Shown here one piece after another: positions 1 to 64,000 of a stretch of DNA of 64,000 nt (positions are counted from its first letter, which is position 1; each line of letters begins with the position of its first letter). The notes beneath the pieces are model-generated. The model had not been told where the DNA came from. It saw nothing but the letters and a program-made list of their open reading frames with translations, and did not search any database. The position numbers were made by a program, and so were the translations under genes. Source of the DNA: a virus; the IMG/VR virus record IMGVR_UViG_3300017917_002068, positions 62,001 to 126,000 of that record; one strand, 5' to 3'.

Positions 1-1592
1 AGAAACGTGACGATAGCGAATCTACACAGGCTGCTGGTGCGTATGTTGCTTATCCTAAGAAAGGCATCCATGAGTGGATCGGTTCAGTTGATATTAATTC
101 ACTTTATCCATCGGCGATTCGTGCGTTAAACATGGGTCCAGAGACTATTGTAGGACAGTTGCGTCAAGATTATACCAAGAACTATATCGATGAGCAAATG
201 GCGAGACACGGTAAATCTTTTGCTGCGGCTTGGGAAGGGTTATTCAGCAGTCTCGAGTATCAATTCGTCATGGAAAGAAATGTTGCCAAAGAGATTATAA
301 TCGATTGGGAAGATGGAAGTTCTGACACATTATCTGGCGCACAGATATACGACTTAATTTTTGAAAGCAATCAGCCTTGGATGTTATCAGCTAATGGGAC
401 TATTTTTACCTACGAAAAAGATGGAATCATTCCTGGATTGCTAGCTCGATGGTATAAAGAGCGTAAAGAAATGCAGGCTAAACTTAAAGAATGTATTCAA
501 GCCGGCAATAAAGTCGAAGAAGAATACTGGGATAAGCGACAGTTAGTTAAAAAGATTAATCTAAACAGTTTGTATGGTGCTATTCTAAACGCAGGCTGTA
601 GATTCTTTGACCAACGTATTGGTCAATCAACCACTTTGACAGGTCGAACCATTACTAAACATATGGCTTCGAAGATCAACGAAATCATCACAGGTGAATA
701 CGATTACAAAGGTAAAGCGATCATCTATGGCGATACAGATTCTTGTTATTTTTCAGCATATCCTGTGCTAAAGAAAGAAATTGAATCTGGTAAAATTCCT
801 TGGACTAAAGAAACGGTGGTAACTTTATATGATCAAATCGCAGACGAAGTCAATGCCAGCTTTATCAAACTCATGCAAGACGCCTGCCACTGCCCGAAGA
901 CAAGAGGTGATGTCATCAAAGCAGGTCGCGAGATTGTTGCAAGCAAAGGACTCTTCATTACTAAAAAACGATATGCAGTCTTATACTACGACAAAGAAGG
1001 TAAAAGAGCAGACGTTGGCGATTCTCCTGGTAAAATCAAAGCCATGGGACTTGACCTAAAACGATCCGATACTCCTGTAGTTATTCAAGACTTCTTGAGT
1101 GAAGTTTTGACTAAAGTATTGAAAGGTGCAGAAAAAGAACAAGTTTTAGAATATATTACTGATTTTAGAACTGAATTCAAAACTAGACCTGGTTGGGAGA
1201 AAGGTTCGCCAAAACGTGCCAACAACATTACCGAATACCAAGCTAAAGAAAAGAAAGCTGGTAAGGCTAATATGCCAGGACATGTTCGTGCTAGTATCAA
1301 TTGGAATACTTTAAAACGCCTTAACGATGACAAATATTCTATGGCTATCACTGACGGTGCTAAAGTAATTGTCTGTAAGATCAAAGATAATCCAATGGGC
1401 TATACTTCAGTTGCATATCCTGTTGATGAACTTAGACTCCCCCAATGGTTCAAAGATTTGCCGTTTGACGATGGCGAAATGGAAACCACAGTCATTGACG
1501 AAAAACTAGAAAACCTGATTGGTGTCTTGGAATGGGACATCAGTTCAACAAGGACCGATAATACATTCAACAAATTGTTTGATTTTGAATGA
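1..1592 (+). CDS. 43: DNA polymerase gp43, C-terminal part (5' truncated)
   Basis: Family B replicative DNA polymerase; only the polymerase half lies in the window, and the reading frame enters at base 3 with no start. Motif A (DINSLYPSAI) is read from about base 99, motif B (KKINLNSLYG) near 555-585 and the catalytic YGDTDS of motif C near 727-744. About 530 residues from just before motif A to the stop agree with the T4 gp43 layout; the exonuclease domain must lie upstream. The C-terminus TFNKLFDFE looks like the hydrophobic clamp-binding peptide of T4-type polymerases, and the next gene is the clamp. Identity is secure; the clamp-binding role is inferred from T4. Confidence 0.96.
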   Translation, partial: KRDDSESTQAAGAYVAYPKKGIHEWIGSVDINSLYPSAIRALNMGPETIVGQLRQDYTKNYIDEQMARHGKSFAAAWEGLFSSLEYQFVMERNVAKEIIIDWEDGSSDTLSGAQIYDLIFESNQPWMLSANGTIFTYEKDGIIPGLLARWYKERKEMQAKLKECIQAGNKVEEEYWDKRQLVKKINLNSLYGAILNAGCRFFDQRIGQSTTLTGRTITKHMASKINEIITGEYDYKGKAIIYGDTDSCYFSAYPVLKKEIESGKIPWTKETVVTLYDQIADEVNASFIKLMQDACHCPKTRGDVIKAGREIVASKGLFITKKRYAVLYYDKEGKRADVGDSPGKIKAMGLDLKRSDTPVVIQDFLSEVLTKVLKGAEKEQVLEYITDFRTEFKTRPGWEKGSPKRANNITEYQAKEKKAGKANMPGHVRASINWNTLKRLNDDKYSMAITDGAKVIVCKIKDNPMGYTSVAYPVDELRLPQWFKDLPFDDGEMETTVIDEKLENLIGVLEWDISSTRTDNTFNKLFDFE

Positions 1593-1600
1593 TTTCAAGG

Positions 1601-1629
1601 TTGATTTTTATTCAAGATCTAAATATAAT
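1601..1629 (+). promoter_or_regulatory. sigma70-like promoter before the clamp gene
   Basis: TTGATT (1601-1606) and a perfect TATAAT (1624-1629) are 17 bases apart in the 62-base gap after the polymerase gene. Transcription would start near 1636, giving a short leader with GGAG at 1642-1645, ten bases before the ATG at 1655. Unlike the other strong promoters of this window it leaves a normal ribosome-binding leader. Confidence 0.7.
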
Positions 1630-1654
1630 CTTAATATACATGGAGACTCTCTAA

Positions 1655-2392
1655 ATGAAAGACATTTTACAAGACATCGTATCACATACGCAAAACCTAG
1701 GCTTCTTAACAACTGTTAAAGTAACAGGCACAGAAGAAAAAACCACTATCAATTCAATGGCTGACGACCGTTCGGTTATTATGGAGGCAGAAACTGCTAA
1801 CCCTTATCCAGATATGATCGGTGTGTTCGGCATGCCTCAATTGCAAAAATTAAAATACCTATTGGATGGCTCAGAATACAAAGAAGAAGCCAAGATTACA
1901 ATAACAACAGCAGAACGCAATGGCGAAGTTATTCCAGTAGGTATCCATTTTGAAAACAAAGACAGTGACTTCAAGAACGATTATCGTTTTATGAATCAAG
2001 AAATTATTAATGAAAAGATGAAGACTGTCAAGTTCCGTGGCGTTAAGTGGGACGTAGAAATCGAACCAAGCGTTGCCGCAGTACAACGTTTCAATTTCCA
2101 AGCAGGTGCTAACAGCGAACATCCAACATTCTTAGCTAAGACAGACGGTGGTAATTTAAAGTTTATCTTTGGTGATGCCTCGACACACGGTGGCGAGTTT
2201 GTATTTGCACAAAATGTAGCAGGCAAACTCGATCGTGGTTGGACTTGGCCGGTACTTCCAATTCTCGCTATTCTTAAAATTGCAGATGTTAATAACACTA
2301 AGATGTCTTTGAGTAACGAAGGTGCTATTCAAATTACTCTCGACAGTGGTTTAGCAACTTACAAATATATCATCCCAGCACAAGCAGCCTAA
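1655..2392 (+). CDS. 45: Sliding clamp gp45
   Basis: DNA polymerase processivity clamp, 245 residues against 228 in T4. It is called from its place directly after gp43, its length and a clamp-like layout. The stretch FGMPQLQKLKYLLD corresponds to the conserved helix near residue 60 of gp45, and the later half contains beta-rich segments such as LKFIFGDAST and ILKIADVNN expected of a second clamp domain. The ring tethers polymerase to DNA and in T4 also activates late transcription through gp55 and gp33. SD GGAG precedes the ATG. Overall similarity to T4 is weak by eye, so the call rests on family pattern plus synteny. Confidence 0.82.
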   Translation: MKDILQDIVSHTQNLGFLTTVKVTGTEEKTTINSMADDRSVIMEAETANPYPDMIGVFGMPQLQKLKYLLDGSEYKEEAKITITTAERNGEVIPVGIHFENKDSDFKNDYRFMNQEIINEKMKTVKFRGVKWDVEIEPSVAAVQRFNFQAGANSEHPTFLAKTDGGNLKFIFGDASTHGGEFVFAQNVAGKLDRGWTWPVLPILAILKIADVNNTKMSLSNEGAIQITLDSGLATYKYIIPAQAA

Positions 2393-2394
2393 AT

Positions 2395-2766
2395 ATGATC
2401 AAGGGAATCAATTCTTCCAATAGATATATTTCTATCAGTGGTGGTTCGCCGGCGGCTCCTTATATAAGTCCAGGTGCAGCAGGTGCGGGAATGCTACGAT
2501 GGAATCCAAACATGAATCAGATGGAAGTTAATGACGGTAATAGTTGGATTGGAATCTCGATGAACTACGCATCTATCGAATTGACTCCCGAGACTGAAAG
2601 TCTTTTAGAATGGGCTAGGAAGAAACGAGATCAAGAAAAGAATTGGTACGAACTTGCATCCAATAGTGAAGCTGTTCGTATCGCACTAGAACAGTTAGAA
2701 CAGGCACAAACAAGATTAGAACTTACAGCAATTTTAGCGAGAGACCATGAACAAACAACCAGTTGA
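2395..2766 (+). CDS. Conserved phage protein, unknown function
   Basis: A 123-residue protein starting two bases after the clamp stop and overlapping the next gene by 20 bases. The N-terminal half (residues 1-60) is Gly/Pro/Asn-rich; its segment GMLRWNPNMNQMEVNDGNSW resembles a turn-rich module seen in phage tail fibre proteins. Residues 65-120 look helical and charged (LEQLEQAQTRLELTAIL), as in a coiled coil. Its place between the clamp and the DNA-modification gene does not explain a fibre-like segment. Function is not assigned. Confidence 0.72.
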   Translation: MIKGINSSNRYISISGGSPAAPYISPGAAGAGMLRWNPNMNQMEVNDGNSWIGISMNYASIELTPETESLLEWARKKRDQEKNWYELASNSEAVRIALEQLEQAQTRLELTAILARDHEQTTS

Positions 2767-4297
2767 TTTAACACCATTACAAAAAGACTATGCAGTTTAT
2801 TTGCCTGCAATTAGTTCTTTTTATTCTACATACATAGCAAAACAAAGATTAGAAGAATTTATTCCTAAAGATCGAATTCCTCAAAATTTTGATCGCGGAA
2901 TCGAAGGCATGAACTTCTTAAATCCCGAGCAAGGTTACTTTTATTACAAATATGCTCTATACTCAGCAGGTCATGCACAATTAGATATTAACAAAAGCAT
3001 GACTCAAGAATCTATGATCCAACAACGTGATCGTGGTGCTACAATGATCTTAGGTGATTCTGGCGGATATCAGATTGGTAAAGGTGTTATTAAGTTTGAT
3101 TGGCAGAACTTTGAAGGTACTGAAGCTAATAAAGTTCGTGAAAAAATTCTTACTTGGTTAGAAGTTACTGCTGATTGGTCTATGATGCTAGACGTTCCTA
3201 CGTGGGCATGTGATCATATTCACAGCCCAAAGACCGGACTAAAAACTTTTGATGACTGTTTAGAGAAGACTCGATTCAATAATGAATATTTTATTAAAAA
3301 TCGTGTCGGCGCTAAAGACGGTGGTACTAAATTACTAAATGTTCTTCAAGGTTCGAACTGGGAAAACGCAGAAGCCTGGTATCAAGGTGTAAAAGAATAC
3401 TCCGACGTTTCAATACACGGAGATAAAGCCGCAGAAGGTTGGGCTATGGGCGGTGCTAATATGTGCAAGATGCCTATTACACTACGCAGACTGATCACTA
3501 TGCGGTTTGATGGTATGCTGGAAGGCAAAGATTGGATGCACTTCCTAGGTACCGCACAGCTGGATTGGGCTTGTTACTTAACAAGTATCCAACGTCAAAT
3601 CAGAAAACACGTAAATGAAAACTTCACAATTTCCTTTGACTGCGCCTCACCGTTTATCGCAACAGCTCACGGATTGGTATATACTAACGCCCAGCATACC
3701 TCTAAGCGATTCAGTGTTATCATGGATAAAGCCCCGGACAATAAGGGTCTTTCCGGACGGCACGATATACCTTTTCCTTTCGAAAGCGATTTCGGTCGAA
3801 GACTTACGATCGCAGATATATGCCACTATGCTCCAGGCATGCTAAACAAGATTGGCAAAGAAGGCAAAACTTCGTGGGATAGCTTTGCCTATGCTCTAAT
3901 GATGGGTCATAATGTAGAATGTCACATTCGTGCTGTTCAACGTGCTAATAACTTGGCAGACATTGAATCAACTAGAATTAAACCTGATTGGAGACGATGG
4001 AGAAAAGTTAAAGATTCCGACAAGAGCGATGAAATCTCCGAGTGGGTTCCTAGAAACGTTTTATATTTTAATCGATTTGTCGAAGAATTATTTGAATGTA
4101 AAACTAAAGATTCGGCCTTTGAAATGATCGCCGAAGCAGAACGTCTTGGATTTTTACAAAATCTAGAAGGTGCTCGTTTGCGTGGTGGTGTAACCAATAT
4201 TGCCGATAAACTCTTTTTTGAAGAAGGTGAAGAGGACAAAGGATCGTGGGAAGACGATCGCGAAGATGAGACTTTGGATAATCTTAAAGTAGAATAA
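2747..4297 (+). CDS. dpdA: DpdA-like DNA 7-deazaguanine transglycosylase (TGT family)
   Basis: Predicted to exchange guanine in phage DNA for a 7-deazaguanine base, the DNA counterpart of tRNA-guanine transglycosylase (TGT). The TGT signatures appear in order: DSGGYQ (D104-Q109, as TGT DSGGFQ), LDVP (D149), LQG (200-202), GWAMGG (231-236) and FDCASP, whose D298 matches the TGT nucleophile in FDCVLP. H388 in GHNVECH matches the TGT zinc histidine region, but the CxCxxC zinc motif is not seen; only C359 and C392 are nearby. At 516 residues it is long and ends in an acidic tail. FolE and QueE elsewhere in the window support the DNA-modification role. The natural substrate is inferred, not shown. 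Confidence 0.85.
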   Translation: MNKQPVDLTPLQKDYAVYLPAISSFYSTYIAKQRLEEFIPKDRIPQNFDRGIEGMNFLNPEQGYFYYKYALYSAGHAQLDINKSMTQESMIQQRDRGATMILGDSGGYQIGKGVIKFDWQNFEGTEANKVREKILTWLEVTADWSMMLDVPTWACDHIHSPKTGLKTFDDCLEKTRFNNEYFIKNRVGAKDGGTKLLNVLQGSNWENAEAWYQGVKEYSDVSIHGDKAAEGWAMGGANMCKMPITLRRLITMRFDGMLEGKDWMHFLGTAQLDWACYLTSIQRQIRKHVNENFTISFDCASPFIATAHGLVYTNAQHTSKRFSVIMDKAPDNKGLSGRHDIPFPFESDFGRRLTIADICHYAPGMLNKIGKEGKTSWDSFAYALMMGHNVECHIRAVQRANNLADIESTRIKPDWRRWRKVKDSDKSDEISEWVPRNVLYFNRFVEELFECKTKDSAFEMIAEAERLGFLQNLEGARLRGGVTNIADKLFFEEGEEDKGSWEDDREDETLDNLKVE

Positions 4298-4298
4298 A

Positions 4299-4327
4299 TT
4301 GACTTTACTATTGATTGATCGTATAAT
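4299..4327 (+). promoter_or_regulatory. Consensus sigma70 promoter, leaderless geometry
   Basis: TTGACT (4299-4304), a 17-base spacer and TATAAT (4322-4327). Only six bases separate the -10 box from the ATG at 4334, so the predicted first transcribed base is the A of the start codon. It heads the run of small genes after dpdA. The same geometry is found before queE and gp47. Confidence 0.8.
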
Positions 4328-4333
4328 CAATAT

Positions 4334-4558
4334 ATGAAACAAAAGAAATACTCTCCAAATCAATTTGTCCTCAATCGAGGACAGATTGAAAAATTGGCCA
4401 AAATGGCTGCTCACTTCAAAGAAGTCGAGTGGTTTACCTTAGAAGAAAGCTCTAGCAGCGGAATCGGTCCTACCGTTGTTGTTAAGTTTAACCTATTCAA
4501 CGATAGCGACAAGGACATCGATACTACCGTTGATATCACTGATGTAGGTACCTGGTGA
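4334..4558 (+). CDS. Small conserved phage protein
   Basis: A 74-residue soluble protein of unknown function. The C-terminal half (about residues 36-74) carries SSSGIGPTVVVKFNLF followed by an Asp/Thr-rich strand pattern ending TDVGTW, which I recognise as a recurrent small-protein family of T4-like aquatic phages. The start at 4334 has no Shine-Dalgarno sequence but sits exactly at the predicted start site of the upstream promoter, so it may be translated from a leaderless mRNA. The next gene overlaps its stop (GTGA). Confidence 0.75.
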   Translation: MKQKKYSPNQFVLNRGQIEKLAKMAAHFKEVEWFTLEESSSSGIGPTVVVKFNLFNDSDKDIDTTVDITDVGTW

Positions 4559-5019
4559 AAAAAGAACTAGATGAAGCACTCTGTGCCAAATATCCTAAAA
4601 TTTTTAAAAACCGTCATGGCAATATGAAAGAAACTCTGATGTGTTGGGGTTTTGAATGTGGTGATGGTTGGTATAAAATCCTCGACTCCCTGTGCGCTCA
4701 GATCCAACACTACACTGATTGGAATAACGATAATCATGCCAAAGGTTACAAACAGTACAAACAAGTACCTCAAGTAGTAGCTATACAGGTCAAAGAAAAG
4801 TTTGGCGGACTGCGATTCTATTATGACGGCGGCGATGATCAAATTTTTGGCATGGTTCGTATGGCAGAATCCTGGGCGGCACAGACTTGCGAAGAATGTG
4901 GTGAATCAGGTACTATACGTCATGACGGTTGGATGCGTACTCTTTGCGACAAACACGAAGCAGAGTATCAGGAAAGACAAACTGAAAGATTTGCCAAAGA
5001 TAACGGACTAGAACTATGA
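4555..5019 (+). CDS. Conserved protein with C-terminal zinc-binding pattern
   Basis: A 154-residue protein starting with GTG inside the stop of the previous gene (GTGA). The segment QVKEKFGGLRFYYDGG (about residues 78-93) is the family core, followed by an aromatic helix and a likely zinc site made of CEEC (about residues 116-119) and C-x-x-H (LCDKH, about 135-139). Similar short proteins occur widely in phages. No enzymatic role can be assigned; the metal site suggests a structural zinc fold. The next gene starts in its stop codon (ATGA). Confidence 0.8.
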   Translation: MKKELDEALCAKYPKIFKNRHGNMKETLMCWGFECGDGWYKILDSLCAQIQHYTDWNNDNHAKGYKQYKQVPQVVAIQVKEKFGGLRFYYDGGDDQIFGMVRMAESWAAQTCEECGESGTIRHDGWMRTLCDKHEAEYQERQTERFAKDNGLEL

Positions 5020-5177
5020 AATGTTTTGCCTGCGGTGAAAAAATCAAAGAACAAGGTGTAGGCTGCGACTGGAATCAAGGACGATGTCCGCATCGTATGC
5101 CTATGCTAACTGACTATCATTTTAGATATCTTAATTTAATCAACTCAATCCGTAATTTTTTCAAGCGTAAAAAATAA
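5016..5177 (+). CDS. 53-residue Cys-rich mini-protein
   Basis: A short gene joined to both neighbours: it starts in an ATGA overlap with the preceding stop and its TAA shares a base with the ATG of the next gene (TAATG). The product begins MKCFACGEKI and has C3, C6, C17 and C24 followed by PH, a plausible zinc-ribbon or knuckle pattern; the C-terminus is basic (FFKRKK). The perfect coupling on both sides and the spaced cysteines support it as real. Function unknown. Confidence 0.7.
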   Translation: MKCFACGEKIKEQGVGCDWNQGRCPHRMPMLTDYHFRYLNLINSIRNFFKRKK

Positions 5178-5716
5178 TGAAACGCGAATACAAAGAAGGC
5201 ACACACAAAGACATCACGTTTTTCGTAGGTCGTGAAATTGAACACACACCTGCTTATGGAAAATTGACTTTGTTTGTAGTAGGAGTACAATCAATCGGCG
5301 ATATCGAAAAAGCCATCAATGATCCGTCATTGACTGGAAATCCTATCACACACATTTTCTTTGGTGCTAATCACAGTTTCAATCCTAAGAAGGATGACTA
5401 CGAAAGTTGGAAATCGTGGGAAGATATGATACAGTATTTCCTCGATAATGGATACTGGTGTAGTCTCGATATTCCGATGAGTGCTGTAGAAGAATTTAAC
5501 GATGGTGGTCTGAACGATCACAATAAGTTTATTCCACAGATTCGAGTGCCTATCCCGTATATTAAATTGTGGAATTATAATACAATGTTAAAGATCGACG
5601 ACAAAGATTTTAATGCAACTAATCCTGGGGTCTGGTGCCATAACCTCAGAGATCTAATGAGTAGAGATCGTTTTACTGATTGGGATCAATATGGCAAGGA
5701 CGAGATAATCAAATGA
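5177..5716 (+). CDS. Conserved phage protein, unknown function
   Basis: A 179-residue soluble protein. Its first half reads as alternating strands and helices (ITFFVGREIEHTP, KLTLFVVGVQS, THIFFGANHSF), then a Trp/Asp-rich stretch (SWKSWEDMIQYFLDNGYWCSLD), and the C-terminus contains VPIPYIKLWNYNTMLKIDD. No catalytic motif is recognised. It belongs to the tightly coupled small-gene run, with TAATG at its start and ATGA at its stop. I recognise it as a recurrent hypothetical of T4-like aquatic phages but give no role. Confidence 0.78.
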   Translation: MKREYKEGTHKDITFFVGREIEHTPAYGKLTLFVVGVQSIGDIEKAINDPSLTGNPITHIFFGANHSFNPKKDDYESWKSWEDMIQYFLDNGYWCSLDIPMSAVEEFNDGGLNDHNKFIPQIRVPIPYIKLWNYNTMLKIDDKDFNATNPGVWCHNLRDLMSRDRFTDWDQYGKDEIIK

Positions 5717-6066
5717 GTTATGGACAGGTAGTAGGCTACGCTAGTACATCAAAAGGTATAGGTATTAAGCCTGCTCGAAAAATAAGGAAACAAAAAGTGA
5801 AACTCACATTTAAACAGCGCATTCGTAACTGGTTGATGCGTGAAGAAGTTGAAGAAGATGCTCCTCAACTTGTCGAAGCAAGTTCTTTATCTAGTGAAGG
5901 TATGCGACTACAGATCTATAAAGCCAACGGTGGTTACGTTGTAGAAACCCGTAACTACGATAATAGAACTGATCGTCATTATTGTACCATGCACGTAATT
6001 ACTGAAGAACAAGATCTCGGAGATTCATTAGGTAAAATTGTTATGATGGAGGCGTTAAAGCAATGA
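5713..6066 (+). CDS. Conserved phage protein, unknown function
   Basis: A 117-residue protein; the start at 5713 is chosen because its ATGA overlaps the preceding stop, although the frame stays open to 5680. Residues 18-45 are strongly basic (KPARKIRKQKVKLTFKQRIR), compatible with nucleic-acid binding, followed by an acidic linker (EEVEEDAP) and a beta-rich C-terminal half (GMRLQIYKANGGYVVETRNY). Such a basic tail plus small beta domain is common in phage regulatory or DNA-associated proteins, but nothing specific is recognised. Confidence 0.72.
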   Translation: MSYGQVVGYASTSKGIGIKPARKIRKQKVKLTFKQRIRNWLMREEVEEDAPQLVEASSLSSEGMRLQIYKANGGYVVETRNYDNRTDRHYCTMHVITEEQDLGDSLGKIVMMEALKQ

Positions 6067-6266
6067 AAGAATTTACAGTAAAAGAAAGCACGGGTTTTAG
6101 ACTGCGTGTTAAAAGTTGGAAATGTCTTAGTCCTGCTGATCTAAATAGTATCGAATTTATTAACGAATCCTTAGACGACAAGGGCGAAGTTAGTCAGAGT
6201 TCTACATACAGTTTCTTCATGACTGACGAAGAAGTTAAAACACTGTGCGAAGGAATGTTAAAGTGA
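6063..6266 (+). CDS. Small protein, unknown function
   Basis: A 67-residue protein starting in an ATGA overlap with the previous stop. It shows alternating strands (FTVKESTGFRLRVKSWKC, SSTYSFFMTDEEVKTL) and no transmembrane segment, metal site or catalytic pattern. It belongs to the same coupled run as its neighbours. Not recognised. Confidence 0.65.
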   Translation: MKEFTVKESTGFRLRVKSWKCLSPADLNSIEFINESLDDKGEVSQSSTYSFFMTDEEVKTLCEGMLK

Positions 6267-6658
6267 TCGTAAAACAAGATATTCGTCCAAACAAAATGAT
6301 TTGGGTAACCTTCCGTAAAGAGGGCATACATAAATATCCAGCAGCACTAACTGATCCTAACCTAGCTACAGGAGATGAATATGATGTATCGTTCCTTGGT
6401 CATCCCCATCGTCATATTTTTCATTTCAGGGTGTGGATCTCCGTCACTCACAATGACCGTGATATCGAGTTCATCCAATTCAAACGATGGTTGGAATCAC
6501 TGTATTCAGGGAAAGAAAATTGTCTGTCACTGGACTACAAAAGTTGCGAAATGATGTCAGACGAATTATATGACATTATTTCACAAAAGTATCCAAATCG
6601 AGAGATTTGGATTGAGGTCTCCGAAGACGGAGAAAATGGTTCATTTATCAAGTACTAA
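6263..6658 (+). CDS. Conserved phage protein, unknown function
   Basis: A protein of about 131 residues. A GTG at 6263 overlapping the preceding stop (GTGA), with AGGA just upstream, is preferred over an in-frame GTG at 6245. The protein is basic at the start (VKQDIRPNKMIWVTFRKEG), has an aromatic and histidine-rich middle (GHPHRHIFHFRVWISVTHND) that could bind a metal, and ends acidic. The histidines are not arranged as any motif I can name. Function unknown. Confidence 0.7.
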   Translation: MIVKQDIRPNKMIWVTFRKEGIHKYPAALTDPNLATGDEYDVSFLGHPHRHIFHFRVWISVTHNDRDIEFIQFKRWLESLYSGKENCLSLDYKSCEMMSDELYDIISQKYPNREIWIEVSEDGENGSFIKY

Positions 6659-6679
6659 ACTATAAGGAAGAAAGCTATC

Positions 6680-6913
6680 ATGGCTCGTAACTACAAGGAC
6701 TATCAATATTTTGCAAACCGTCCTGATGTTGTTAAGGTGTGGGATGATCTCGAAGCATTTCACGACTTTTGTCGCTTTGAACTCCGCGAGTTCAATCCTG
6801 CGGAACTTTACCGCAAAGAAGCACCTAACTACAGTGCTTATCTAGCAAGTAAGCGTCCTCGTCGCCCTTATCAGGGTAAAAACCCAAGGTTCAATAATTA
6901 TCGCAATGGCTAA
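6680..6913 (+). CDS. Small basic-tailed protein
   Basis: A 77-residue protein preceded by a clear AAGGAAG ribosome-binding site. The N-terminal 45 residues are aromatic and acidic (DYQYFANRP, DDLEAFHDFCRFEL); the C-terminal 25 are Arg/Tyr/Asn-rich (KRPRRPYQGKNPRFNNYRNG), resembling an RNA- or DNA-binding tail. It overlaps the glycosyltransferase start by eight bases and is probably cotranslated. No known family recognised. Confidence 0.65.
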   Translation: MARNYKDYQYFANRPDVVKVWDDLEAFHDFCRFELREFNPAELYRKEAPNYSAYLASKRPRRPYQGKNPRFNNYRNG

Positions 6914-7979
6914 GATATTTTTAGTAGATCTCGAAGCTGTTGAAACTCGATACACAGGCGAGTGGAAGAATCACTTGCCTGTATTATTGAGAAAGAGAGG
7001 ACACGATGTTCAAGTTATTTCTGGCCCTGAAGATATCCCTAGTGCCACTACTCCTGGTGCCTTTCTTAACTTTGGTGGCACTAATATCTATAAGTCTAAT
7101 CAGGTTGAACAGATTGGTCGCTTATTTTGCGCTGGACGCATTTCAGCTGGCGACCATTTTATTTTTACTGATGCTTGGCATCCGGGCATTGTAAATTTAA
7201 AATATATGAGTGAGCTATTACAGATTCCTGTAAAAATTCACGCACTATGGCATGCCGGCTCATATGATCCTCAAGACTTCCTAGGTCGTCTTATCGGAGA
7301 TGCTCCGTGGGTTAGACATAGCGAAAAAGCTTTTTATCATGCTATCGATTACAATTACTTTGCCACTGAGTTCCATATCGAAATGTTTGTTAAGAATCTT
7401 TTAGATTACGAAAATTCTGACATCGTCAGGCAATTCGCTCCTAATAAGATTATACGAAGTGGATGGCCTATGGAGTATATGACAGATACTTTGCTCATGT
7501 ACAAAAATATGCCAAAGAAAAATCTTATTTTATTTCCTCATCGAATCGCTCCAGAAAAACAATTAGATATCTTTTTAGATCTTAAAGATCGATTGCCTCA
7601 ATATGAATTTCGTGTTTGTCAAGAATATCCTCTGACTAAAAACGAATATCATAATATGCTAGGCGAAGCTAAACTAGTATTCAGTGCCAATCTACAAGAA
7701 ACATTAGGCATTAGTTGGTATGAAGGTGCCATAGTTGATGCTATTCCTATGGTCCCGGATCGCCTAAGCTACAGTGAAATGGCTTTGACTGAATTTAAAT
7801 ATCCTTCTGAATGGACTGAGTCATTTCAATCCTATAACACACACAGAGAAAAGGTAGTACATCAAATTGTCCAGTATATGGAAAATTATGAAAAGTATCT
7901 ACCTCGCCTAAATAAACAGGTAGATGTATTAACAAAGAACTTCTTTAGTTGCGATAATCTACTGGAGATGTTAAAATAA
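6906..7979 (+). CDS. GT-B glycosyltransferase (GT4-like)
   Basis: Predicted sugar-nucleotide-dependent glycosyltransferase of the two-Rossmann-domain GT-B fold, 357 residues. The C-terminal half contains the GT4-type signatures ILFPHRIAPEKQLDIF (about residues 208-223) and ETLGISWYEGA (about 265-275), whose Glu normally contacts the donor. The N-terminal acceptor domain begins MAKIFLVDLEAVETRY and holds FLNFGGTNIY. The acceptor is unknown. The location among DNA-modification and nucleotide genes, just before folE and far from the tail, makes a modified DNA base one candidate; a surface glycan is the alternative. Confidence 0.8.
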   Translation: MAKIFLVDLEAVETRYTGEWKNHLPVLLRKRGHDVQVISGPEDIPSATTPGAFLNFGGTNIYKSNQVEQIGRLFCAGRISAGDHFIFTDAWHPGIVNLKYMSELLQIPVKIHALWHAGSYDPQDFLGRLIGDAPWVRHSEKAFYHAIDYNYFATEFHIEMFVKNLLDYENSDIVRQFAPNKIIRSGWPMEYMTDTLLMYKNMPKKNLILFPHRIAPEKQLDIFLDLKDRLPQYEFRVCQEYPLTKNEYHNMLGEAKLVFSANLQETLGISWYEGAIVDAIPMVPDRLSYSEMALTEFKYPSEWTESFQSYNTHREKVVHQIVQYMENYEKYLPRLNKQVDVLTKNFFSCDNLLEMLK

Positions 7980-8014
7980 TATGTCATCCACGACTATAAC
8001 TCGGAGAAACTTAA

Positions 8015-8839
8015 TTGACAACAAAATTTACACCAGATCCTGTACTAAATGAAAAATTAGATACAGAATTTAAACCTAACGAATACAAAGATGCTTACGT
8101 TCCTTTAGACAAACAGGTCTATGTTAAAGCAGAAGATAAAAAAAGCGATGGGGCATATCTAGCTGATATTATCCGTGTTAAAATGAAACACGACGGCAAA
8201 AGATATTGGGCTGGAGACAATATCTCAGAATATGTCACTGAAGAAATGAAGCACAAGTTAATCGATGAAGCCACTGAAGCTTTCGAACTTGTATTAGATA
8301 GACTCTTAATTGATCGTGAAAGCGATCCTAACAGCCATGGAACAGCCCGCAGACTCGCAAAAATGTATTTCAACGAAATCATGTCAGGACGATATGAACC
8401 TAGTCCCGCAGCCACAGCGTTCCCAAATGATTCGGAGGACCGTTACGAAGGTATGTTGGTTGTTCGCAGTGAGCTTCGCAGTATGTGTAGCCATCATCAC
8501 CAGCCCGTTAATGGTGTTGCCTATATTGGTATTATTGCGGCTTCCAAGCTCATTGGACTCTCTAAATACACAAGGATCGCTCAGTGGTGCGCCCGACGTG
8601 GTACTCTCCAGGAGGAACTTGCTAATGATATTGCTCGCGAGATCGCCAAAGCTACAGGAGCCACAGACGTAGGCGTATATGTACAGGCTACTCACGGTTG
8701 CTGTGAGAATCGTGGTATTATGGCACACAGTTCTTTGACGCAGACTACAGTATTAAAGGGTGCGTTTAAAGATGACCCAGGTACGAAGAAAGAATTCTTC
8801 GACAACATTAAACTACAACAGGACTTTGCCCCACGATAA
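8015..8839 (+). CDS. folE: GTP cyclohydrolase I
   Basis: Converts GTP to 7,8-dihydroneopterin triphosphate, the first step of both folate and 7-deazaguanine synthesis. The zinc and active-site segments are present: C158-S-H-H-H (residues 158-162) matches the CEHH motif, GLSKYTRIAQW (181-191) matches the conserved GLSK/R helix, and ATHGCCENRG (225-234) supplies the third zinc cysteine. At 274 residues it is longer than many FolE proteins because of an N-terminal extension of about 70 residues. The start is a TTG at 8015 with GGAGA ten bases upstream; no in-frame ATG fits. With QueE and DpdA it probably feeds DNA-base modification. Confidence 0.93.
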   Translation: MTTKFTPDPVLNEKLDTEFKPNEYKDAYVPLDKQVYVKAEDKKSDGAYLADIIRVKMKHDGKRYWAGDNISEYVTEEMKHKLIDEATEAFELVLDRLLIDRESDPNSHGTARRLAKMYFNEIMSGRYEPSPAATAFPNDSEDRYEGMLVVRSELRSMCSHHHQPVNGVAYIGIIAASKLIGLSKYTRIAQWCARRGTLQEELANDIAREIAKATGATDVGVYVQATHGCCENRGIMAHSSLTQTTVLKGAFKDDPGTKKEFFDNIKLQQDFAPR

Positions 8840-8849
8840 GGAGATAATC

Positions 8850-9344
8850 ATGGCAAATTGGAAGGTATCACCGTATTACAAAAAATCTTGCGAAGAGCAC
8901 GAACAGTATTTCAAAGACGGTCAAATGATCGTTCGAAAAACGGGTTATAGAGGGGCAAGTTTTTATGTAGAAACCACCGACGATAATCCTCCAGAATTTG
9001 AATTTGATTTTGTTCCCGGTGGTGATGGTCGCAAAGACAGCATTGACATGTATAACTGTTATGGCAACAACATCGAGAACGTTGAATTAGATTCGATGTG
9101 GGACGGCTGTTGGGAAGATATTGAGTTTCCGGAAGAGTTCGACGAAGATGAAAAAGAACGTCTAATGGAAATGATCGAAGAAGAAGGCATCTACGAAGTT
9201 CTTGAAGGTAACGAAGGATGGAGCCAGAATGAATGTCAAGCATGGATATGGGGTCCTATTCTTATCGAAGACGAGAACGGAAATCAGGTTCGTATCATTG
9301 TAGCTGACGAAGATGGCAATGTTGTGGATTACGAGGAAGAATAA
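8850..9344 (+). CDS. Acidic conserved phage protein
   Basis: A 164-residue, strongly acidic protein. The start at 8850 is chosen because AAGGAG stands just before the ATG (8838-8843); the frame is open 30 codons further up but would overlap folE. The N-terminal third is basic and aromatic (MANWKVSPYYKKSCEEHEQYF), the middle has FYVETTDDNPPEFEFDFVPGG, and residues 90-125 are Glu/Asp/Met-rich (FPEEFDEDEKERLMEMIEEE). The acidity could suit a DNA-mimic or inhibitor role, but that is speculation. Confidence 0.72.
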   Translation: MANWKVSPYYKKSCEEHEQYFKDGQMIVRKTGYRGASFYVETTDDNPPEFEFDFVPGGDGRKDSIDMYNCYGNNIENVELDSMWDGCWEDIEFPEEFDEDEKERLMEMIEEEGIYEVLEGNEGWSQNECQAWIWGPILIEDENGNQVRIIVADEDGNVVDYEEE

Positions 9345-9574
9345 TGAACTCTGCAGAACAAGCAACAGCATTTATAGATAGAGTAAAAAATCTTAGAACG
9401 TTTGAAGTTAAGCGTATATTAGACGAGCCTCTTGAATTTAGAGGTGGGCGCATTCCGTTTGATATCAAGGCTAATCAAGATTGTGCATGGTTCCAAGTCG
9501 TGGCTGTGTCTCAAAAAGAAGCCGAAGAAATGGTAGATCGTTGGATGCAAGGGGACGATGATTACTCCGCTTAA
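9344..9574 (+). CDS. Small protein, unknown function
   Basis: A 76-residue protein whose ATG overlaps the TAA of the preceding gene (TAATG). It contains two predicted helices flanking a strand (AFIDRVKNLRTFEVKRIL, WFQVVAVSQKEAEEMVDRW). No motif is recognised. It overlaps the DNA glycosylase gene by 17 bases, so the two are probably cotranslated. Confidence 0.65.
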   Translation: MNSAEQATAFIDRVKNLRTFEVKRILDEPLEFRGGRIPFDIKANQDCAWFQVVAVSQKEAEEMVDRWMQGDDDYSA

Positions 9575-9995
9575 AGACGAATTGATGGTACAGCAACAGT
9601 TACCATCAAAGGAGCCAAGAATTCGTGCATGGCAACATATGGTGGCAGTGATCATGTTAAACCAAACTGGCAGGAAACCTGTAAAAAAGGTATTGCCTCA
9701 ATTCCTAAATCGATGGTCACGACCTTCTCAGTTTATGAAAGCCAATCCAAGTGAGGTTCAAGAAGTAATCAAACCTTTGGGTATGTTAAATGTTAGAACT
9801 AAAAGATTGCTAAGAATGACTGTAGATTTCTTGACTTGGGACGGAAATGATGCTACAATGTTATATGGAATAGGAAAATACGGTAGTGACAGTTATGAAA
9901 TCTTTTTCAAACAAAACTACAGTGTAGAACCTACTGATAAAGAACTGAAGCGATATCTCGCTGAGGAGATTTTTAATGTTGCTGAAGCTACTTGA
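9558..9995 (+). CDS. MBD4-like DNA glycosylase (HhH-GPD)
   Basis: A 145-residue mini-glycosylase resembling the catalytic domain of the eukaryotic mismatch glycosylase MBD4. Matches in order are HMVAVIMLNQTGRK (27-40, MBD4-like xMVAxIxLNxTxGK), VIKPLGMLNVRTKRL (70-84), the helix-hairpin-helix GIGKYGSDSYEIFF (104-117) and PTDKEL, whose D127 aligns with the catalytic Asp of MBD4. This family removes thymine or uracil from T:G and U:G mismatches. No methyl-binding domain or FeS cluster is present. An in-frame ATG at 9585 is an alternative start. Context with dCMP deaminase and ThyX points to uracil/thymine control; substrate not proven. Confidence 0.82.
   Translation: MITPLKDELMVQQQLPSKEPRIRAWQHMVAVIMLNQTGRKPVKKVLPQFLNRWSRPSQFMKANPSEVQEVIKPLGMLNVRTKRLLRMTVDFLTWDGNDATMLYGIGKYGSDSYEIFFKQNYSVEPTDKELKRYLAEEIFNVAEAT
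9831..9859 (+). promoter_or_regulatory. Candidate internal promoter in the glycosylase gene
   Basis: TTGACT (9831-9836) and TACAAT (9854-9859) are 17 bases apart, inside the glycosylase reading frame and about 115 bases before the cupin ATG. It could give the cupin and phosphoribosyltransferase genes their own transcript. Being inside coding DNA with an imperfect -10, it may be chance. Confidence 0.35.
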
Positions 9996-10440
9996 ACGAC
10001 TAGGTCGCAAACGTATCATTTTTGATCGTGTGCATAACGAACCGTATCTGGAAAGATATTATCTCTTTCTGAAAGAACGAGAAAGTTTTCCTTTTAATGT
10101 GTTTTTACACAAATTTTTAAAAGGTGATCCAGATGATGTTCATGATCATCCTTGGCCATATGCTACACTTATCTTGAAAGGTGGCTACTATGAATGGGTT
10201 CCGCAATTTAATACAGACGGCACAAAGAGTTGCGAAGTTCGCCATTGGCGTGGCCCTGGTCATTTTCGTATTTGCAGTCCTAATAGCTATCATCGCATCG
10301 AATTAAAAGAAGGCGTAACTGCATGGACTTTGTTTATGCCTGGCCCTCACAAACGTGATTGGGGATTTTTAGTTAATAATAAATGGATTCAACACGAACA
10401 ATACCTTAAGGAAAGATATGAACAAGCTCGTAATCAGTAA
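9976..10440 (+). CDS. Cupin-fold protein
   Basis: A 154-residue protein with a single-domain cupin pattern: DPDDVHDHPWPYATLILKGGYYEW (about residues 51-74) holds the first histidine-rich metal motif, and HRIELKEGVTAWTLFMPGPHKRDWGF (about 106-131) the second beta half. Such small cupins bind Fe, Mn or Zn and act as isomerases, dioxygenases or sensors; the reaction here cannot be read from sequence. GAGGAG stands eight bases before the ATG. It overlaps the glycosylase gene at its start and the phosphoribosyltransferase gene at its end. Confidence 0.72.
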   Translation: MLLKLLERLGRKRIIFDRVHNEPYLERYYLFLKERESFPFNVFLHKFLKGDPDDVHDHPWPYATLILKGGYYEWVPQFNTDGTKSCEVRHWRGPGHFRICSPNSYHRIELKEGVTAWTLFMPGPHKRDWGFLVNNKWIQHEQYLKERYEQARNQ

Positions 10441-11005
10441 TGAGCAGTTAAAGGGGTTGATCTCTAAACTCTGTAGAGATATCTCAAACAGTGGTTGGCG
10501 TCCCGACTATGTGGTAGGAATTACACGAGGTGGATTGATTCCTGCTGTCATGATCAGTCATTATCTCGGTGTTCCTTGTGAAACTCTAAAAGTTAGCCTC
10601 AGAGACGGCGGAGAACCGGAAAGTAATCTTTGGATGGCTGAAGACGCTTATGGTTATGTTAGAGATGAACGAGTTGTTGAGGATGAAAACGATGTCGGAG
10701 CAATTCTGGAAGCTGCGTCCGATTTATTGGAAAACGGCGATCGATACAAAAATATCCTTATCGTCGATGATATCAACGATACTGGTTCTACATTTAATTG
10801 GATCATACAAGATTGGCCTAGCGGATGTTTTCCCCGCGATCCTTCATGGAACGACGTATGGAACAATAACGTTAAGTTTGCTGTATTAGTAGATAATCAA
10901 GCAAGCAAATGTAATGTAAAAATGGATTATTCTGCTATGGAAATCAACAAAGCAGAGAAAGATGTCTGGGTTGATTTTCCCTGGGAAGATTGGTGGGCGA
11001 AATGA
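10418..11005 (+). CDS. Phosphoribosyltransferase
   Basis: Type I phosphoribosyltransferase of 195 residues. The PRPP loop ILIVDDINDTGST (about 113-125) is textbook, and GITRGGLIPAVMISHYLGVP (34-53) is the N-terminal PPi-loop segment of xanthine/hypoxanthine-guanine types. It would join a purine-like base to PRPP. In a phage making 7-deazaguanines it might salvage guanine or an analogue, but the base is unknown. AAGGAAAG precedes the ATG, inside the end of the cupin gene. The C-terminus is Trp/Asp-rich (DVWVDFPWEDWWAK). Confidence 0.85.
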   Translation: MNKLVISNEQLKGLISKLCRDISNSGWRPDYVVGITRGGLIPAVMISHYLGVPCETLKVSLRDGGEPESNLWMAEDAYGYVRDERVVEDENDVGAILEAASDLLENGDRYKNILIVDDINDTGSTFNWIIQDWPSGCFPRDPSWNDVWNNNVKFAVLVDNQASKCNVKMDYSAMEINKAEKDVWVDFPWEDWWAK

Positions 11006-11229
11006 TTGATGCTAAAATAAAAATACATTGTACTGATAACGGTAAAGATGTAGATGCTCATATTCTTAATTACAAGCCCAAAGCCTTTTTAGAAGTAGCA
11101 TTTCAAACTGTAAAATTAAGAATGGTGTATAAAGAAAATACTCGAGTATTTTTTGGTAGCTTAATGGGCAGAGAGTTTGTTGTTAAAGAAGATGCGTTAC
11201 CAGGAGAACGTAAGGAGTACCAACGATGA
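11002..11229 (+). CDS. Small beta-rich protein
   Basis: A 75-residue protein starting in an ATGA overlap with the phosphoribosyltransferase stop; an in-frame GTG at 10990 is less likely. The sequence is an alternating strand pattern (AKIKIHCTDNG, FLEVAFQTVKLRMVYKENTRVFFGSLMGREFVV) typical of a small beta-barrel. Its stop overlaps the next gene. Function unknown. Confidence 0.66.
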   Translation: MIDAKIKIHCTDNGKDVDAHILNYKPKAFLEVAFQTVKLRMVYKENTRVFFGSLMGREFVVKEDALPGERKEYQR

Positions 11230-11627
11230 AACAAAACGACACCAATAAAGTAATGCTAGGACAACCTGCATTTATCGAAGATAGTAATGCACCATGGGAT
11301 AACGTTGTCGAAGAAGACTTTCACGTTAAGGTATTTTTAGACAAGTATCCTGTTACAGAAGGACATCTTCTATTTGTACCTAAATATAATACTGTTCATG
11401 TGTTAATGGATTGTTTTGAAACCGCTGTACAAGACGGAATCAAAAGAGTCCATGATGGAGAATGGGACGGATTCAACGTAGGTTTCAATTACGGTCAAGC
11501 TGCAGGTCAGACTGTTGAATGGCCGCATGTACATCTCATTCCACGACGTGCAGGAGATATGGAAGATCCTACAGGCGGTGTTCGTCATGTCATTCCAGAA
11601 AAAGGTAACTATAAAAAAGGAAAATAA
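11226..11627 (+). CDS. HIT-family protein
   Basis: Histidine-triad family protein of 133 residues, a group that hydrolyses or transfers nucleoside monophosphates. FLDKYPVTEGHLLFVPK (about 38-54) is the usual HIT strand region and GQTVEWPHVHLIPRR (about 91-105) the active-site strand. By alignment with GQSVxHxHxHxIPR the first histidine of the triad is replaced by Trp, while the middle (nucleophilic) and third histidines remain. This makes a nucleotide-binding or transferase role possible and leaves activity unsure. It starts in an ATGA overlap with the preceding stop. Confidence 0.85.
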   Translation: MKQNDTNKVMLGQPAFIEDSNAPWDNVVEEDFHVKVFLDKYPVTEGHLLFVPKYNTVHVLMDCFETAVQDGIKRVHDGEWDGFNVGFNYGQAAGQTVEWPHVHLIPRRAGDMEDPTGGVRHVIPEKGNYKKGK

Positions 11628-11628
11628 A

Positions 11629-11820
11629 ATGCAGGTACGAGTAAGTGAAAAAATTGGAACTTGTGGTTGTGGTCGTAGTCCTACCGGAGATTGTATCGGT
11701 TGGCACGGCCTAGAAGAAGGTGAATATAGAGAAAAACTTGCCGAGTGGGAATTAGAAGACTATAAACGTAGAGCTAAAGAAACTTGGAACGATTCATGTA
11801 CATCAGAGAGGAAAGAATGA
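11629..11820 (+). CDS. CDGSH-like mini-protein
   Basis: A 63-residue protein with the pattern CGCGRSPTGDCIGWHGL at residues 12-28. This closely follows the 2Fe-2S motif of CDGSH proteins (C-x-C-x2-S/T ... C-D-G-x-H): the three Cys and one His are kept, with IGW in place of DGS and one residue less between Ser and the third Cys. The rest is a charged helix (EEGEYREKLAEWELEDYKRRAKE). The ATG at 11629 has AAAAGGAAAA upstream and follows the HIT stop by one base. An FeS or zinc site is inferred from the motif only. Confidence 0.7.
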   Translation: MQVRVSEKIGTCGCGRSPTGDCIGWHGLEEGEYREKLAEWELEDYKRRAKETWNDSCTSERKE

Positions 11821-12020
11821 GAAAAGAAATTATTGGAACATTAAAGCAGCATTTTGAAGCACACATTCTAAAGCATAAAATGAATGTTGATATTATGTTA
11901 GCTAATCCTATGGCTATCCATGATCACACCGATCTTATGGATGCTATTGAGAAAGAAATAGATCAGATAGCAGAATACATGGATAAGCTAGAAGTCATGG
12001 AAAAATATTTCAGTGAATAA
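11817..12020 (+). CDS. Small helical protein
   Basis: A 67-residue protein starting in an ATGA overlap. It is nearly all helix, with histidines in the first half (LKQHFEAHILKHKMN) and a heptad-like second half (LMDAIEKEIDQIAEYMDKLEVMEKYF), suggesting a two-helix hairpin or dimerising coiled coil. I recognise the type as a recurrent hypothetical of T4-like aquatic phages. Function unknown. Confidence 0.68.
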   Translation: MRKEIIGTLKQHFEAHILKHKMNVDIMLANPMAIHDHTDLMDAIEKEIDQIAEYMDKLEVMEKYFSE

Positions 12021-12207
12021 AGTTACTGTCCCGTGGCAAAGTCAAACCAACGAATGGTGGAATGAGACCTGTGCCACAATCGTTGAACATTTTGGTCTTC
12101 CTGGCGGAAAATATGTAACTAACGTTAATACTGAATGTATGGATTTTATTTTTTATAATGATCATGATGCATTAATGTGTAAATTATTAGTAAGCGAGCA
12201 TGTGTGA
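12013..12207 (+). CDS. Small protein, unknown function
   Basis: A 64-residue protein with a GTG start at 12013 overlapping the previous gene by eight bases. It is Trp/His/Cys-containing (VPWQSQTNEWWNETCATIVEHFGLPGG) with a C-terminal strand (MDFIFYNDHDALMCKLLV). No metal motif is convincing. Supported by gene packing and by the GTGA coupling to the next gene. Confidence 0.6.
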   Translation: MNKVTVPWQSQTNEWWNETCATIVEHFGLPGGKYVTNVNTECMDFIFYNDHDALMCKLLVSEHV

Positions 12208-12449
12208 AAGAAAAAATCATCATAGGAATAGCTCTTATATTTTCTGTTTTAATTTTAGTGTTATCTGACTTTGGTCAAAACAGGACTGTAATTTATGATT
12301 GCCGAGATGCACATTGGCATCCAGATATCCCTATTGAAGTTAAAAGAGAATGCAGCAGATTAATGTATGAAGAATGGAAAAGAGAATACGATGAAAGAAA
12401 AAATGATCCGAGCTTACATGAAAACCGCAGAGATCTTCTCAGAACTTAG
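12204..12449 (+). CDS. Small membrane-anchored protein
   Basis: An 81-residue protein with GTG start overlapping the preceding stop. Residues 5-22 (IIIGIALIFSVLILVLSD) form one transmembrane helix or uncleaved signal anchor; the remainder is soluble and charged, with two cysteines (YDCRDAHWHPD, KRECSRLM) that could pair outside the membrane. A one-helix phage membrane protein may act in lysis or superinfection control, but nothing specific is visible. The dCMP deaminase gene starts inside it. Confidence 0.65.
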   Translation: MKEKIIIGIALIFSVLILVLSDFGQNRTVIYDCRDAHWHPDIPIEVKRECSRLMYEEWKREYDERKNDPSLHENRRDLLRT

Positions 12450-12864
12450 TCATGCTCGCAGATTACACGTAGGTGCCATTGTAGTTAAAGATGATAGAAT
12501 TATCTCTATTGGCTATAATGGTATGCCAGCAGGGTGGGACAATAATTGCGAGTACGAAGATATTGGATTTGGTGATGCAGTGTTTGGAGAGTCACAATCT
12601 CTAATTAATAGAGGGTTGAAAACAAGACCAGAGGTTTTACACGCAGAGTCAAACGCCATAGCAAAATTAGCTCGTAGTAACGAATCTGGTCTAGGTGCCG
12701 ATATCTTTATTACACACAGCCCCTGTATTGAATGTGCTAAACTAATTTTTCAAAGCGGTATTACTCGTGTTTGGTTTGGTGAAAATTATAGAAATACTGA
12801 CGGCATCGAATTTCTTAAAAAATCAGGAGTAAAAGTTGAACAATATGAAGACTTGGACTCTTAG
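12391..12864 (+). CDS. dCMP/deoxycytidylate deaminase
   Basis: Zinc-dependent deaminase that makes dUMP from dCMP, feeding thymidylate synthase (ThyX here). The zinc site is HAESNAIAKLA (the HAE motif, catalytic Glu) and PCIEC (the PCxxC motif), and the start shows SHARRLHVGAIVVKDDRI, the usual CDA-fold strand. Length 157 residues fits T4-type dCMP deaminase (193). The ATG at 12391 is chosen; 12367 and 12403 are alternatives. It overlaps the preceding membrane protein gene by 59 bases. Confidence 0.9.
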   Translation: MKEKMIRAYMKTAEIFSELSHARRLHVGAIVVKDDRIISIGYNGMPAGWDNNCEYEDIGFGDAVFGESQSLINRGLKTRPEVLHAESNAIAKLARSNESGLGADIFITHSPCIECAKLIFQSGITRVWFGENYRNTDGIEFLKKSGVKVEQYEDLDS

Positions 12865-13054
12865 CATAGAGGAAGATCCAATTTCCGGAGATGGTATTTT
12901 GACTTTTCCTCCGGACCTATTAAGTGAAGCAGGTTGGTCAGAAGGGGATAGTATTCACTGGATCGATAATCAAGACGGTTCTTGGAGTCTTGTCAAAGAA
13001 GAAGACTTGACAAACTTCATTAAAAAAGGTATAATAAAGAATGAGCAAAATTAA
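12845..13054 (+). CDS. AbrB/MazE-like small protein
   Basis: A 69-residue protein resembling a swapped-hairpin AbrB domain: GDGILTFPPDLLSEAGWSEG followed by DSIHWIDNQDGSWSLV is the usual pattern of strand, LP(P)-helix, GW/GD turn and strand. Such domains dimerise and bind DNA as transition-state regulators or antitoxins; no toxin partner is next to it. The ATG at 12845 is chosen over an in-frame TTG at 12836. The strong promoter of queE lies inside its last codons, so it could influence queE expression; that is inference. Confidence 0.68.
   Translation: MKTWTLSIEEDPISGDGILTFPPDLLSEAGWSEGDSIHWIDNQDGSWSLVKEEDLTNFIKKGIIKNEQN
13007..13035 (+). promoter_or_regulatory. Perfect sigma70 promoter of queE, leaderless geometry
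   Basis: TTGACA (13007-13012), spacer of 17 and TATAAT (13030-13035): both hexamers are full consensus. The ATG of queE at 13041 follows after five bases, so the mRNA should begin at or within a base or two of the start codon. The promoter lies inside the end of the AbrB-like gene. Confidence 0.85.
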
Positions 13055-13892
13055 AATCGCAGAGCTGTTTTACAGCATTCAAGGTGAAGGACGCTATATG
13101 GGTGTTCCTTCTGTTTTCTTACGTACATTTGGTTGTAACTTTAAATGTGCAGGCTTTGGTATGCCCAAAGGTGAATTAAGTAAAGAAATTGAAGATATCG
13201 CAGCTAGAGTTCATTACTTTAACAAATATGAAGAACTTCCATTGGTATCTACTGGCTGTGACAGTTATGCTAGTTGGGATCCACGTTTTAAAGACCTTTC
13301 ACCAATGCTCACAACAGACGCCATCGCAGAAAGATGTAGTGAGATTCTGCCTTTCGGTGAATGGAAAGACGAGCATTTAGTTATCACTGGCGGAGAACCT
13401 TTACTGGGTTGGCAACGTGCTTATCCAGATCTATTAGATCATCCTAAGATGAAAAATCTTAGAGAGATTACATTCGAAACTAATGGTACTCAAAAACTAA
13501 GCCCAGAATTTAAACAATATCTGCTTAATTGGGGTATGGAGAATCGAGGCTATCATAAATTAACATTTAGCGTCAGCGCCAAACTAAGCTGTTCTGGAGA
13601 AGAACGTCACGAGGCCATTAGACCGGACGTTGTATGCGAATACGAAGAAGTTGGTTATACATATCTTAAATTTGTCATTGCCACCGAGGAAGATGCAGAG
13701 GAAGCATTAGAAACTTTAGACATTTATCGTGCAGAGGGATTTAGTGGTCCTTGCTATTTGATGCCTGTGGGAGGTGTTGAAAGTGTTTATACATTGAATA
13801 ATCGCCGTGTAGCAGAACTAGCAATGAAAAACGGTCTTCGTTACAGCGACAGACTGCAAGTGCCTTTGTTTAAAAATGAGTGGGGTACATAA
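13041..13892 (+). CDS. queE: 7-carboxy-7-deazaguanine synthase
   Basis: Radical SAM enzyme turning 6-carboxytetrahydropterin into 7-carboxy-7-deazaguanine. The family opening IAELFYSIQGEGRYMGVPSVFLRTFGC (residues 6-32) and VITGGEPLL (the GGE SAM motif) are clear. The cluster cysteines are unusual: C32 and C36 fit CxxxC, but the third position is Phe; C73 in TGCDSYASWD, after a 36-residue insertion, is the likely third ligand. Length 283 is greater than the usual 210-240. It has its own consensus promoter and no Shine-Dalgarno sequence. Together with FolE and DpdA it supports 7-deazaguanine DNA. Confidence 0.93.
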   Translation: MSKIKIAELFYSIQGEGRYMGVPSVFLRTFGCNFKCAGFGMPKGELSKEIEDIAARVHYFNKYEELPLVSTGCDSYASWDPRFKDLSPMLTTDAIAERCSEILPFGEWKDEHLVITGGEPLLGWQRAYPDLLDHPKMKNLREITFETNGTQKLSPEFKQYLLNWGMENRGYHKLTFSVSAKLSCSGEERHEAIRPDVVCEYEEVGYTYLKFVIATEEDAEEALETLDIYRAEGFSGPCYLMPVGGVESVYTLNNRRVAELAMKNGLRYSDRLQVPLFKNEWGT

Positions 13893-14182
13893 TGGAATTA
13901 TGGCAAAAAGTCAAAGACTTTTGGATTCGTAGTTATACCAGTGACCGTCGTGCATTCTATTATGAAACTATTGCCAGTATCTGTGTTTTTATTTCAATGA
14001 CATGGATTAGTGTAACTGCACAACATCCTCCAATGCACTTAATTTACCCTATTAGTTTTGTTGGTGCAGTTTTTAGTATTGCTAGTTTTCTTAGGCGAGG
14101 TGCAGGATGGCCGTTGGTCATGACCTGCTATTTTGCCTGCTTACACGTTTTCGGCTTTGGCCGTGCTATGGGATGGTATTAA
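13892..14182 (+). CDS. Small integral membrane protein
   Basis: A 96-residue protein with start in TAATG overlap with the queE stop. Three hydrophobic segments are visible: about residues 26-43 (TIASICVFISMTWISVTA), 48-66 (MHLIYPISFVGAVFSIASF) and 72-90 (GWPLVMTCYFACLHVFGFG), separated by short loops; the N-terminus is soluble and basic. The layout resembles nicotinamide/riboside-transporter fragments or a small phage membrane protein; no family is certain. Confidence 0.7.
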   Translation: MELWQKVKDFWIRSYTSDRRAFYYETIASICVFISMTWISVTAQHPPMHLIYPISFVGAVFSIASFLRRGAGWPLVMTCYFACLHVFGFGRAMGWY

Positions 14183-14183
14183 A

Positions 14184-14612
14184 ATGAAAAAATGGTTGAA
14201 AAAAATCACAGGAATTGAAAAATTAGAACAAGAAAAAGAAGAAGCACTTGCTCGAGTAGCAGAAGCCAAAGTTCGAGAGGAAGAAGCTAAAAAAGCAGAA
14301 GAATTAGCAAAGCTGAGTCCAAAAGAAAGAGCCACTGCTAAGGGTGAGCCGTATATCGCAGTGTTAGATACCAAAGTAAATCCGGAAAATATTCGGAACG
14401 GCTTTTTTGAACTTGACTGGAATGACCAATTTGTGCTACAATTAAAACAAGAAGGTTACGGTTTTGACGGAGATCCCGAAGAAGAAATCGTTGATCGTTG
14501 GTTTCGAGATATTGTAAGGCAAATGCTTGAGCAAGAAGGTATGGACACAAATAGGCCCGCAGGTTACATTAACGTAATTCCGATTAATCAAAAACAATCA
14601 GAAGTTTCATGA
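14184..14612 (+). CDS. Coiled-coil phage protein
   Basis: A 142-residue protein beginning one base after the previous stop. Residues 10-50 are an uninterrupted charged coiled coil (EKLEQEKEEALARVAEAKVR onward), followed by a conserved globular segment PYIAVLDTKVNPENIRNGFFELDWN and a C-terminal region with EEEIVDRWFRDIVRQML. I recognise the globular part as a recurrent protein of T4-like aquatic phages; role unknown. The RNase H gene starts in its stop codon (ATGA). Confidence 0.75.
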   Translation: MKKWLKKITGIEKLEQEKEEALARVAEAKVREEEAKKAEELAKLSPKERATAKGEPYIAVLDTKVNPENIRNGFFELDWNDQFVLQLKQEGYGFDGDPEEEIVDRWFRDIVRQMLEQEGMDTNRPAGYINVIPINQKQSEVS

Positions 14613-15616
14613 CATATATTCTAGTAGATACTGCTAATACATTTTTCCGAGCTAGGCACGTTATAAGAGGCGATGCCGATATTAAGCTCGGAATGGCTTT
14701 TCATATCACGTTAAATTCTATTAAAAAAGCATGGAAAGACTTCGATGGAAGTCATGTGATCTTCTGTTTAGAGGGACGTTCTTGGCGTAAGGATTACTAC
14801 GAGCCATATAAGCGTAATCGATCAGATGCCCGTGCTGCTCTTACTCCTTCGGAACAGGAAGAAGATCAACTATTTTGGGAAGCGTTTGATACTTTTAAAG
14901 AGTTTATCATCGATAAAACAAATTGCACGGTCTTACATAATCCCCAATTAGAAGCAGATGATTTAATTGCTGGATGGATTCAAAATCATCCTAGCGATAA
15001 TCATGTTATTATTTCGACAGACAGTGATTTTGCACAATTGATCGCACCTAATGTTAAACAATATAATGGCGTAATGGAAATGACCATTACACACGAAGGT
15101 TATTTCGACGATAAAGGTAAATCAATCATCGATAAAAAAACTCAATCACCCAAGCCGGCACCAGATCCAGAGTGGCTCTTATTTGAAAAATGCATGCGTG
15201 GTGATACCAGTGATAATGTTTTTTCCGCATATCCGGGTGTTCGTACTAAAGGCACAAGCAAAAAAGTAGGCCTTACAGAAGCATTTGAAGATCGTAAAAG
15301 CAAAGGGTATGCATGGAACAATCTCATGCTTCAGAGATGGACTGATCACGAAGGCAAGGAACACCGAGTGTTAGAAGATTATGAACGAAATCGTAGATTG
15401 ATCGACTTGACACACCAACCCGATCATATTAAAGAAATTATCAATACAACCATACAATCTGCTATCGATCAGAATAAAAATATTAATCAGGTCGGCATTA
15501 GATTAATCAAGTTCTGCAATCTATACGATCTAAAGAAAATTGCCGACCAAGCGCAGCAATATGCCGAACCATTGAATGCGAGATACAACAATGAAAATAA
15601 AACTATGTCGGTATGA
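14609..15616 (+). CDS. rnh: RNase H / 5'-3' exonuclease (T4 rnh-like)
   Basis: FEN-1 family nuclease that removes RNA primers from lagging-strand fragments; 335 residues against 305 in T4. Acidic metal-site motifs are present: ILVDTANTFFRARH (D7 region), CLEGRSWRKDYYEPYKRNR (the arch/helical clamp start), LEADDLIAGW and STDSDFAQLI (D clusters), and MRGDTSDNVF with the H2TH region after it. It starts in an ATGA overlap and lies in the nucleic-acid gene block, consistent with replication. Identity is strong. Confidence 0.92.
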   Translation: MTYILVDTANTFFRARHVIRGDADIKLGMAFHITLNSIKKAWKDFDGSHVIFCLEGRSWRKDYYEPYKRNRSDARAALTPSEQEEDQLFWEAFDTFKEFIIDKTNCTVLHNPQLEADDLIAGWIQNHPSDNHVIISTDSDFAQLIAPNVKQYNGVMEMTITHEGYFDDKGKSIIDKKTQSPKPAPDPEWLLFEKCMRGDTSDNVFSAYPGVRTKGTSKKVGLTEAFEDRKSKGYAWNNLMLQRWTDHEGKEHRVLEDYERNRRLIDLTHQPDHIKEIINTTIQSAIDQNKNINQVGIRLIKFCNLYDLKKIADQAQQYAEPLNARYNNENKTMSV

Positions 15617-15657
15617 TGATAACTGCCTTGAAAGTAAAAAATTGCGGAGGACCTAAA

Positions 15658-16134
15658 ATGACAGACTTACACGCCAAACCAATCATTGATGAAAAATTTT
15701 GGATCGTAGAAAAAGACGGAGAAAAATTTGCCACACTAAGAAAAAACGAAGACAACAGATTTGTTCTTAGTAATGAGACTGGGGTTAAAATTTTTGATAC
15801 TAAAAAAAGTTTAACAGACCAATTCGGAAAAGATTTCTTCATAGCGAAGATTATCAAAGAAAGAACAGATGCACCTGATCTAGAAGTACATGGTTATGCC
15901 TGTTCTAGCATTCCACATAATCCGATGTTCGACATTAAAAAGAAACTACCTCTTTTTACAAAAAGCGAAGATTCAAAAAGTTTATACTGTGCAGGTTATT
16001 ATGTTATTCGATTTGAAAAAGGATGGGTAAAAAGCTTTTGTCCTAAATTGATTACTCTTCAAAGATATCAGTATCAAGGTCCTTTCAAAACAGAATTAGA
16101 AATGAGACAGGTGTTATCAAATGTCAGCAAATAA
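15658..16134 (+). CDS. Conserved phage protein, unknown function
   Basis: A 158-residue protein. GGAGG stands eight bases before the ATG at 15658 and decides the start, although the frame is open from 15613. It contains KFWIVEKDGEKFATLRKNED, VHGYACSSIPHNPMFDIKKKLPLF and LYCAGYYVIRFEKGWVKSFCPKL, the last with two cysteines. I recognise this as a strongly conserved hypothetical of T4-like aquatic phages; no reaction or fold is certain. Confidence 0.78.
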   Translation: MTDLHAKPIIDEKFWIVEKDGEKFATLRKNEDNRFVLSNETGVKIFDTKKSLTDQFGKDFFIAKIIKERTDAPDLEVHGYACSSIPHNPMFDIKKKLPLFTKSEDSKSLYCAGYYVIRFEKGWVKSFCPKLITLQRYQYQGPFKTELEMRQVLSNVSK

Positions 16135-16369
16135 TATTTCAACAAAACTAACTAGTGTAGAAAAAATAGTTCAAAGATTAGTTTCTGCCGAAAAAAGCAA
16201 TCAGAAAGAAATTAGGCTAACAGTACAAGAAGCTAGAGAAATCGTAACTGATTTAAGTATCCTGACTTCTAAATTGGGCAAACACATTGAAGAAATACAT
16301 GCCAAATTAGATAAAATAGAAGTTGCCAGCAATGAAATCAAGGTGCAGGTCGATGGAGGAACATTCTAA
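16121..16369 (+). CDS. Small coiled-coil protein
   Basis: An 82-residue, almost wholly helical protein with heptad-like repeats (LTSVEKIVQRLVSAEKSN, AREIVTDLSILTSKLGKHIE, EIHAKLDKIEVASNEIKV). It overlaps the previous gene by 14 bases. It is likely to oligomerise; no partner is obvious. After its stop a late promoter begins the next transcription unit. Confidence 0.66.
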   Translation: MSANNISTKLTSVEKIVQRLVSAEKSNQKEIRLTVQEAREIVTDLSILTSKLGKHIEEIHAKLDKIEVASNEIKVQVDGGTF

Positions 16370-16372
16370 GAA

Positions 16373-16380
16373 GATAAATA
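16373..16380 (+). promoter_or_regulatory. Late promoter (GATAAATA)
   Basis: GATAAATA fits the NATAAATA late-promoter box known for T4-like cyanophages (TATAAATA in T4), read by host polymerase with gp55. It lies in the 41-base gap before the gene at 16411; the start site would be near 16386, giving a 25-base leader with AGAGAAG. It is the only intergenic example seen on the + strand here. Confidence 0.6.
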
Positions 16381-16410
16381 TATGCGTGTATTATAAAAGA
16401 GAAGAATTAG

Positions 16411-16695
16411 ATGAGCAGACCAAAACCTAAAGTTTTACTTGAATATGCTAATAAAGAAAATTATAGAATCGAGCAAATTCTAGAAGCGGATGCCATTTGG
16501 GCTGTTTTCTATAAGGGTCAGCCGTTTAATCTCAAGAGTGGCAGTTTAGTGGCTAGCTATCCTGGACCTAAATATAAAAAAGTTTCATTTTCAAATCCAG
16601 GACATGCTCGAAACCTAGCTAAAAAACTAAACAAGATGTTTAAGACAACTGACTTTCAAGTTTATAGATTAACTACCGGCGACGTCGTTGAATAA
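16411..16695 (+). CDS. Conserved phage protein, unknown function
   Basis: A 94-residue basic protein beginning MSRPKPKVLLEYANKE. The segments DAIWAVFYKGQPFNLKSGS and YPGPKYKKVSFSNPGHARNL are highly characteristic of a small protein conserved in T4-like aquatic phages. The many Lys and the small alternating fold could suit nucleic-acid binding. A NATAAATA box upstream suggests late expression, unlike most of this block. Its TAA shares a base with the next ATG. Confidence 0.8.
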   Translation: MSRPKPKVLLEYANKENYRIEQILEADAIWAVFYKGQPFNLKSGSLVASYPGPKYKKVSFSNPGHARNLAKKLNKMFKTTDFQVYRLTTGDVVE

Positions 16696-17096
16696 TGATT
16701 ACCAAAGAAGGTTTTACTGAAGCTTTTTTAAAAGCTGCTGACATAATACCTACTCCAGAAATTCTAAAAGAAAAAAAAATTCAATGGTGGTTTAACGTCC
16801 GAGACAAAGACGAAGGCGGACTACGCTTAACAGAAGATGGCATAGAATTTATTAAAAATGATGCCGATATCAAAACATATACAATTAAACTTCCCGGACA
16901 CGTTACACTTACTCCACAGATTTTAGTTTGGTTAGATCAACAAATAAAATCACCTTATCATATTACCAAAAAAGAAATAACAGTTCTTTCAGAAAAAGAT
17001 GCCTTTGAACTCTATCTATTTTCGGGCGATGTTAGAAAAATGGGATATTCAAAAGCACTATCAAAAAGATTAAGCCAAGAATCAAGCGAACTCTAA
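16695..17096 (+). CDS. Conserved phage protein, unknown function
   Basis: A 133-residue protein translationally coupled (TAATG) to the preceding gene, so probably also late. It opens with a helix (EGFTEAFLKAADIIPTPEIL), then a Trp/Arg segment (KIQWWFNVRDKDEGGLRLT) and ends with a helical Lys/Ser-rich tail (LFSGDVRKMGYSKALSKRLS). No catalytic or binding motif is recognised. Confidence 0.7.
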   Translation: MITKEGFTEAFLKAADIIPTPEILKEKKIQWWFNVRDKDEGGLRLTEDGIEFIKNDADIKTYTIKLPGHVTLTPQILVWLDQQIKSPYHITKKEITVLSEKDAFELYLFSGDVRKMGYSKALSKRLSQESSEL

Positions 17097-17122
17097 ATCA
17101 ACGATTTAAATATTGTGCTATT

Positions 17123-17392
17123 ATGATTACTATTAATCCTTTAGATCATTTGGATAAAAGAAAACTTGAATGGATTCCTGTTCATTTTTTCAAATCAAGA
17201 TTAAACTATCTTTCTGATACTGAGAAAATCAACGATTGGATAAAGTATCGATTGAAGGGTAGATATTGTCTAGTTACTTTACCACATATCGACAAGGATG
17301 AAAAAACAAAATCAGCCACTTTTGTGGCCTTTGAAGAAGAAAAAGAACTAACATATTTTATGTTAGCATGTCCATACTTAAGGAGTTTATAA
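17123..17392 (+). CDS. Small protein, unknown function
   Basis: An 89-residue protein. The start is the first ATG after a 26-base gap and lacks a good Shine-Dalgarno sequence. It contains LDHLDKRKLEWIPVHFFKSR and RYCLVTLPHID followed by a strand AFEEEKELTYFMLACPYL. No family recognised. Its stop overlaps the next gene (TAATG), supporting it as a member of the same unit. Confidence 0.62.
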   Translation: MITINPLDHLDKRKLEWIPVHFFKSRLNYLSDTEKINDWIKYRLKGRYCLVTLPHIDKDEKTKSATFVAFEEEKELTYFMLACPYLRSL

Positions 17393-17634
17393 TGACAGAC
17401 GCAACCAAAGAGCAAGCAGCGCAACAGCCTACCGCACCGCAGGCTCAAGCACCACAAGCTGCACAAGAAGGTGCAGAATTAACCATTAATGATCTTAACG
17501 CTTTGAAGACAGTCATCGACGTTGCCACACAACGAGGTGCATTCAAAGCCGCAGAAATGGAAGCCGTAGGAAAAGTTTATAATAAACTATCAAATTTTTT
17601 AGCCAGCGTTAGCGGTGCTAAAGAAGGACAATAA
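17392..17634 (+). CDS. Small conserved phage protein with Ala/Gln-rich head
   Basis: An 80-residue protein; the ATG at 17392 has AAGGAG at 17380-17385 and overlaps the preceding TAA, so it is preferred over an in-frame ATG at 17368. Residues 5-30 are Ala/Gln/Pro-rich and probably disordered; residues 35-75 form a helical domain (INDLNALKTVIDVATQRGAF, KAAEMEAVGKVYNKLSNFLA) that I recognise as a recurrent family of T4-like aquatic phages. Role unknown. Confidence 0.78.
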   Translation: MTDATKEQAAQQPTAPQAQAPQAAQEGAELTINDLNALKTVIDVATQRGAFKAAEMEAVGKVYNKLSNFLASVSGAKEGQ

Positions 17635-17635
17635 T

Positions 17636-18304
17636 ATGAAAACATTAAAACATATCGGTAAGATTGTTTCAACAGGATCTAGAGTTCTCGTAGCGTTCAG
17701 AACGATTCCAGGAGCATCCGATCATGCATTAGTTATCGAAGCAAACAATTTGACTCCTGTAGAACACGATGCTATTATGAAATTAGTAGAATCTGATCAA
17801 GCACAGGAATCTTTTGAATTTGGCGAAATACTAGCTATTAGACATTTCCCCGATGGTAGATTAATGCTTCCAACACTGCATCAAGAAGCTAAATTGACTA
17901 AAGTTCCAACCAGCGATGTTTTTGTAACGCCAACCTCTGACGAAACTCAAACTATTCTTTTAACTGAGTTAAATGCAATTATTGCCGGACAAAAGAATTG
18001 TGCAGTTGATGATCTTTGCACATTTGTTTCCGGAGCACCAAAAGTCGAAGAACGGACTGTTGCTAGAGTCAATGAAGGAGGAAAAGATCTCGGCGAGCCG
18101 ACAATTCCTCAAAAACCGTTAAACGAATCAGCTCCGTTAAAAGCTTCTGCAAATAGTGTATTGAGTGATACTGATATCGCTAGATCTTATCGCAGCCAAG
18201 CTGATGCGATGTATAAAGAAGCTGCAAGGCTTCGCAAACAAGCTGACGAATTAGATCCGCCAAAGAAGAAAGTTGCCAAGGTAAAAGAAACCACTGATGC
18301 CTAA
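17636..18304 (+). CDS. Conserved phage protein, unknown function
   Basis: A 222-residue protein. Residues 1-100 form a conserved domain (MKTLKHIGKIVSTGSRVLVA, FRTIPGASDHALVIEANNL, FGEILAIRHFPDGRLMLPTL) that I recognise from T4-like aquatic phages; residues 130-185 are a Pro/Ser-rich linker and the tail (SYRSQADAMYKEAARLRKQA) is a basic helix. The ATG at 17636 follows the previous stop by one base. It may bridge proteins or DNA; function unknown. Confidence 0.78.
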   Translation: MKTLKHIGKIVSTGSRVLVAFRTIPGASDHALVIEANNLTPVEHDAIMKLVESDQAQESFEFGEILAIRHFPDGRLMLPTLHQEAKLTKVPTSDVFVTPTSDETQTILLTELNAIIAGQKNCAVDDLCTFVSGAPKVEERTVARVNEGGKDLGEPTIPQKPLNESAPLKASANSVLSDTDIARSYRSQADAMYKEAARLRKQADELDPPKKKVAKVKETTDA

Positions 18305-18617
18305 AAGATTTTTCAAGCCACCTAAGAATGTTGTTCAAGAGTGGCCTGAAATCTTTGAAGATATGTATATGAGTACTATCCCTGTGAAGTACATGCATAG
18401 CGTAGAAATTGAATTCAATGACGGACGGCTCTGGGAAATAAACATCGCAGAACAGTTAGAAAATGAAGAAGCGGAGATTGTGGCGAAAAAATTAATCGAA
18501 GCTTTTAGGGAATATCAAGACGAAATACATAATATGAATTTCAGTGTTGATATAGAAAAATTAAAAAATGATGTAATTAGATCTACGAAAGGTTTTTTGG
18601 ACAAAGATGAATGTTAA
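18297..18617 (+). CDS. Conserved phage protein, unknown function
   Basis: A 106-residue protein overlapping the previous gene by eight bases and thyX by 11. It begins MPKRFFKPPKNVVQEWPEIF, continues with VKYMHSVEIEFNDGRLWEI and ends in a long helix. No motif of known function. The tight coupling to thyX suggests coordinated expression only. Confidence 0.7.
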   Translation: MPKRFFKPPKNVVQEWPEIFEDMYMSTIPVKYMHSVEIEFNDGRLWEINIAEQLENEEAEIVAKKLIEAFREYQDEIHNMNFSVDIEKLKNDVIRSTKGFLDKDEC

Positions 18618-19290
18618 ACTGGTATCCTATTCAAGACCCACAGAGGAATTTGCCGAGCACGGTATCACAGATGCGCAGGAACTCATCGCGTATTGCGCCC
18701 GTGTCAGCAACCCATCAAACCAATTCAATACAGAGACATCAGAGAAGCTTATCCGATATCTTATCAAACACGCACACTGGAGTCCCCTGGAGATGGTCAG
18801 TGCCTGTATGGAAATCACGACGACTAGAGATATCGCTCGTCAGATCCTCAGACACAGATCATTTAGCTTCCAAGAGTTCTCACAGCGATATGCTAATCCT
18901 GTCGAGGATCTTAATTTCGTCATTAGAGAAGCACGGTTGCAGGACGCACGAAACAGACAGAATAGTGTCGAACTGGATCTGTCAGACGCCGAACAAAGAG
19001 AACTTAGTCGTCTATGGGAAGAAAAACAACAGGCTGTTATTAGAGCCTCTAGAGAAGCCTACACTTGGGCTGTCAATAACGGTATAGCTAAAGAGCAGGC
19101 CCGTGCTGTCTTACCAGAAGGTAATATTGAAAGTCGCTTATATATGAACGGAACCCTGCGTTCTTGGATCCATTATATCGAACTTCGTGCTGCCAATGGC
19201 ACACAAAAGGAACATATGGACATCGCTCGAGCCTGTGCCGGAGTTATTGCTGAAGTCTTTCCAATGGCTACTAGTCTAGTTAGTAATTAA
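18607..19290 (+). CDS. thyX: Flavin-dependent thymidylate synthase
   Basis: Makes dTMP from dUMP with FAD, NADPH and methylene-tetrahydrofolate. The ThyX signature RHRSFSFQEFSQRY (RHRx7S with flanks) is clear, and the N-terminal segment HAHWSPLEMVSACMEITTTRDIARQIL is the family dUMP/FAD region; the C-terminal segment with SRLYMNGTLRSWIHYIELR matches the last helix. 227 residues is normal. It completes a route with dCMP deaminase. The last gene of the + block; its TAA overlaps the stop of the convergent radical SAM gene. Confidence 0.95.
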   Translation: MNVKLVSYSRPTEEFAEHGITDAQELIAYCARVSNPSNQFNTETSEKLIRYLIKHAHWSPLEMVSACMEITTTRDIARQILRHRSFSFQEFSQRYANPVEDLNFVIREARLQDARNRQNSVELDLSDAEQRELSRLWEEKQQAVIRASREAYTWAVNNGIAKEQARAVLPEGNIESRLYMNGTLRSWIHYIELRAANGTQKEHMDIARACAGVIAEVFPMATSLVSN

Positions 19291-20708
19291 TAGCTTTTAC
19301 ACAACTTATAAAACTCTGTCATTTCGGGGAACGTTTTTAAAAAATTCGTTCCTCGTCTTTTATCATGTTCATCAACAAATGCTGCAAAATCTTTTCTGTT
19401 TTGAATGTTATTTTCTTTTTTAATCTTCTTTTCAAACACCGATAGCAGCCGTTCTAATTTTTGAACTTCAGATTTATAAAATCCAACAGAACTGTTCCCC
19501 TTAGTTACTAACAGTCTATTCATTTTTGTTATTTGCTGTTCAATTAAAGGAATAAAATCTTCCGTTAAAATTGCTAAAGACTGATGAGGCGGATTATTAA
19601 GATAGGGAATGTCTAACATCACCGGATGCGACCCTACTTCTGAGTTAAACAATTTATTTAAAATTCGTTTATATAAAGAAGGCTTACCATATTTTAAATT
19701 TAGTTTTAAAATATCATCTAAAAATTTATCATAAGTAGTCACCGATAGAGCATTATATGTGCTCATGATTCCTAATTTACATCCCGGTAGCTCTGTTAAA
19801 AACTTGTTACAATTATCTAACCATAAATCATAATCTAAGCCATATCGAATATACTCCGCTGCCTTTCCATGTGCTTCACAACTAGTATAGATCATTATAT
19901 TTTTTACTAATTTCTTTTCATTTATTATCTTTAGCTTAGAAATAAACTGATCAAACAGATTTTCCGGAACACAAAAATTAGAATTAATACCTAACTCTAA
20001 ATTTTTATTAGGATGTTCTATAATGTAATCTAGCACCCTGAAAGTATGTTTCGATAGCAACGGTTCACCGCCAGTAATTCTGAATGTATGCAAGTCAGGA
20101 TATAAATTCGGCCACCATTCCCAGAATGCATTAACATAGGGATTATCTACCTTTTCAGGTATAGGCATTTTATTCTGAATTTCAATCCATTGTAAATTAT
20201 TATACCGCATAGATGTTGGATACGGTCCATGCTCTTTGATTTCCTCCATCCATTTACTACTAACATCAGGCGAACAATAAGAACATTTAAAATTACAAAC
20301 ATTACTAAAAGAAACTTCTAGATATTTAGGATTTACTGATTTTTTAGATCCTGCAGATAAAATATCCGGTATAAATGGACGCGACCAAGATTCAGCACTT
20401 TTTAAAACTCTATCACTTAATGGCTCACCCGCATCCTCGACCTTCCAACAATAGTCACACTCTTTAGGTTTTATACCGTCAAGCATTTGTTGGCGGATTT
20501 CTTTTTTAAATGTTGTATTATGTAGTGCGCTAGGATCTTTTGCGATTTCGGATATCGGAATTACGTGAGTTCTTGGATGATGACAACTATGCGTATGGCC
20601 TAATCCTAGATGAATTGTTACCTGTGTCCATTTAGCAGCACAGAAACTAGGACTGATTTCATCGATTGTTTTTTTAAATCGAATCTGATCGTTGAACCAT
20701 TTGTTCAT
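19287..20708 (-). CDS. Radical SAM protein with N-terminal twitch-like cluster domain
   Basis: A 473-residue radical SAM enzyme. The SAM-cluster motif is CNFKCSYC (C138, C142, C145) and RITGGEPLLSKH gives the GGE motif. Before it lie four further cysteines in family-like settings: C23 (FCAAKW), C42 (SCHHPRTH) and the pair C84/C87 (CDYCWKVE), as expected for a twitch-type domain that holds an auxiliary 4Fe-4S cluster at the N-terminus. Twitch enzymes oxidise or epimerise diverse small molecules or sugars; the substrate here is unknown. It is the last gene of a coupled cluster with glycosyltransferase-like genes, so sugar or glycan chemistry is a reasonable guess. Confidence 0.85.
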   Translation of the reverse strand: MNKWFNDQIRFKKTIDEISPSFCAAKWTQVTIHLGLGHTHSCHHPRTHVIPISEIAKDPSALHNTTFKKEIRQQMLDGIKPKECDYCWKVEDAGEPLSDRVLKSAESWSRPFIPDILSAGSKKSVNPKYLEVSFSNVCNFKCSYCSPDVSSKWMEEIKEHGPYPTSMRYNNLQWIEIQNKMPIPEKVDNPYVNAFWEWWPNLYPDLHTFRITGGEPLLSKHTFRVLDYIIEHPNKNLELGINSNFCVPENLFDQFISKLKIINEKKLVKNIMIYTSCEAHGKAAEYIRYGLDYDLWLDNCNKFLTELPGCKLGIMSTYNALSVTTYDKFLDDILKLNLKYGKPSLYKRILNKLFNSEVGSHPVMLDIPYLNNPPHQSLAILTEDFIPLIEQQITKMNRLLVTKGNSSVGFYKSEVQKLERLLSVFEKKIKKENNIQNRKDFAAFVDEHDKRRGTNFLKTFPEMTEFYKLCKSY

Positions 20709-21363
20709 ATTTGTCTTTTAGCCATTTAAAGTCATTTATTTTTTTTAATATTAGCGGTCGATTTCTATTAATAAATCCGTATTCTTTACCGAACTTAGCT
20801 CCAAGTTCAGCAAATTCAGCATAGGGAACGTTATTAAATTTAGATGTCCATATATCTAATCTATATTCGTCTTCTGAAGATCTTCTATTAGGGATGATTC
20901 CAGCACTTAGCTTTGCACATTCTCTTACAGCAGTTCGCCAAGTTTGAAACTCGCTAGTATTAAATTTATGTATGCTAAGAGTTTTATTAACAATCTGTAC
21001 ATGCCCAACAAACGATGTAGTAAAGTCTATAACTTCTTTTTCCACGAAAAGACTTCGTTGAAATACTTTGATTCCTCCGTGCCCATATTCTAAGTCGTTA
21101 ATGGGATTACGAGATCTAAAAACGTAAATCTTATCTCTTTCTTTAACAGAGTCGTAAAAATCGTCTAACGAAAAATCTAAAAGATAATTGTCCGAATCAA
21201 TTACTACAAATTGATCAGTAAATGATTTTACAGAACAATTTTTATGAGATTGTGCGATACCATCGCTAGTATCAAAACGAGTCAATGTAGGAAATAATTT
21301 TTTAGCCCTGATAAAGTTTTCAGTAGCATTCGGATCATCGTAATTTAAAAAAAACTTTTCCAT
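20674..21363 (-). CDS. GT-A-like glycosyltransferase-related protein
   Basis: A 229-residue protein, paralogous to the gene just upstream: both start with a FLNYDDPNATENF / FISYDEPNAEINF segment, then an AHK/SHK motif, then a D-x-D at the end of a strand (FVVIDSDNYL, about residues 72-81), then GHGGIKVF. The DSD and Rossmann-like start fit a nucleotide-sugar-binding GT-A fold. It lacks a clear acceptor domain. It overlaps the radical SAM gene by 35 bases. Confidence 0.66.
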   Translation of the reverse strand: MEKFFLNYDDPNATENFIRAKKLFPTLTRFDTSDGIAQSHKNCSVKSFTDQFVVIDSDNYLLDFSLDDFYDSVKERDKIYVFRSRNPINDLEYGHGGIKVFQRSLFVEKEVIDFTTSFVGHVQIVNKTLSIHKFNTSEFQTWRTAVRECAKLSAGIIPNRRSSEDEYRLDIWTSKFNNVPYAEFAELGAKFGKEYGFINRNRPLILKKINDFKWLKDKYEQMVQRSDSI

Positions 21364-21364
21364 A

Positions 21365-22261
21365 TTATTTTTCCGAAAAATAAGTTTTTCCTAATTCTAA
21401 AGACTCTGAGTATAAATCTACAACATAAGAACTTTGCTCACTGTCAAAATAGGTCCAAGTTAATCCTAATTTTGATTTAATTTCTAAACCTAAATTTTTA
21501 ATCTCTAATATACATTCAGAGGGATTGGTTTCAAATTTAAAGGCTATGGCATCATATATTTCACGAAGCTTTTCGAAATCTCGAACATCATAATAATTCC
21601 AATCAGAATCGTGCAACATCAAGGATCCTTGCCTAGCTCCTAACATAGAATATATTCCATTTTTAGAATGAGAGCCGACACATGACCAAATTCTAAGTCT
21701 GTGCAAATTATGCCAATATACTTCCGTTCGAATATTTTTAGGTTCTACTCGAACTCCTTTTTTCGTAAGCATTTTTACACCTTCACGGAATCCTGCTCGC
21801 CATGCTTGATACGGAGTTTCATTGATGATACTATCGCTAAAAACTCTAGGAAAGTTTTTATAACCATTTTCCCAACAGAAATCTATCTGAGCTTCCGGCG
21901 ATTCCGCATCTTCGTGGGTTCTCATGGCTTTAACAAAATCTTTATTCCAAATTTTTATTCCGCCATTACCATATAATAATCCGTTTATAACATTACGACC
22001 GCACCAACTATAAACCTTAATGTCGGGATTATCTGATAATTCCAATTTTAAAAAACTTTCATATATTTGATTATCGCCGTCAATGGTCACAAACCAATCA
22101 GTATCTGCTAGATCAGCAGCGGCTTTGTGAGCAGCATCACTGCCTTTAACTCCATGTACCCGTTTTACCCAAGGTACTTTATTAGAAATATCAGCAAAAT
22201 TTATTTCAGCGTTAGGTTCATCGTAGCTGATAAAAACAAAATCTAGATCAGTTACTTTCAT
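21365..22261 (-). CDS. GT-A-like glycosyltransferase-related protein (paralogue)
   Basis: A 298-residue protein. Its opening VFISYDEPNAEINFADISNK, the segment HGVKGSDAAHKAAADLADT and FVTIDGDNQIYESFL (DGD as DxD, near residue 77) fit a GT-A fold, and GNGGIKIW matches the paralogue downstream. Similar proteins occur in T4-like aquatic phages. The C-terminal 110 residues are longer than in the paralogue and may set acceptor choice. Its stop is one base from the next start; its ATG overlaps the preceding stop by four bases. Confidence 0.72.
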   Translation of the reverse strand: MKVTDLDFVFISYDEPNAEINFADISNKVPWVKRVHGVKGSDAAHKAAADLADTDWFVTIDGDNQIYESFLKLELSDNPDIKVYSWCGRNVINGLLYGNGGIKIWNKDFVKAMRTHEDAESPEAQIDFCWENGYKNFPRVFSDSIINETPYQAWRAGFREGVKMLTKKGVRVEPKNIRTEVYWHNLHRLRIWSCVGSHSKNGIYSMLGARQGSLMLHDSDWNYYDVRDFEKLREIYDAIAFKFETNPSECILEIKNLGLEIKSKLGLTWTYFDSEQSSYVVDLYSESLELGKTYFSEK

Positions 22262-22854
22262 TCTATATAATATCCATAATTTTTAAATGTCTTCCTGGTA
22301 TAAAAACTAAATTTCATTTTAAACAAAACATCGATATCTATTTTGTTGATCGGAACCGAGATTTCGTTATTATCATTAAAATCGTCGAAATTAAAATAAA
22401 AAGATTCATAAAGAAAATTAATATCATTTAATCTTGTAGCATATAATCTTATACTGTTTTGCTTTTTATTTTTAATCTCGGAAAGATTTCCATTATACTT
22501 CATTACTAAGTAAGGCGAATTATCTATCGAGCATATTCTAAAAACAACTTCTAAAAAATTTAAAGATGTTTTGTTTATTTTTTGTATCTGAAAAAATTTA
22601 TTATATTCGGGTTCAAAAGTTACATCGAATTTATCTAAAACTTTTAGAAATTTACTTTCAGTATCAATTTTATAATTAGTAAATTTTTTCTTGTGTTCGA
22701 TAAAATCTTTATATAGAGGAAGATACTCTTCGGTAACTTCAGAAAACCATTCATTAATATTAATATATTTTTCAGGATATGACGTTGAGAAAGACCTCAG
22801 ATTACCGTTGTTTTTATCATAGATAAAATAAAATTTAGGTGTATCAGATATCAT
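22258..22854 (-). CDS. Unknown protein of the glycan/radical SAM cluster
   Basis: A 198-residue, Asn/Lys/Phe-rich protein with unusually AT-rich codons. Segments such as KFYFIYDKNNGNLRSFSTS and ISVPINKIDIDVLFKMKFSF suggest beta structure. No DxD, transmembrane segment or signal is seen. Four-base overlaps couple it to both neighbours, so its role is probably tied to the cluster. Not recognised. Confidence 0.65.
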   Translation of the reverse strand: MISDTPKFYFIYDKNNGNLRSFSTSYPEKYININEWFSEVTEEYLPLYKDFIEHKKKFTNYKIDTESKFLKVLDKFDVTFEPEYNKFFQIQKINKTSLNFLEVVFRICSIDNSPYLVMKYNGNLSEIKNKKQNSIRLYATRLNDINFLYESFYFNFDDFNDNNEISVPINKIDIDVLFKMKFSFYTRKTFKNYGYYIE

Positions 22855-23699
22855 AACTTAAAATTTTCTCTTAATTTTAAATCATACATTTCAATAATTT
22901 TAGAAAAATCAAGATCCTTTTCTACATAGTGTATAATGTCCATTTGTGAAAAAGATCCTATTTTGTAATCATCGACATTGTTAAAATAAAATCCTAAATC
23001 TAAATCCCATTTTGAAATATTCGACTTAAAATTTTGTACCATAGGTTTCATATGTACTATCTTAGGAAACTCTAAAGGATAAGATATTGTGTCAGCCAAA
23101 TCTAAAATCTTAGCCGACAATGAAAAAATTTCATCAGTTCCCATTTCTGGGGGTCGAGGATCATCTAAAAATACATTACAAAATTGTTCCTTATCTTCTG
23201 TAATTCCCTGTACCAAGTTAAAAAAAGAATCTACTAGTAATGATTCTTTTTTAAAGAACGTATATCCAGAATAAAGATTAGGCAGCTTATTAGGAGAATA
23301 TGTTCTCCTGTAATAGTCACTGGTTACAACATCGCCCCGATATGTATAAACTTTAGAAGGAATATAGAGATCTGTATTTTCAACAAAATGGTCAATCCAA
23401 TGACTAGTATCTCTTAGAAATATCATATCTGCATCTAAACATACAGTATGCTTCCATGGAGATATTTTATTCATATAAGACCTACCATCCCAGTGAGATT
23501 TTTTATCCCAATATTCGACTTTATCAAATACCCAGGAAGTTTTAAAAAGATCTAACTTTTCTTGAGAATCGGTTATTAATGCTACATTATCATAACCTTG
23601 CTTTTGTGTTCTTTTTATAGAAAGAGCCAACAAATAAGCCATTAAATGATAATCATGTTTTTCATGATTCGAAACAACTATAAGATATCCAAAACTCAT
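22851..23699 (-). CDS. GT-A glycosyltransferase-like protein
   Basis: A 282-residue protein. YLIVVSNHEKHDYHLMAYLLALSIKRTQ and NVALITDSQEKL (residues 5-50) resemble the nucleotide-binding half of GT-A enzymes; KHTVCLDADMIFLRDTSHW (about 82-100) holds the D-x-D. A second segment LEFPKIVHMKPMVQNF (about 211-226) contains the H often coordinating the metal in GT8-type enzymes. The next gene upstream is a weak paralogue. Donor and acceptor unknown. Confidence 0.75.
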   Translation of the reverse strand: MSFGYLIVVSNHEKHDYHLMAYLLALSIKRTQKQGYDNVALITDSQEKLDLFKTSWVFDKVEYWDKKSHWDGRSYMNKISPWKHTVCLDADMIFLRDTSHWIDHFVENTDLYIPSKVYTYRGDVVTSDYYRRTYSPNKLPNLYSGYTFFKKESLLVDSFFNLVQGITEDKEQFCNVFLDDPRPPEMGTDEIFSLSAKILDLADTISYPLEFPKIVHMKPMVQNFKSNISKWDLDLGFYFNNVDDYKIGSFSQMDIIHYVEKDLDFSKIIEMYDLKLRENFKL

Positions 23700-24514
23700 G
23701 ATAGTAGTTCATCCTTGAAATTTAAAATGTCTAACTTATTCATCAAGTGAATGTCCGAGTCTTGTATAGTCAGTATTGAATCGTTTCCTTTTAATAATAA
23801 TTTAAACTTTGAATCCTTTACCGATATTATTTTTTCTTCTTGTAAAGAAAAGTTTAAAGGCGGAAGAGAAATTCTATTAGTATCTTGACAATATAACATG
23901 TGTTCAGCTATCGTGAATGCTATATCGTTTCTGTACTGAAAGGGGATAAAGTTGTATATGTCTGAATAATAAACATAATTTTCTTTGATATGTTTAACAA
24001 GATCGAAAAAAATTTCTGCCGACGGAGACTTGTCGAACATGATAGCAGTAGCCCATTTTAATCGGGGGCCGATATCAGATATTTTTAAGTCCGGATCTTC
24101 TAATCTATGTCCTGCATGATCAATCATCGATTCACATAGAATAACATCTTGATCAATTTCCCAATATTGGTTAAACCTATCTGTATAGATTAGTAAATCC
24201 GAGTCAATTAATAAAGTTTTATCGTACGGAGTTAAACGAAACACATCTGGTCTGTTAAAGTTTAAAAAATTATCAACAACTTTACCGTCGATCGTTCGAA
24301 TATTTCCAGACTCGGGTTTTTCAGTAACTATAATCTTGTCAAATTCTTGATTAACATCAAAATTAGATTTTAAATTTTCTAGTGTATGTGAATCAGTAAC
24401 TAGCGAAACAGGAGTTGCTAAATGTTTTCGAGCTAGCCTGGCTGATATAACAGAGATGGTAGAATAGGAAATTTGCTCATTGTCATGAGCGACTATTAGT
24501 ATTCCTCTATTCAT
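23696..24514 (-). CDS. GT-A-like glycosyltransferase-related protein
   Basis: A 272-residue protein resembling its downstream neighbour: RGILIVAHDNEQISYSTISVISARLARK then VSLVTDSHTLENL, and DKTLLIDSDLLIYTDRFNQYW with DSD as the metal/nucleotide motif. A late segment SDIHLMNKLDIL sits where the neighbour has its second motif. Both are shorter than typical GT8 proteins. It is coupled to the genes either side by four-base overlaps. Confidence 0.68.
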   Translation of the reverse strand: MNRGILIVAHDNEQISYSTISVISARLARKHLATPVSLVTDSHTLENLKSNFDVNQEFDKIIVTEKPESGNIRTIDGKVVDNFLNFNRPDVFRLTPYDKTLLIDSDLLIYTDRFNQYWEIDQDVILCESMIDHAGHRLEDPDLKISDIGPRLKWATAIMFDKSPSAEIFFDLVKHIKENYVYYSDIYNFIPFQYRNDIAFTIAEHMLYCQDTNRISLPPLNFSLQEEKIISVKDSKFKLLLKGNDSILTIQDSDIHLMNKLDILNFKDELLS

Positions 24515-24861
24515 AGTTTGCTTAGATCTTTAACTGATCGGGCTTTTTTTAATTCTTCTACTTTATCTACATAGGAATAGGTTGCAGAAAAATATCTATC
24601 CAATATTGTAGAATGGAATTCTACAACATTTTTAATTATCGTTGGATTTTTATTTGCGTCAAGTACTGGAACATTTTCAATCCTATCACTGTCAATTAAA
24701 AATTTAGTAAAATTGATTAAACTTTGATCAATTTTAAAAATTCCGCCGTTATACCCAAAAGTAAGATCTGAATCTAATTTTTCTTTCAAATATTGACGTT
24801 GTACTGTTAAAGATTTATGGTAGTCTGCGAATTCAAGAGCCGATTGTATTTTTTCATTCAT
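24511..24861 (-). CDS. Small conserved phage protein, first gene of the cluster
   Basis: A 116-residue, charged, helical protein starting MNEKIQSALEFADYHKSLTV. A central motif FGYNGGIFKIDQSLINFTKF and the terminal RSVKDLSKL are typical of a small family in T4-like aquatic phages. No catalytic residues are evident. Its ATG lies six bases after a sigma70-like promoter, so it may be translated leaderless. As first gene it may regulate or support the enzymes behind it. Confidence 0.68.
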   Translation of the reverse strand: MNEKIQSALEFADYHKSLTVQRQYLKEKLDSDLTFGYNGGIFKIDQSLINFTKFLIDSDRIENVPVLDANKNPTIIKNVVEFHSTILDRYFSATYSYVDKVEELKKARSVKDLSKL

Positions 24862-24867
24862 AACTAT

Positions 24868-24896
24868 ATCCTAACATATTATATATGTTATGTCAA
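24868..24896 (-). promoter_or_regulatory. Sigma70-like promoter of the glycan/radical SAM cluster
   Basis: On the - strand TTGACA (24896-24891), a spacer of 17 and TAGGAT (24873-24868) are followed after six bases by the ATG at 24861. The -35 is perfect, the -10 matches four of six. The spacing and distance to the ATG equal those of the other leaderless promoters in this window. The spacer is palindromic (separate entry). Confidence 0.6.
24872..24890. repeat. Perfect inverted repeat in promoter spacer
   Basis: TAACATAT and ATATGTTA (8-base arms, 24872-24879 and 24883-24890) with a 3-base centre. It fills the space between the -35 and -10 hexamers of the cluster promoter, the position of many repressor operators. 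It is too AT-rich for a strong terminator, and no U-tract follows, but an end-of-transcript role for the fibre operon cannot be excluded. Confidence 0.65.
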
Positions 24897-24910
24897 GAGG
24901 CATGAAGAAA

Positions 24911-26068
24911 TTATGAAGCAGTAATTGAAGTTGGAGCTATAACTATCGAAGAGAATGGATAAGATAATTCAATGTCATTTCTTGTATAATAAAATATGTA
25001 AGCGATACTAACATCTGCTGTTACTGCTTCGGCAAAAATATTAGCATGAGCATCTACCAATGTAATATCAAATCGGATACGTCTTTCAGTGATAGCTCTA
25101 TGAGTTATTCTTAGATAATTGGTTGCATATGCGCCTGTTCCGGTTCTTTCAAATATGATTCTATCAACAGAGTCGGCACTATAAAATCCAGCAGTCGTCC
25201 AGGTACCTGGTCTATTACCCATATTGGCATTACTATCTGCGCCGTAATTAACCGGAGTATTATCTAAAATTGCTGCCCAGGATAAATCTTTGAGTCTATT
25301 ATTACCGGCCGATTGAGCGGCGCCTGCATTAATATCAAATTGAACATATCCGCCCGTATTAAAATACTGTCTAGCTGCGTCTCTGCTAGGCCATTCAACT
25401 TCGAGCCTAAAAGATAAGGTTCCGGTCCAGTTAGCAGTAAAGTTTGCAGGACTTGAACCTGGTTGATTTGAGAAGAAATCGCCTAGAAAATATTTTTGGG
25501 TGGCACAGGTATTAGCTAGAGTAAAGAATGCATCATATACATTATAGTTTATAGGTGTTCCTCTAACTAATACCGGCAATTCACCTGCAGCAGTTCCGTT
25601 AGCAACTTCAAACCCAGTCTGATGTTTTCTAACTTTAGCCAGATCAGTACGTAACCTATTAAATTGATTAGCCGATACAACAAACTGTTGAATGCGACCA
25701 GTTTGTCCTGTTTGCCATGCTGAATATTCTCTAGTATCTATGTTAATTATAAATGTAAATGTAGTCACCGAAACAACCACAGCATATTTGTCGTTTAACT
25801 GCGTCATTCCAGCACCGATACTATCGATGTAGATAATTTCTCCGGATACTAAATTATGAGCAGTTGATGTTGTTACTGTTGCCTGCGAAGCATTAGAAAC
25901 CTGTGATATAACAGCAGACGAAAATGGATATTGTTCAGAAACAATAACAGTCTGTCCATAACCTGTTCCAATAGGAATTGAACCTGATTGTGGTCCTATC
26001 AAAGATGCTATTGTTGTTTGAATTGCATTATATTCTGAAAATAAAATTGGTGACCCAAGACTTGCCAT
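24911..26068 (-). CDS. Virion structural protein (tail-associated)
   Basis: A 385-residue protein, last of the late structural unit. Residues 55-115 (SQATVTTSTAHNLVSGEIIY, GMTQLNDKYAVVVSVTTFTF) match a beta module often annotated in phage structural proteins as FCCH-like. The C-terminal half is beta-rich with LEVEWPSRDAARQYFNTGGYVQFDIN. Expected outside the cell as part of the tail or fibres. AAGGAT precedes the ATG. No enzyme motif. Confidence 0.72.
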   Translation of the reverse strand: MASLGSPILFSEYNAIQTTIASLIGPQSGSIPIGTGYGQTVIVSEQYPFSSAVISQVSNASQATVTTSTAHNLVSGEIIYIDSIGAGMTQLNDKYAVVVSVTTFTFIINIDTREYSAWQTGQTGRIQQFVVSANQFNRLRTDLAKVRKHQTGFEVANGTAAGELPVLVRGTPINYNVYDAFFTLANTCATQKYFLGDFFSNQPGSSPANFTANWTGTLSFRLEVEWPSRDAARQYFNTGGYVQFDINAGAAQSAGNNRLKDLSWAAILDNTPVNYGADSNANMGNRPGTWTTAGFYSADSVDRIIFERTGTGAYATNYLRITHRAITERRIRFDITLVDAHANIFAEAVTADVSIAYIFYYTRNDIELSYPFSSIVIAPTSITAS

Positions 26069-26077
26069 TTTTTATCC

Positions 26078-27862
26078 TTATAGTATTATCGCTTCGACTA
26101 ATTTAATGTCAGTAGATTCATTAGATTCTAACGAAATAGCGAATACATCGCCAGTCTGGTGATGTGTTGCAGCAATAGCATAGCCTGTGTCTGTCGCTAC
26201 TAAACGTTGTCCTTTTTTAACAGATCCGATTACTTTCACTGGAACTCGACCTTTTAATGCAACTGCTTGTCCTTCGGCTTCAGAATTCATTAAATATGCA
26301 GGATTTGCAGAAATAACTCCTATCGCTCTATCACCAAATTTAGCTGCTGTCACTTCCTGTTCTCCACCTACGCTGATTACGGTCCCTACTTCATAGTCTT
26401 TATCAGTTTTATATATTTCAGCAAGGTCAGCATAGTTAGCAGATGTGGCTGTTCCGTTGAAGAATCTAGCTTCAACATCACCAGCTAAATTTCTAAGTAC
26501 TACTGAATTTGGAATTTTATTAATTGACGGGGTTTTTCCGTCTAATTTTAAAGCGTCTGAAGCTATTCCATCAAATTGAATAGCTTTAATCACTCCGCTA
26601 GCATCTCTAATTGGAATAGTAACTCCAGTGGGATTTGATTCAGACGAAGGAAGATAACCAGCTAATCTCAGAGAATCTAAAGAACTTCCAGATTGGCCTG
26701 AACAATCTCCTACTACGTTTCCGACTAGATTACCGTTGAATATTTTATTAACAGAATCGTATGCAGTTTGCCCAGATGAATCTCGTAAATTTCCTTGATG
26801 AATTCCTGTAGTGTTTCCTGTTACATTTCCTGTTAAATTACCAAACAGACTAGTTCCATGAATTTCTTTCCAGGTACGAAGTGCTGATCCTAAACTAACT
26901 CTATTAGTTTGTCCTGGGGCAATAGTTACCGCAGGATATGCTGTAGCCAATGCTCCTGTAAAAGCAGTTCTTGTGATGATAAACATATCATCGAAATCTT
27001 CAGTAGAACCTGCATTACTGATTCGAACTCTAATAGGTCCGTTATTTAAATTTTGTATAATAGGAGAAGAACTAGCAATACTGATGCCTAGATCATTTCT
27101 ATCGCCAACAGTTAGACCTGCATCAGAAAAAGAAGTTCTTGAAGTAAAACCAACATTATTACCAGACCGTAACACGTATTGGCTAGCTGGTTGGCCGCCC
27201 AATCTATCAGAATCTGTAGCTGTACCGTAAAATTTAAAATTACCTTGGCTACGTCCCGTAGATGACGAAACTGAATTTAGTGTTACTCCTGGAGAGACTC
27301 TGTTATCCGCTGCGGAAAAACCGCTGATCTGATTAGTGTCTGATAGGCTAAAAGCAGCATCATTACTGAATATCGCTGTTGTAACACCATTTACTACAGC
27401 TCTTAATATAACATGAGATCCGCCTTGAGTATCTTTTACCGTTTGTGTGATTAATTGAGATGTACCAAAACCTGGAGCACTCTGAGGACCAACTAGAACA
27501 AATGTAGAACCTGTCCATACTGATACTTGGCTGGTCGTCGAATCATACCAAAGATCACCTTGTGTTAAACCTGTAGGAGGTGTTTCAGAAACTTCTGGGC
27601 CCGACGCTGTTTTAAATTTTAATCCGTCATAAAACTTTAGTTTTTTAGTTCCACTGTCATACCAAATTTGACCAGTGATTGGTTTGCTAGGCGGAATAGT
27701 ATTAGAAAAGTTTTCTAAAAGATACAAAAAGTTTTCATTTTGTACTTCGCCGTATCCAGCATAATTTTGTCCGATAAATCTTAGATCGGTTGAATTATCA
27801 ACCGTGCCCGGAGCTACACTGGTTAAAAAAGTTCCATTATATCTATCTACTCTGTATGACAT
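26078..27862 (-). CDS. Tail-fibre-like protein, paralogue 5 of the fibre set
   Basis: A 594-residue protein. Its N-terminal 200 residues are the shared module (YAGYGEVQNENFLYLLENF, ITGQIWYD, LWYDSTTSQVSVW, LVGPQSAPGFGTSQLI). The middle has GN-x-TG repeats (LTGNVTGNTTG). The C-terminal 120 residues (NYADLAEIYKTDKDYEVGTV, AIGVISANPAYLMN, VALKGRVPVKV) resemble the phage chaperone-type G2 domain that helps trimer folding. It has its own late promoter. Confidence 0.78.
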   Translation of the reverse strand: MSYRVDRYNGTFLTSVAPGTVDNSTDLRFIGQNYAGYGEVQNENFLYLLENFSNTIPPSKPITGQIWYDSGTKKLKFYDGLKFKTASGPEVSETPPTGLTQGDLWYDSTTSQVSVWTGSTFVLVGPQSAPGFGTSQLITQTVKDTQGGSHVILRAVVNGVTTAIFSNDAAFSLSDTNQISGFSAADNRVSPGVTLNSVSSSTGRSQGNFKFYGTATDSDRLGGQPASQYVLRSGNNVGFTSRTSFSDAGLTVGDRNDLGISIASSSPIIQNLNNGPIRVRISNAGSTEDFDDMFIITRTAFTGALATAYPAVTIAPGQTNRVSLGSALRTWKEIHGTSLFGNLTGNVTGNTTGIHQGNLRDSSGQTAYDSVNKIFNGNLVGNVVGDCSGQSGSSLDSLRLAGYLPSSESNPTGVTIPIRDASGVIKAIQFDGIASDALKLDGKTPSINKIPNSVVLRNLAGDVEARFFNGTATSANYADLAEIYKTDKDYEVGTVISVGGEQEVTAAKFGDRAIGVISANPAYLMNSEAEGQAVALKGRVPVKVIGSVKKGQRLVATDTGYAIAATHHQTGDVFAISLESNESTDIKLVEAIIL

Positions 27863-27880
27863 GGTTATTTCCGTTTCGTT

Positions 27881-27888
27881 TATTTATC
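27881..27888 (-). promoter_or_regulatory. Late promoter (GATAAATA)
   Basis: On the - strand GATAAATA fits NATAAATA. The start site would lie near 27875, giving a 13-base leader (AACGGAAATAACC) before the fibre ATG at 27862. It lies between the small gene at 27897-28361 and this fibre gene, so that fibre can be made separately. Confidence 0.6.
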
Positions 27889-27896
27889 GGTAAATT

Positions 27897-28361
27897 TTAC
27901 TCTAAAGTTTGTCTTTTTAAAGCCATTTCTTTTTCTTCTTCTAAAGAAACCCAGGTATAAGCTTCGGTATTATTTGCATAAACTTGTTTTTGCTCTTGAT
28001 ACTGAGATCTAACTGTATCTAAATAATCCTTTAATTCTATAAATTCTGGGGTTTTTTCTATATTTGATCGAGCTAACATGTCTAAAATTATATTAATTTG
28101 TGTATGTATAGGAAATCTATCTAATACAGTTACATTGGTGTTATATCGAATATAAGACTCAGTTATTAAAGGTTTATCTGCTTTAGATCTAATCTCCCCT
28201 GTAGCGAAATCACCGTACCAGTAGTCTCCTCTGATTGGATCTATATCTACTGTTTTTACAAGAAAGTTAGTTAGATCTAATTTAGACTTATCTGTTTCTT
28301 GAGGAATTTCTCCAAGAAAAACTCCAGTGCTTTTTAAAAATAATAAATCTACTGTTTTCAT
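27897..28361 (-). CDS. Small protein between fibre genes, unknown
   Basis: A 154-residue protein, one base from the oxygenase gene upstream. The N-terminal half is beta-rich (KTVDLLFLKSTGVFLGEIPQ, GDYWYGDFATGEIRSKADKP) and the C-terminal half helical (KDYLDTVRSQYQEQKQVYAN). Small proteins lying between fibre genes are often assembly chaperones; no defined family is recognised here. Confidence 0.62.
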   Translation of the reverse strand: MKTVDLLFLKSTGVFLGEIPQETDKSKLDLTNFLVKTVDIDPIRGDYWYGDFATGEIRSKADKPLITESYIRYNTNVTVLDRFPIHTQINIILDMLARSNIEKTPEFIELKDYLDTVRSQYQEQKQVYANNTEAYTWVSLEEEKEMALKRQTLE

Positions 28362-28362
28362 T

Positions 28363-28863
28363 TTATTGTCCTATATTTCCCCAAGCTAAAACTAGACTAT
28401 ACTTGGGATTTTCATCTTCTTCTATTTTGGTTACAGCATGTTCTAAATATATTGGCATTTCTAAAAAAGAACCGGGTTCTTCATCGACAAGGTGACTATT
28501 TCCTTGTTCATCAAACCACTGAAAGTGTGGTCTATCACTTCTTAAAAATATCAATTTAAATTTCCAATAACCACCGGCGCTGTCCTTATGTCTTAAAAGA
28601 TAATCTCCCGGATCATATCTGTTTATAGTAAAACTTGTTATCGTTCGCTTGTCATCCGGAATCGTAGAAAAAATTGCATCAACTAATTTTTCACTCATGT
28701 TAAAATGAAAAAGACTTTTTAATTTACTATCACCATAAGCTGTAGAAAAATTATATTGCTTGCCAGGTTGTCTATCAGAAAATTTATCTCTGTGATCTTC
28801 TACCAGAGATAAAATTTCATCGACATTAGTTAGATAATTTTTCACTAGATTAACCCGATACAT
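28363..28863 (-). CDS. 2-oxoglutarate/Fe(II)-dependent oxygenase
   Basis: A 166-residue member of the prolyl-4-hydroxylase-like 2OG oxygenases. The iron ligands are H and D of RHKD (about residues 99-102) and the later H of EHAVTKI (about 144), and KYSLVLAWG supplies the 2-oxoglutarate-binding basic residue. YDPGDYLLRHKDSAGGYWKF is typical of phage members. These enzymes hydroxylate proteins or nucleic acids; its place between tail-fibre genes suggests a fibre side-chain as target, by inference only. It overlaps the fibre gene upstream by 14 bases. Confidence 0.85.
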   Translation of the reverse strand: MYRVNLVKNYLTNVDEILSLVEDHRDKFSDRQPGKQYNFSTAYGDSKLKSLFHFNMSEKLVDAIFSTIPDDKRTITSFTINRYDPGDYLLRHKDSAGGYWKFKLIFLRSDRPHFQWFDEQGNSHLVDEEPGSFLEMPIYLEHAVTKIEEDENPKYSLVLAWGNIGQ

Positions 28864-30637
28864 ATTCCCAACTTGTTCCTAACGAATTTACTCTAAACAC
28901 TAAATCATTATTTCTTAATGGATTCGCAATAGTAGCAGTACCTGTACCAATTGATGTAACAAAGGAAACACTAATCCAACCGCCTACTGAATATGGAATT
29001 GTAACGCTAGCCGAAGAATATTCAGATCCTGCAATTCTAGCAGTTTGTCCCGGTTGATAGTTTGCCACTGGAGCAAGAGTGTTTAACAAAGTTGCGATGC
29101 CATTAACCGATAAACCTTTTGTATCTAATGAAAACACCAAAGGTTTGGATAGATAAAATGTTTCTGCATATTCTTCTACATATTGTTTTGTTGCAGCATG
29201 GTTAGGATTAATCGGAGCGCCAACTAAAGTTAAATAGCCGGTCATGCTACTACCCGACTTCAATACTGCTAGGGGATCATTTACTTCAATATTTTCGCTA
29301 CCATCAAACAATACTCCATTAATTCTTACAGGTGTTAAAAATTTATTTGATGTGCTGGCATTCCCGAGATATGTATAGCCTCCATCTACAGGATCGCCAA
29401 AAGTCTTAGTAGCGTGATTAAATGCTATCCTACCATCAATAGCAAACAAGTCGCCGGTATGATCTCCTTCAGTATCTCCTACTAGATTTCCGGATACATT
29501 TCCGGATACATTGCCAGTCAAATTACCAATAAAATTCTTTGTCAAAGGATTATAAGCTACAGAATTGTCGCTAGCTCGAATTTCACCTTTATGAGATCCA
29601 GTAGAATTGCCCGTTAAATTTCCTTGAAATGTTCCAAGAAAAGTTCCTTGAATACTTCCGGCATTGACCGTATCTGCCCATATAGTTTTCCATCGGGTCG
29701 ATGAGCTTCCAATGTCTTGTGTTAGATCATCTCCAGGCAAAAATCCTTCTGGATTAAAAATATAATCTAGTATTTCAGTATTGTCTTTTATCCTGATTGT
29801 TAGATCAGTACCGGATTGATTTTCGATGACCGGATTATTGCCATTTTCAACCCATAGTCTCAAATCTCCTGGATACGGAGCACCGGGATTATCTCCTTCG
29901 CCTACTGTAAATCCTTCGTCCCCAAATGTCGAACCTACAGGATTTCTTCTAATATAACTAGTTGGTTCCAGCCCGCCTAATCTTTCAGAGTTTGAAGCAG
30001 TTCCCCAATATCTATGAGCTGAGCTTGTTGTGCCGTTAGTACCAGTATTGATTAAGGTAAAACCTTTTTTGATTCTAGTGAAACCAGTAATCGAATCAAT
30101 AATTCCAATGTCAAATTCGTCGTCGGCGATCGTGGCAATTACTGCTCCATCTACGAATACTTTTATAATGGGATATTCAGTGTTTCCGTTGTCTCTTATA
30201 GTTCCAGAAATTAGTCTAGTGTTACCGAACCCGGGAGATTGTTGAGGTCCAACAATTACAAATTCTGTACCGCTCCATACGTTCAGTTGATTTTTATCAC
30301 TATCATACCACAATGTTCCAGCATCTCTCGCTAACAAACTAGTAGGAGGTATAGCATCTACTTCTGTTACTGTTAATGCTCTCCAGTTACTGGTAGCGTC
30401 TCGATATTTTATTCTATTATTAGATTCATCAAACCATAACTGACCAATTATCGGTCTTCTTGGAGATGTTGTTCCTCTAAAATTTTCTAGTATGTGTAGA
30501 AAGTTTTCATTAGTGATTTCGCCATATCCAGCATAATTTTTTCCGATAAGTTTTATATCAGAACTAGTTGAATCAACTGTTTGATCCGGAACCGTTGTAA
30601 AAACTGTTCCATTATATCTATCAATCTGGTATGGCAT
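28850..30637 (-). CDS. Tail-fibre-like protein, paralogue 4 of the fibre set
   Basis: A 595-residue protein with the shared N-terminal module (NYAGYGEITNENFLHILENF, IIGQLWFDESNNRI, LWYDSDKNQLNVW, VGPQQSPGFGNTRLI). Then come QGNLTGNSTG / GNLTGNVSGNVSGNLVGD repeats and a C-terminal domain with an AATKQYVEEYAE helix, seen also in paralogue 3, probably a fibre trimer segment. SD GGAG precedes the ATG. Structural, host-range candidate. Confidence 0.78.
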   Translation of the reverse strand: MPYQIDRYNGTVFTTVPDQTVDSTSSDIKLIGKNYAGYGEITNENFLHILENFRGTTSPRRPIIGQLWFDESNNRIKYRDATSNWRALTVTEVDAIPPTSLLARDAGTLWYDSDKNQLNVWSGTEFVIVGPQQSPGFGNTRLISGTIRDNGNTEYPIIKVFVDGAVIATIADDEFDIGIIDSITGFTRIKKGFTLINTGTNGTTSSAHRYWGTASNSERLGGLEPTSYIRRNPVGSTFGDEGFTVGEGDNPGAPYPGDLRLWVENGNNPVIENQSGTDLTIRIKDNTEILDYIFNPEGFLPGDDLTQDIGSSSTRWKTIWADTVNAGSIQGTFLGTFQGNLTGNSTGSHKGEIRASDNSVAYNPLTKNFIGNLTGNVSGNVSGNLVGDTEGDHTGDLFAIDGRIAFNHATKTFGDPVDGGYTYLGNASTSNKFLTPVRINGVLFDGSENIEVNDPLAVLKSGSSMTGYLTLVGAPINPNHAATKQYVEEYAETFYLSKPLVFSLDTKGLSVNGIATLLNTLAPVANYQPGQTARIAGSEYSSASVTIPYSVGGWISVSFVTSIGTGTATIANPLRNNDLVFRVNSLGTSWEYVSG

Positions 30638-30648
30638 ATTTCGCTCCG

Positions 30649-31008
30649 TTATCCTGTAATGCTTTTAGCTGCTGTTTGTCTTTGATTTTCTAAATCAATA
30701 TATTCTTCTTCAGTCATTGATGTTTCTATGTTTAATACTTTTTCTCTTAGATGTCGTAGAATTTTCCAGTCTGTAGAATTCAAAAATTCTTTCTTTTCAC
30801 TGTTTTCAGTGTATGTCTGCTGATCTAAAATTTGAGATTGTGTTAATGGTTCTACTTTTCTAGTTTCAAGATTAAAATAGTGAGTTTTATTTTCTAATAA
30901 AATGTAATCATTATCAGTTATTTCTGTTATGGAAACAGAGCTCGGAACCAAAGGTTGATAGTTTAATATCGAAATTAATTGGTTATCTTCTATGCATACG
31001 TAATACAT
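30649..31008 (-). CDS. Tail-fibre assembly chaperone-like protein
   Basis: A 119-residue protein. The C-terminal half KEFLNSTDWKILRHLREKVL followed by SMTEEEYIDLENQRQTAAKSI matches the phage tail-assembly chaperone style (a DW, then a helix with LR, then an ending helix). The N-terminal half is a beta module with LLENKTHYFNLETRKVEP. GGAGTT precedes the ATG, which lies in the gap after the preceding fibre gene. The role is inferred from this pattern and from context. Confidence 0.68.
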   Translation of the reverse strand: MYYVCIEDNQLISILNYQPLVPSSVSITEITDNDYILLENKTHYFNLETRKVEPLTQSQILDQQTYTENSEKKEFLNSTDWKILRHLREKVLNIETSMTEEEYIDLENQRQTAAKSITG

Positions 31009-31012
31009 TATA

Positions 31013-32629
31013 TTAACTCCAAATTGCTAACCAGTTTGCCGCTGGTGTTGATCTTTGTTCGGTATTTTGTACATATACTCGAATTCGGTCTCCAAAATTA
31101 CTCCAGGTACATCTTAAGCTATCATTACCATCAACTCTACCAGCATAATGTATAACAGCTATGCTGGGAATAAATGCTATTAAATTTAACATGTTCTTTC
31201 CGACAGGAGGAAAAACATCAAAAAAGTTCGCACCGTTATTCCACGAACCTACTTGGTTTGTAAAACCAGATTGGCTATACTGAGTATTACCGTATGTTAT
31301 AGTGTAATTTGGTGGCACTAACGCTAATGTCGCCGCTTGATTAGCTAAATCTCTCGTATCAACATATTGCTTTGTTGCCGCCTGTAATGAACTTGTCGGA
31401 TCGCTAGGAAGTGTTAATGATCCCAATAATGTTCCGCCAGCTAAAGGCAATTTTGTTGAATCGGTTACAGTAATATTCTGTGTCCCGTCAAAAGATACAC
31501 CGTTAATTGTTCTCGGATTTAATAATCGGGTAGCAGTTCCTGCATTACCGGTTACATTACCAGTTACATTACCGCTAAGATCCCCAGTTACATTTCCTAG
31601 GTGTTCTCCGGAAGTATTTCCAATAACATTTCCAAAAACGTTTCCTGTTAAGTTTCCAGTTACATCGCCTGTTAAGTTTCCAGTTACATTTCCAGTTATA
31701 TTACCATTAACGTCACCTAACACATTTCCATAAACAGTCACTGGACCTGTTCCAGTAATTTGACCGACAATATCAGCGGTTATTGTGCCTGCAGAAAAAT
31801 TACCGCTACCGTCACGCTTAACAATTGTATCATCTAAGTTATTAGATGATGCTTGTACAGACCATGTTACATTTGCTGAACCGTTATATGGCGACCCGGA
31901 TAAGAAATTTCCTGGGGTTAAAGAATACTGAGAGTTTGCTTGAATTGTTATATCTGCTGATCCGTCAAAAGCTACACCGTTGATTGTTCTAGCTGTTTCA
32001 AGAACAGTAGCAGTTTCGGCGTTGCCCGACAAATCTCCGTTAATCAACGATGTCGATGATAACGTAATTCCTTTAGATAAACTAGTAAAACCAGAAATAG
32101 AATCTAATACATTTATATCAAATGCTCTTTCTGCAAGTATCGCGACAACCGTATCATTTAAGGTAACTTTAATTATAGGAAAATATGTTCCGGCGGTGTC
32201 TCTAACTTTTGTAGATATCAATCGTGTATTACTAAATCCTTCCACTCTCTCTGGGCCAACAAAATTCCACTGAGTTCCATTATAAACATATAATTGTTTG
32301 TTTGTTGAATCAAACCATTGATCTCCAGCGGCGGCTTGCGACGGTTGAGTTGATGATATTTCTGTAGATCCTACAGCGTTCCATTGCGCTCCAGAATATA
32401 CTTTTATTCTTCCTTCAGTTGAGTCATACCATAACTGCCCTAAGATAGGTCTATTAGGTGCGTTATTTCCGGCAAAATTTTCTAGAAGCCAAAGAAAATT
32501 CTCATTTTGAATTTCGCCATATCCAGCAAAATTTTTACCTACAAGCCCGACGCTAGTAGATGAATCTAATGTTCCGTCTTCTAGTACTACAAACGGATCT
32601 CCGTTAAATTTATTAAGTTGATATGGCAT
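31013..32629 (-). CDS. Tail-fibre-like protein, paralogue 3 of the fibre set
   Basis: A 538-residue protein. The shared N-terminal module is residues 1-180 (NFAGYGEIQNENFLWLLENF, ILGQLWYDSTEGRI, QWFDSTNKQLYVYNG, GPERVEGFSNTRLI). The centre holds a long run of four-residue GN-x-TG-type repeats, then INGVSFDGTQNITV, a TKQYVDTRD helix, and a C-terminal beta tip. Likely a trimeric fibre on the tail or baseplate. Confidence 0.8.
   Translation of the reverse strand: MPYQLNKFNGDPFVVLEDGTLDSSTSVGLVGKNFAGYGEIQNENFLWLLENFAGNNAPNRPILGQLWYDSTEGRIKVYSGAQWNAVGSTEISSTQPSQAAAGDQWFDSTNKQLYVYNGTQWNFVGPERVEGFSNTRLISTKVRDTAGTYFPIIKVTLNDTVVAILAERAFDINVLDSISGFTSLSKGITLSSTSLINGDLSGNAETATVLETARTINGVAFDGSADITIQANSQYSLTPGNFLSGSPYNGSANVTWSVQASSNNLDDTIVKRDGSGNFSAGTITADIVGQITGTGPVTVYGNVLGDVNGNITGNVTGNLTGDVTGNLTGNVFGNVIGNTSGEHLGNVTGDLSGNVTGNVTGNAGTATRLLNPRTINGVSFDGTQNITVTDSTKLPLAGGTLLGSLTLPSDPTSSLQAATKQYVDTRDLANQAATLALVPPNYTITYGNTQYSQSGFTNQVGSWNNGANFFDVFPPVGKNMLNLIAFIPSIAVIHYAGRVDGNDSLRCTWSNFGDRIRVYVQNTEQRSTPAANWLAIWS
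31543..31733. repeat. Degenerate tandem repeats in fibre gene
   Basis: About 16 degenerate repeats of 12 bases encode GN(V/L/I)(T/F)G-type units (GNVTGNLTGDVTG and so on) in the fibre gene. Runs such as ccagttacattt are nearly identical between units, a feature open to slippage and recombination with the similar runs in the two other fibre genes. Confidence 0.75.
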
Positions 32630-32655
32630 AGTTTTTTCGCTCTTTTATATTTAAG

Positions 32656-34638
32656 TTATACGTATGTTCCGAATAGTCCAGAGTAAGAAACTGTCGGTGA
32701 AGTATCCTCGACTAAAGCAGTAGTCACTATCCAAGATTTTCCACTCGGTGCTCCGGATGCTTGTAAAGTCAATTCAATATATCCCCTTCTTACTAAAGGT
32801 CTAGCAAACGCTCTTCTTGGTATTTCGTTTGCAGCTACAGCGGTTACATTTCCGCCTGATGTTGTAACTGCCAATGTCGGAGTAAGTTCTAAGAAATCTG
32901 GCAAATAATATCTAAATGTAGAAATTCTAGCTTTAGTATTAATATCAAATTCAGTAGATGGCGCTATAGATTCTAAAATATCAACTATCTGGCCGTCAGT
33001 TAATGGACTATCCGACAACGGATCATCACCTGTAATATCTAAGACTAACGGCAAATTACGTGTTCTAACTAGATTAGTAACATATCTCTTTGATGTTGCT
33101 TCAGATAAAATAGTGTCCGATAGTGCAGAACTTGCCTCAGTTTCTTGACTGATCGAATTTTCATTTGCTGTTTGAATACCGATAATTTTAGGCTTAGTGG
33201 CGCCTTCTAAAACAATATTGCCGAGAGGCTCGATGATAATATTTGCAGGATTAGCACTGCCGCCATCTGAATATGGTAACGTTCTAGCATTGTTAGAAAT
33301 TCTATTATTATTGATTGTAATATTATCAGCAGTAATAGAAATTTGCGCACCGAACGATGTTAATCCAGGAGCAGCCGAAACAGCATTGGTTAATTCATAT
33401 CCGGAACCTGTATCTCTTAAAACTTCAATCCCGTTAATTTTATAACCTTTGAGTGCAGGAATATCAATATTTTCTGAAAAATCCCAATCATTAGTTGTTG
33501 AATTCCACAGGATAGTATGATCTGTAGTACCTTTTAATATAATTCCGCCGCCATTGGCAGAAACATCAGTCGGTGATCCTGCTGACGGAACGGCTAGTTC
33601 AATATTTTTATCTGATAAAGTTAATGTTTCTGCTGCTACAAAAGTTGTGCTGCCCTCAACTGTAAGGCTTCCGGATATAGTAACATCTCCCCCTACAGAT
33701 AGTGTGCTATTGGCGTTAGAAGGAAATATTCTTAAAACGTCCGGATCATTAGATAAAATTGCAGATGGTTCGATTGCTATTGCTGTCTGAGGGAAATTCT
33801 CTTTAGTGTATCTAACAAACAATCTTCTATTGCTGGCGATATTAGTCATTAATACATCACCAGAAGAGTCTGCTTCTAATTTGCCTTGAGGTCCCGGGCC
33901 CCAAGATATACCAGCGGTATTTTGCACAGTAATTGGTTGTGTAAAGGTATTAGCAATACTTTTTCTAGGATAATCTGCTGCAAGATAAGTTCCTAATCGA
34001 TCAGCATCATCACTAATACCTCTAAATTTAAAATCTGTAGGATTAGCAGGATTAAAACCAATTCTCAATATAGGATTATTATTAGTAGGGTCAGCATTAT
34101 AACCTGCCGGTCTGTTTCTAATAGAAAATTCTGAAGTACTGATATATCCAACTAAAGAACCAGCGTTATAGACCGAAGTAACAGTTCTAAATCTTCTATT
34201 ATTATCTTCTATTTGCTCAACTCTTAAACCGCTGATGCCCTGACTAAATGTAAAATCTGGGCCTAAAAGATAATCCCGCACACCGTCAAAAAAGTATAAT
34301 TGTTTTTCTAAACTGTTAAACCAAAAATCCCCAACACCTACAGTTAAAGGCCTTGCTTCTGAAAGAACTGCTGTACCGATTGATCTCCATGATGATCCTG
34401 AATAAACTTTAATCCTGGCTTCGGCAGTATCATACCATAACTGTCCTGTTAATGGATTATTAGGCTGAGACTGGCTGGAGAAATTTTCTAATATTTTTAT
34501 AAAATTCTCATTAAGATATTCTCCAAACCCGCTGTAATTTTTACCAATAAGAGTTATATCTGTAGTAGCTTGGTCGATCTGTCCGTCTGCTACAGTTACT
34601 ATCGGTGTTCCATTTGTTAAATTAATTGTATATGCCAT
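32656..34638 (-). CDS. Tail-fibre-like protein, paralogue 2 of the fibre set
   Basis: A 660-residue protein with the shared N-terminal module in divergent form (NYSGFGEYLNENFIKILENF, LTGQLWYDTAEARI, FWFNSLEKQLYFFDG, LLGPDFTFSQGISGLR). The centre has LTVEGSTTFVAAETLTLSDK, a segment of the coiled/beta type found in T4-like long fibres, and no GN-x-TG repeats. The C-terminus is beta-rich. It lacks the collar domain of the next paralogue. Confidence 0.76.
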   Translation of the reverse strand: MAYTINLTNGTPIVTVADGQIDQATTDITLIGKNYSGFGEYLNENFIKILENFSSQSQPNNPLTGQLWYDTAEARIKVYSGSSWRSIGTAVLSEARPLTVGVGDFWFNSLEKQLYFFDGVRDYLLGPDFTFSQGISGLRVEQIEDNNRRFRTVTSVYNAGSLVGYISTSEFSIRNRPAGYNADPTNNNPILRIGFNPANPTDFKFRGISDDADRLGTYLAADYPRKSIANTFTQPITVQNTAGISWGPGPQGKLEADSSGDVLMTNIASNRRLFVRYTKENFPQTAIAIEPSAILSNDPDVLRIFPSNANSTLSVGGDVTISGSLTVEGSTTFVAAETLTLSDKNIELAVPSAGSPTDVSANGGGIILKGTTDHTILWNSTTNDWDFSENIDIPALKGYKINGIEVLRDTGSGYELTNAVSAAPGLTSFGAQISITADNITINNNRISNNARTLPYSDGGSANPANIIIEPLGNIVLEGATKPKIIGIQTANENSISQETEASSALSDTILSEATSKRYVTNLVRTRNLPLVLDITGDDPLSDSPLTDGQIVDILESIAPSTEFDINTKARISTFRYYLPDFLELTPTLAVTTSGGNVTAVAANEIPRRAFARPLVRRGYIELTLQASGAPSGKSWIVTTALVEDTSPTVSYSGLFGTYV

Positions 34639-34651
34639 GTTATTTTATACC

Positions 34652-36850
34652 TTAACTTGCTCTTTGTTCAATTGGTCTGCCTGACCTAATGATATAATTA
34701 ATCGTTAAGAAAGGATTCATAACTTCAAATGGACGACCAGTCAATGATGTAGATGCTCCTGGAGATCTTCTGTTTTCATCTGCTATCCTAACCAGACCAG
34801 ATGAGATCATTTTTTGACTCTGATTGATCAAAGTTCCATAGGCTGTTCTTGTATTATTTGATTGAGCAGGTCCAATCGCTGTTTGAGGAGTAAAATCTAT
34901 CACTGTAGTGGATCTATCATGTAAAACATAATATTGAATTCCGCTAGGTTGATTATCTGCTCTTCTGCCTTGCAAATCGTGATCATGATCTGGAATGTTA
35001 AACGGTTCAATGATATACTCGCTTGCACCGCTCGATAAACCTAAAGAATTTGCTGCTGTGTTATTTTTTACTCTATATGTAGTAGCTGTTAAATCAGTAG
35101 TTGCAACAACGCCTCCTGGAAATGGTATGTCCAGATCGTTATTCATTGTCTGCAAACCTAAAGGAAATCTTCCTCTTAAATCTGGTAATCTAAAAGTTCC
35201 GCCAGTGGTAGTAACAGGAGTTAAGGGGGCTGATCCGTTATAGACCGAACCAATAACTTCAAATAATTCACGATATCTATATACTTCGATTTCTGATCCG
35301 TCACATAATAAGTATCCGTCGGGTAGATCTTCCCATTTGCTTGCGCTGCCTGCATACGGCAATATAGCTCCAATAGGAACTGCTAGATCATCAAAGAAAA
35401 CCTGTCTAGTAGTTTTTCTTAAACCTGTCGAAGCTCTATAAACTAGGATTTCGTCTGTATCTCTTGATGTTGAAAGAGATGCTTTGTTTGAAATAATATC
35501 AGCGGTTAGCTGAGTAGTAAAAACTTTATTTAAATTGCCTGTTCCGTTAAACGAAACAACGTTACTTTGTACGTCACCTTCGATTTTAAAGTTTGTTGCA
35601 GATCTTAAACTAGTAGCAGAGTTAGCATTACCACCGATGTTACCGTCTAAGTTACCTTGAATTGTATTAGCTACAATTCTGTCTGCATACACTGTATTGT
35701 ATCTATTATTATCTTTGCCTATAGTTTCTGATGTGCTTAACGGCTCTATAGATTTAGTTTTTAAAATACCATTAAGTATTTCTACATTACCACCAACAAT
35801 TATATTTTTTGTTACAGATAAACCACCAACAGTTCTTATCGATCCATTACCTAAATTTGTTGCTTCGTCTGTTGAGTTTGTTAATATCGTTCCTGTTATT
35901 TCAAAATTACCGATAATGTCTAACGCTTCTGTTGGTGACTGCGTATTGATTCCAACCTTATTGTCGATCACCCTAACTATAGTATTTGGTTGTCCGGATC
36001 TATTTGTCTGTAAATCAATTGCTGCACCTGAGGTCGAATTATATAATGCAGCGTTAGCATTATCTACACTTAAACTCACATTACCATCAGTACCAACAGT
36101 TATGCCTGAATTGTCTCTGACGTTAAATCTCGCCTGTATAGTTCCCGGTTCGTCTGATCTAATAAAGCTCGATGCTGGCACTGCTGTAGTCCCAACGATC
36201 AGAGATTCGGAAGATGTTGCAATACCTATAAATTTAGGAACAAATGCTGATTCACCGACATCGGTTCTAGTGGTTAGATTAATACCTGGGCGAATTAAAG
36301 AAAAACCTTGAATAGCTATTTTTGGAACAAATTGTTCTCTGCTGATAATAGAGATAGGAATGTCGTCTGTGTAAAAAACTATCACAGTTCTTCGAATGTT
36401 ATCAATATCAAATAAAGATTCTACTAAAGGCCCCGATTTCGTTCCTTCACTAAACTGCGGTCCTACTAAGATCCAATTAGTTCCGGAGAACAGGTAAAGT
36501 TGTTGTGTAGAAGTATTAACCCATAAATCACCAACATCTGCATCAGTCGGTTCATTAACTGCTGTTTTAATGTTACTGGTTGTTCTCCATCCAATTCCAT
36601 CAAAAACATAAAGTTTGTTTTCGGTAGAGTTATACCATAATTGTCCTATAACAGCCTTTGATGAATCAGGTGCAACATCGCTGGCGAAATTTTCTAGCAA
36701 GTGTAAAAAATTCTCAGCAATGATCCTTCCGTATCCTGTTTGATTTCTACCAGGAAATGTTAAGCTAGTATCCGTATTAGAAGTATTATCAACTACGTCT
36801 AACGGTTCTGGGTTAAGGTTGTCGTCTGTAAAATATACTTTATATGGCAT
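34652..36850 (-). CDS. Tail-fibre-like protein with tail collar domain, paralogue 1
   Basis: A 732-residue protein. The shared module is at the N-terminus (QTGYGRIIAENFLHLLENF, VIGQLWYNSTENKL, LWVNTSTQQLYLF, LVGPQFSEGTKSG). Residues 495-560 form a classic phage tail collar domain (PIGAILPYAG, DGYLLCDGSEIEVYRYRELF, TFRLPDLRGRFPLG), as in T4 gp12, followed by a histidine segment IPDHDHDLQ like the metal-binding gp12 tip. It may be the short fibre of this phage. First of the fibre set in transcription order. Confidence 0.83.
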   Translation of the reverse strand: MPYKVYFTDDNLNPEPLDVVDNTSNTDTSLTFPGRNQTGYGRIIAENFLHLLENFASDVAPDSSKAVIGQLWYNSTENKLYVFDGIGWRTTSNIKTAVNEPTDADVGDLWVNTSTQQLYLFSGTNWILVGPQFSEGTKSGPLVESLFDIDNIRRTVIVFYTDDIPISIISREQFVPKIAIQGFSLIRPGINLTTRTDVGESAFVPKFIGIATSSESLIVGTTAVPASSFIRSDEPGTIQARFNVRDNSGITVGTDGNVSLSVDNANAALYNSTSGAAIDLQTNRSGQPNTIVRVIDNKVGINTQSPTEALDIIGNFEITGTILTNSTDEATNLGNGSIRTVGGLSVTKNIIVGGNVEILNGILKTKSIEPLSTSETIGKDNNRYNTVYADRIVANTIQGNLDGNIGGNANSATSLRSATNFKIEGDVQSNVVSFNGTGNLNKVFTTQLTADIISNKASLSTSRDTDEILVYRASTGLRKTTRQVFFDDLAVPIGAILPYAGSASKWEDLPDGYLLCDGSEIEVYRYRELFEVIGSVYNGSAPLTPVTTTGGTFRLPDLRGRFPLGLQTMNNDLDIPFPGGVVATTDLTATTYRVKNNTAANSLGLSSGASEYIIEPFNIPDHDHDLQGRRADNQPSGIQYYVLHDRSTTVIDFTPQTAIGPAQSNNTRTAYGTLINQSQKMISSGLVRIADENRRSPGASTSLTGRPFEVMNPFLTINYIIRSGRPIEQRAS

Positions 36851-36852
36851 TT

Positions 36853-37482
36853 TTATACCTCAGTAAAACCAGTTAAACTTTGGATTCTAACTGTATAGTC
36901 GATCTGTATCAATCTGTTCAGCGATTTTTGAACAGGGTGAAAAATAACATGAGTAAGCAATCTTCCAGTACCTGACGCTTTTAATCCTAACTCATCAAAA
37001 ACAAATTCACCCGAAAGATCAGTTGAATTATCAAACGCTTCTTGTCCGTTAGGTTCTCCATAATCAAGCAAGCATGATACAATTATATCAGAATATGTTG
37101 CTCCGCTAATATGTCTAACTTCCATTTTATTTCTTATGTTATCTGTATTAATAGCCGAGTTTTGATCAACAACTTTAGAGTATGTTTGATTATACAAACT
37201 TGAATTTACTCCAACAGTATTAGGAGTTAGATAAGTGATTAATCCGGTTGGATCAACAACTGTTCCGCCGTTGCCGAAAACCATCTCCGAAATCCATCCC
37301 TGTCCTTGATTTGATAGTGCATTGGCCATCGCTACGCTGATGTTTTCGTAATGTATGGCATTTCTTTTATCAATAAACACTTCCTTAGATTCAGGATCAA
37401 AGATCTTAATATGACCTTCGACATGAAACCCTGCGCTTTCGTCCGGGCGTTTTGTTGTTTGATTTAGTGTATTTTCTGGCAT
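36853..37482 (-). CDS. Conserved virion/baseplate-associated protein
   Basis: A protein of about 209 residues. I choose the internal ATG at 37482 (MPENTLNQ) because the late promoter places the predicted transcription start at 37506, on the earlier in-frame ATG; starting at 37482 leaves a 24-base leader with TTGAG. The segment SAGFHVEGHIKIFDPESKEV followed by DKRNAIHYENISVAMANALS is strongly conserved in T4-like aquatic phages. It lies between the fibre set and the giant protein and is probably structural. Role unknown. Confidence 0.72.
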   Translation of the reverse strand: MPENTLNQTTKRPDESAGFHVEGHIKIFDPESKEVFIDKRNAIHYENISVAMANALSNQGQGWISEMVFGNGGTVVDPTGLITYLTPNTVGVNSSLYNQTYSKVVDQNSAINTDNIRNKMEVRHISGATYSDIIVSCLLDYGEPNGQEAFDNSTDLSGEFVFDELGLKASGTGRLLTHVIFHPVQKSLNRLIQIDYTVRIQSLTGFTEV

Positions 37483-37511
37483 AATTTTAGACTCAACTTT
37501 TTCCATATATG

Positions 37512-37519
37512 TATTTATT
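37512..37519 (-). promoter_or_regulatory. Late promoter (AATAAATA)
   Basis: On the - strand AATAAATA fits NATAAATA and overlaps the stop codon of the giant gene by two bases. By T4 spacing the start would be at 37506. It drives the conserved protein and possibly the collar-domain fibre gene behind it. Confidence 0.62.
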
Positions 37520-40500
37520 AGAGCAATTTTGTAGTGCTTTGTTGTAGAAACTTAGCGACCGGTGTAGTGTTTTGACTTAATGTTACGCCAGAACTTACAC
37601 TATCGTCCCCGAAATCATACCAAGTTTTTCCAGTTCTTCGAACCACAGTAATTCTAGTGCCGGCTGGGGGAGCGGATGTTAATCTAATACCTAAACTAGA
37701 TCCATCTACCGAAAACTCTGCTTCTAGAGTAACATCAGCTGCTGGGCTATAAGACCCCCGTGTCGGATCAAAAATTGTTGCTATGTCTTTTCTCAATCGT
37801 TTTCCTGCTACAAACACTTCTATAGCATCACACGGATAAAACCCATCAGGTATTGTATCAACATAGGTAAATTCAACAGGATTGCCCGCCGAATCTTTTC
37901 TAGCTGGGGGGATAAACGGCAGTCCTAGGTAGATATAAGAACTTCCGTCCGAAACAAAATCGTATCTGTCTTGAGTTTCTCTATATGGAACTATCTCAGT
38001 GTAGCTAACATTAACCACAACGGAATCTATCGCATGTACTGTCGGAATAGCAGTTCCGTATAACCCTCTTCGAAGATTCTTTAAGATATTTCCCTGTTTC
38101 GAAAGATATTCGATACGTTCCCCGTTAATTAAAATTACACCAGGCAGTTTTAGTCTAGGCTCAGGCAACAAAGAAGCATCATTGAGCTCAATCTCTGTAT
38201 CATAATAGTAAAGATCTTTAGATAAAGATATATTACCGATCGCATATCTTGTGAAATGATTTGAATTTAAGGCGTCTTTGAATATTTCATATGCAAAAGG
38301 TTCTTTATAAACTTGAGATGCAAAAGAAATAATTTCAATTTCATCTTGATCAGTATTTTCATCTTTTAGATATACTGTATTTTTAGGATAATCAATATAA
38401 AAATCAACATCCGGTGTTAATCGTTGTCCATTTTTATAAACCCAAATATACGATATTCCGATAGCAGATCGCTGCAAAGGATAATTTAATTTACCGCCCG
38501 TCTTCCTATCTTTAACTAGATCTACTGACGAATATTGGTTGAACCAAACGATGTTTAATTTATCTCCTGCAGTTAAGGTTAGATCGTTAGATAATATTAT
38601 TTCATCATCAATGATTTCAAATTGATTATCATCATAAGTTTCTACCCTGATAATATCACCATGATTTAATCTCTTGATAATCGTTACAGTGTTTGATGCT
38701 GCGGTAAATTCGTATTCTAAGCCAAATACTAACAACGTATTATTAATATAGGCTTTAACCTGAGATTGAACAATACTACCGAACGGTTTAAACGGATCGA
38801 TTCCGACAGAGACAACATTATTCGTTCCGTCGTATGTTTGAATAACAGTATCGATGCATCTTAATAATGTATCATTTAGATCAACAATTACGTTACCGGT
38901 AGGTGATGCATTCGATGTTACAAAATTGCTTATTTGATATACTCGTTGATTTACATCGGTTATATTTACTGTTTGATAATTAACTCGGACAATTGAATCT
39001 GCATCTATAGAATTCGTAGAAAGAACGATGATCGCTACTTTAGAATCTTGCACTGGAGCAATTCCAAATTCAACTAAAGTTTTATCAATATCATTAACGA
39101 TTCCGTTACTGTTTATAAAATTAACAGGTGTTGATACATAATCAACTGTGGCAAACACCCTTCCAGTTTCTTGATAATTTGCCGCGGTTAAGAAATATCT
39201 ATTTGAACCGTCTCCTATAAAATCTCTATAATCTAATATTTCTATACCACCAACATTGATAGAGAAAATTTCGATCACTGAATTAAGCACGGGCGAGTTA
39301 ATAAATCTTATGTTTTGTGTTAATGGCTCAAATACATAATCGGTTTCATTAACTTTTTTAATTTTATCAACAAATACTATTACAGAATTTTGCTCTAATA
39401 CACTTTGACCAATATCAAATAATGTATTTGTTCCGTCAGCAGTATAAATTCTAGATAGCACTGTAGGAGAACCTACTCTGTCTGAATGGAATACCTTAAT
39501 ACTTACTGCTTCTAACACTTGACCAGGAATGTTTTCTTCCGGTGCTGGTACTTGAAGAGGAGATATAAAGTTACTGCCGTCAATTCTAATTTCATCAGCA
39601 GATAATCCAGTAGCGGTCGAATATGCACCGTCGATTACATTTGGAGCATCAAATACAGGAGTTCCTGTAGTATTGCTTGTTAAAGATCCTCCAGAAATTT
39701 CAGTATCGATTAAATTTCTATCATTGATAGATAAAGAACCATCGCTGTTATCCGGACGGAAAATTAAAATATCTCCATCTTCAATTGATATATTTTCAGG
39801 AATTGTTACTGCAGAGGTTGAACCATCTCCTATAAATGTATCCATTAGTGCCGAATCTGGTCGGCCTGGTTCTCCTTGAGGATAATCGATCCGGACAAAT
39901 ACACTCTCGTCTTTTCTCTTTAGATAAACGTTGATCATTTGACCTGTTACAGGCATCTCAGGTAATACGAAGATATTTGAAGTTCCGTCAGCTGTAACAT
40001 AAAAATCTGAGTTTAATGCCTCTGCACTATCCCATCCTTCGGTAAACCATGGAAGAGCATCCCATCCTCCGCTAACATCTAATGTTGCGCCTTGAACAAT
40101 AACTCCACCGTAGTCGAGACCAGTTACAAGCTGAGTATAATCATTTTGCACCTCGATAACATTTCCGTTTTCGTCGTACTTTTCAATTTTTTCAAAACCA
40201 GGCATTCCGGCTTTAGGGGTATAATATTTGTCAATTCTGTTAAGATAATCGAGAGATTTATCGTTAATTTCATAGGTAACTATGACTACTTCAGTTAGAA
40301 GAGGAGCAACGTTAATTATTAATCGACCGCGATTTGTAGTAAATCTATCAATCAATTCATCATAGTTTTCTACGTTATATTGATTTGATAATAATTTAAT
40401 ACCAGACGAATTATTAATTTCTGCCTTATTTTTAATAACAACTGAAATTTTAGACTTATCAACAGTTGTTGGATATTTTAAATTGAATACTGTTTTACTT

Positions 40501-43500
40501 CCTGTTCCGTCAAATGTTTCAGTTTCAATAAATTTTTCATCAATTGACAAATTATTAAATGTAGGAACTTTAGAAATTCTATCAAATTTTAGAGATAGAT
40601 TAAAATTACGTGCTTTAGAATTTCCTATAATAGCAACTGCTTTAGCTGTATTTTCTAAATTAGTTCCGATACCTCCAACAATTTTTATCGTTGGTGCTGA
40701 TGTATATCCAGACCCTCCGTCCAATAATACTATTTTGCTCAGTCTGCCATTAGATACAAAAGCACGAGCCTTTGCTCCAGTTCCTCCGCCGCCTTCAAAT
40801 ATAACGATCGGCACAGTTCTATAATTTCTACCCGGATTAGAAATAATTATATCAATGACAGAATACTTGTAATTGTCTAACCACCATTTCCAAGGATAGG
40901 TATCAATCTCGGTAGAAATTAACTTAACTGGTTCAATTTTCTTTGTTAAAGGATTATATACCGACGGTACGTCAAAATCAGTGAAACTTGTATTAGTATT
41001 TTCAATTGAAGTATAACGACTTGTGTATTCTCTTATTTTTGTTCTATATGGTTTAACTTCTTCGATATATTTTTGATAACTTGATAGATTATCATTTTTA
41101 TAAGTGACCTTTTTAGATAAATTTCCAACGTTATGTACGGCATTAACAAAACTTGTCTTGAATGCCCAGTCTATATAAAGTTGTTCAGAAAATGCATAAT
41201 GTACGTTGGCGAAGAATAATTTGTTCCACTCGGCCTGAGCATCATCTACAAAAATTTCGTTTTTTACAGAGTCTAAAATTATTCTAAATTCTTTAGCGGC
41301 CGACGTATCATAACCTTGGCTGTCATAAGACTGTGTTAAATCATATCCAGATGATTTTTCTTTTGTATTAATAAAATCTGTAAGAATTTCTATAGTGCCT
41401 TGATAACGCCCTACTAATCGGTATTTTTCAAGGATTGTGGAATTTACAGGCTCTACTCGTTCTAAAACTGCCCAATTGCCTGCACCATATTCTTTAATTC
41501 TTAATAAATCACCAATTTCTAAACTAACATCGGGTTCAGCATATAATCCGGGAATTTCAAATTTAATTCTTGATTTTTCTGAAAAGCCGAGTTTCCACCA
41601 ATCAATTTTTTTCCAATAATTTCGTGTATCGAAAGATTGAGATGCTGATCTATAAAATTCTTGGGCTTTTTCATTCCAACTATAGATGCTCCAGTAGTTT
41701 CTAACAGTTCTATCAAACTTTACCAATACAGAAAACTGCCGTACAGAAAGATTAGCAAAGGTATATCTCGATCCTTGATTTAATACATCAACGGATGTAA
41801 TTCTTCCTAATTTATCGATATTGGCTCTAAACTTTGCACCCGATCCGTTACCGGTAATTATAATCGGCGGAGACACTCGATAACCGTATCCGCTATCAAG
41901 AATATCAATAGTATTGATGTGACCGTTAATAATATTTGCTTTAAGTAGTGCCGGTTTAATTTTAGAAGTCGATATCAAAGATAACTCATCATATGAATCA
42001 ACTTCTCTATCATATAGATTTTTTACTGGACTAGGATATTGATCAAAAGAATTTAATTTAGTAAAATCTAATAACTCAGAATACGGTTGAGATCTTAAAA
42101 TATTATTAATGAATTCAATAGTAATTTTAACCGCACCGTTTCGATCAACAAACATACCCTGACGTGGTTTATTTAAAATTCCATATTTGAATTTAACCGG
42201 TAAAGCTGAGTCAGGAACTTCTTTACCTGTGATATCGTATCCTATTAAAGAATCAATCCACTTATTTTCCAAATCCTGTGAAGGAATACTATCTGCAATA
42301 CCTTCAGTTAATAATTGATATTCTCTATGTATTTGATTGATATTTTTAGTATCTTTATAAAATTGTACAATAATAGAAACATTATCACCCGTGATAGTCA
42401 TCGAAGGATTATAGATAGCAATTTTGTCTGCATCGATCAACGTAGCAAATGTGATTCCGGTAGATATCGGATTTTCAATATAAGACGAAATTGCCGCCGT
42501 TGAAATTTTTCTAAAGGTCTTATTTAAAGGTAAATCTAATTTATTCTTTACCCAGAAATAAAATTTCCTAGATGAAACTTGACCTGTAATTTTATCTAGT
42601 GTTTCTAAAACAGAATATCTAGAATCTGTGATGTCTAGGGGAGTTCCAGTTACACCTAAACTAAAACCTTCGGCAGTATTTGAAATTGCCGCCCACTGAC
42701 TAGGTAGATAATCTGATTCGACCCATTCATAGACGTCTATGCTAGAACCGAAAACTTGTTGATTCCAATTACCTATTCTAAAGGAAATATCATCTTGATT
42801 ATATTGTATCCATTTAACAGTACTAGTGTCCCACCATACAAATCCAACCTGATCTTTAAACCACGCTTGGCCGTTGGAAATGTTATCGTCAGTGGTATAG
42901 TATGCAGGATCATATGAAGTTTTAAATTTAATTTCTTGTTCTGCTACTGATAAAATTTTTCCTCTTAACGGATCGATTATATCGATATCACCTAATTTAA
43001 TATTTTTATCAGGATCAAAGAACACTAGAGATTTCAAAGTCTGTAAATTAACCACTGGGCTTTGTTCTCTTATAGGCTCCCAAGCATTTACCTTTGATAA
43101 TTTTCTAAATACCTGCACTCTCCCGATTGTTTCTCCAAGGAATGCTGGGTCTTCTGATTTATATAACGGAGATCCAATTATTATCCTATCATCAAAACAA
43201 GATATAGATTTTCCAAAACTCTCACCAGAAGTTAAGTTTTCGTCAAAAATTTCTGATAATACATACTTAGAACCATATCTATTAAAAATATAAACTTTTC
43301 CAGTTACTCCTACAATATCTTTAAAACGGGTAGAAAGAAAATCAAATGTAGTTGAACCTGAATCAAATCTTACTAAATTTGAAGCGATAGAAGTTCCTGC
43401 AGATATCGCTAAAGTATCAGACGTCGGTGATATTGATATTTCGTCTCCAAATCTTTCAAAGAAATCTAAAGAATAGCTTTCAAGTCTTTGTAAAATTTCA

Positions 43501-46500
43501 AAAGAATTATTATTCCATTGGAATACAAATACTGCTCCTTTATCTTTATTTTTAATATCTGCATCCGGAGCGGAAACTAATAATAAATCTCCTTCGTTAT
43601 TCAATGTTACCTTATAACCTAATTCATCGCCGGCTTCGAGATCGTCCGAAGCTATAGTATCATCGTCGATTATCTGTACTAATTCAAATATGTTGTCTGA
43701 ATTTTTCTTATAAACAAATACTGCACCAGTATCAAATTCCGGAGATTCCGTGAGTTTATTCCAAGTAGCCCCATTAACTGGCAACTCTCCTGTGCTGGTC
43801 AAAGTTAATAGTTTAAAATATGCAGGAACGCCGTTTTCTAAAATTTTAACTATATCATCTTTTTCATAGGTCTGGAACGATTTCCAAGCACCTTTATAAT
43901 TTTCGTAATCACTGCTATCGGCGAACGGAGCTCCTACTACCAGAACTGAGGCATCCGAAGACATTGATGTAGATATTCCATACCTATCACCAATATTCAA
44001 TAATTCCGGACTTTGCTGATCAATTATACCTGCCTCTAAAGATGATCCATCATTTTGATAAGACGATTGAGCCGGAAGTATTCCGGTATTAACGCTTTCT
44101 GAAAGTTCCCAAACAGAATCATCTTCTCCGGGTGTATTATCTCCTGCTAGATAAACTTCATTGGCTTTCCAATAATTATTATCGTACCAAACTATTGAAC
44201 CGGAAGTATAATTCTTGGCTGAATTAAAAATTCCGACGAAATTTCTATCTTCTAATTGTTTCCAAGAAATTCCATCATATTGATATAGATACACTCTTCC
44301 GCGATTTAACAATGATCCCGGGGCAGAAATCGCCATGAAATAAGATTCCGGAACGCCTCCAATGTCTTTGCCTAGAATTTTAATTTCGTCTCCGACATTA
44401 TATCTCGAACCTCTAACATTAACCGTTGCAGTATATCTTCCTTGATCTCTAACCAATTCAAAAATTGCGCCTGATCCAGGGGCACTGATGTCCTGTCCTA
44501 TAATATCAAAGAAAGACCCAACGCCTACAGACGAACCGGAAAATGAAATACCGGATTTAGCAGTACCAGATATGGAAATATTTCTAATACTATTGTCGAT
44601 GAATCTCATCGGGTTAATCCTTGGAGACGAAGTCGATGTCAAAGGAATTACTGCTTTAGTTTCTGTATCTGAATATATTGTAAAAGCTTGAGAATTTAAT
44701 ATTTCTTTAATATAATATTGTGTTCCTGCTGATAATCCACCAGCAACACTTCCAGAAAATACGACAGGCTGATCTACTCTTAACTGAGATGTTGATCCGA
44801 CAACTATCGAATTATTTCCTTCTGATGTTCCTACTGTAGTAATAGGAAGATTAGGATTTACTCTAATTAATAAATCATTAGACGGTGATTCACCTCCTAG
44901 TTGAGATCCGGAGATTAATATTGTCGAACCTGACGTATATTTTACTAGATCTCCGAGGTTGCCATCTGCGGTAGATGTAATAAACGCTGCCCATGGTCTA
45001 GCCAATGACGCAAACAAACCTGTTGGGACTTCTTCCCAGTATTCGGTATTAGTCGGTAAAATAGGTCCAGATACTTCCCAATATTCAGTATCGGTTGGTA
45101 GGACAAACTGCACTTCAACAACATTATCGCCTATACCGTCTTTAACTCTATAATAAGATGAAGATCTTTCTGGGTACTTTACTACATCTCCTGAGTAATA
45201 GACTGCTGTAGAATCCCACACCCCGCGATCAGTTTGAGTATTTTTAATACATCCATAAATTCTTCCAGCATAGCTAACAATACTTCTTCCGCTATAGCCC
45301 ACGCCAGGATCAGCGATCGACACAGTATATGACGTTCTCAATCTATTAACATTAAATACTGCTTCTTTAAACGGAGTATCTGAATTAATTCCTGTTAGAT
45401 TAGCATAAGTAGCAGAACCTAAAATCTCACCTCCGGCAGTAATTGCGGTCACTGTAACAGTAAGATCGTTGGCCGGAGAATTACCACCTATCTGAGTTCC
45501 TAATATTTTTATTTGATCCCCGATAGCATATCTTGTACCTCCGTTTCTAACAGTTACAATATAAGACCCACTCGATTTAATAACATCAAACGACGCTCCC
45601 GAACCCGGAGTACTAATGTCAAATCCGCTAATGTTTTCATAGACTGTATCTTTGAGGCCGCTCACACCAACTGCATCAACTAAAGTGATACCGCCATTAG
45701 TGTCTATTGCTTTAACAATTAAGGTAACATCGCCGCTGGTGCCTTCAATGCCTTCTTGTTTTCCTATAGAAATACTGCTACCAAACAATTCACCAGCATC
45801 GGGTCTTGGGCTAATTAGTGTCGATCTGTAATTCCACTGACCTCTAGTAAATTCAAAAATATCTACCGTTCCTTGTCTCGGATATCCTTGATTAGTATCA
45901 ACTCGACCCTTTGCAAAAGGTTGTGCTTGATGCAGAGTTTCTGGTTCCCAATCTTCGTTAGAAAGAGTTATTTCTAATGTACTGCCATCAGGAAATATTG
46001 GTTTTTTAGCTTTCCATAGTTTCCCGCCTGATATTACTGTGTCATCAGTATTATATTGTCCTAGAGAGTTAAACAGTCCCTTGAAGCCGGACGGTATCCC
46101 AGAAGCCGTCGGTGATCCTACGATAAGCCAACGTCCGTCGGCGCTGGTCGTTATCGAGGTTCCATATGATCCGCTGAGTTCAGGAGCTATATCAGAGATT
46201 GGACTTAAAATTTGTGTAGGAACAAGCCCATCGACACCTTGATTATAAACTACTATTGCCGGGGCCGCAGCTATGTTCAATGGATTTCCTGGATTAGACA
46301 CTATCACTTGATCACGTAATGGAACATACGCTGTAGAACTTCCTATTTTAGAAGGTAGCGAAATTCCGTACTCTGCAATTTCAGATTTAGAAAATTGTTT
46401 GTTTCTTTCAAGAACCTGCCATGTATTATTATTGCTCGAGTCTAGCCAAACTTTAGATCCTAACGGCAATATAGAAAAATCTTCTTTAATTAATTCAGCC

Positions 46501-49500
46501 GGTGTAGCGATTCGAGCTGGTAAGAAAACTCCGATATTACAGAAAGAACTTTGATCTATTTCCGGCTCGGTTTCAAATCCGTTAGTATCAACTATTATGG
46601 TGTCGGAATTTACCGCTGAAATTTTAAAGAATCCCTGAAGATTTTGTATATTAGTTAAACCGATGAGTGTTCCGACTTTTAATTTGTGAGGACGAATAGT
46701 TTTTAAGCTAACTCGTCGAAGATCTAATGCAGCTACGGCGGTAACTGTAATGTCGGTAACTTTATACCTTAACACATTCCAACCAGAAGTTTCGAATGTT
46801 ATCCAAATAGTTGATCCATCTTTAAACTCAGATATATCATTTCCTATCAGTTGGTCAAAATTTTCGATTACGAAATCAACGTCTGAAACATTAACATACC
46901 CAGCACCCTGTTGCGTATTGTCCGACAACTGAGTTTGTATTACTGTATTTTTACTATCACCTATTTCGTAATTAGAGTCATCTAGCACTATGTAATTTTT
47001 ATAAACGTTCTGATCAATAGACCTATTATTCAATATTATAGGCTGAGGATTTAGTTTGAACTTATCTTTGCCTATTTTAAATTCAATTTCGTCATATTGA
47101 TCAGTACCGCCGATCTGACCTACTCTAAATGCCCATTCCTCGTTTATTTCAACTGCGTCTGCATCTACTTTGCTCAGTTTATCAAATACTTTCTTAACCG
47201 CATTTGCTGTGCCTTTTTCTTTGACAAAGCCGCTGTACAATCTATATTGAGTAACTGGATCTTCTGCTAAATCTTGTAGATATTCTCTAGGTTGATAGGC
47301 TACAAAATGCCTTGCAAGGTCGCGCTGACTTGAGCCGAGCCCTTCAGAATCGAGATCATAAAAATCTTCAAATTGATTAATCTTGTATTCAAAATTTGAT
47401 ACTAAACCTGTAGTTGGAGTGCTATCTAACTTTTCCCAATTAGAATTATCAAATTCTGATTTTCCTGGTTGATTAATTTTGCTAACATAGTTAAATTCTC
47501 TGTATCTAACAATATCTCCAAGCTTATAATCTATGAAAGGAGTCCATGTTTGTATATTCACATCGTCAAACACAAATCCCGGACTAGTATAATCTCCATC
47601 CCAGTCTGTGGTTCTGAAACCTATTACTTTAATTCTCTGCTGACGATATCCCGGACCTTTATCAAAAATCACATCATTAAACATCGTCCGATCATTAAAA
47701 ATAACCACATGTTCTTTTAAAAGATAGCTTACTTTGGCGAAATAAATTCCGTCTCGGATATTAACTGGTACAATATGAAATTCGTTATATCCTCTGAAAA
47801 CATCGATATTCTCTGGGGATAATTTAGTACCGTCACTCTTTAAAATAGTATAATCAAAGAATGAATCTAAAATGTTATTAGCTACTCCGCCGGTAGAATT
47901 TATTTTTAGTTTGATTGCACCCGGACTTAACGATATAACAGCGCCCGGCGCCCAATTATGTGTAGTCCAGAACATAAATTCTTTAGCACTAGTTTCCCAG
48001 TTGGCTACTGCCTGTAAATCATTACTGTATTCTTCAAACTGGATTCCTTGATCTTTTAAATATTCTCCATATCCTAAAAGAAAATCTACAACGTCTTGTA
48101 TCGTTAAAAGATTAGTACCGTACGGAATTCGTTGTGTTTCGGTTCTATCAAAGAATGATCTCTTGGATGCTTCGACTGCTCCTACTAGTGGAACTTTATC
48201 AATCTTGATCCATTTTGTCGCTTCAAAAGAATTAACCGATGTATGACTTACTAGAGATCTATAAAAGGATTCAGAGAACCTTACAATAATTCCTCTACTA
48301 TAAAATTGATTTTCTTTCCATGTAACAAAATTTTCACTAACTCCGCCAACAACTATTTTTGGATCATAATTAGTAGGAAGAATCGGGTAGTAATCAAAAT
48401 AAGTATTCTGTTTGTCATAACCGCTAATTAACCATCCTCGATCTGACTTTTCGATAATTACCCCAGAGTATGTAACATTTCGAATCGGAGTGCTGACATC
48501 GAAAAATATCTCGAAATCTTCGGGAGGAATAAAAACATTAGATGTTGTTGATTGTGGGTTCTTTGAATCTAGCAGATATTTTTGCTGAGATTTATCAACA
48601 AACCCTCCGATTTTGTTAGATAATCTAACATCGAAGTTTTCAAGTTTTTCTTTTAGAATCGACTTATCTTTTAAATCAACCTTCAGATAATTTTCAATAT
48701 AGTACAATAAACCGGTAGGAGTTAGATCAGTACTGATATTTGAAATTATATCATCGATCCTTAGGAAATAAGATGTTTCTTTTCCGACTATTTGATCAAT
48801 CCTGTTTCTTCTGATATAGTTTCTATCTAAACTTAAAGGTATAAATTCAAATGGTCTTAAAAGACAAAGGGCAAATATTACCACAAACGGATAAGATGAA
48901 CTCTTTCTCCATGCATTTTCTACCGGTGCTTGATCTCCAAATTTAAATTTAGCTTGATTGTTAAGAGAAGAATAATTCCTTAATATATTAATTTCTACAG
49001 GACTCTTTAGATTTCCCTCGTCATCGACTGGTAAAATTTCTAATAGATTTGGTCGAGCATATCGTGTATATGTTCCTTGTCGAGCACCTTGTTTAATAAT
49101 TCCATCTCTTAGATCTTCCCACAACAGTAAATTACCACTAGTATAAGGTGCTGGACCATATTCGTCTTCCCACCAATTTGGTTTTTCCGAAAAGCCTAAC
49201 ATTTCCCACGGGGCAAGATGTGGCCTATCAGTGTCAAATACTGCCTGATACATTCCTCTCCAGAATTGTGGGAGTTTTTTATTTGTAGAATTATCTAGTA
49301 CGTTCGAGTAAGTGTATGTAAATGGATTTGATGAATTATAAAAATTATTAACTGTAGAATCCTGATCGACATAGGTTGACCATCTTAAAAATTCTTGATT
49401 AATAACCTGATTAAAATCGTCTAGGGATATTAGACCAGTATTATAAAATGATGAAACAACTGAATCGATATCAAACAAGTTTTCATCATAGGTTAATTTT

Positions 49501-52500
49501 AAATTATTATAAATTCTTTTTTCTAACTCTAATATTAAATCATCTCGAAAATCATTGAATGCAATAGTAATGCTACCGTCGTGACCTCTAATTACCAGTT
49601 TAGGTTCGATATAGGTCGTATCAATAAATTTTTCGGGTAAAAACTTTTTATACAATCCTAGTTTAGTTGGGGTAGGCGGAATAAAGTTAAAAGATGTAGT
49701 AAAATATTCCTTAATTGTTATCTGATCACCTTCATTTAACTCTTTAAGTATTCTTACAAATCCAAAAGTAGAATCGAAAGAATAATCAAAATTTATTAGT
49801 TGTTGCTCTCCATTTATATAGACATATACTGCCTTAGATGAAACTACGGAAAGATCAAATTTTTCTCCTAGAGCAAATGTATTGATTCCGGTATCTTCTA
49901 CTGTGTATTCGATCTTAGAAAATGCTCCCGATCCTATCATGTCTGAGTCAGAGAACGATGTTTTAACGTTTTTAGATTGTGATATAGTATCGATGATTCG
50001 ATCGACGAATCTAACAACATCTCCATCTTCATATGGCAATTCTATAGCTAAAGTCAAGAAATTATTTTTAAATTTCTCATATTCGTTAGCAGCATATTGA
50101 ATGGCTTTAATTACATTAACTTCTTTATCGCAAAGAAGATTAATTGAAACTGCTGGAACGCTAGAGTGCTTGACAAATCTTCTACCGTATTGTTCATAAT
50201 CAACTAGGTCCTTTAAGTTTCCAAGGCCTGGAAAAATTCCTTCAAATCCGTCAAGAACTTCTATAATAGTTCCTAAGTGATCATTAACTTGACCTAGGGT
50301 AAAATTAACAAGATCTTGATTTAACGGGTTTCTTTCCAGTGCATATGGAATTTCATAATACCCGTTATCTGGAACTGCATCAGTATAAACCTTAACAGTG
50401 ACTATATCTCCTACTGCTAATCGATTACCAAAAAGAATCTCTTTTTTGTTATTGGCAAGATTTGTTCCTGTTACAGGGGTTGAAATTCCATTAACGTAAC
50501 AGACTATTTTTTCTCTTGTAGAATTGCTCCAATCGCATGCTTGAGAAAATACTGAAGATGATTCCTCTGTAACCACAATAGTTTCAATAATCGGTTGTAA
50601 AAATCTTTTGTCAGTTCGAACCCATCCATTAGCATATTCATAATCTGTTAAAGATCTATTAAACCTAACAAAACCTTTATTAACTTTTTCTTGAACTATA
50701 GAAAAATTATTCTGATATGTAAATTGATCTGAATCAAAATCAAATTCAAATTGGATATCTCCTGAGTTATTAATATTCAAATAACTAAGAGCAAATCCTA
50801 ACTCCGAATCTGTAGGGCCCGATGTAGAAATTTTGTAACTTATGATCTCTGATCCAGAGAATGATGATGTGTCATATTTTGAAGAGTCACCGAAAGAAAT
50901 TCCGTCAGAGTCAAAGCAATCAAATTTTGGAGGCAAATTAACCACAGGTTTTTCTTGACTCTTGATCCACATAGTTCCGTCATAATGGAACATACTACTA
51001 CCGTTGATTTTTCCCCGCTTAACTACCAAGCACTCTCCTAGGCTGCTAACCGAATCTTCTGATTCAATTAGGCTAATCTGTCGGCGATTTACAATATTTG
51101 AACTAGTTTGTACTGTGATAAATTTTACAACGAATATTTTATTCTTTACTAACGGATCTTTATCCGCGGTAAAAAGAATTCTGAATCCATCAGTTACTGG
51201 TTCGCCATCAATATTATAACCTGGAGATCCTTCTATGGTTGAAAAAACATCTGTCGTGAAATCATCTATTAAATCTACGCTAGTTTTAGCCACAGCTCCG
51301 TGGTTGAACAATTGAAGGTCAGCATCAAATTCAATAACAGGTCGTTTAGCTCTCAACGTTTCGTCGAGTCTCGGTGATGTGTTGTTTAATTGTGCAGTAT
51401 ATTCTAAAACGGATCTATGAAACCATCTATTATAGCGACTCCATGGATTTTTATCTTTACTGGCTCGATTAATTGTTATGTAATCTTTGTTTCTTGGATA
51501 TGATAATGACTCGTCAAACGGTTGATCGTCGAACCCACCGTTATCAAAAAGCACTTCTGGATTAGGATTAGAAATAGGTGGTAATTCTATTTCTTCCCAA
51601 TTTATCAATCTTATAGAATCCCCGACTCCTTCGATTACCCACGAATCTCGACTGTATTTTTCAGGAGAAGTTTGTCCTTCGAATTTCACTCGAAGACCGT
51701 TAGTAAATGATACTCCGTTAGAACTAATATATTTTTGTTTTCCTAAAATGTCTCGTTCGACATCCAAGAAAGTGTTATCTTTCACTTCTGCTATTCTAAA
51801 AATACCAATCCTGTTTCTATCTGAGCCACTTTGATAATACAATAATTCAGGAGCATCGTTAGGTACTTCAAAAGTCACTTTTCCTACTTCGATACCGTTA
51901 CCAACAACACCTTTATTATAATTTGACTGATCACCCGATACATTAGATGATCTAATATAAAAAGGATCGCCGGGGGCATTTACATCAAATTCATAAGTTT
52001 GCCCTCTGTATAAGGTTAATGATGGATTCTTTTTTAAACCGTCCGGATAAAAGATCCATTCGCTATTGCTATTAGTTCTTACACGATACGATGATATAAT
52101 TTCTCGGGCCTGTCCTAAAACCGTGACTGAATCCGGTCCTACTGGTTGCCAAAAATATTCTCTATAATTTACAAATTTATCCCAGTCAATAGGTGGATTC
52201 CACGAATGCACATCTTCTTGTGTGATCAAATCGTCTCTTTCGAGATTATTTCCAAAGAATTTTAATTGATTTTTAAAATCGATATAATCATAAAATTCCG
52301 AAACTCGATTATTCTTTTTTACAACTACAGCTGGCTCTAGTTGATAGGCATCTCTTAGTGTTCCATCGTTATCTACATAAGTTTCCGAAGGATCATAAGT
52401 GACTCCGTATTTTCTTCCTATGTATCCAGATAATTTTTCTAAGGTTCCCGGCTGCGTTAAAGCATCAAGGGTTGCACCTAAAAATTTATCGTTGGCGTTT

Positions 52501-52577
52501 GTCTGAAATATTTCAGGCAATAATTCAATCGATCGTCTGATTGGAAGTCCGCTAGATTTAAAAACTTTTCTATCCAT
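37518..52577 (-). CDS. Giant virion structural protein (5019 residues)
   Basis: A single 15-kb frame with no interruption. The start LPIRRSIELLPEIFQTNAND resembles large structural proteins of T4-like aquatic phages. It includes an FG-GAP-like region (about residues 2130-3170: YGTSITTSADGRWLIVGSP, YGISTSMSSDASVLVVGAPF, FGDEISISPTSDTLAIS, FGKSISCFDDRIIIGSP), paired GSGA..F..ILG..IGG modules (near 2330 and 2700), and SGYTSAPTIKIVGG-type repeats (about 3560-3965). These suggest beta-propeller and beta-solenoid parts of a tail or baseplate appendage. It sits just downstream of gp6. No enzyme motif found. Function inferred from context. Confidence 0.85.
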   Translation of the reverse strand: MDRKVFKSSGLPIRRSIELLPEIFQTNANDKFLGATLDALTQPGTLEKLSGYIGRKYGVTYDPSETYVDNDGTLRDAYQLEPAVVVKKNNRVSEFYDYIDFKNQLKFFGNNLERDDLITQEDVHSWNPPIDWDKFVNYREYFWQPVGPDSVTVLGQAREIISSYRVRTNSNSEWIFYPDGLKKNPSLTLYRGQTYEFDVNAPGDPFYIRSSNVSGDQSNYNKGVVGNGIEVGKVTFEVPNDAPELLYYQSGSDRNRIGIFRIAEVKDNTFLDVERDILGKQKYISSNGVSFTNGLRVKFEGQTSPEKYSRDSWVIEGVGDSIRLINWEEIELPPISNPNPEVLFDNGGFDDQPFDESLSYPRNKDYITINRASKDKNPWSRYNRWFHRSVLEYTAQLNNTSPRLDETLRAKRPVIEFDADLQLFNHGAVAKTSVDLIDDFTTDVFSTIEGSPGYNIDGEPVTDGFRILFTADKDPLVKNKIFVVKFITVQTSSNIVNRRQISLIESEDSVSSLGECLVVKRGKINGSSMFHYDGTMWIKSQEKPVVNLPPKFDCFDSDGISFGDSSKYDTSSFSGSEIISYKISTSGPTDSELGFALSYLNINNSGDIQFEFDFDSDQFTYQNNFSIVQEKVNKGFVRFNRSLTDYEYANGWVRTDKRFLQPIIETIVVTEESSSVFSQACDWSNSTREKIVCYVNGISTPVTGTNLANNKKEILFGNRLAVGDIVTVKVYTDAVPDNGYYEIPYALERNPLNQDLVNFTLGQVNDHLGTIIEVLDGFEGIFPGLGNLKDLVDYEQYGRRFVKHSSVPAVSINLLCDKEVNVIKAIQYAANEYEKFKNNFLTLAIELPYEDGDVVRFVDRIIDTISQSKNVKTSFSDSDMIGSGAFSKIEYTVEDTGINTFALGEKFDLSVVSSKAVYVYINGEQQLINFDYSFDSTFGFVRILKELNEGDQITIKEYFTTSFNFIPPTPTKLGLYKKFLPEKFIDTTYIEPKLVIRGHDGSITIAFNDFRDDLILELEKRIYNNLKLTYDENLFDIDSVVSSFYNTGLISLDDFNQVINQEFLRWSTYVDQDSTVNNFYNSSNPFTYTYSNVLDNSTNKKLPQFWRGMYQAVFDTDRPHLAPWEMLGFSEKPNWWEDEYGPAPYTSGNLLLWEDLRDGIIKQGARQGTYTRYARPNLLEILPVDDEGNLKSPVEINILRNYSSLNNQAKFKFGDQAPVENAWRKSSSYPFVVIFALCLLRPFEFIPLSLDRNYIRRNRIDQIVGKETSYFLRIDDIISNISTDLTPTGLLYYIENYLKVDLKDKSILKEKLENFDVRLSNKIGGFVDKSQQKYLLDSKNPQSTTSNVFIPPEDFEIFFDVSTPIRNVTYSGVIIEKSDRGWLISGYDKQNTYFDYYPILPTNYDPKIVVGGVSENFVTWKENQFYSRGIIVRFSESFYRSLVSHTSVNSFEATKWIKIDKVPLVGAVEASKRSFFDRTETQRIPYGTNLLTIQDVVDFLLGYGEYLKDQGIQFEEYSNDLQAVANWETSAKEFMFWTTHNWAPGAVISLSPGAIKLKINSTGGVANNILDSFFDYTILKSDGTKLSPENIDVFRGYNEFHIVPVNIRDGIYFAKVSYLLKEHVVIFNDRTMFNDVIFDKGPGYRQQRIKVIGFRTTDWDGDYTSPGFVFDDVNIQTWTPFIDYKLGDIVRYREFNYVSKINQPGKSEFDNSNWEKLDSTPTTGLVSNFEYKINQFEDFYDLDSEGLGSSQRDLARHFVAYQPREYLQDLAEDPVTQYRLYSGFVKEKGTANAVKKVFDKLSKVDADAVEINEEWAFRVGQIGGTDQYDEIEFKIGKDKFKLNPQPIILNNRSIDQNVYKNYIVLDDSNYEIGDSKNTVIQTQLSDNTQQGAGYVNVSDVDFVIENFDQLIGNDISEFKDGSTIWITFETSGWNVLRYKVTDITVTAVAALDLRRVSLKTIRPHKLKVGTLIGLTNIQNLQGFFKISAVNSDTIIVDTNGFETEPEIDQSSFCNIGVFLPARIATPAELIKEDFSILPLGSKVWLDSSNNNTWQVLERNKQFSKSEIAEYGISLPSKIGSSTAYVPLRDQVIVSNPGNPLNIAAAPAIVVYNQGVDGLVPTQILSPISDIAPELSGSYGTSITTSADGRWLIVGSPTASGIPSGFKGLFNSLGQYNTDDTVISGGKLWKAKKPIFPDGSTLEITLSNEDWEPETLHQAQPFAKGRVDTNQGYPRQGTVDIFEFTRGQWNYRSTLISPRPDAGELFGSSISIGKQEGIEGTSGDVTLIVKAIDTNGGITLVDAVGVSGLKDTVYENISGFDISTPGSGASFDVIKSSGSYIVTVRNGGTRYAIGDQIKILGTQIGGNSPANDLTVTVTAITAGGEILGSATYANLTGINSDTPFKEAVFNVNRLRTSYTVSIADPGVGYSGRSIVSYAGRIYGCIKNTQTDRGVWDSTAVYYSGDVVKYPERSSSYYRVKDGIGDNVVEVQFVLPTDTEYWEVSGPILPTNTEYWEEVPTGLFASLARPWAAFITSTADGNLGDLVKYTSGSTILISGSQLGGESPSNDLLIRVNPNLPITTVGTSEGNNSIVVGSTSQLRVDQPVVFSGSVAGGLSAGTQYYIKEILNSQAFTIYSDTETKAVIPLTSTSSPRINPMRFIDNSIRNISISGTAKSGISFSGSSVGVGSFFDIIGQDISAPGSGAIFELVRDQGRYTATVNVRGSRYNVGDEIKILGKDIGGVPESYFMAISAPGSLLNRGRVYLYQYDGISWKQLEDRNFVGIFNSAKNYTSGSIVWYDNNYWKANEVYLAGDNTPGEDDSVWELSESVNTGILPAQSSYQNDGSSLEAGIIDQQSPELLNIGDRYGISTSMSSDASVLVVGAPFADSSDYENYKGAWKSFQTYEKDDIVKILENGVPAYFKLLTLTSTGELPVNGATWNKLTESPEFDTGAVFVYKKNSDNIFELVQIIDDDTIASDDLEAGDELGYKVTLNNEGDLLLVSAPDADIKNKDKGAVFVFQWNNNSFEILQRLESYSLDFFERFGDEISISPTSDTLAISAGTSIASNLVRFDSGSTTFDFLSTRFKDIVGVTGKVYIFNRYGSKYVLSEIFDENLTSGESFGKSISCFDDRIIIGSPLYKSEDPAFLGETIGRVQVFRKLSKVNAWEPIREQSPVVNLQTLKSLVFFDPDKNIKLGDIDIIDPLRGKILSVAEQEIKFKTSYDPAYYTTDDNISNGQAWFKDQVGFVWWDTSTVKWIQYNQDDISFRIGNWNQQVFGSSIDVYEWVESDYLPSQWAAISNTAEGFSLGVTGTPLDITDSRYSVLETLDKITGQVSSRKFYFWVKNKLDLPLNKTFRKISTAAISSYIENPISTGITFATLIDADKIAIYNPSMTITGDNVSIIVQFYKDTKNINQIHREYQLLTEGIADSIPSQDLENKWIDSLIGYDITGKEVPDSALPVKFKYGILNKPRQGMFVDRNGAVKITIEFINNILRSQPYSELLDFTKLNSFDQYPSPVKNLYDREVDSYDELSLISTSKIKPALLKANIINGHINTIDILDSGYGYRVSPPIIITGNGSGAKFRANIDKLGRITSVDVLNQGSRYTFANLSVRQFSVLVKFDRTVRNYWSIYSWNEKAQEFYRSASQSFDTRNYWKKIDWWKLGFSEKSRIKFEIPGLYAEPDVSLEIGDLLRIKEYGAGNWAVLERVEPVNSTILEKYRLVGRYQGTIEILTDFINTKEKSSGYDLTQSYDSQGYDTSAAKEFRIILDSVKNEIFVDDAQAEWNKLFFANVHYAFSEQLYIDWAFKTSFVNAVHNVGNLSKKVTYKNDNLSSYQKYIEEVKPYRTKIREYTSRYTSIENTNTSFTDFDVPSVYNPLTKKIEPVKLISTEIDTYPWKWWLDNYKYSVIDIIISNPGRNYRTVPIVIFEGGGGTGAKARAFVSNGRLSKIVLLDGGSGYTSAPTIKIVGGIGTNLENTAKAVAIIGNSKARNFNLSLKFDRISKVPTFNNLSIDEKFIETETFDGTGSKTVFNLKYPTTVDKSKISVVIKNKAEINNSSGIKLLSNQYNVENYDELIDRFTTNRGRLIINVAPLLTEVVIVTYEINDKSLDYLNRIDKYYTPKAGMPGFEKIEKYDENGNVIEVQNDYTQLVTGLDYGGVIVQGATLDVSGGWDALPWFTEGWDSAEALNSDFYVTADGTSNIFVLPEMPVTGQMINVYLKRKDESVFVRIDYPQGEPGRPDSALMDTFIGDGSTSAVTIPENISIEDGDILIFRPDNSDGSLSINDRNLIDTEISGGSLTSNTTGTPVFDAPNVIDGAYSTATGLSADEIRIDGSNFISPLQVPAPEENIPGQVLEAVSIKVFHSDRVGSPTVLSRIYTADGTNTLFDIGQSVLEQNSVIVFVDKIKKVNETDYVFEPLTQNIRFINSPVLNSVIEIFSINVGGIEILDYRDFIGDGSNRYFLTAANYQETGRVFATVDYVSTPVNFINSNGIVNDIDKTLVEFGIAPVQDSKVAIIVLSTNSIDADSIVRVNYQTVNITDVNQRVYQISNFVTSNASPTGNVIVDLNDTLLRCIDTVIQTYDGTNNVVSVGIDPFKPFGSIVQSQVKAYINNTLLVFGLEYEFTAASNTVTIIKRLNHGDIIRVETYDDNQFEIIDDEIILSNDLTLTAGDKLNIVWFNQYSSVDLVKDRKTGGKLNYPLQRSAIGISYIWVYKNGQRLTPDVDFYIDYPKNTVYLKDENTDQDEIEIISFASQVYKEPFAYEIFKDALNSNHFTRYAIGNISLSKDLYYYDTEIELNDASLLPEPRLKLPGVILINGERIEYLSKQGNILKNLRRGLYGTAIPTVHAIDSVVVNVSYTEIVPYRETQDRYDFVSDGSSYIYLGLPFIPPARKDSAGNPVEFTYVDTIPDGFYPCDAIEVFVAGKRLRKDIATIFDPTRGSYSPAADVTLEAEFSVDGSSLGIRLTSAPPAGTRITVVRRTGKTWYDFGDDSVSSGVTLSQNTTPVAKFLQQSTTKLL
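45032..45103. repeat. 42-bp tandem repeat inside the giant gene
   Basis: Two imperfect copies with a period of 42 bases, seen best as cttcccagtattcggta and cttcccaatattcagta. They encode two 14-residue units, VLPTDTEYWEVSGP and ILPTNTEYWEEVPT, a recent in-frame duplication. Confidence 0.7.
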
Positions 52578-52579
52578 CT

Positions 52580-55500
52580 TTATCTACTCGTAGTTGTAAC
52601 TATCTGGTTCGCTGCTAAATTTAGTTCGGTAGCTGTAATATTTGAAATGATTTCAATATTATCAACTGTAGCAGAGCTTATAAAAATTTCGTCCGGTCTT
52701 GCTTGTATTTCTAAAAGACTGCCAAAGACTTGATTTGATTGCTTAGGTACTAATACCATATTACTAATATCCGGAGAGTTCTGAGATACAACATAAGATA
52801 TTAGTTCGCTAGCATAAAATTTATCTCCAAAATCCCAATTTTCTACAGAAAAGAACTGCGCTATTGAATTTATAATCCTTACTTTTAGGTCATTGTTATT
52901 AATAGACTTAGACGGATTTTTAACCACTTTAAATGTTGCTTGGAATTCGGAACTTGCTGTATCTCCAAACAGTGTGAAGTATCTAACAGGATGATAAACA
53001 ATTTCATCACTGACAGTTTTAATATCATCTAGGCTAATACCAAACTGGGTTTTCAAAGCTTCGCTAGACGGAGTTTCGGGTTCTTCTTTTCTGAATCCGG
53101 ATATCCATTGTCTAAATTCAACATCATATTGTCTTGTTAGAAGATAGACATCAATAATATTACTCGAACTAGGATCTATTCTTCTATCAACACCGGCATT
53201 ATGAATATACTGAAATTTTATGTTTGATCTTCCTACATAAGCCACATACTCTGGTTCTAATATAAAAGATCGTGTAATCAAATCAGTACGCTTAACTACA
53301 TTTTCACCCGAGTCGAAGAAATATATCAACTGATTATGCTCATAATCATTTACTGATGTATTAACTTCTTTGTCTTTGACTAGGATAAAACCGTCAGTGT
53401 TAGGAATAAACGTTAATTTTTTAGAACCAAAATCATCAATCTCTTCTTTAAAAAATAGATAACGTGTATTATCATCGATACCTACTACTTCATCAAAATA
53501 ATCTGGATTATCGATTACTCCGTCGTTGTCCGAATCGTAAAATACCACCTTGATAGCATCAGTGCTTTGATATCCATCATCGAATCGAACAGAATCATAA
53601 ATTTCAAAAGGAACATCTCTTTTTAAAATCTGGTTTTGATCAACTATGCTCAATACTTCTGAAAAAGTAAATTGAGGATTAGCGTTTCTTAGTGTTATGA
53701 TGTCTTCAGCAATCTCAACAACACTCTTATCTTTTCCACTCGGTACTCTATTAATTCCTAATATACGAACTTGGTCTTTGATCACTTGTCTTGTTCGACT
53801 ATCATATATCTTTTCATTTCTGTCGAAATAAAATCTATTTTGTTGCTCGCTGCCGAAAATATAATCGGTTCCTCTAACTCTAACATTATATTCATCGCCG
53901 TCATAGACAAAAGCAGCTAGCCAAGAAGAATCAAGATTTGAATTTCTTGTGTCGCCTGCTTGACCTAAATTAAAGGTCGAATTCAAATCTAGATTTGAAT
54001 CAGTAACAATTTTCCACTGTCTCTGAGCCACATCATATCTTAGACCAAAAATTCTAGAAGCAAACATCAATTCTACGATTTCTGATTCTAAATCTATAGA
54101 TAGATTATTAACGAATCTAGGAACCACCTGTATCGGTAACGATCCGTTGGGGATGGGATCAGTTAGTGTAACTGGTCCGAATCCTGTAGTAAGATTTCCT
54201 CTTCCTGCATTAGTACCGTCACCGACTACATTAGCTACTTTGGTCCATATATATCTAACTTGGTCTGGATCAGCAGGATCGTAAGTTACTATTTCATTAT
54301 TTTTAAATGCCTGTGTTTCTAAGGGAGGGGCAAATTTAATAAGAGCGCCTGCTTCGATATATTTTGCATTGCTGGTCGTATAATTTCCTATCTTGACTGG
54401 AAAATTATCAAATACGTTTCCGAAATAACCTGTCGCTGCTGTATCATCTTTAGTGGTTAGACTCCACTTAACATTAATGTCTGATGTAAAAATTTTATCA
54501 AAATTTGTGATATAAAAATTATAAATTTCGCCGGATGCTACAATCGGCTCGAAGAGGTTTCTAATAAAATTTAAAATTATACTTTTGTTATTTGATTTAA
54601 ATGTAAGAGTGTTTTCAATATCTTTTCGATAGATTAATCCGTCATCTGCAAATACATTAATTTTAGAATACTTTCCAGAAGCGTCAATAATATCGAAGTT
54701 TCTAGAGATTCCACTTGACGTCCTATTAATCGATTTTACTTTTAAAATTTCCTGTGAGCTTGCCAGCGGTGCAAGATTATAATCTTCACCAGTGATCATT
54801 CTGTTTTGTGTATAAAATAATGCAGGAGCATTTACTCTAATCTGATCGATGTCTTCAGTTGGAGAGCTGTTGCTGATAGTATAGTTTAAACTCAATGTAA
54901 CGGTTAAAGTATGAGTTATTCCTTGTTTGTTTCTATACGGAACAGCGATACTGATTCCTCTCATTTCAGCAGGAGTTATCGAATATCGTAATCCGTTACT
55001 AACTCTATAATAGACTCTAAACGAACCTTGGGGCAAATTGCCATACACTCCATCTGAAAAATTAATGTCTATTTGATCATTTTCTTTAGTGATCACAGAG
55101 TAGATATTTCTTTGATCGTTTTTCAGACTGTTATAGGCAATATTATTTCCAACTAGATTTGAAACAGATTGCCATAGATTGTTTTCAGTGCCATCGGCAT
55201 TTACTGAATATAACCATATGTCCGAATTATTAATTCCAGTAGAATCGACACTGACTTTTTCATTAGGTACTGGTTGGTCAATGGCAAAATCTGCAAGCTC
55301 TAGAGAGCCTTGCTTGAACATTAGATAAAACCCTGTGTTAGGACTAGCATTTCCTTTACCGTCTTGTCGATAAACAAACCCTAGTTTGTTTCCCGGAATT
55401 GGTGGTTCTTCGTAGATAAAATCTTCATTTACAAAAGTGGTACTCATTAATTCAAATACCATGAATCTGCCAGCAACAGTTTTGTTAAAGGTATAGATCG

Positions 55501-56089
55501 GCACGTCGGTGCTTTCGGAATTAAATCTATATTGATCTGTTTGTATTCCGTCAATAACTGCTGATGCTTGGCTTTTTCCAAACTCAACATTTTCAACCAT
55601 TGAAGAATTTAAAACTAAAAGAAACTGTTCTAACCAATTAGGATTAGTAGGATCATTCCACTGAATGTTCTGTTTAGATAGATTTCTACCGTTGCTGTCA
55701 ATTAACGTTTCTGTAGTGGTAATCGAATCAAACTTTAGTAGTCCGGATGCAGGAATATTTCGTTTGGCATTATAAGATAGTGTTCTAGCTAATCGCAGTA
55801 CGCTTTCTTTTCTTTCAGCTAGTTCAATAAAGTTTTCTCTTGAAGCTAGATCAATGCGGAAAGAAAGACTTTGTCCTAAAAATGCGATGAGATCGATGAG
55901 CGCCATATATTCAGAACTTTCAATATAATCATTGAAATCTTCTGGATAATTTTCTCTTAGATATGTAATCATGACCCTACGAAGATTTTCAAAATCATAG
56001 GACTTGAAATCAGCATTTTTAAATGTCTGATATATTCTAGTCCAATCTTCTGCTAGGATTAAATTATTCTGTCTAGTGGTTGTTGTCAT
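52580..56089 (-). CDS. 6: Baseplate wedge protein gp6-like
   Basis: A 1169-residue protein at the position of T4 gp6, next to gp25, and with the J-like baseplate start: MTYLRENYPEDFNDYIESSEY and LIDLIAFLGQSLSFRIDLAS (about 45-85) are typical. Gp6 (660 residues in T4) forms the inner ring of wedges around the hub. The extra 500 residues include MITGEDYNLAPLASSQEILKVKS (a baseplate J motif) and beta-rich insertions. A late promoter lies just upstream. Two bases separate its stop from the giant gene. Confidence 0.85.
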   Translation of the reverse strand: MTTTTRQNNLILAEDWTRIYQTFKNADFKSYDFENLRRVMITYLRENYPEDFNDYIESSEYMALIDLIAFLGQSLSFRIDLASRENFIELAERKESVLRLARTLSYNAKRNIPASGLLKFDSITTTETLIDSNGRNLSKQNIQWNDPTNPNWLEQFLLVLNSSMVENVEFGKSQASAVIDGIQTDQYRFNSESTDVPIYTFNKTVAGRFMVFELMSTTFVNEDFIYEEPPIPGNKLGFVYRQDGKGNASPNTGFYLMFKQGSLELADFAIDQPVPNEKVSVDSTGINNSDIWLYSVNADGTENNLWQSVSNLVGNNIAYNSLKNDQRNIYSVITKENDQIDINFSDGVYGNLPQGSFRVYYRVSNGLRYSITPAEMRGISIAVPYRNKQGITHTLTVTLSLNYTISNSSPTEDIDQIRVNAPALFYTQNRMITGEDYNLAPLASSQEILKVKSINRTSSGISRNFDIIDASGKYSKINVFADDGLIYRKDIENTLTFKSNNKSIILNFIRNLFEPIVASGEIYNFYITNFDKIFTSDINVKWSLTTKDDTAATGYFGNVFDNFPVKIGNYTTSNAKYIEAGALIKFAPPLETQAFKNNEIVTYDPADPDQVRYIWTKVANVVGDGTNAGRGNLTTGFGPVTLTDPIPNGSLPIQVVPRFVNNLSIDLESEIVELMFASRIFGLRYDVAQRQWKIVTDSNLDLNSTFNLGQAGDTRNSNLDSSWLAAFVYDGDEYNVRVRGTDYIFGSEQQNRFYFDRNEKIYDSRTRQVIKDQVRILGINRVPSGKDKSVVEIAEDIITLRNANPQFTFSEVLSIVDQNQILKRDVPFEIYDSVRFDDGYQSTDAIKVVFYDSDNDGVIDNPDYFDEVVGIDDNTRYLFFKEEIDDFGSKKLTFIPNTDGFILVKDKEVNTSVNDYEHNQLIYFFDSGENVVKRTDLITRSFILEPEYVAYVGRSNIKFQYIHNAGVDRRIDPSSSNIIDVYLLTRQYDVEFRQWISGFRKEEPETPSSEALKTQFGISLDDIKTVSDEIVYHPVRYFTLFGDTASSEFQATFKVVKNPSKSINNNDLKVRIINSIAQFFSVENWDFGDKFYASELISYVVSQNSPDISNMVLVPKQSNQVFGSLLEIQARPDEIFISSATVDNIEIISNITATELNLAANQIVTTTSR

Positions 56090-56111
56090 CTCATCTATGT
56101 CCCTATATCAC

Positions 56112-56119
56112 TATTTATT
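56112..56119 (-). promoter_or_regulatory. Late promoter of gp6 (AATAAATA)
   Basis: On the - strand AATAAATA lies in the 51-base gap between gp25 and gp6; the start would be near 56106, a 17-base leader. It could drive gp6 and the giant gene. Confidence 0.62.
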
Positions 56120-56140
56120 GGATAAAATTATCTGCGTATA

Positions 56141-56575
56141 TTATGTTGGAATGTTTCTGCTATCAAAGTCTAAAGCTAATCTATCAACTACATTAAATGG
56201 CAGATAGACCATTTCTACTTCAATACGAATTCCGTGTTCTGTAGCATCTATAGTAACTGCATTAACTCGTGTTCGAGGATCGGCATTAATAATCGTTTCA
56301 ACGTCTTTAGTGATTAATCTTTTATTTTCTTCAGACATAGGTTCAAATAACATGTCCCAGATAATTGTTCCAAATTCTGGATTCTGTAATTTTTGTCCTT
56401 GCTTGATGTGAAAATGATTTAATAGATCTTGCTTAACTAGATCCACGTCATATTGTTTAAATCCGGATTTAAAATTCCTAGAATTAAACCCTTTATAGGT
56501 ATATGATCCTACCTGTGTGTTGCCAATGCTTGCTTTGTTAGTTGCTACTGTTTTTTGATTATAAAGTTTGGCCAT
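56141..56575 (-). CDS. 25: Baseplate wedge protein gp25
   Basis: A protein of 144 residues (132 in T4) of the gp25/lysozyme-like baseplate family: LLNHFHIKQGQKLQNPEFGT and IIWDMLFEPMSEENKRLI give the signature with its EP(M). It links wedge and sheath initiation. The ATG at 56575 is chosen by GGAG six bases upstream and a one-base gap from the gp5 stop; the frame extends six codons further. Confidence 0.92.
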   Translation of the reverse strand: MAKLYNQKTVATNKASIGNTQVGSYTYKGFNSRNFKSGFKQYDVDLVKQDLLNHFHIKQGQKLQNPEFGTIIWDMLFEPMSEENKRLITKDVETIINADPRTRVNAVTIDATEHGIRIEVEMVYLPFNVVDRLALDFDSRNIPT

Positions 56576-56576
56576 A

Positions 56577-58205
56577 TTATTCTCCGCCCACATCTCTATC
56601 GGTATTTTCCGGTTTGAATTTGATCGGGTCTAAGTTTTCATGTTCTGCCCACGGTTCGTGCATAGGCACACGTTTTAATATTGATTGGATGGGCTCTTGT
56701 GCTTTGTACTGCGTGTTGGCCCAAACTAATTTTTCATCTGTTACTAGTATCTTATGAAGTTTTAATTCTGTAGGTTTTGTAGGGGATTGAGATGATTCAG
56801 CAGAGGCTGCGGGATCACAGTTCATTTCTATTCTAGCAGCTTCTTCAATGTGCTTTCCGCCACTTTTAATATTAGTGTTAGTTCCGGCCTGTAATCTTAA
56901 ATCAACCGAAGTTTTTAAACTAAAAGTTCCATTAGAATTAATTTTTAACTTACCTGTTACTGTAGAATTGCTATCACCTTTTACATCTAAAAAAGAATCA
57001 GTATCAACTAATAAATGATATTCTTTTTTAACATGCGATTTAAAATCTTTGCCTATGATAGATAAAAAATCCGTTCCGGTTTCTATTTGAGTTCTACCTT
57101 TGACTGATTTTATATTGATATTCCTGCCCGCTTCTAAATTAATATCTCTGTCTGCTCTAAGATTAAAGTCTTGTTTTGTATGTACGCTAACAGAATCATT
57201 AGCAAATATATCCAGCTTACCGTTGCTAGACATTTCTATCCAAGTAGTTCCTGCAGCGTTTCCTATATAAATTAAATCTTCGCTGTTATGTAATAAAATT
57301 TGATGGCCAGTGCGTGTTCTTACTCTGAAATATTCACTAGCCGGATTATTAATTTCACCTGATACTCCCGGCGCTGACTTTATATAAACAGGAGGGCCTT
57401 CAGACGGCTTTGTTTTTCTTATAAGCGTATCGTCTCCGTCATCCATAACAAATTGTGTGCCGCCGAGACGGCTTACTGGTACAGGCTGAGGAGATTTAGT
57501 TTCTCTCCTACCGATGGATGCCTTTTTACCTTTTTGATCCAATGGTCCGGGTGTAGATATTCCAAACACACTAGATGGTAAATTTCTTCTCGGAGTCGAA
57601 GTTGATGTACCACGAACATCATCTAATAACAGACCTTGTTTTAACAAAGCTTCAGCGAAAGGATGGACTGGTTTTTTTAAAGTATCCGCTGGAAGATTTG
57701 GTTTATCTGCATATATTGACTTGTTGATTTCTGCACACGGAAGACCTAAATTTGGTTCATATTTCTGCCGGTCAGCTTGACTATAATCGATTAACTTTGT
57801 GCCGGCAATCGCAGGTACCATGTGGTTTGCAAATCTGTCAGGTACGCAACCGATCCAGTATCCTTCGGCGGGATTTCCGTCAAGAAAAACAACCAACACA
57901 GTAACTCCAACGTCCGGCGGGACGAACCACATTCCATAACTTTTCTGCGTGTCATTGAATGCTTGATCATTTCCGGTATTAACACCTGTATTAGCAAGGT
58001 TAGTTGAACCAAAAAATGGTACTGCGCATCTTACTTCGTAAGTTTGACCATCTTCTCCAAATCTGTTGCTGGCTTCTCTTTGTAAGGTGACTTCTAAGCC
58101 TCCCATAAAAGACGGATCGAGATGTCCAACAACTTTTGCCAAGAAGGGACCTCCGTTGCCTAAGGGTTTTTTTTGCGTGTCGGGTTTCCGTTGTTCTTCA
58201 GCCAT
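56577..58205 (-). CDS. 5: Baseplate central spike gp5-like
   Basis: A 542-residue spike protein. Residues 18-110 form the N-terminal OB fold (FLAKVVGHLDPSFMGGLEVTL, YGMWFVPPDVGVTVLVVFLD, GYWIGCVPD). Residues 300-450 are the beta-helical needle (NGKLDIFANDSVSVHTKQDF, DINLEAGRNINIKSVKG), as in T4 gp5C and VgrG. The middle, about residues 180-290, is Pro/Ser-rich and shows no lysozyme catalytic pattern, unlike T4 gp5. It acts at the tip of the tail to pierce the outer membrane. Confidence 0.9.
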   Translation of the reverse strand: MAEEQRKPDTQKKPLGNGGPFLAKVVGHLDPSFMGGLEVTLQREASNRFGEDGQTYEVRCAVPFFGSTNLANTGVNTGNDQAFNDTQKSYGMWFVPPDVGVTVLVVFLDGNPAEGYWIGCVPDRFANHMVPAIAGTKLIDYSQADRQKYEPNLGLPCAEINKSIYADKPNLPADTLKKPVHPFAEALLKQGLLLDDVRGTSTSTPRRNLPSSVFGISTPGPLDQKGKKASIGRRETKSPQPVPVSRLGGTQFVMDDGDDTLIRKTKPSEGPPVYIKSAPGVSGEINNPASEYFRVRTRTGHQILLHNSEDLIYIGNAAGTTWIEMSSNGKLDIFANDSVSVHTKQDFNLRADRDINLEAGRNINIKSVKGRTQIETGTDFLSIIGKDFKSHVKKEYHLLVDTDSFLDVKGDSNSTVTGKLKINSNGTFSLKTSVDLRLQAGTNTNIKSGGKHIEEAARIEMNCDPAASAESSQSPTKPTELKLHKILVTDEKLVWANTQYKAQEPIQSILKRVPMHEPWAEHENLDPIKFKPENTDRDVGGE

Positions 58206-58214
58206 AATCTCTTA

Positions 58215-60374
58215 TTAATTTAATGGTGTTCCAATTATTTCGGGAGGTGGTGCCACAGGTCTTACTGTTACTCCAGATCCATCTGCGTACTCAATATTTG
58301 CAATATCTGCATTGTCAGCAGCACCTGCAGTATTAACAGCAGAAGTTTTAGTAGCGGCTGGCGGTTTAACATCTCTGTCGTAATCTTCAGGTTGGCCTGG
58401 TAGTCTAGCACAGGTCAAATTTTGTTTAAAAACTCCTCCAGATATATTGCTTTCTACTCTTAAAACTCTGTACAAACCACTAAAAATGCTTTCATATGTA
58501 CTTCCTGGAAAATCATACATTTGAGTGTTTTCGTTAATATCTATAGGATTTCTAAAAGAAAAATATACGGCAATTTCTCTAGTATCGTAAGACATGCTAC
58601 CGTCTTCGTTGATCATAGCATTTGGATATGCAGGAGGAGAAAAATAATTAGATATTCCGCTGTCGGCAAGATAATATGGATCCCCTAATATTTCTACTTC
58701 AAGTCTTAGTAAGTCAGTGTTTCCCGATTTAATCGCATTTTGCATATCTCTAGCAACAGCAGTAGCAACGCTAACAGCATCGACGCCACCTTGCCTGTCA
58801 GGAACAATACTGCCATCATAGGCGATTCTTGGTTTGCCTGTGGCAGCAAATAACGCTCCCACGGCAGAAGTATCCGACGGAGCGATGTTTGTCTTAGGTT
58901 TTGCTTCCGGAGCATTTGCTCCTGTAGCAGGATCTGAATTTTTACTTTCTTCTATGAAACCCGGAGTAATAGCGGTATAAAAAGTAGTGTCAAATCTTAA
59001 ATCAAATTTAGTTATATCTTTGTTTTCTCCAGAATAGATATAACTGTATTTTTTTACTATAGATTTTTTTAAGTTCTGATAACCGTAGCCTAAAGCAGCT
59101 GGGGTTTGAAATACACTGCTATGAAGAAGATAAGGTGAGATTTTAAACGCAATGATTTTCGCATAGTCGTTTCTAGCAACATCAAATTTTCCTAATGTGA
59201 TTATTGGCTCTACCCTAAACCATTCAAGGCTACCGTCATCTTTTTGTTTTACCGCATCTAACGCTTTTAGTGCAAATTGACTTGTGCCTATGACTGTATC
59301 GATTATAGAAGTTAAGCTTTGACCTTGAGCAAACATCATTGATCTCGTAGCTGGATCGATAGTAACTTTGTCTCTATTAACTTTACCATTTTCAAAAACA
59401 TCGCTGGCCCGAGAGAACGGATACACGCCTGGACTAGTAGGTGTAAAACCCATACTAGCCGAACCGATTATGTTGCTACCTCGATTAGTGTTAAACGCTC
59501 TGTTACCGTCTGCGTCAGGAAATAAAAATATATACTGATCTTTTTCGCCTATCTTTCCTGCCTGCTTTAATCTTGTTTGATGCTGATCAAGAGCCACTGC
59601 TAAAGAATTTGGTCCGTCTGCCAGTATTTCCTTGACTGTGGATCCCGAAATATTGACATCGGTTAATATTGTATTAACAATATTGCTAAATGCCTGATGC
59701 GGGAAAGGAATCGCCTTACACTGATAAGTGCTGCCTGCCTCTGTAACTTCAAACTTTATATTTTGAAATCTAATTACAAAATATCTTGGCAATCTATCTA
59801 TTCTAGCAGGATGTAGATAGTTTTCAGCATCCCATCCGTTAAATTCTAATTTTAACAGGTACGGAGCCATGAGATAGTTTATGTAACCTGCGTTGATGGC
59901 TGCTGTCTGAAGAGATTTTAAGAAATTCCCCATGCTGTAAGGTTCGAAAATATCGAAACTGTAATTTACGGAATTTGTATTTCCGGTATCAGCAGTGGGA
60001 ACTATGATACTGCGCATCTTAAAGTTATCAACAAAATATTCCGGAGAGTTCAGCAACGGAAAACCGCCGTAATCTACATCATTATAGACTCCGCCTGCAT
60101 CTATAAGAGTGCGCTGATTTCCAAATCTTCCAGCAGAAGAAAAAACAACATTTGCTATGTTACCTTCATTAGACTTATTTCTATATGAGAGAGGATTTGA
60201 TAGCTGTGTTGGGGTCAAAGCTGCCAGCGTCCATAGAGGCGTATATGAAGCATATTCATCTAAGGGATTAGGTTTTAGATTAGGAAACTCGAAACCCGAA
60301 GAAGGTCGATTGGCTCCGCTCGATGACGCTCCATTTGTAGTTCGTGTAGCTGTTCCGACACCGATATTAGACAT
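58215..60374 (-). CDS. Baseplate hub/structural protein
   Basis: A 719-residue protein between gp53-like and gp5 genes, where the T4 layout puts hub proteins; a gp27-like hub is possible. It has a Gly/Ser-rich start, then NPLDEYASYTPLWTLAALTP and long beta-rich segments (KLEFNGWDAENYLHPARIDR, RYFVIRFQNIKFEVTEAGST). The C-terminal 60 residues (AATKTSAVNTAGAADNADIA) are low-complexity. No lysozyme or protease motif. The ATG overlaps the gp53-like stop (TAATG). Confidence 0.7.
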   Translation of the reverse strand: MSNIGVGTATRTTNGASSSGANRPSSGFEFPNLKPNPLDEYASYTPLWTLAALTPTQLSNPLSYRNKSNEGNIANVVFSSAGRFGNQRTLIDAGGVYNDVDYGGFPLLNSPEYFVDNFKMRSIIVPTADTGNTNSVNYSFDIFEPYSMGNFLKSLQTAAINAGYINYLMAPYLLKLEFNGWDAENYLHPARIDRLPRYFVIRFQNIKFEVTEAGSTYQCKAIPFPHQAFSNIVNTILTDVNISGSTVKEILADGPNSLAVALDQHQTRLKQAGKIGEKDQYIFLFPDADGNRAFNTNRGSNIIGSASMGFTPTSPGVYPFSRASDVFENGKVNRDKVTIDPATRSMMFAQGQSLTSIIDTVIGTSQFALKALDAVKQKDDGSLEWFRVEPIITLGKFDVARNDYAKIIAFKISPYLLHSSVFQTPAALGYGYQNLKKSIVKKYSYIYSGENKDITKFDLRFDTTFYTAITPGFIEESKNSDPATGANAPEAKPKTNIAPSDTSAVGALFAATGKPRIAYDGSIVPDRQGGVDAVSVATAVARDMQNAIKSGNTDLLRLEVEILGDPYYLADSGISNYFSPPAYPNAMINEDGSMSYDTREIAVYFSFRNPIDINENTQMYDFPGSTYESIFSGLYRVLRVESNISGGVFKQNLTCARLPGQPEDYDRDVKPPAATKTSAVNTAGAADNADIANIEYADGSGVTVRPVAPPPEIIGTPLN

Positions 60375-60676
60375 TAGCCAATTCCTAAAAACTGTTCGAG
60401 ATTTGATTTTTTTGGTAGGAATATTGCTACGCCGGGTTCAAAATCATAGATAGGGTCTTTGATCACGTTCATATTTCTTTTTGCAAAAACCCACCATAGT
60501 CTTGCGTCTTCATAGACGTCAAAGGCTAATAGATCAGGTCGATGTCTATACTGCACTTGAATAATATATCTAAAATCATCTGGATCAGCAGGAATCGGTC
60601 GCATCTCCATCAATTCTAAATAAAGATTATTTTGTCTTGTATTAGCCCAGGGGCTCGATTTAGAATAAATTGCCAT
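60374..60676 (-). CDS. 53: Baseplate wedge protein gp53-like
   Basis: A 100-residue protein with YRHRPDLLAFDVYEDARLWW then VFAKRNMNVIKDPIYDFEPG and VAIFLPKK, the pattern of gp53/LysM-like baseplate proteins (DxLA...YGD..LWWVIA..N...P...Pxxxx) in T4-like phages. T4 gp53 is 196 residues, so this is a short form. TAATG overlaps connect both neighbours. Confidence 0.78.
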   Translation of the reverse strand: MAIYSKSSPWANTRQNNLYLELMEMRPIPADPDDFRYIIQVQYRHRPDLLAFDVYEDARLWWVFAKRNMNVIKDPIYDFEPGVAIFLPKKSNLEQFLGIG

Positions 60677-61776
60677 TACATGTATCCTATTTCACTGCCT
60701 TTAGCAAAATTCTGAAGGCTGAAACTCTTTAATCTATCTCTTTGATATATTGGTGTAACTGTTACAGAGATAGTGCTTAGTGTTGGAACCCATTGTTGTT
60801 GTCCTAAAACTTGAGTAGCAATATAATTTACATCATCTTTTAATTCTATATTGTAGGATTTAATCACTACCGGAACACTGTTGAAAACATAAGAACCGTA
60901 TCCGGATAATTTACATATAATAGGGGGGTTTCCTTGATAATCGCTGCTACCATAAAACATCTTGGTCGCAGTTCTTAAAAATTGATTGGCTGCAATCCAG
61001 TATTTGGCTTCTTCTGGGGTTTGTACAGAAAATTCTCCAGATATATTAATATCATCAATCGAACTGTTTTTATAAGCCTGGAAAGGAAAATTATTATGTA
61101 CTGTATCGACTTGTGTGTAATTAGCTTTATGTGTTATGCTGACACTAGGCACATAGGGCCATATTAATCCGTCTGTGACTTTTAATGGTGCAAATACTGG
61201 AGAGTTATCAAATATTTCCTGAGGGAATCTTAACCTAACCTTCCAGTCTCCGAACTGAGATGGTTCAACTGCTACAGAAGGAGCTTTATTTGTGGCTTCA
61301 GCTTTGGCAGGAATAGCAGAGGCTCTTTTTTGACTTAAAAGGTTTCCAACAGCGCCTGCGGCGGCACTAATATTTGTAAGTGCTGTTTGAAGTCCTGCTC
61401 CGATATTTCTAGCGGCTCCGAACAAGGCTAATCCGGTAGCGATAGCACCTAGTGCTTTATCTATTCCAGAACTGCCTCCTCCGCCTCCGCCACCTCCGCT
61501 GGTTCTACCGCTACCTCCAGAACCGGTTGCGGCTGTCGAAGCCACAGTTGTAACTCCGGAATTAGCATTTGTATAAGTAATAGGCGCACCGTTAGCAGCA
61601 TAATTTAAATTTGACCCCGGCCCACCAGAATACTCAGCAATCGTTTGATTCAGTCTTCCTTGATCAACAGAACTATACACCGGATCTCCGCTGTTAGGAT
61701 TAGCTTGTCCGATCGCATCTACGGTAGACCAAGTCGTACCTCTATATTGAAAATCTGGATTAGTCGGTAATGGCAT
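60676..61776 (-). CDS. 48: Baseplate tail-tube cap protein (gp48/gp54-like)
   Basis: A 366-residue protein, close to T4 gp48 (364). The C-terminal 200 residues contain DWKVRLRFPQEIFDNSPVFA, LIWPYVPSVSITHKANYTQV, KNSSIDDINISGEFSVQTPEE and TISVTVTPIYQRDRLKSFSL, a tail-tube-like fold that initiates the tube on the baseplate. The N-terminal 160 residues are Gly-rich (SGGSGRTSGGGGGGGGSSGI) and variable. gp54 is an alternative. The leader is only about 12 bases (AAGGACACCAAA) from the late promoter. Confidence 0.75.
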   Translation of the reverse strand: MPLPTNPDFQYRGTTWSTVDAIGQANPNSGDPVYSSVDQGRLNQTIAEYSGGPGSNLNYAANGAPITYTNANSGVTTVASTAATGSGGSGRTSGGGGGGGGSSGIDKALGAIATGLALFGAARNIGAGLQTALTNISAAAGAVGNLLSQKRASAIPAKAEATNKAPSVAVEPSQFGDWKVRLRFPQEIFDNSPVFAPLKVTDGLIWPYVPSVSITHKANYTQVDTVHNNFPFQAYKNSSIDDINISGEFSVQTPEEAKYWIAANQFLRTATKMFYGSSDYQGNPPIICKLSGYGSYVFNSVPVVIKSYNIELKDDVNYIATQVLGQQQWVPTLSTISVTVTPIYQRDRLKSFSLQNFAKGSEIGYM

Positions 61777-61793
61777 TTTGGTGTCCTTTAGTC

Positions 61794-61801
61794 TATTTAT
61801 T
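61794..61801 (-). promoter_or_regulatory. Late promoter of the baseplate operon (AATAAATA)
   Basis: On the - strand AATAAATA; the start would be near 61788, so transcription begins at the Shine-Dalgarno sequence AAGGA before the gp48-like ATG. It lies in the divergent region shared with gp55. Confidence 0.65.
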
Positions 61802-61813
61802 CGACAAAAAATG

Positions 61814-61822
61814 TGCTATTAT
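61814..61822 (+). promoter_or_regulatory. Candidate extended -10 promoter of gp55
   Basis: TGC-TATTAT (TG at 61814-61815, -10 at 61817-61822) is an extended -10 element; a poor -35 (TCGACA, 61801-61806) is too close for normal spacing. The start would be near 61829, with GAGGA at 61832-61836 before the ATG at 61847. It diverges from the late promoter on the other strand. Confidence 0.45.
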
Positions 61823-61846
61823 ATTATTAATTGAGGATAAAAATTA

Positions 61847-62719
61847 ATGAATTCAACAGTACAACCAAAAGTAAAATACCTAACAAACAAAGATCTACTA
61901 AGAGAAATACATCTAAGCAAGAATACATACTGCTCTTACACAAGTCCAGAATATGCAGATTATGATTTAATTTTACCTAATTTAAGTAAAATCAATGTAA
62001 GAAGTATTGCAGAAGCAAAAAGAAACCGGGCTGCTTCAATGAGCAAACAAGCACACATTACCGCTCAACTCACTGATAAAAAGGCATCTGCAAAAGATCA
62101 TGAAATAGACTACAAAAAAATATCTAAGCAAGATGTGGTATTCCGTATCATGACTTTCGATCATATTCCCCTTGCTCCTGGGCGTAAAAAGACTCTAAAA
62201 AATACCGCTGACAGTCACGAAAAAATCAACTTTCCTCCATTCCAACATTGGAAGTTTGACGAAAATGATAATCTTATTTGTGTAGGTAAAAGTCACTGGC
62301 GGGGTGATTTACATACTGGAGAATTTAGCAAAGACCACGGACAAATGACAAATGATCTAGCACGTATGTTTATCAAGCTCTGTGAAAGATATGCTACTCG
62401 AGGTAATGTCCGAGGTTATACTTATAATGACGAGATGCGAGGGCAGGCTATTCTACAACTCACCCAAATAGGACTACAGTTTGATGAATCTAAATCCAAT
62501 AATCCTTTTGCTTATTATACCGCTGCTGTTACTAATTCATTCGTGCGAATCATCAATATCGAAAAACGAAATCAAAACATACGAGACGATATATTAGAAA
62601 TGAACGGCATGAATCCAAGTTGGACACGTCAAAACAGCGGAAGCGTATCATACCCTTCTACTGGTGTTGATTCGGGGTATGATGGAGGCGGTGGTGGTGG
62701 CGGAGGCGATTGGGATTGA
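61847..62719 (+). CDS. 55: Late sigma factor gp55
   Basis: Sigma-like factor directing host RNA polymerase to late promoters. The sigma region 2 core is NDEMRGQAILQLTQIGLQFD followed by KSNNPFAYYTAAVTNSFVRI (about residues 205-245), matching T4 gp55 NNPFAYFT. It is longer (290 vs 185): residues 1-150 are an extra Lys-rich region. The tail is GYDGGGGGGGGDWD; the hydrophobic clamp-binding C-terminus of T4 gp55 is not seen. Its targets are likely the NATAAATA boxes of this window. Confidence 0.9.
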   Translation: MNSTVQPKVKYLTNKDLLREIHLSKNTYCSYTSPEYADYDLILPNLSKINVRSIAEAKRNRAASMSKQAHITAQLTDKKASAKDHEIDYKKISKQDVVFRIMTFDHIPLAPGRKKTLKNTADSHEKINFPPFQHWKFDENDNLICVGKSHWRGDLHTGEFSKDHGQMTNDLARMFIKLCERYATRGNVRGYTYNDEMRGQAILQLTQIGLQFDESKSNNPFAYYTAAVTNSFVRIINIEKRNQNIRDDILEMNGMNPSWTRQNSGSVSYPSTGVDSGYDGGGGGGGGDWD

Positions 62720-62744
62720 CCTTTTATTATCAAACCTTTATAAT
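62716..62744 (+). promoter_or_regulatory. Consensus sigma70 promoter of gp47, leaderless geometry
   Basis: TTGACC (62716-62721), spacer of 17, TATAAT (62739-62744), then six bases and the ATG at 62751. The first hexamer overlaps the gp55 stop codon. The predicted mRNA starts at the gp47 ATG, like the promoters at 4299 and 13007. Confidence 0.8.
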
Positions 62745-62750
62745 AAACCT

Positions 62751-63761
62751 ATGAATCTATTTAAAAAAGCTGCATGTTTTACCGACATACATTTTGGTTT
62801 AAAGTCTGGTAGTCGCACACATAATAACGATTGTGAAGAATTTGTCAAATGGTTTTGTGAAGAAGCTAAAAGAGCAGGCTGCGAAACTGCTATTTTTCTC
62901 GGAGACTGGCATCATAATCGTGCAACCACAGACGTTAGCACTATGAATTACACTCTTTCGAACTTAGAAAGACTCAGTGCTAATTTCGAAAAGGTATATT
63001 TTATCCTAGGAAATCACGATTTATTTTATAAAGACAAACGTGAAATTAACTCTGTAGAGTTCATGCGTCTGTTTCCTAATGTAATACCGATCAAAGATCC
63101 CTTCACCGAAGGTGATGTTACTATTCTTCCGTGGCTAGTCGGAGACGAATGGCAAACTGTTTCGAAAATTAAAAGTCGATATATTTTCGGACATCTAGAA
63201 CTGCCTAACTTTTTTATGAACGCCATGGTTCAGATGCCCGATCACGGACAATTACAAAGCACACATTTTGTTAATCAAGAATATGTGTTCAGCGGGCACT
63301 TCCACAAAAGGCAAACGGGTCGAAACATTACCTATATTGGCAATGCTTTTCCTCATAACTATGCAGACGCCGGCGATGACGATCGCGGCATGATGATACT
63401 CGAGTGGGGTGGCAAGCCCGAATATCGTACATGGGATGAACAACCTACTTATAGGCTATTTAAATTAAGTCAAATTATAGACACACCGGAAAAATTATTG
63501 CGTGAAAAAATGCACTGTCGTGTTACTATCGATTTGCCTATTACTTTCGAAGAAGCTAACTTTATTAAAGAACAATTTATTCCTCAATATAATCTCAGAG
63601 AATTGATGTTAATTCCAGAAAAGGTTGAAGTGGAATCTACTGCTGTTCCTATAGATATCAATTTTGAAAGTGTTGATACCATTGTCATGAATCAAATCAA
63701 CGCTATTGATTCTGAAGCATATGACAAAAATCTTTTGTTGGAAATCTATAAAGATCTATGA
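62751..63761 (+). CDS. 47: Recombination endonuclease subunit gp47 (SbcD-like)
   Basis: Metallophosphoesterase nuclease of the Mre11/SbcD family, 336 residues (T4 339). Motifs FTDIHFGLKS (DxH), FLGDWHHNR (GDxxH), FILGNHDLFY (GNHD), FGHLELPNF and FSGHFHKRQ (GHxH) are all seen. With gp46 it processes DNA ends in recombination-dependent replication. The start at 62751 is chosen because an upstream start would overlap gp55 and because the promoter places the mRNA start here. Stop overlaps gp46 (ATGA). Confidence 0.95.
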   Translation: MNLFKKAACFTDIHFGLKSGSRTHNNDCEEFVKWFCEEAKRAGCETAIFLGDWHHNRATTDVSTMNYTLSNLERLSANFEKVYFILGNHDLFYKDKREINSVEFMRLFPNVIPIKDPFTEGDVTILPWLVGDEWQTVSKIKSRYIFGHLELPNFFMNAMVQMPDHGQLQSTHFVNQEYVFSGHFHKRQTGRNITYIGNAFPHNYADAGDDDRGMMILEWGGKPEYRTWDEQPTYRLFKLSQIIDTPEKLLREKMHCRVTIDLPITFEEANFIKEQFIPQYNLRELMLIPEKVEVESTAVPIDINFESVDTIVMNQINAIDSEAYDKNLLLEIYKDL

Positions 63762-64000
63762 TAAAAATTAAAAATCTCACAGTACGTAACTTCATGAGCG
63801 TGGGCAATCAAACCCAAGCTATAGATTTCGACAAAGGTCAGCTGACACTCGTGTTAGGGGAAAATCTAGATCTAGGTGGTGACGACAGCGGAGCACGTAA
63901 CGGTACCGGCAAAACTACCATCATTAACGGTCTTAGCTATGCTATCTACGGCAATGCTTTAACTAATATTAAAAAAGACAACCTTGTTAATAAAATCAAT
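63758..64000 (+). CDS. 46: Recombination endonuclease subunit gp46 (SbcC-like), 3' truncated
   Basis: The first 81 residues of the ATPase partner of gp47. It starts MIKIKNLTVRNFMSVGNQTQ, the typical SMC/Rad50 opening strand, and the Walker A motif is GARNGTGKTT (about residues 46-55). An ATGA overlap couples it to gp47. The coiled coil and Walker B lie beyond the window. Confidence 0.94.
   Translation, partial: MIKIKNLTVRNFMSVGNQTQAIDFDKGQLTLVLGENLDLGGDDSGARNGTGKTTIINGLSYAIYGNALTNIKKDNLVNKIN

Follow-up and report, generated by a model that had tools for sequence, protein, structure and literature searches.

Virion glycosylation has a precedent among tailed phages in the mycobacteriophages, for which Freeman is said to have described, in 2023, glycosylated tail and capsid proteins (as cited in PMC12619734); both the type of phage and the target proteins differ from those considered here, and we know of no radical SAM enzyme in that system. 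Nearer to our subject by content is the host recognition cluster of pelagimyophages, which comprises tail fibres, GT8 enzymes and radical SAM cassettes (PMC7029224); it is described as a non-syntenic hypervariable island, and its freshwater members are said to lack radical SAM genes (PMC7029224). Like it, the locus that we describe combines a T4-like structural region and its tail fibres with radical SAM genes and glycosyltransferases of GT8 type, and because of this resemblance its setting is not wholly new (PMC7029224). Indeed, the combination by which a T4-like host recognition cluster is recognized, that is, tail fibres, glycosyltransferases and radical SAM genes within the structural module, is present. 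The pelagimyophage cluster, however, is reported as non-syntenic, whereas here we find a fixed order of seven genes.

The window that we analysed is a stretch of 64,000 nucleotides from a 128-kb IMG/VR virus record. ORF calling places seven minus-strand genes at 19287-24861, transcribed in the order G-F-E-D-C-B-A; these are exactly the coordinates at which the first-pass annotation had claimed an overlap-coupled cluster, and all seven genes overlap or abut (four overlaps of 4 nt, a gap of 1 nt between C and B, and an overlap of 35 nt between B and A). Its account of the extent of the cluster stands as to the seven genes and requires amendment in one respect: the operon also takes in the tail-fibre genes upstream. 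The first gene of the block, G (24511..24861), encodes a small conserved protein of 116 residues, and D (22258..22854; 198 aa) is a protein with no assigned role. None of the seven proteins has a predicted membrane segment (0/7), and the block contains no flippase, polymerase or membrane protein and, within the same seven-gene set, no gene for sugar-nucleotide synthesis. The G+C content falls to 0.28 in positions 22001-24000, over D, E and F, compared with about 0.36 around them.

Upstream of A-G, and co-directional with it, lie H, I and more fibre-type genes, followed by baseplate genes. H (24911..26068, minus strand; 385 aa) lies 49 nt upstream of G; it has an E1_FCCH-like stretch that scores slightly under the Pfam cut-off and, judged by gene position, is probably virion-associated. 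I (26078..27862, minus strand; 594 aa) is of tail-fibre type with a C-terminal region like that of intramolecular chaperones, in which a Peptidase_G2 match also falls slightly under the cut-off. Several fibre-type ORFs at 26078-34638 have an N-terminal region in common (phrog_15511/phrog_14394), which suggests duplicated fibre attachment domains. Between a baseplate-wedge gene and the fibre genes, a single ORF of 5019 residues occupies positions 37518-52577; its location alone makes it a candidate for VrlC. On the opposite flank, a plus-strand gene of the thymidylate synthase family (phrog_85), ThyX-like by sequence, faces A. The T4 late-promoter motif TATAAATA is absent, against some 10 copies expected from dinucleotides; since the higher-order expectation is only 1.3, this absence carries no weight. 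Scans for sigma-70 promoters and for terminators returned chance levels.

The last gene to be transcribed, A (19287..20708; 473 aa), encodes a radical SAM protein that matches NCBIfam NF033640 (N_Twi_rSAM) with 343.4 bits against a cut-off of 170, over model positions 1-398 of 398. By score and cysteine pattern A is thus a member of this twitch-domain family, to which no function has been assigned; its arrays in phages and Bdellovibrionota, alongside B/C, are described here. The N-terminal cysteines to which the first-pass annotation had drawn attention (C23, C42, C84 and C87) are, together with C138xxxC142xxC145, conserved in 87/87 close relatives and in about 99% of 159 relatives. The extra cysteine set can, in principle, hold an auxiliary Fe-S cluster, and the overall pattern is what would be expected if the enzyme carried an auxiliary cluster in addition to its single SAM cluster. 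An NCBIfam profile search also returned weak similarities of A to peptide maturases. Isolate phages are uninformative in this regard: among INPHARED phage records the best match for A has only 24% identity over 58% coverage, and B, C and E have no match.

The first-pass annotation had further proposed that four D-x-D proteins of the cluster are GT-A-like. Structure prediction agrees for E and C, which do model as GT-A folds and match known structures, and profile homology points the same way for F and B. AlphaFold2 models of E and C were built, with 40 aligned sequences as input for E and 49 for C; in both, the D-x-D follows a beta strand, and the family alignments show this motif to be invariant or nearly so in all four proteins (D89/D91 in E, D104/D106 in F, D61/D63 in C, D56/D58 in B). 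The model of E (22851..23699; 282 aa) has a mean pLDDT of 91.9 and a GT-A fold for which the top Foldseek matches are LARGE1, XXYLT1, GlyE, glycogenin and LgtC (best E-value, 1.6e-8). Searched against PDB sequences, the E profile finds glycogenin (E-value 0.0009), as does, more weakly, that of F (E-value 0.009). E and F (23696..24514; 272 aa) are homologous (hhalign, 5e-24), and a GT-A fold is predicted for F on the strength of that homology. GT8 enzymes such as glycogenin, LgtC, LARGE1 and XXYLT1 share with E (in the model) and with F (through homology) the GT-A fold, the D-x-D after a strand and a C-terminal His/Lys motif, which is H216-M-K in E and H256/K260 in F; the likeness is confined to the level of profile and fold. 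As neither protein has a relevant Pfam match at E-values up to 1, we refer to them as GT8-like, not as GT8. E has one weak PHROG match (phrog_1903, E-value 0.0003), to a family of unknown function.

B (20674..21363; 229 aa) and C (21365..22261; 298 aa) are paralogues (hhalign, 3e-47). Comparison of the profile of E with that of C revealed no relationship. For none of B to G did searches of Pfam, PHROGs and NCBIfam return a convincing match, and for B and C there was no relevant one. The model of C (mean pLDDT 92.6) consists of an N-terminal GT-A core, which carries D61xD63, and a helical C-terminal domain; from it, a GT-A fold is also predicted for B by profile homology. The top Foldseek match of C is the capsid-glycosylation glycosyltransferase of PBCV-1 (2p6w; E-value 2e-5), followed by many GT2-type and other GT-A enzymes. 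The GT-A core is common to C, 2p6w and the GT2-type enzymes, but the TM-scores to 2p6w are low (0.33/0.44) and C has the additional helical domain; because the TM-scores to known glycosyltransferases in general are modest (0.3-0.47), we leave B/C without a donor class. Against viral models, C retrieves three uncharacterized phage proteins and then mostly glycosyltransferases.

The same neighbourhood recurs in other phage genomes. Three IMG/VR scans, seeded with A, C and E, yielded 148 contig loci, and the counts that follow are therefore conditional on finding one seed. By profile, 106 viral contigs carry E, F or C; the order F-E-D-C is present in 88 of the 106, G-F-E-D-C in 81, and the complete G-F-E-D-C-B-A in 53. 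When the contigs are grouped by C, F-E-D-C is found in 32 of 38 non-redundant groups. Each of the junctions G-F, F-E, E-D, D-C, C-B and B-A lies between -70 and +20 nt in 98-100% of relatives, and both order and overlap are kept down to 20-30% identity. D is divergent, and an ORF of about 190-210 residues fills its position in most relatives. The relatives' contigs, about a hundred, are fragments of aquatic phages in which the block is contiguous and co-directional with fibre genes. The recurrence of this ordered block is far above chance. The alternative entertained in the first-pass annotation, that these are separately moving hypotheticals, is thereby contradicted for the block; A, on the other hand, also travels without the glycosyltransferases. 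There are 42 loci with only A within the flanks (some because contigs end) and several in which A genes are inverted, which indicates that A also moves independently of the block. Because A is often found without the glycosyltransferase block, and its array is sometimes inverted, it need not share a product with the glycosyltransferases.

In relatives, two to seven A-type genes often stand in a row. Whole virus records have up to 15 NF033640 matches, as compared with one in the record from which the window derives; the 235-kb record with the maximum of 15 has most of them within about 35 kb. In a tree of the A copies (midpoint root, some weak supports), those of different phages largely form recurring paralogue clades, among which Bdellovibrionota copies are scattered. 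Genes near the arrays encode a GT7 together with lectin-like LamG, an SDR epimerase, a carbamoyltransferase and a B12-type radical SAM protein. In 24 phage and three Bdellovibrionota loci, a further family adjoins A or separates it from B/C (for example, L002:9381-9977, L191:7948-9159, L187:11878-13119 and L192:8029-8703); its GGWYG, DIDP and NTS-EH motifs lead us to call it methyltransferase-like, a reading of motifs without a Pfam match.

When bacterial genomes were scanned, close relatives of A came mainly from Bdellovibrionota; four genomes have 3-20 copies each. Above the cut-off, A is present in 16 of 59 sampled Bdellovibrionota genomes, in up to 13 copies; the 20 copies belong to a genome outside that sample (G013). 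The expansion of N_Twi radical SAM genes in this phylum (G010, G013, G052 and others) is mostly clustered on chromosomal contigs. Relatives of B/C occur in three of the 59 sampled genomes, all three of which have A. At one locus (L186), whose contig has genes of bacterial type, C-B-A share a strand; a second (L191) reads C-B-X-A, where X is the methyltransferase-like gene; a third (L192), on a 2-Mb contig, begins with a pair of GT2 genes, followed by A, X, C, a flavoenzyme weakly similar to UGM, A and another GT2 gene; and in a fourth (L193), a distance of about 4 kb or more separates B and A from genes for a sugar transferase and a polysaccharide dehydratase. An A-type gene lies within 3 kb of B/C at five of eight loci, for which random placement gives P of about 6e-8; since radical SAM genes tend to lie in clusters, this value is approximate. 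That A, B and C occur together on bacterial chromosomes means that the set is not phage-specific, and the shared loci in these predatory bacteria suggest gene exchange between phage and bacterium.

We propose that, in a T4-like aquatic myovirus, A-G is the distal part of the tail-fibre operon and would act as a late, soluble operon for building and tailoring a glycan. Conserved overlap and order argue for co-expression and joint function, and the presence of four GT-A proteins, all soluble and all with a metal-site motif, argues for sugar transfer from nucleotide donors; glycan synthesis by the block is well supported, and what it acts on and which radical reaction takes place are inferred. 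The glycan-type neighbours of the radical SAM arrays (GT7 with LamG, the SDR epimerase, the carbamoyltransferase and the SGNH-like and methyltransferase-like families) and the chromosomal counterparts also count in favour of this reading. E and F may transfer sugars from nucleotide donors as GT8-like, probably retaining, enzymes; B and C could extend or branch the chain, with D and G as putative partners in assembly or specificity. Because A is paired with B/C in two unrelated settings, it may tailor in the same pathway, by a radical modification such as dehydrogenation, epimerization or dehydration of a sugar or acceptor residue; each of the tandem copies in relatives could then contribute one tailoring step, diversifying the surface met by hosts and rival phages. 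As for the target, the phage's own tail fibres are favoured because the block is co-directional with late fibre genes and has neither flippase nor membrane anchor, and we hold the reading as a whole, with decoration of these fibres as the most likely outcome, at about even confidence. Given the chromosomal setting, fibres cannot be the family's only kind of target.

The main rival is that A-G, acting during infection on a lipid-linked or surface glycan of the host as acceptor, remodels the host surface (LPS or capsule), thereby excluding competing phages or preventing re-adsorption to debris. Such a role was proposed by the authors of the pelagimyophage study for GT8-rich host recognition clusters (PMC7029224), and the Bdellovibrionota cassette is found near surface-polysaccharide-type genes, a setting with which a target on the cell surface agrees no less well. 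The contiguity and shared direction of the block with late fibre genes across relatives speak against it, as does a block without membrane protein, flippase or polymerase, and we regard it as a real but minority possibility. Most characterized twitch/SPASM enzymes have peptide or protein substrates, and a different view takes the residue modifications of RiPP and sulfatase-maturing SPASM/twitch enzymes as its model: A would act mainly on a polypeptide, be it a fibre protein or D/G, through a cross-link, epimerization or thioether, and the glycosyltransferases would then glycosylate that protein. The weak similarity of A to peptide maturases and the availability of D and G as small conserved partners are in keeping with this; yet A accompanies B/C and glycan genes in chromosomal loci, where there is no fibre, and no precursor-peptide gene is obvious among the ORFs of 60 residues or more, nor was a clear core motif recognized. 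We find a polypeptide substrate doubtful.

Hypermodification of the phage DNA against restriction, by the glycosyltransferases together with A, is unlikely, and markedly so. Phage glycosyltransferases with such roles are known (cited in PMC12619734), but the genes here sit in a structural-gene context, and PF00303 (dCMP-hydroxymethylase/thymidylate synthase) is absent from eight virus records (fragments) in which controls worked; a search for PF12851 (TET) gave no match, but neither did its control, so that it carries no weight. Least credible of all is that there is no system, only independent hypotheticals brought together by chance in a hypervariable island. One might cite for it the low G+C of D-F (0.28) and the 42 contigs with A alone; it is contradicted by the recurrence of F-E-D-C across the non-redundant groups and the maintenance of order and overlap at low identity, and B/C and A keep company on chromosomes too.

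How far, then, is this an undescribed system, as the first-pass annotation had suggested? The radical SAM subfamily was already catalogued, and GT8 and radical SAM genes near fibres had been reported (PMC7029224). What appears to be new is the ordered block, a B/C family without Pfam or PHROG entry, the tandem radical SAM arrays with their recurring paralogue clades, and the chromosomal counterpart in Bdellovibrionota (C-B-A, or B/C near A), which glycan-biosynthesis genes adjoin in several cases. In the open-access papers searched, neither the block as an ordered unit, nor the B/C family, nor the link between phages and Bdellovibrionota is described, which does not by itself prove novelty. 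We tentatively suggest, at somewhat less than even confidence, that phages and Bdellovibrionota share a so far undescribed glycan-tailoring system composed of N-terminal-twitch radical SAM arrays, the GT-A proteins of the new B/C family and a methyltransferase-like protein as partner, which would place radical-made sugar modifications on fibres or cell surfaces. If true, radical SAM chemistry diversifies the sugar coat of phage receptor-binding fibres (or of the host), and a large uncharacterized radical SAM subfamily and an unclassified GT-A family gain a testable function.

Several other observations concern the neighbours and relatives of these genes. A family without a Pfam match, labelled SGNH-hydrolase-like from its apparent motifs (GDS...G, HPS..H), recurs beside the arrays in 41 loci (for example, L003:7419-8354 and L034:13005-13850). 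Relatives of B are often 350-870 residues long (L140, L127, L135, L144, L070 and others), and in several of those aligned the conserved domain is preceded by a B-like copy that is degenerate and has no D-x-D. Distant relatives of C adjoin glycosyltransferase genes on Streptomyces plasmids, and a C homologue with 41% identity lies, outside any phage context, within a type VI secretion island on a plasmid of Rhodobacter sp. CZR27 (L150:7980-8906).
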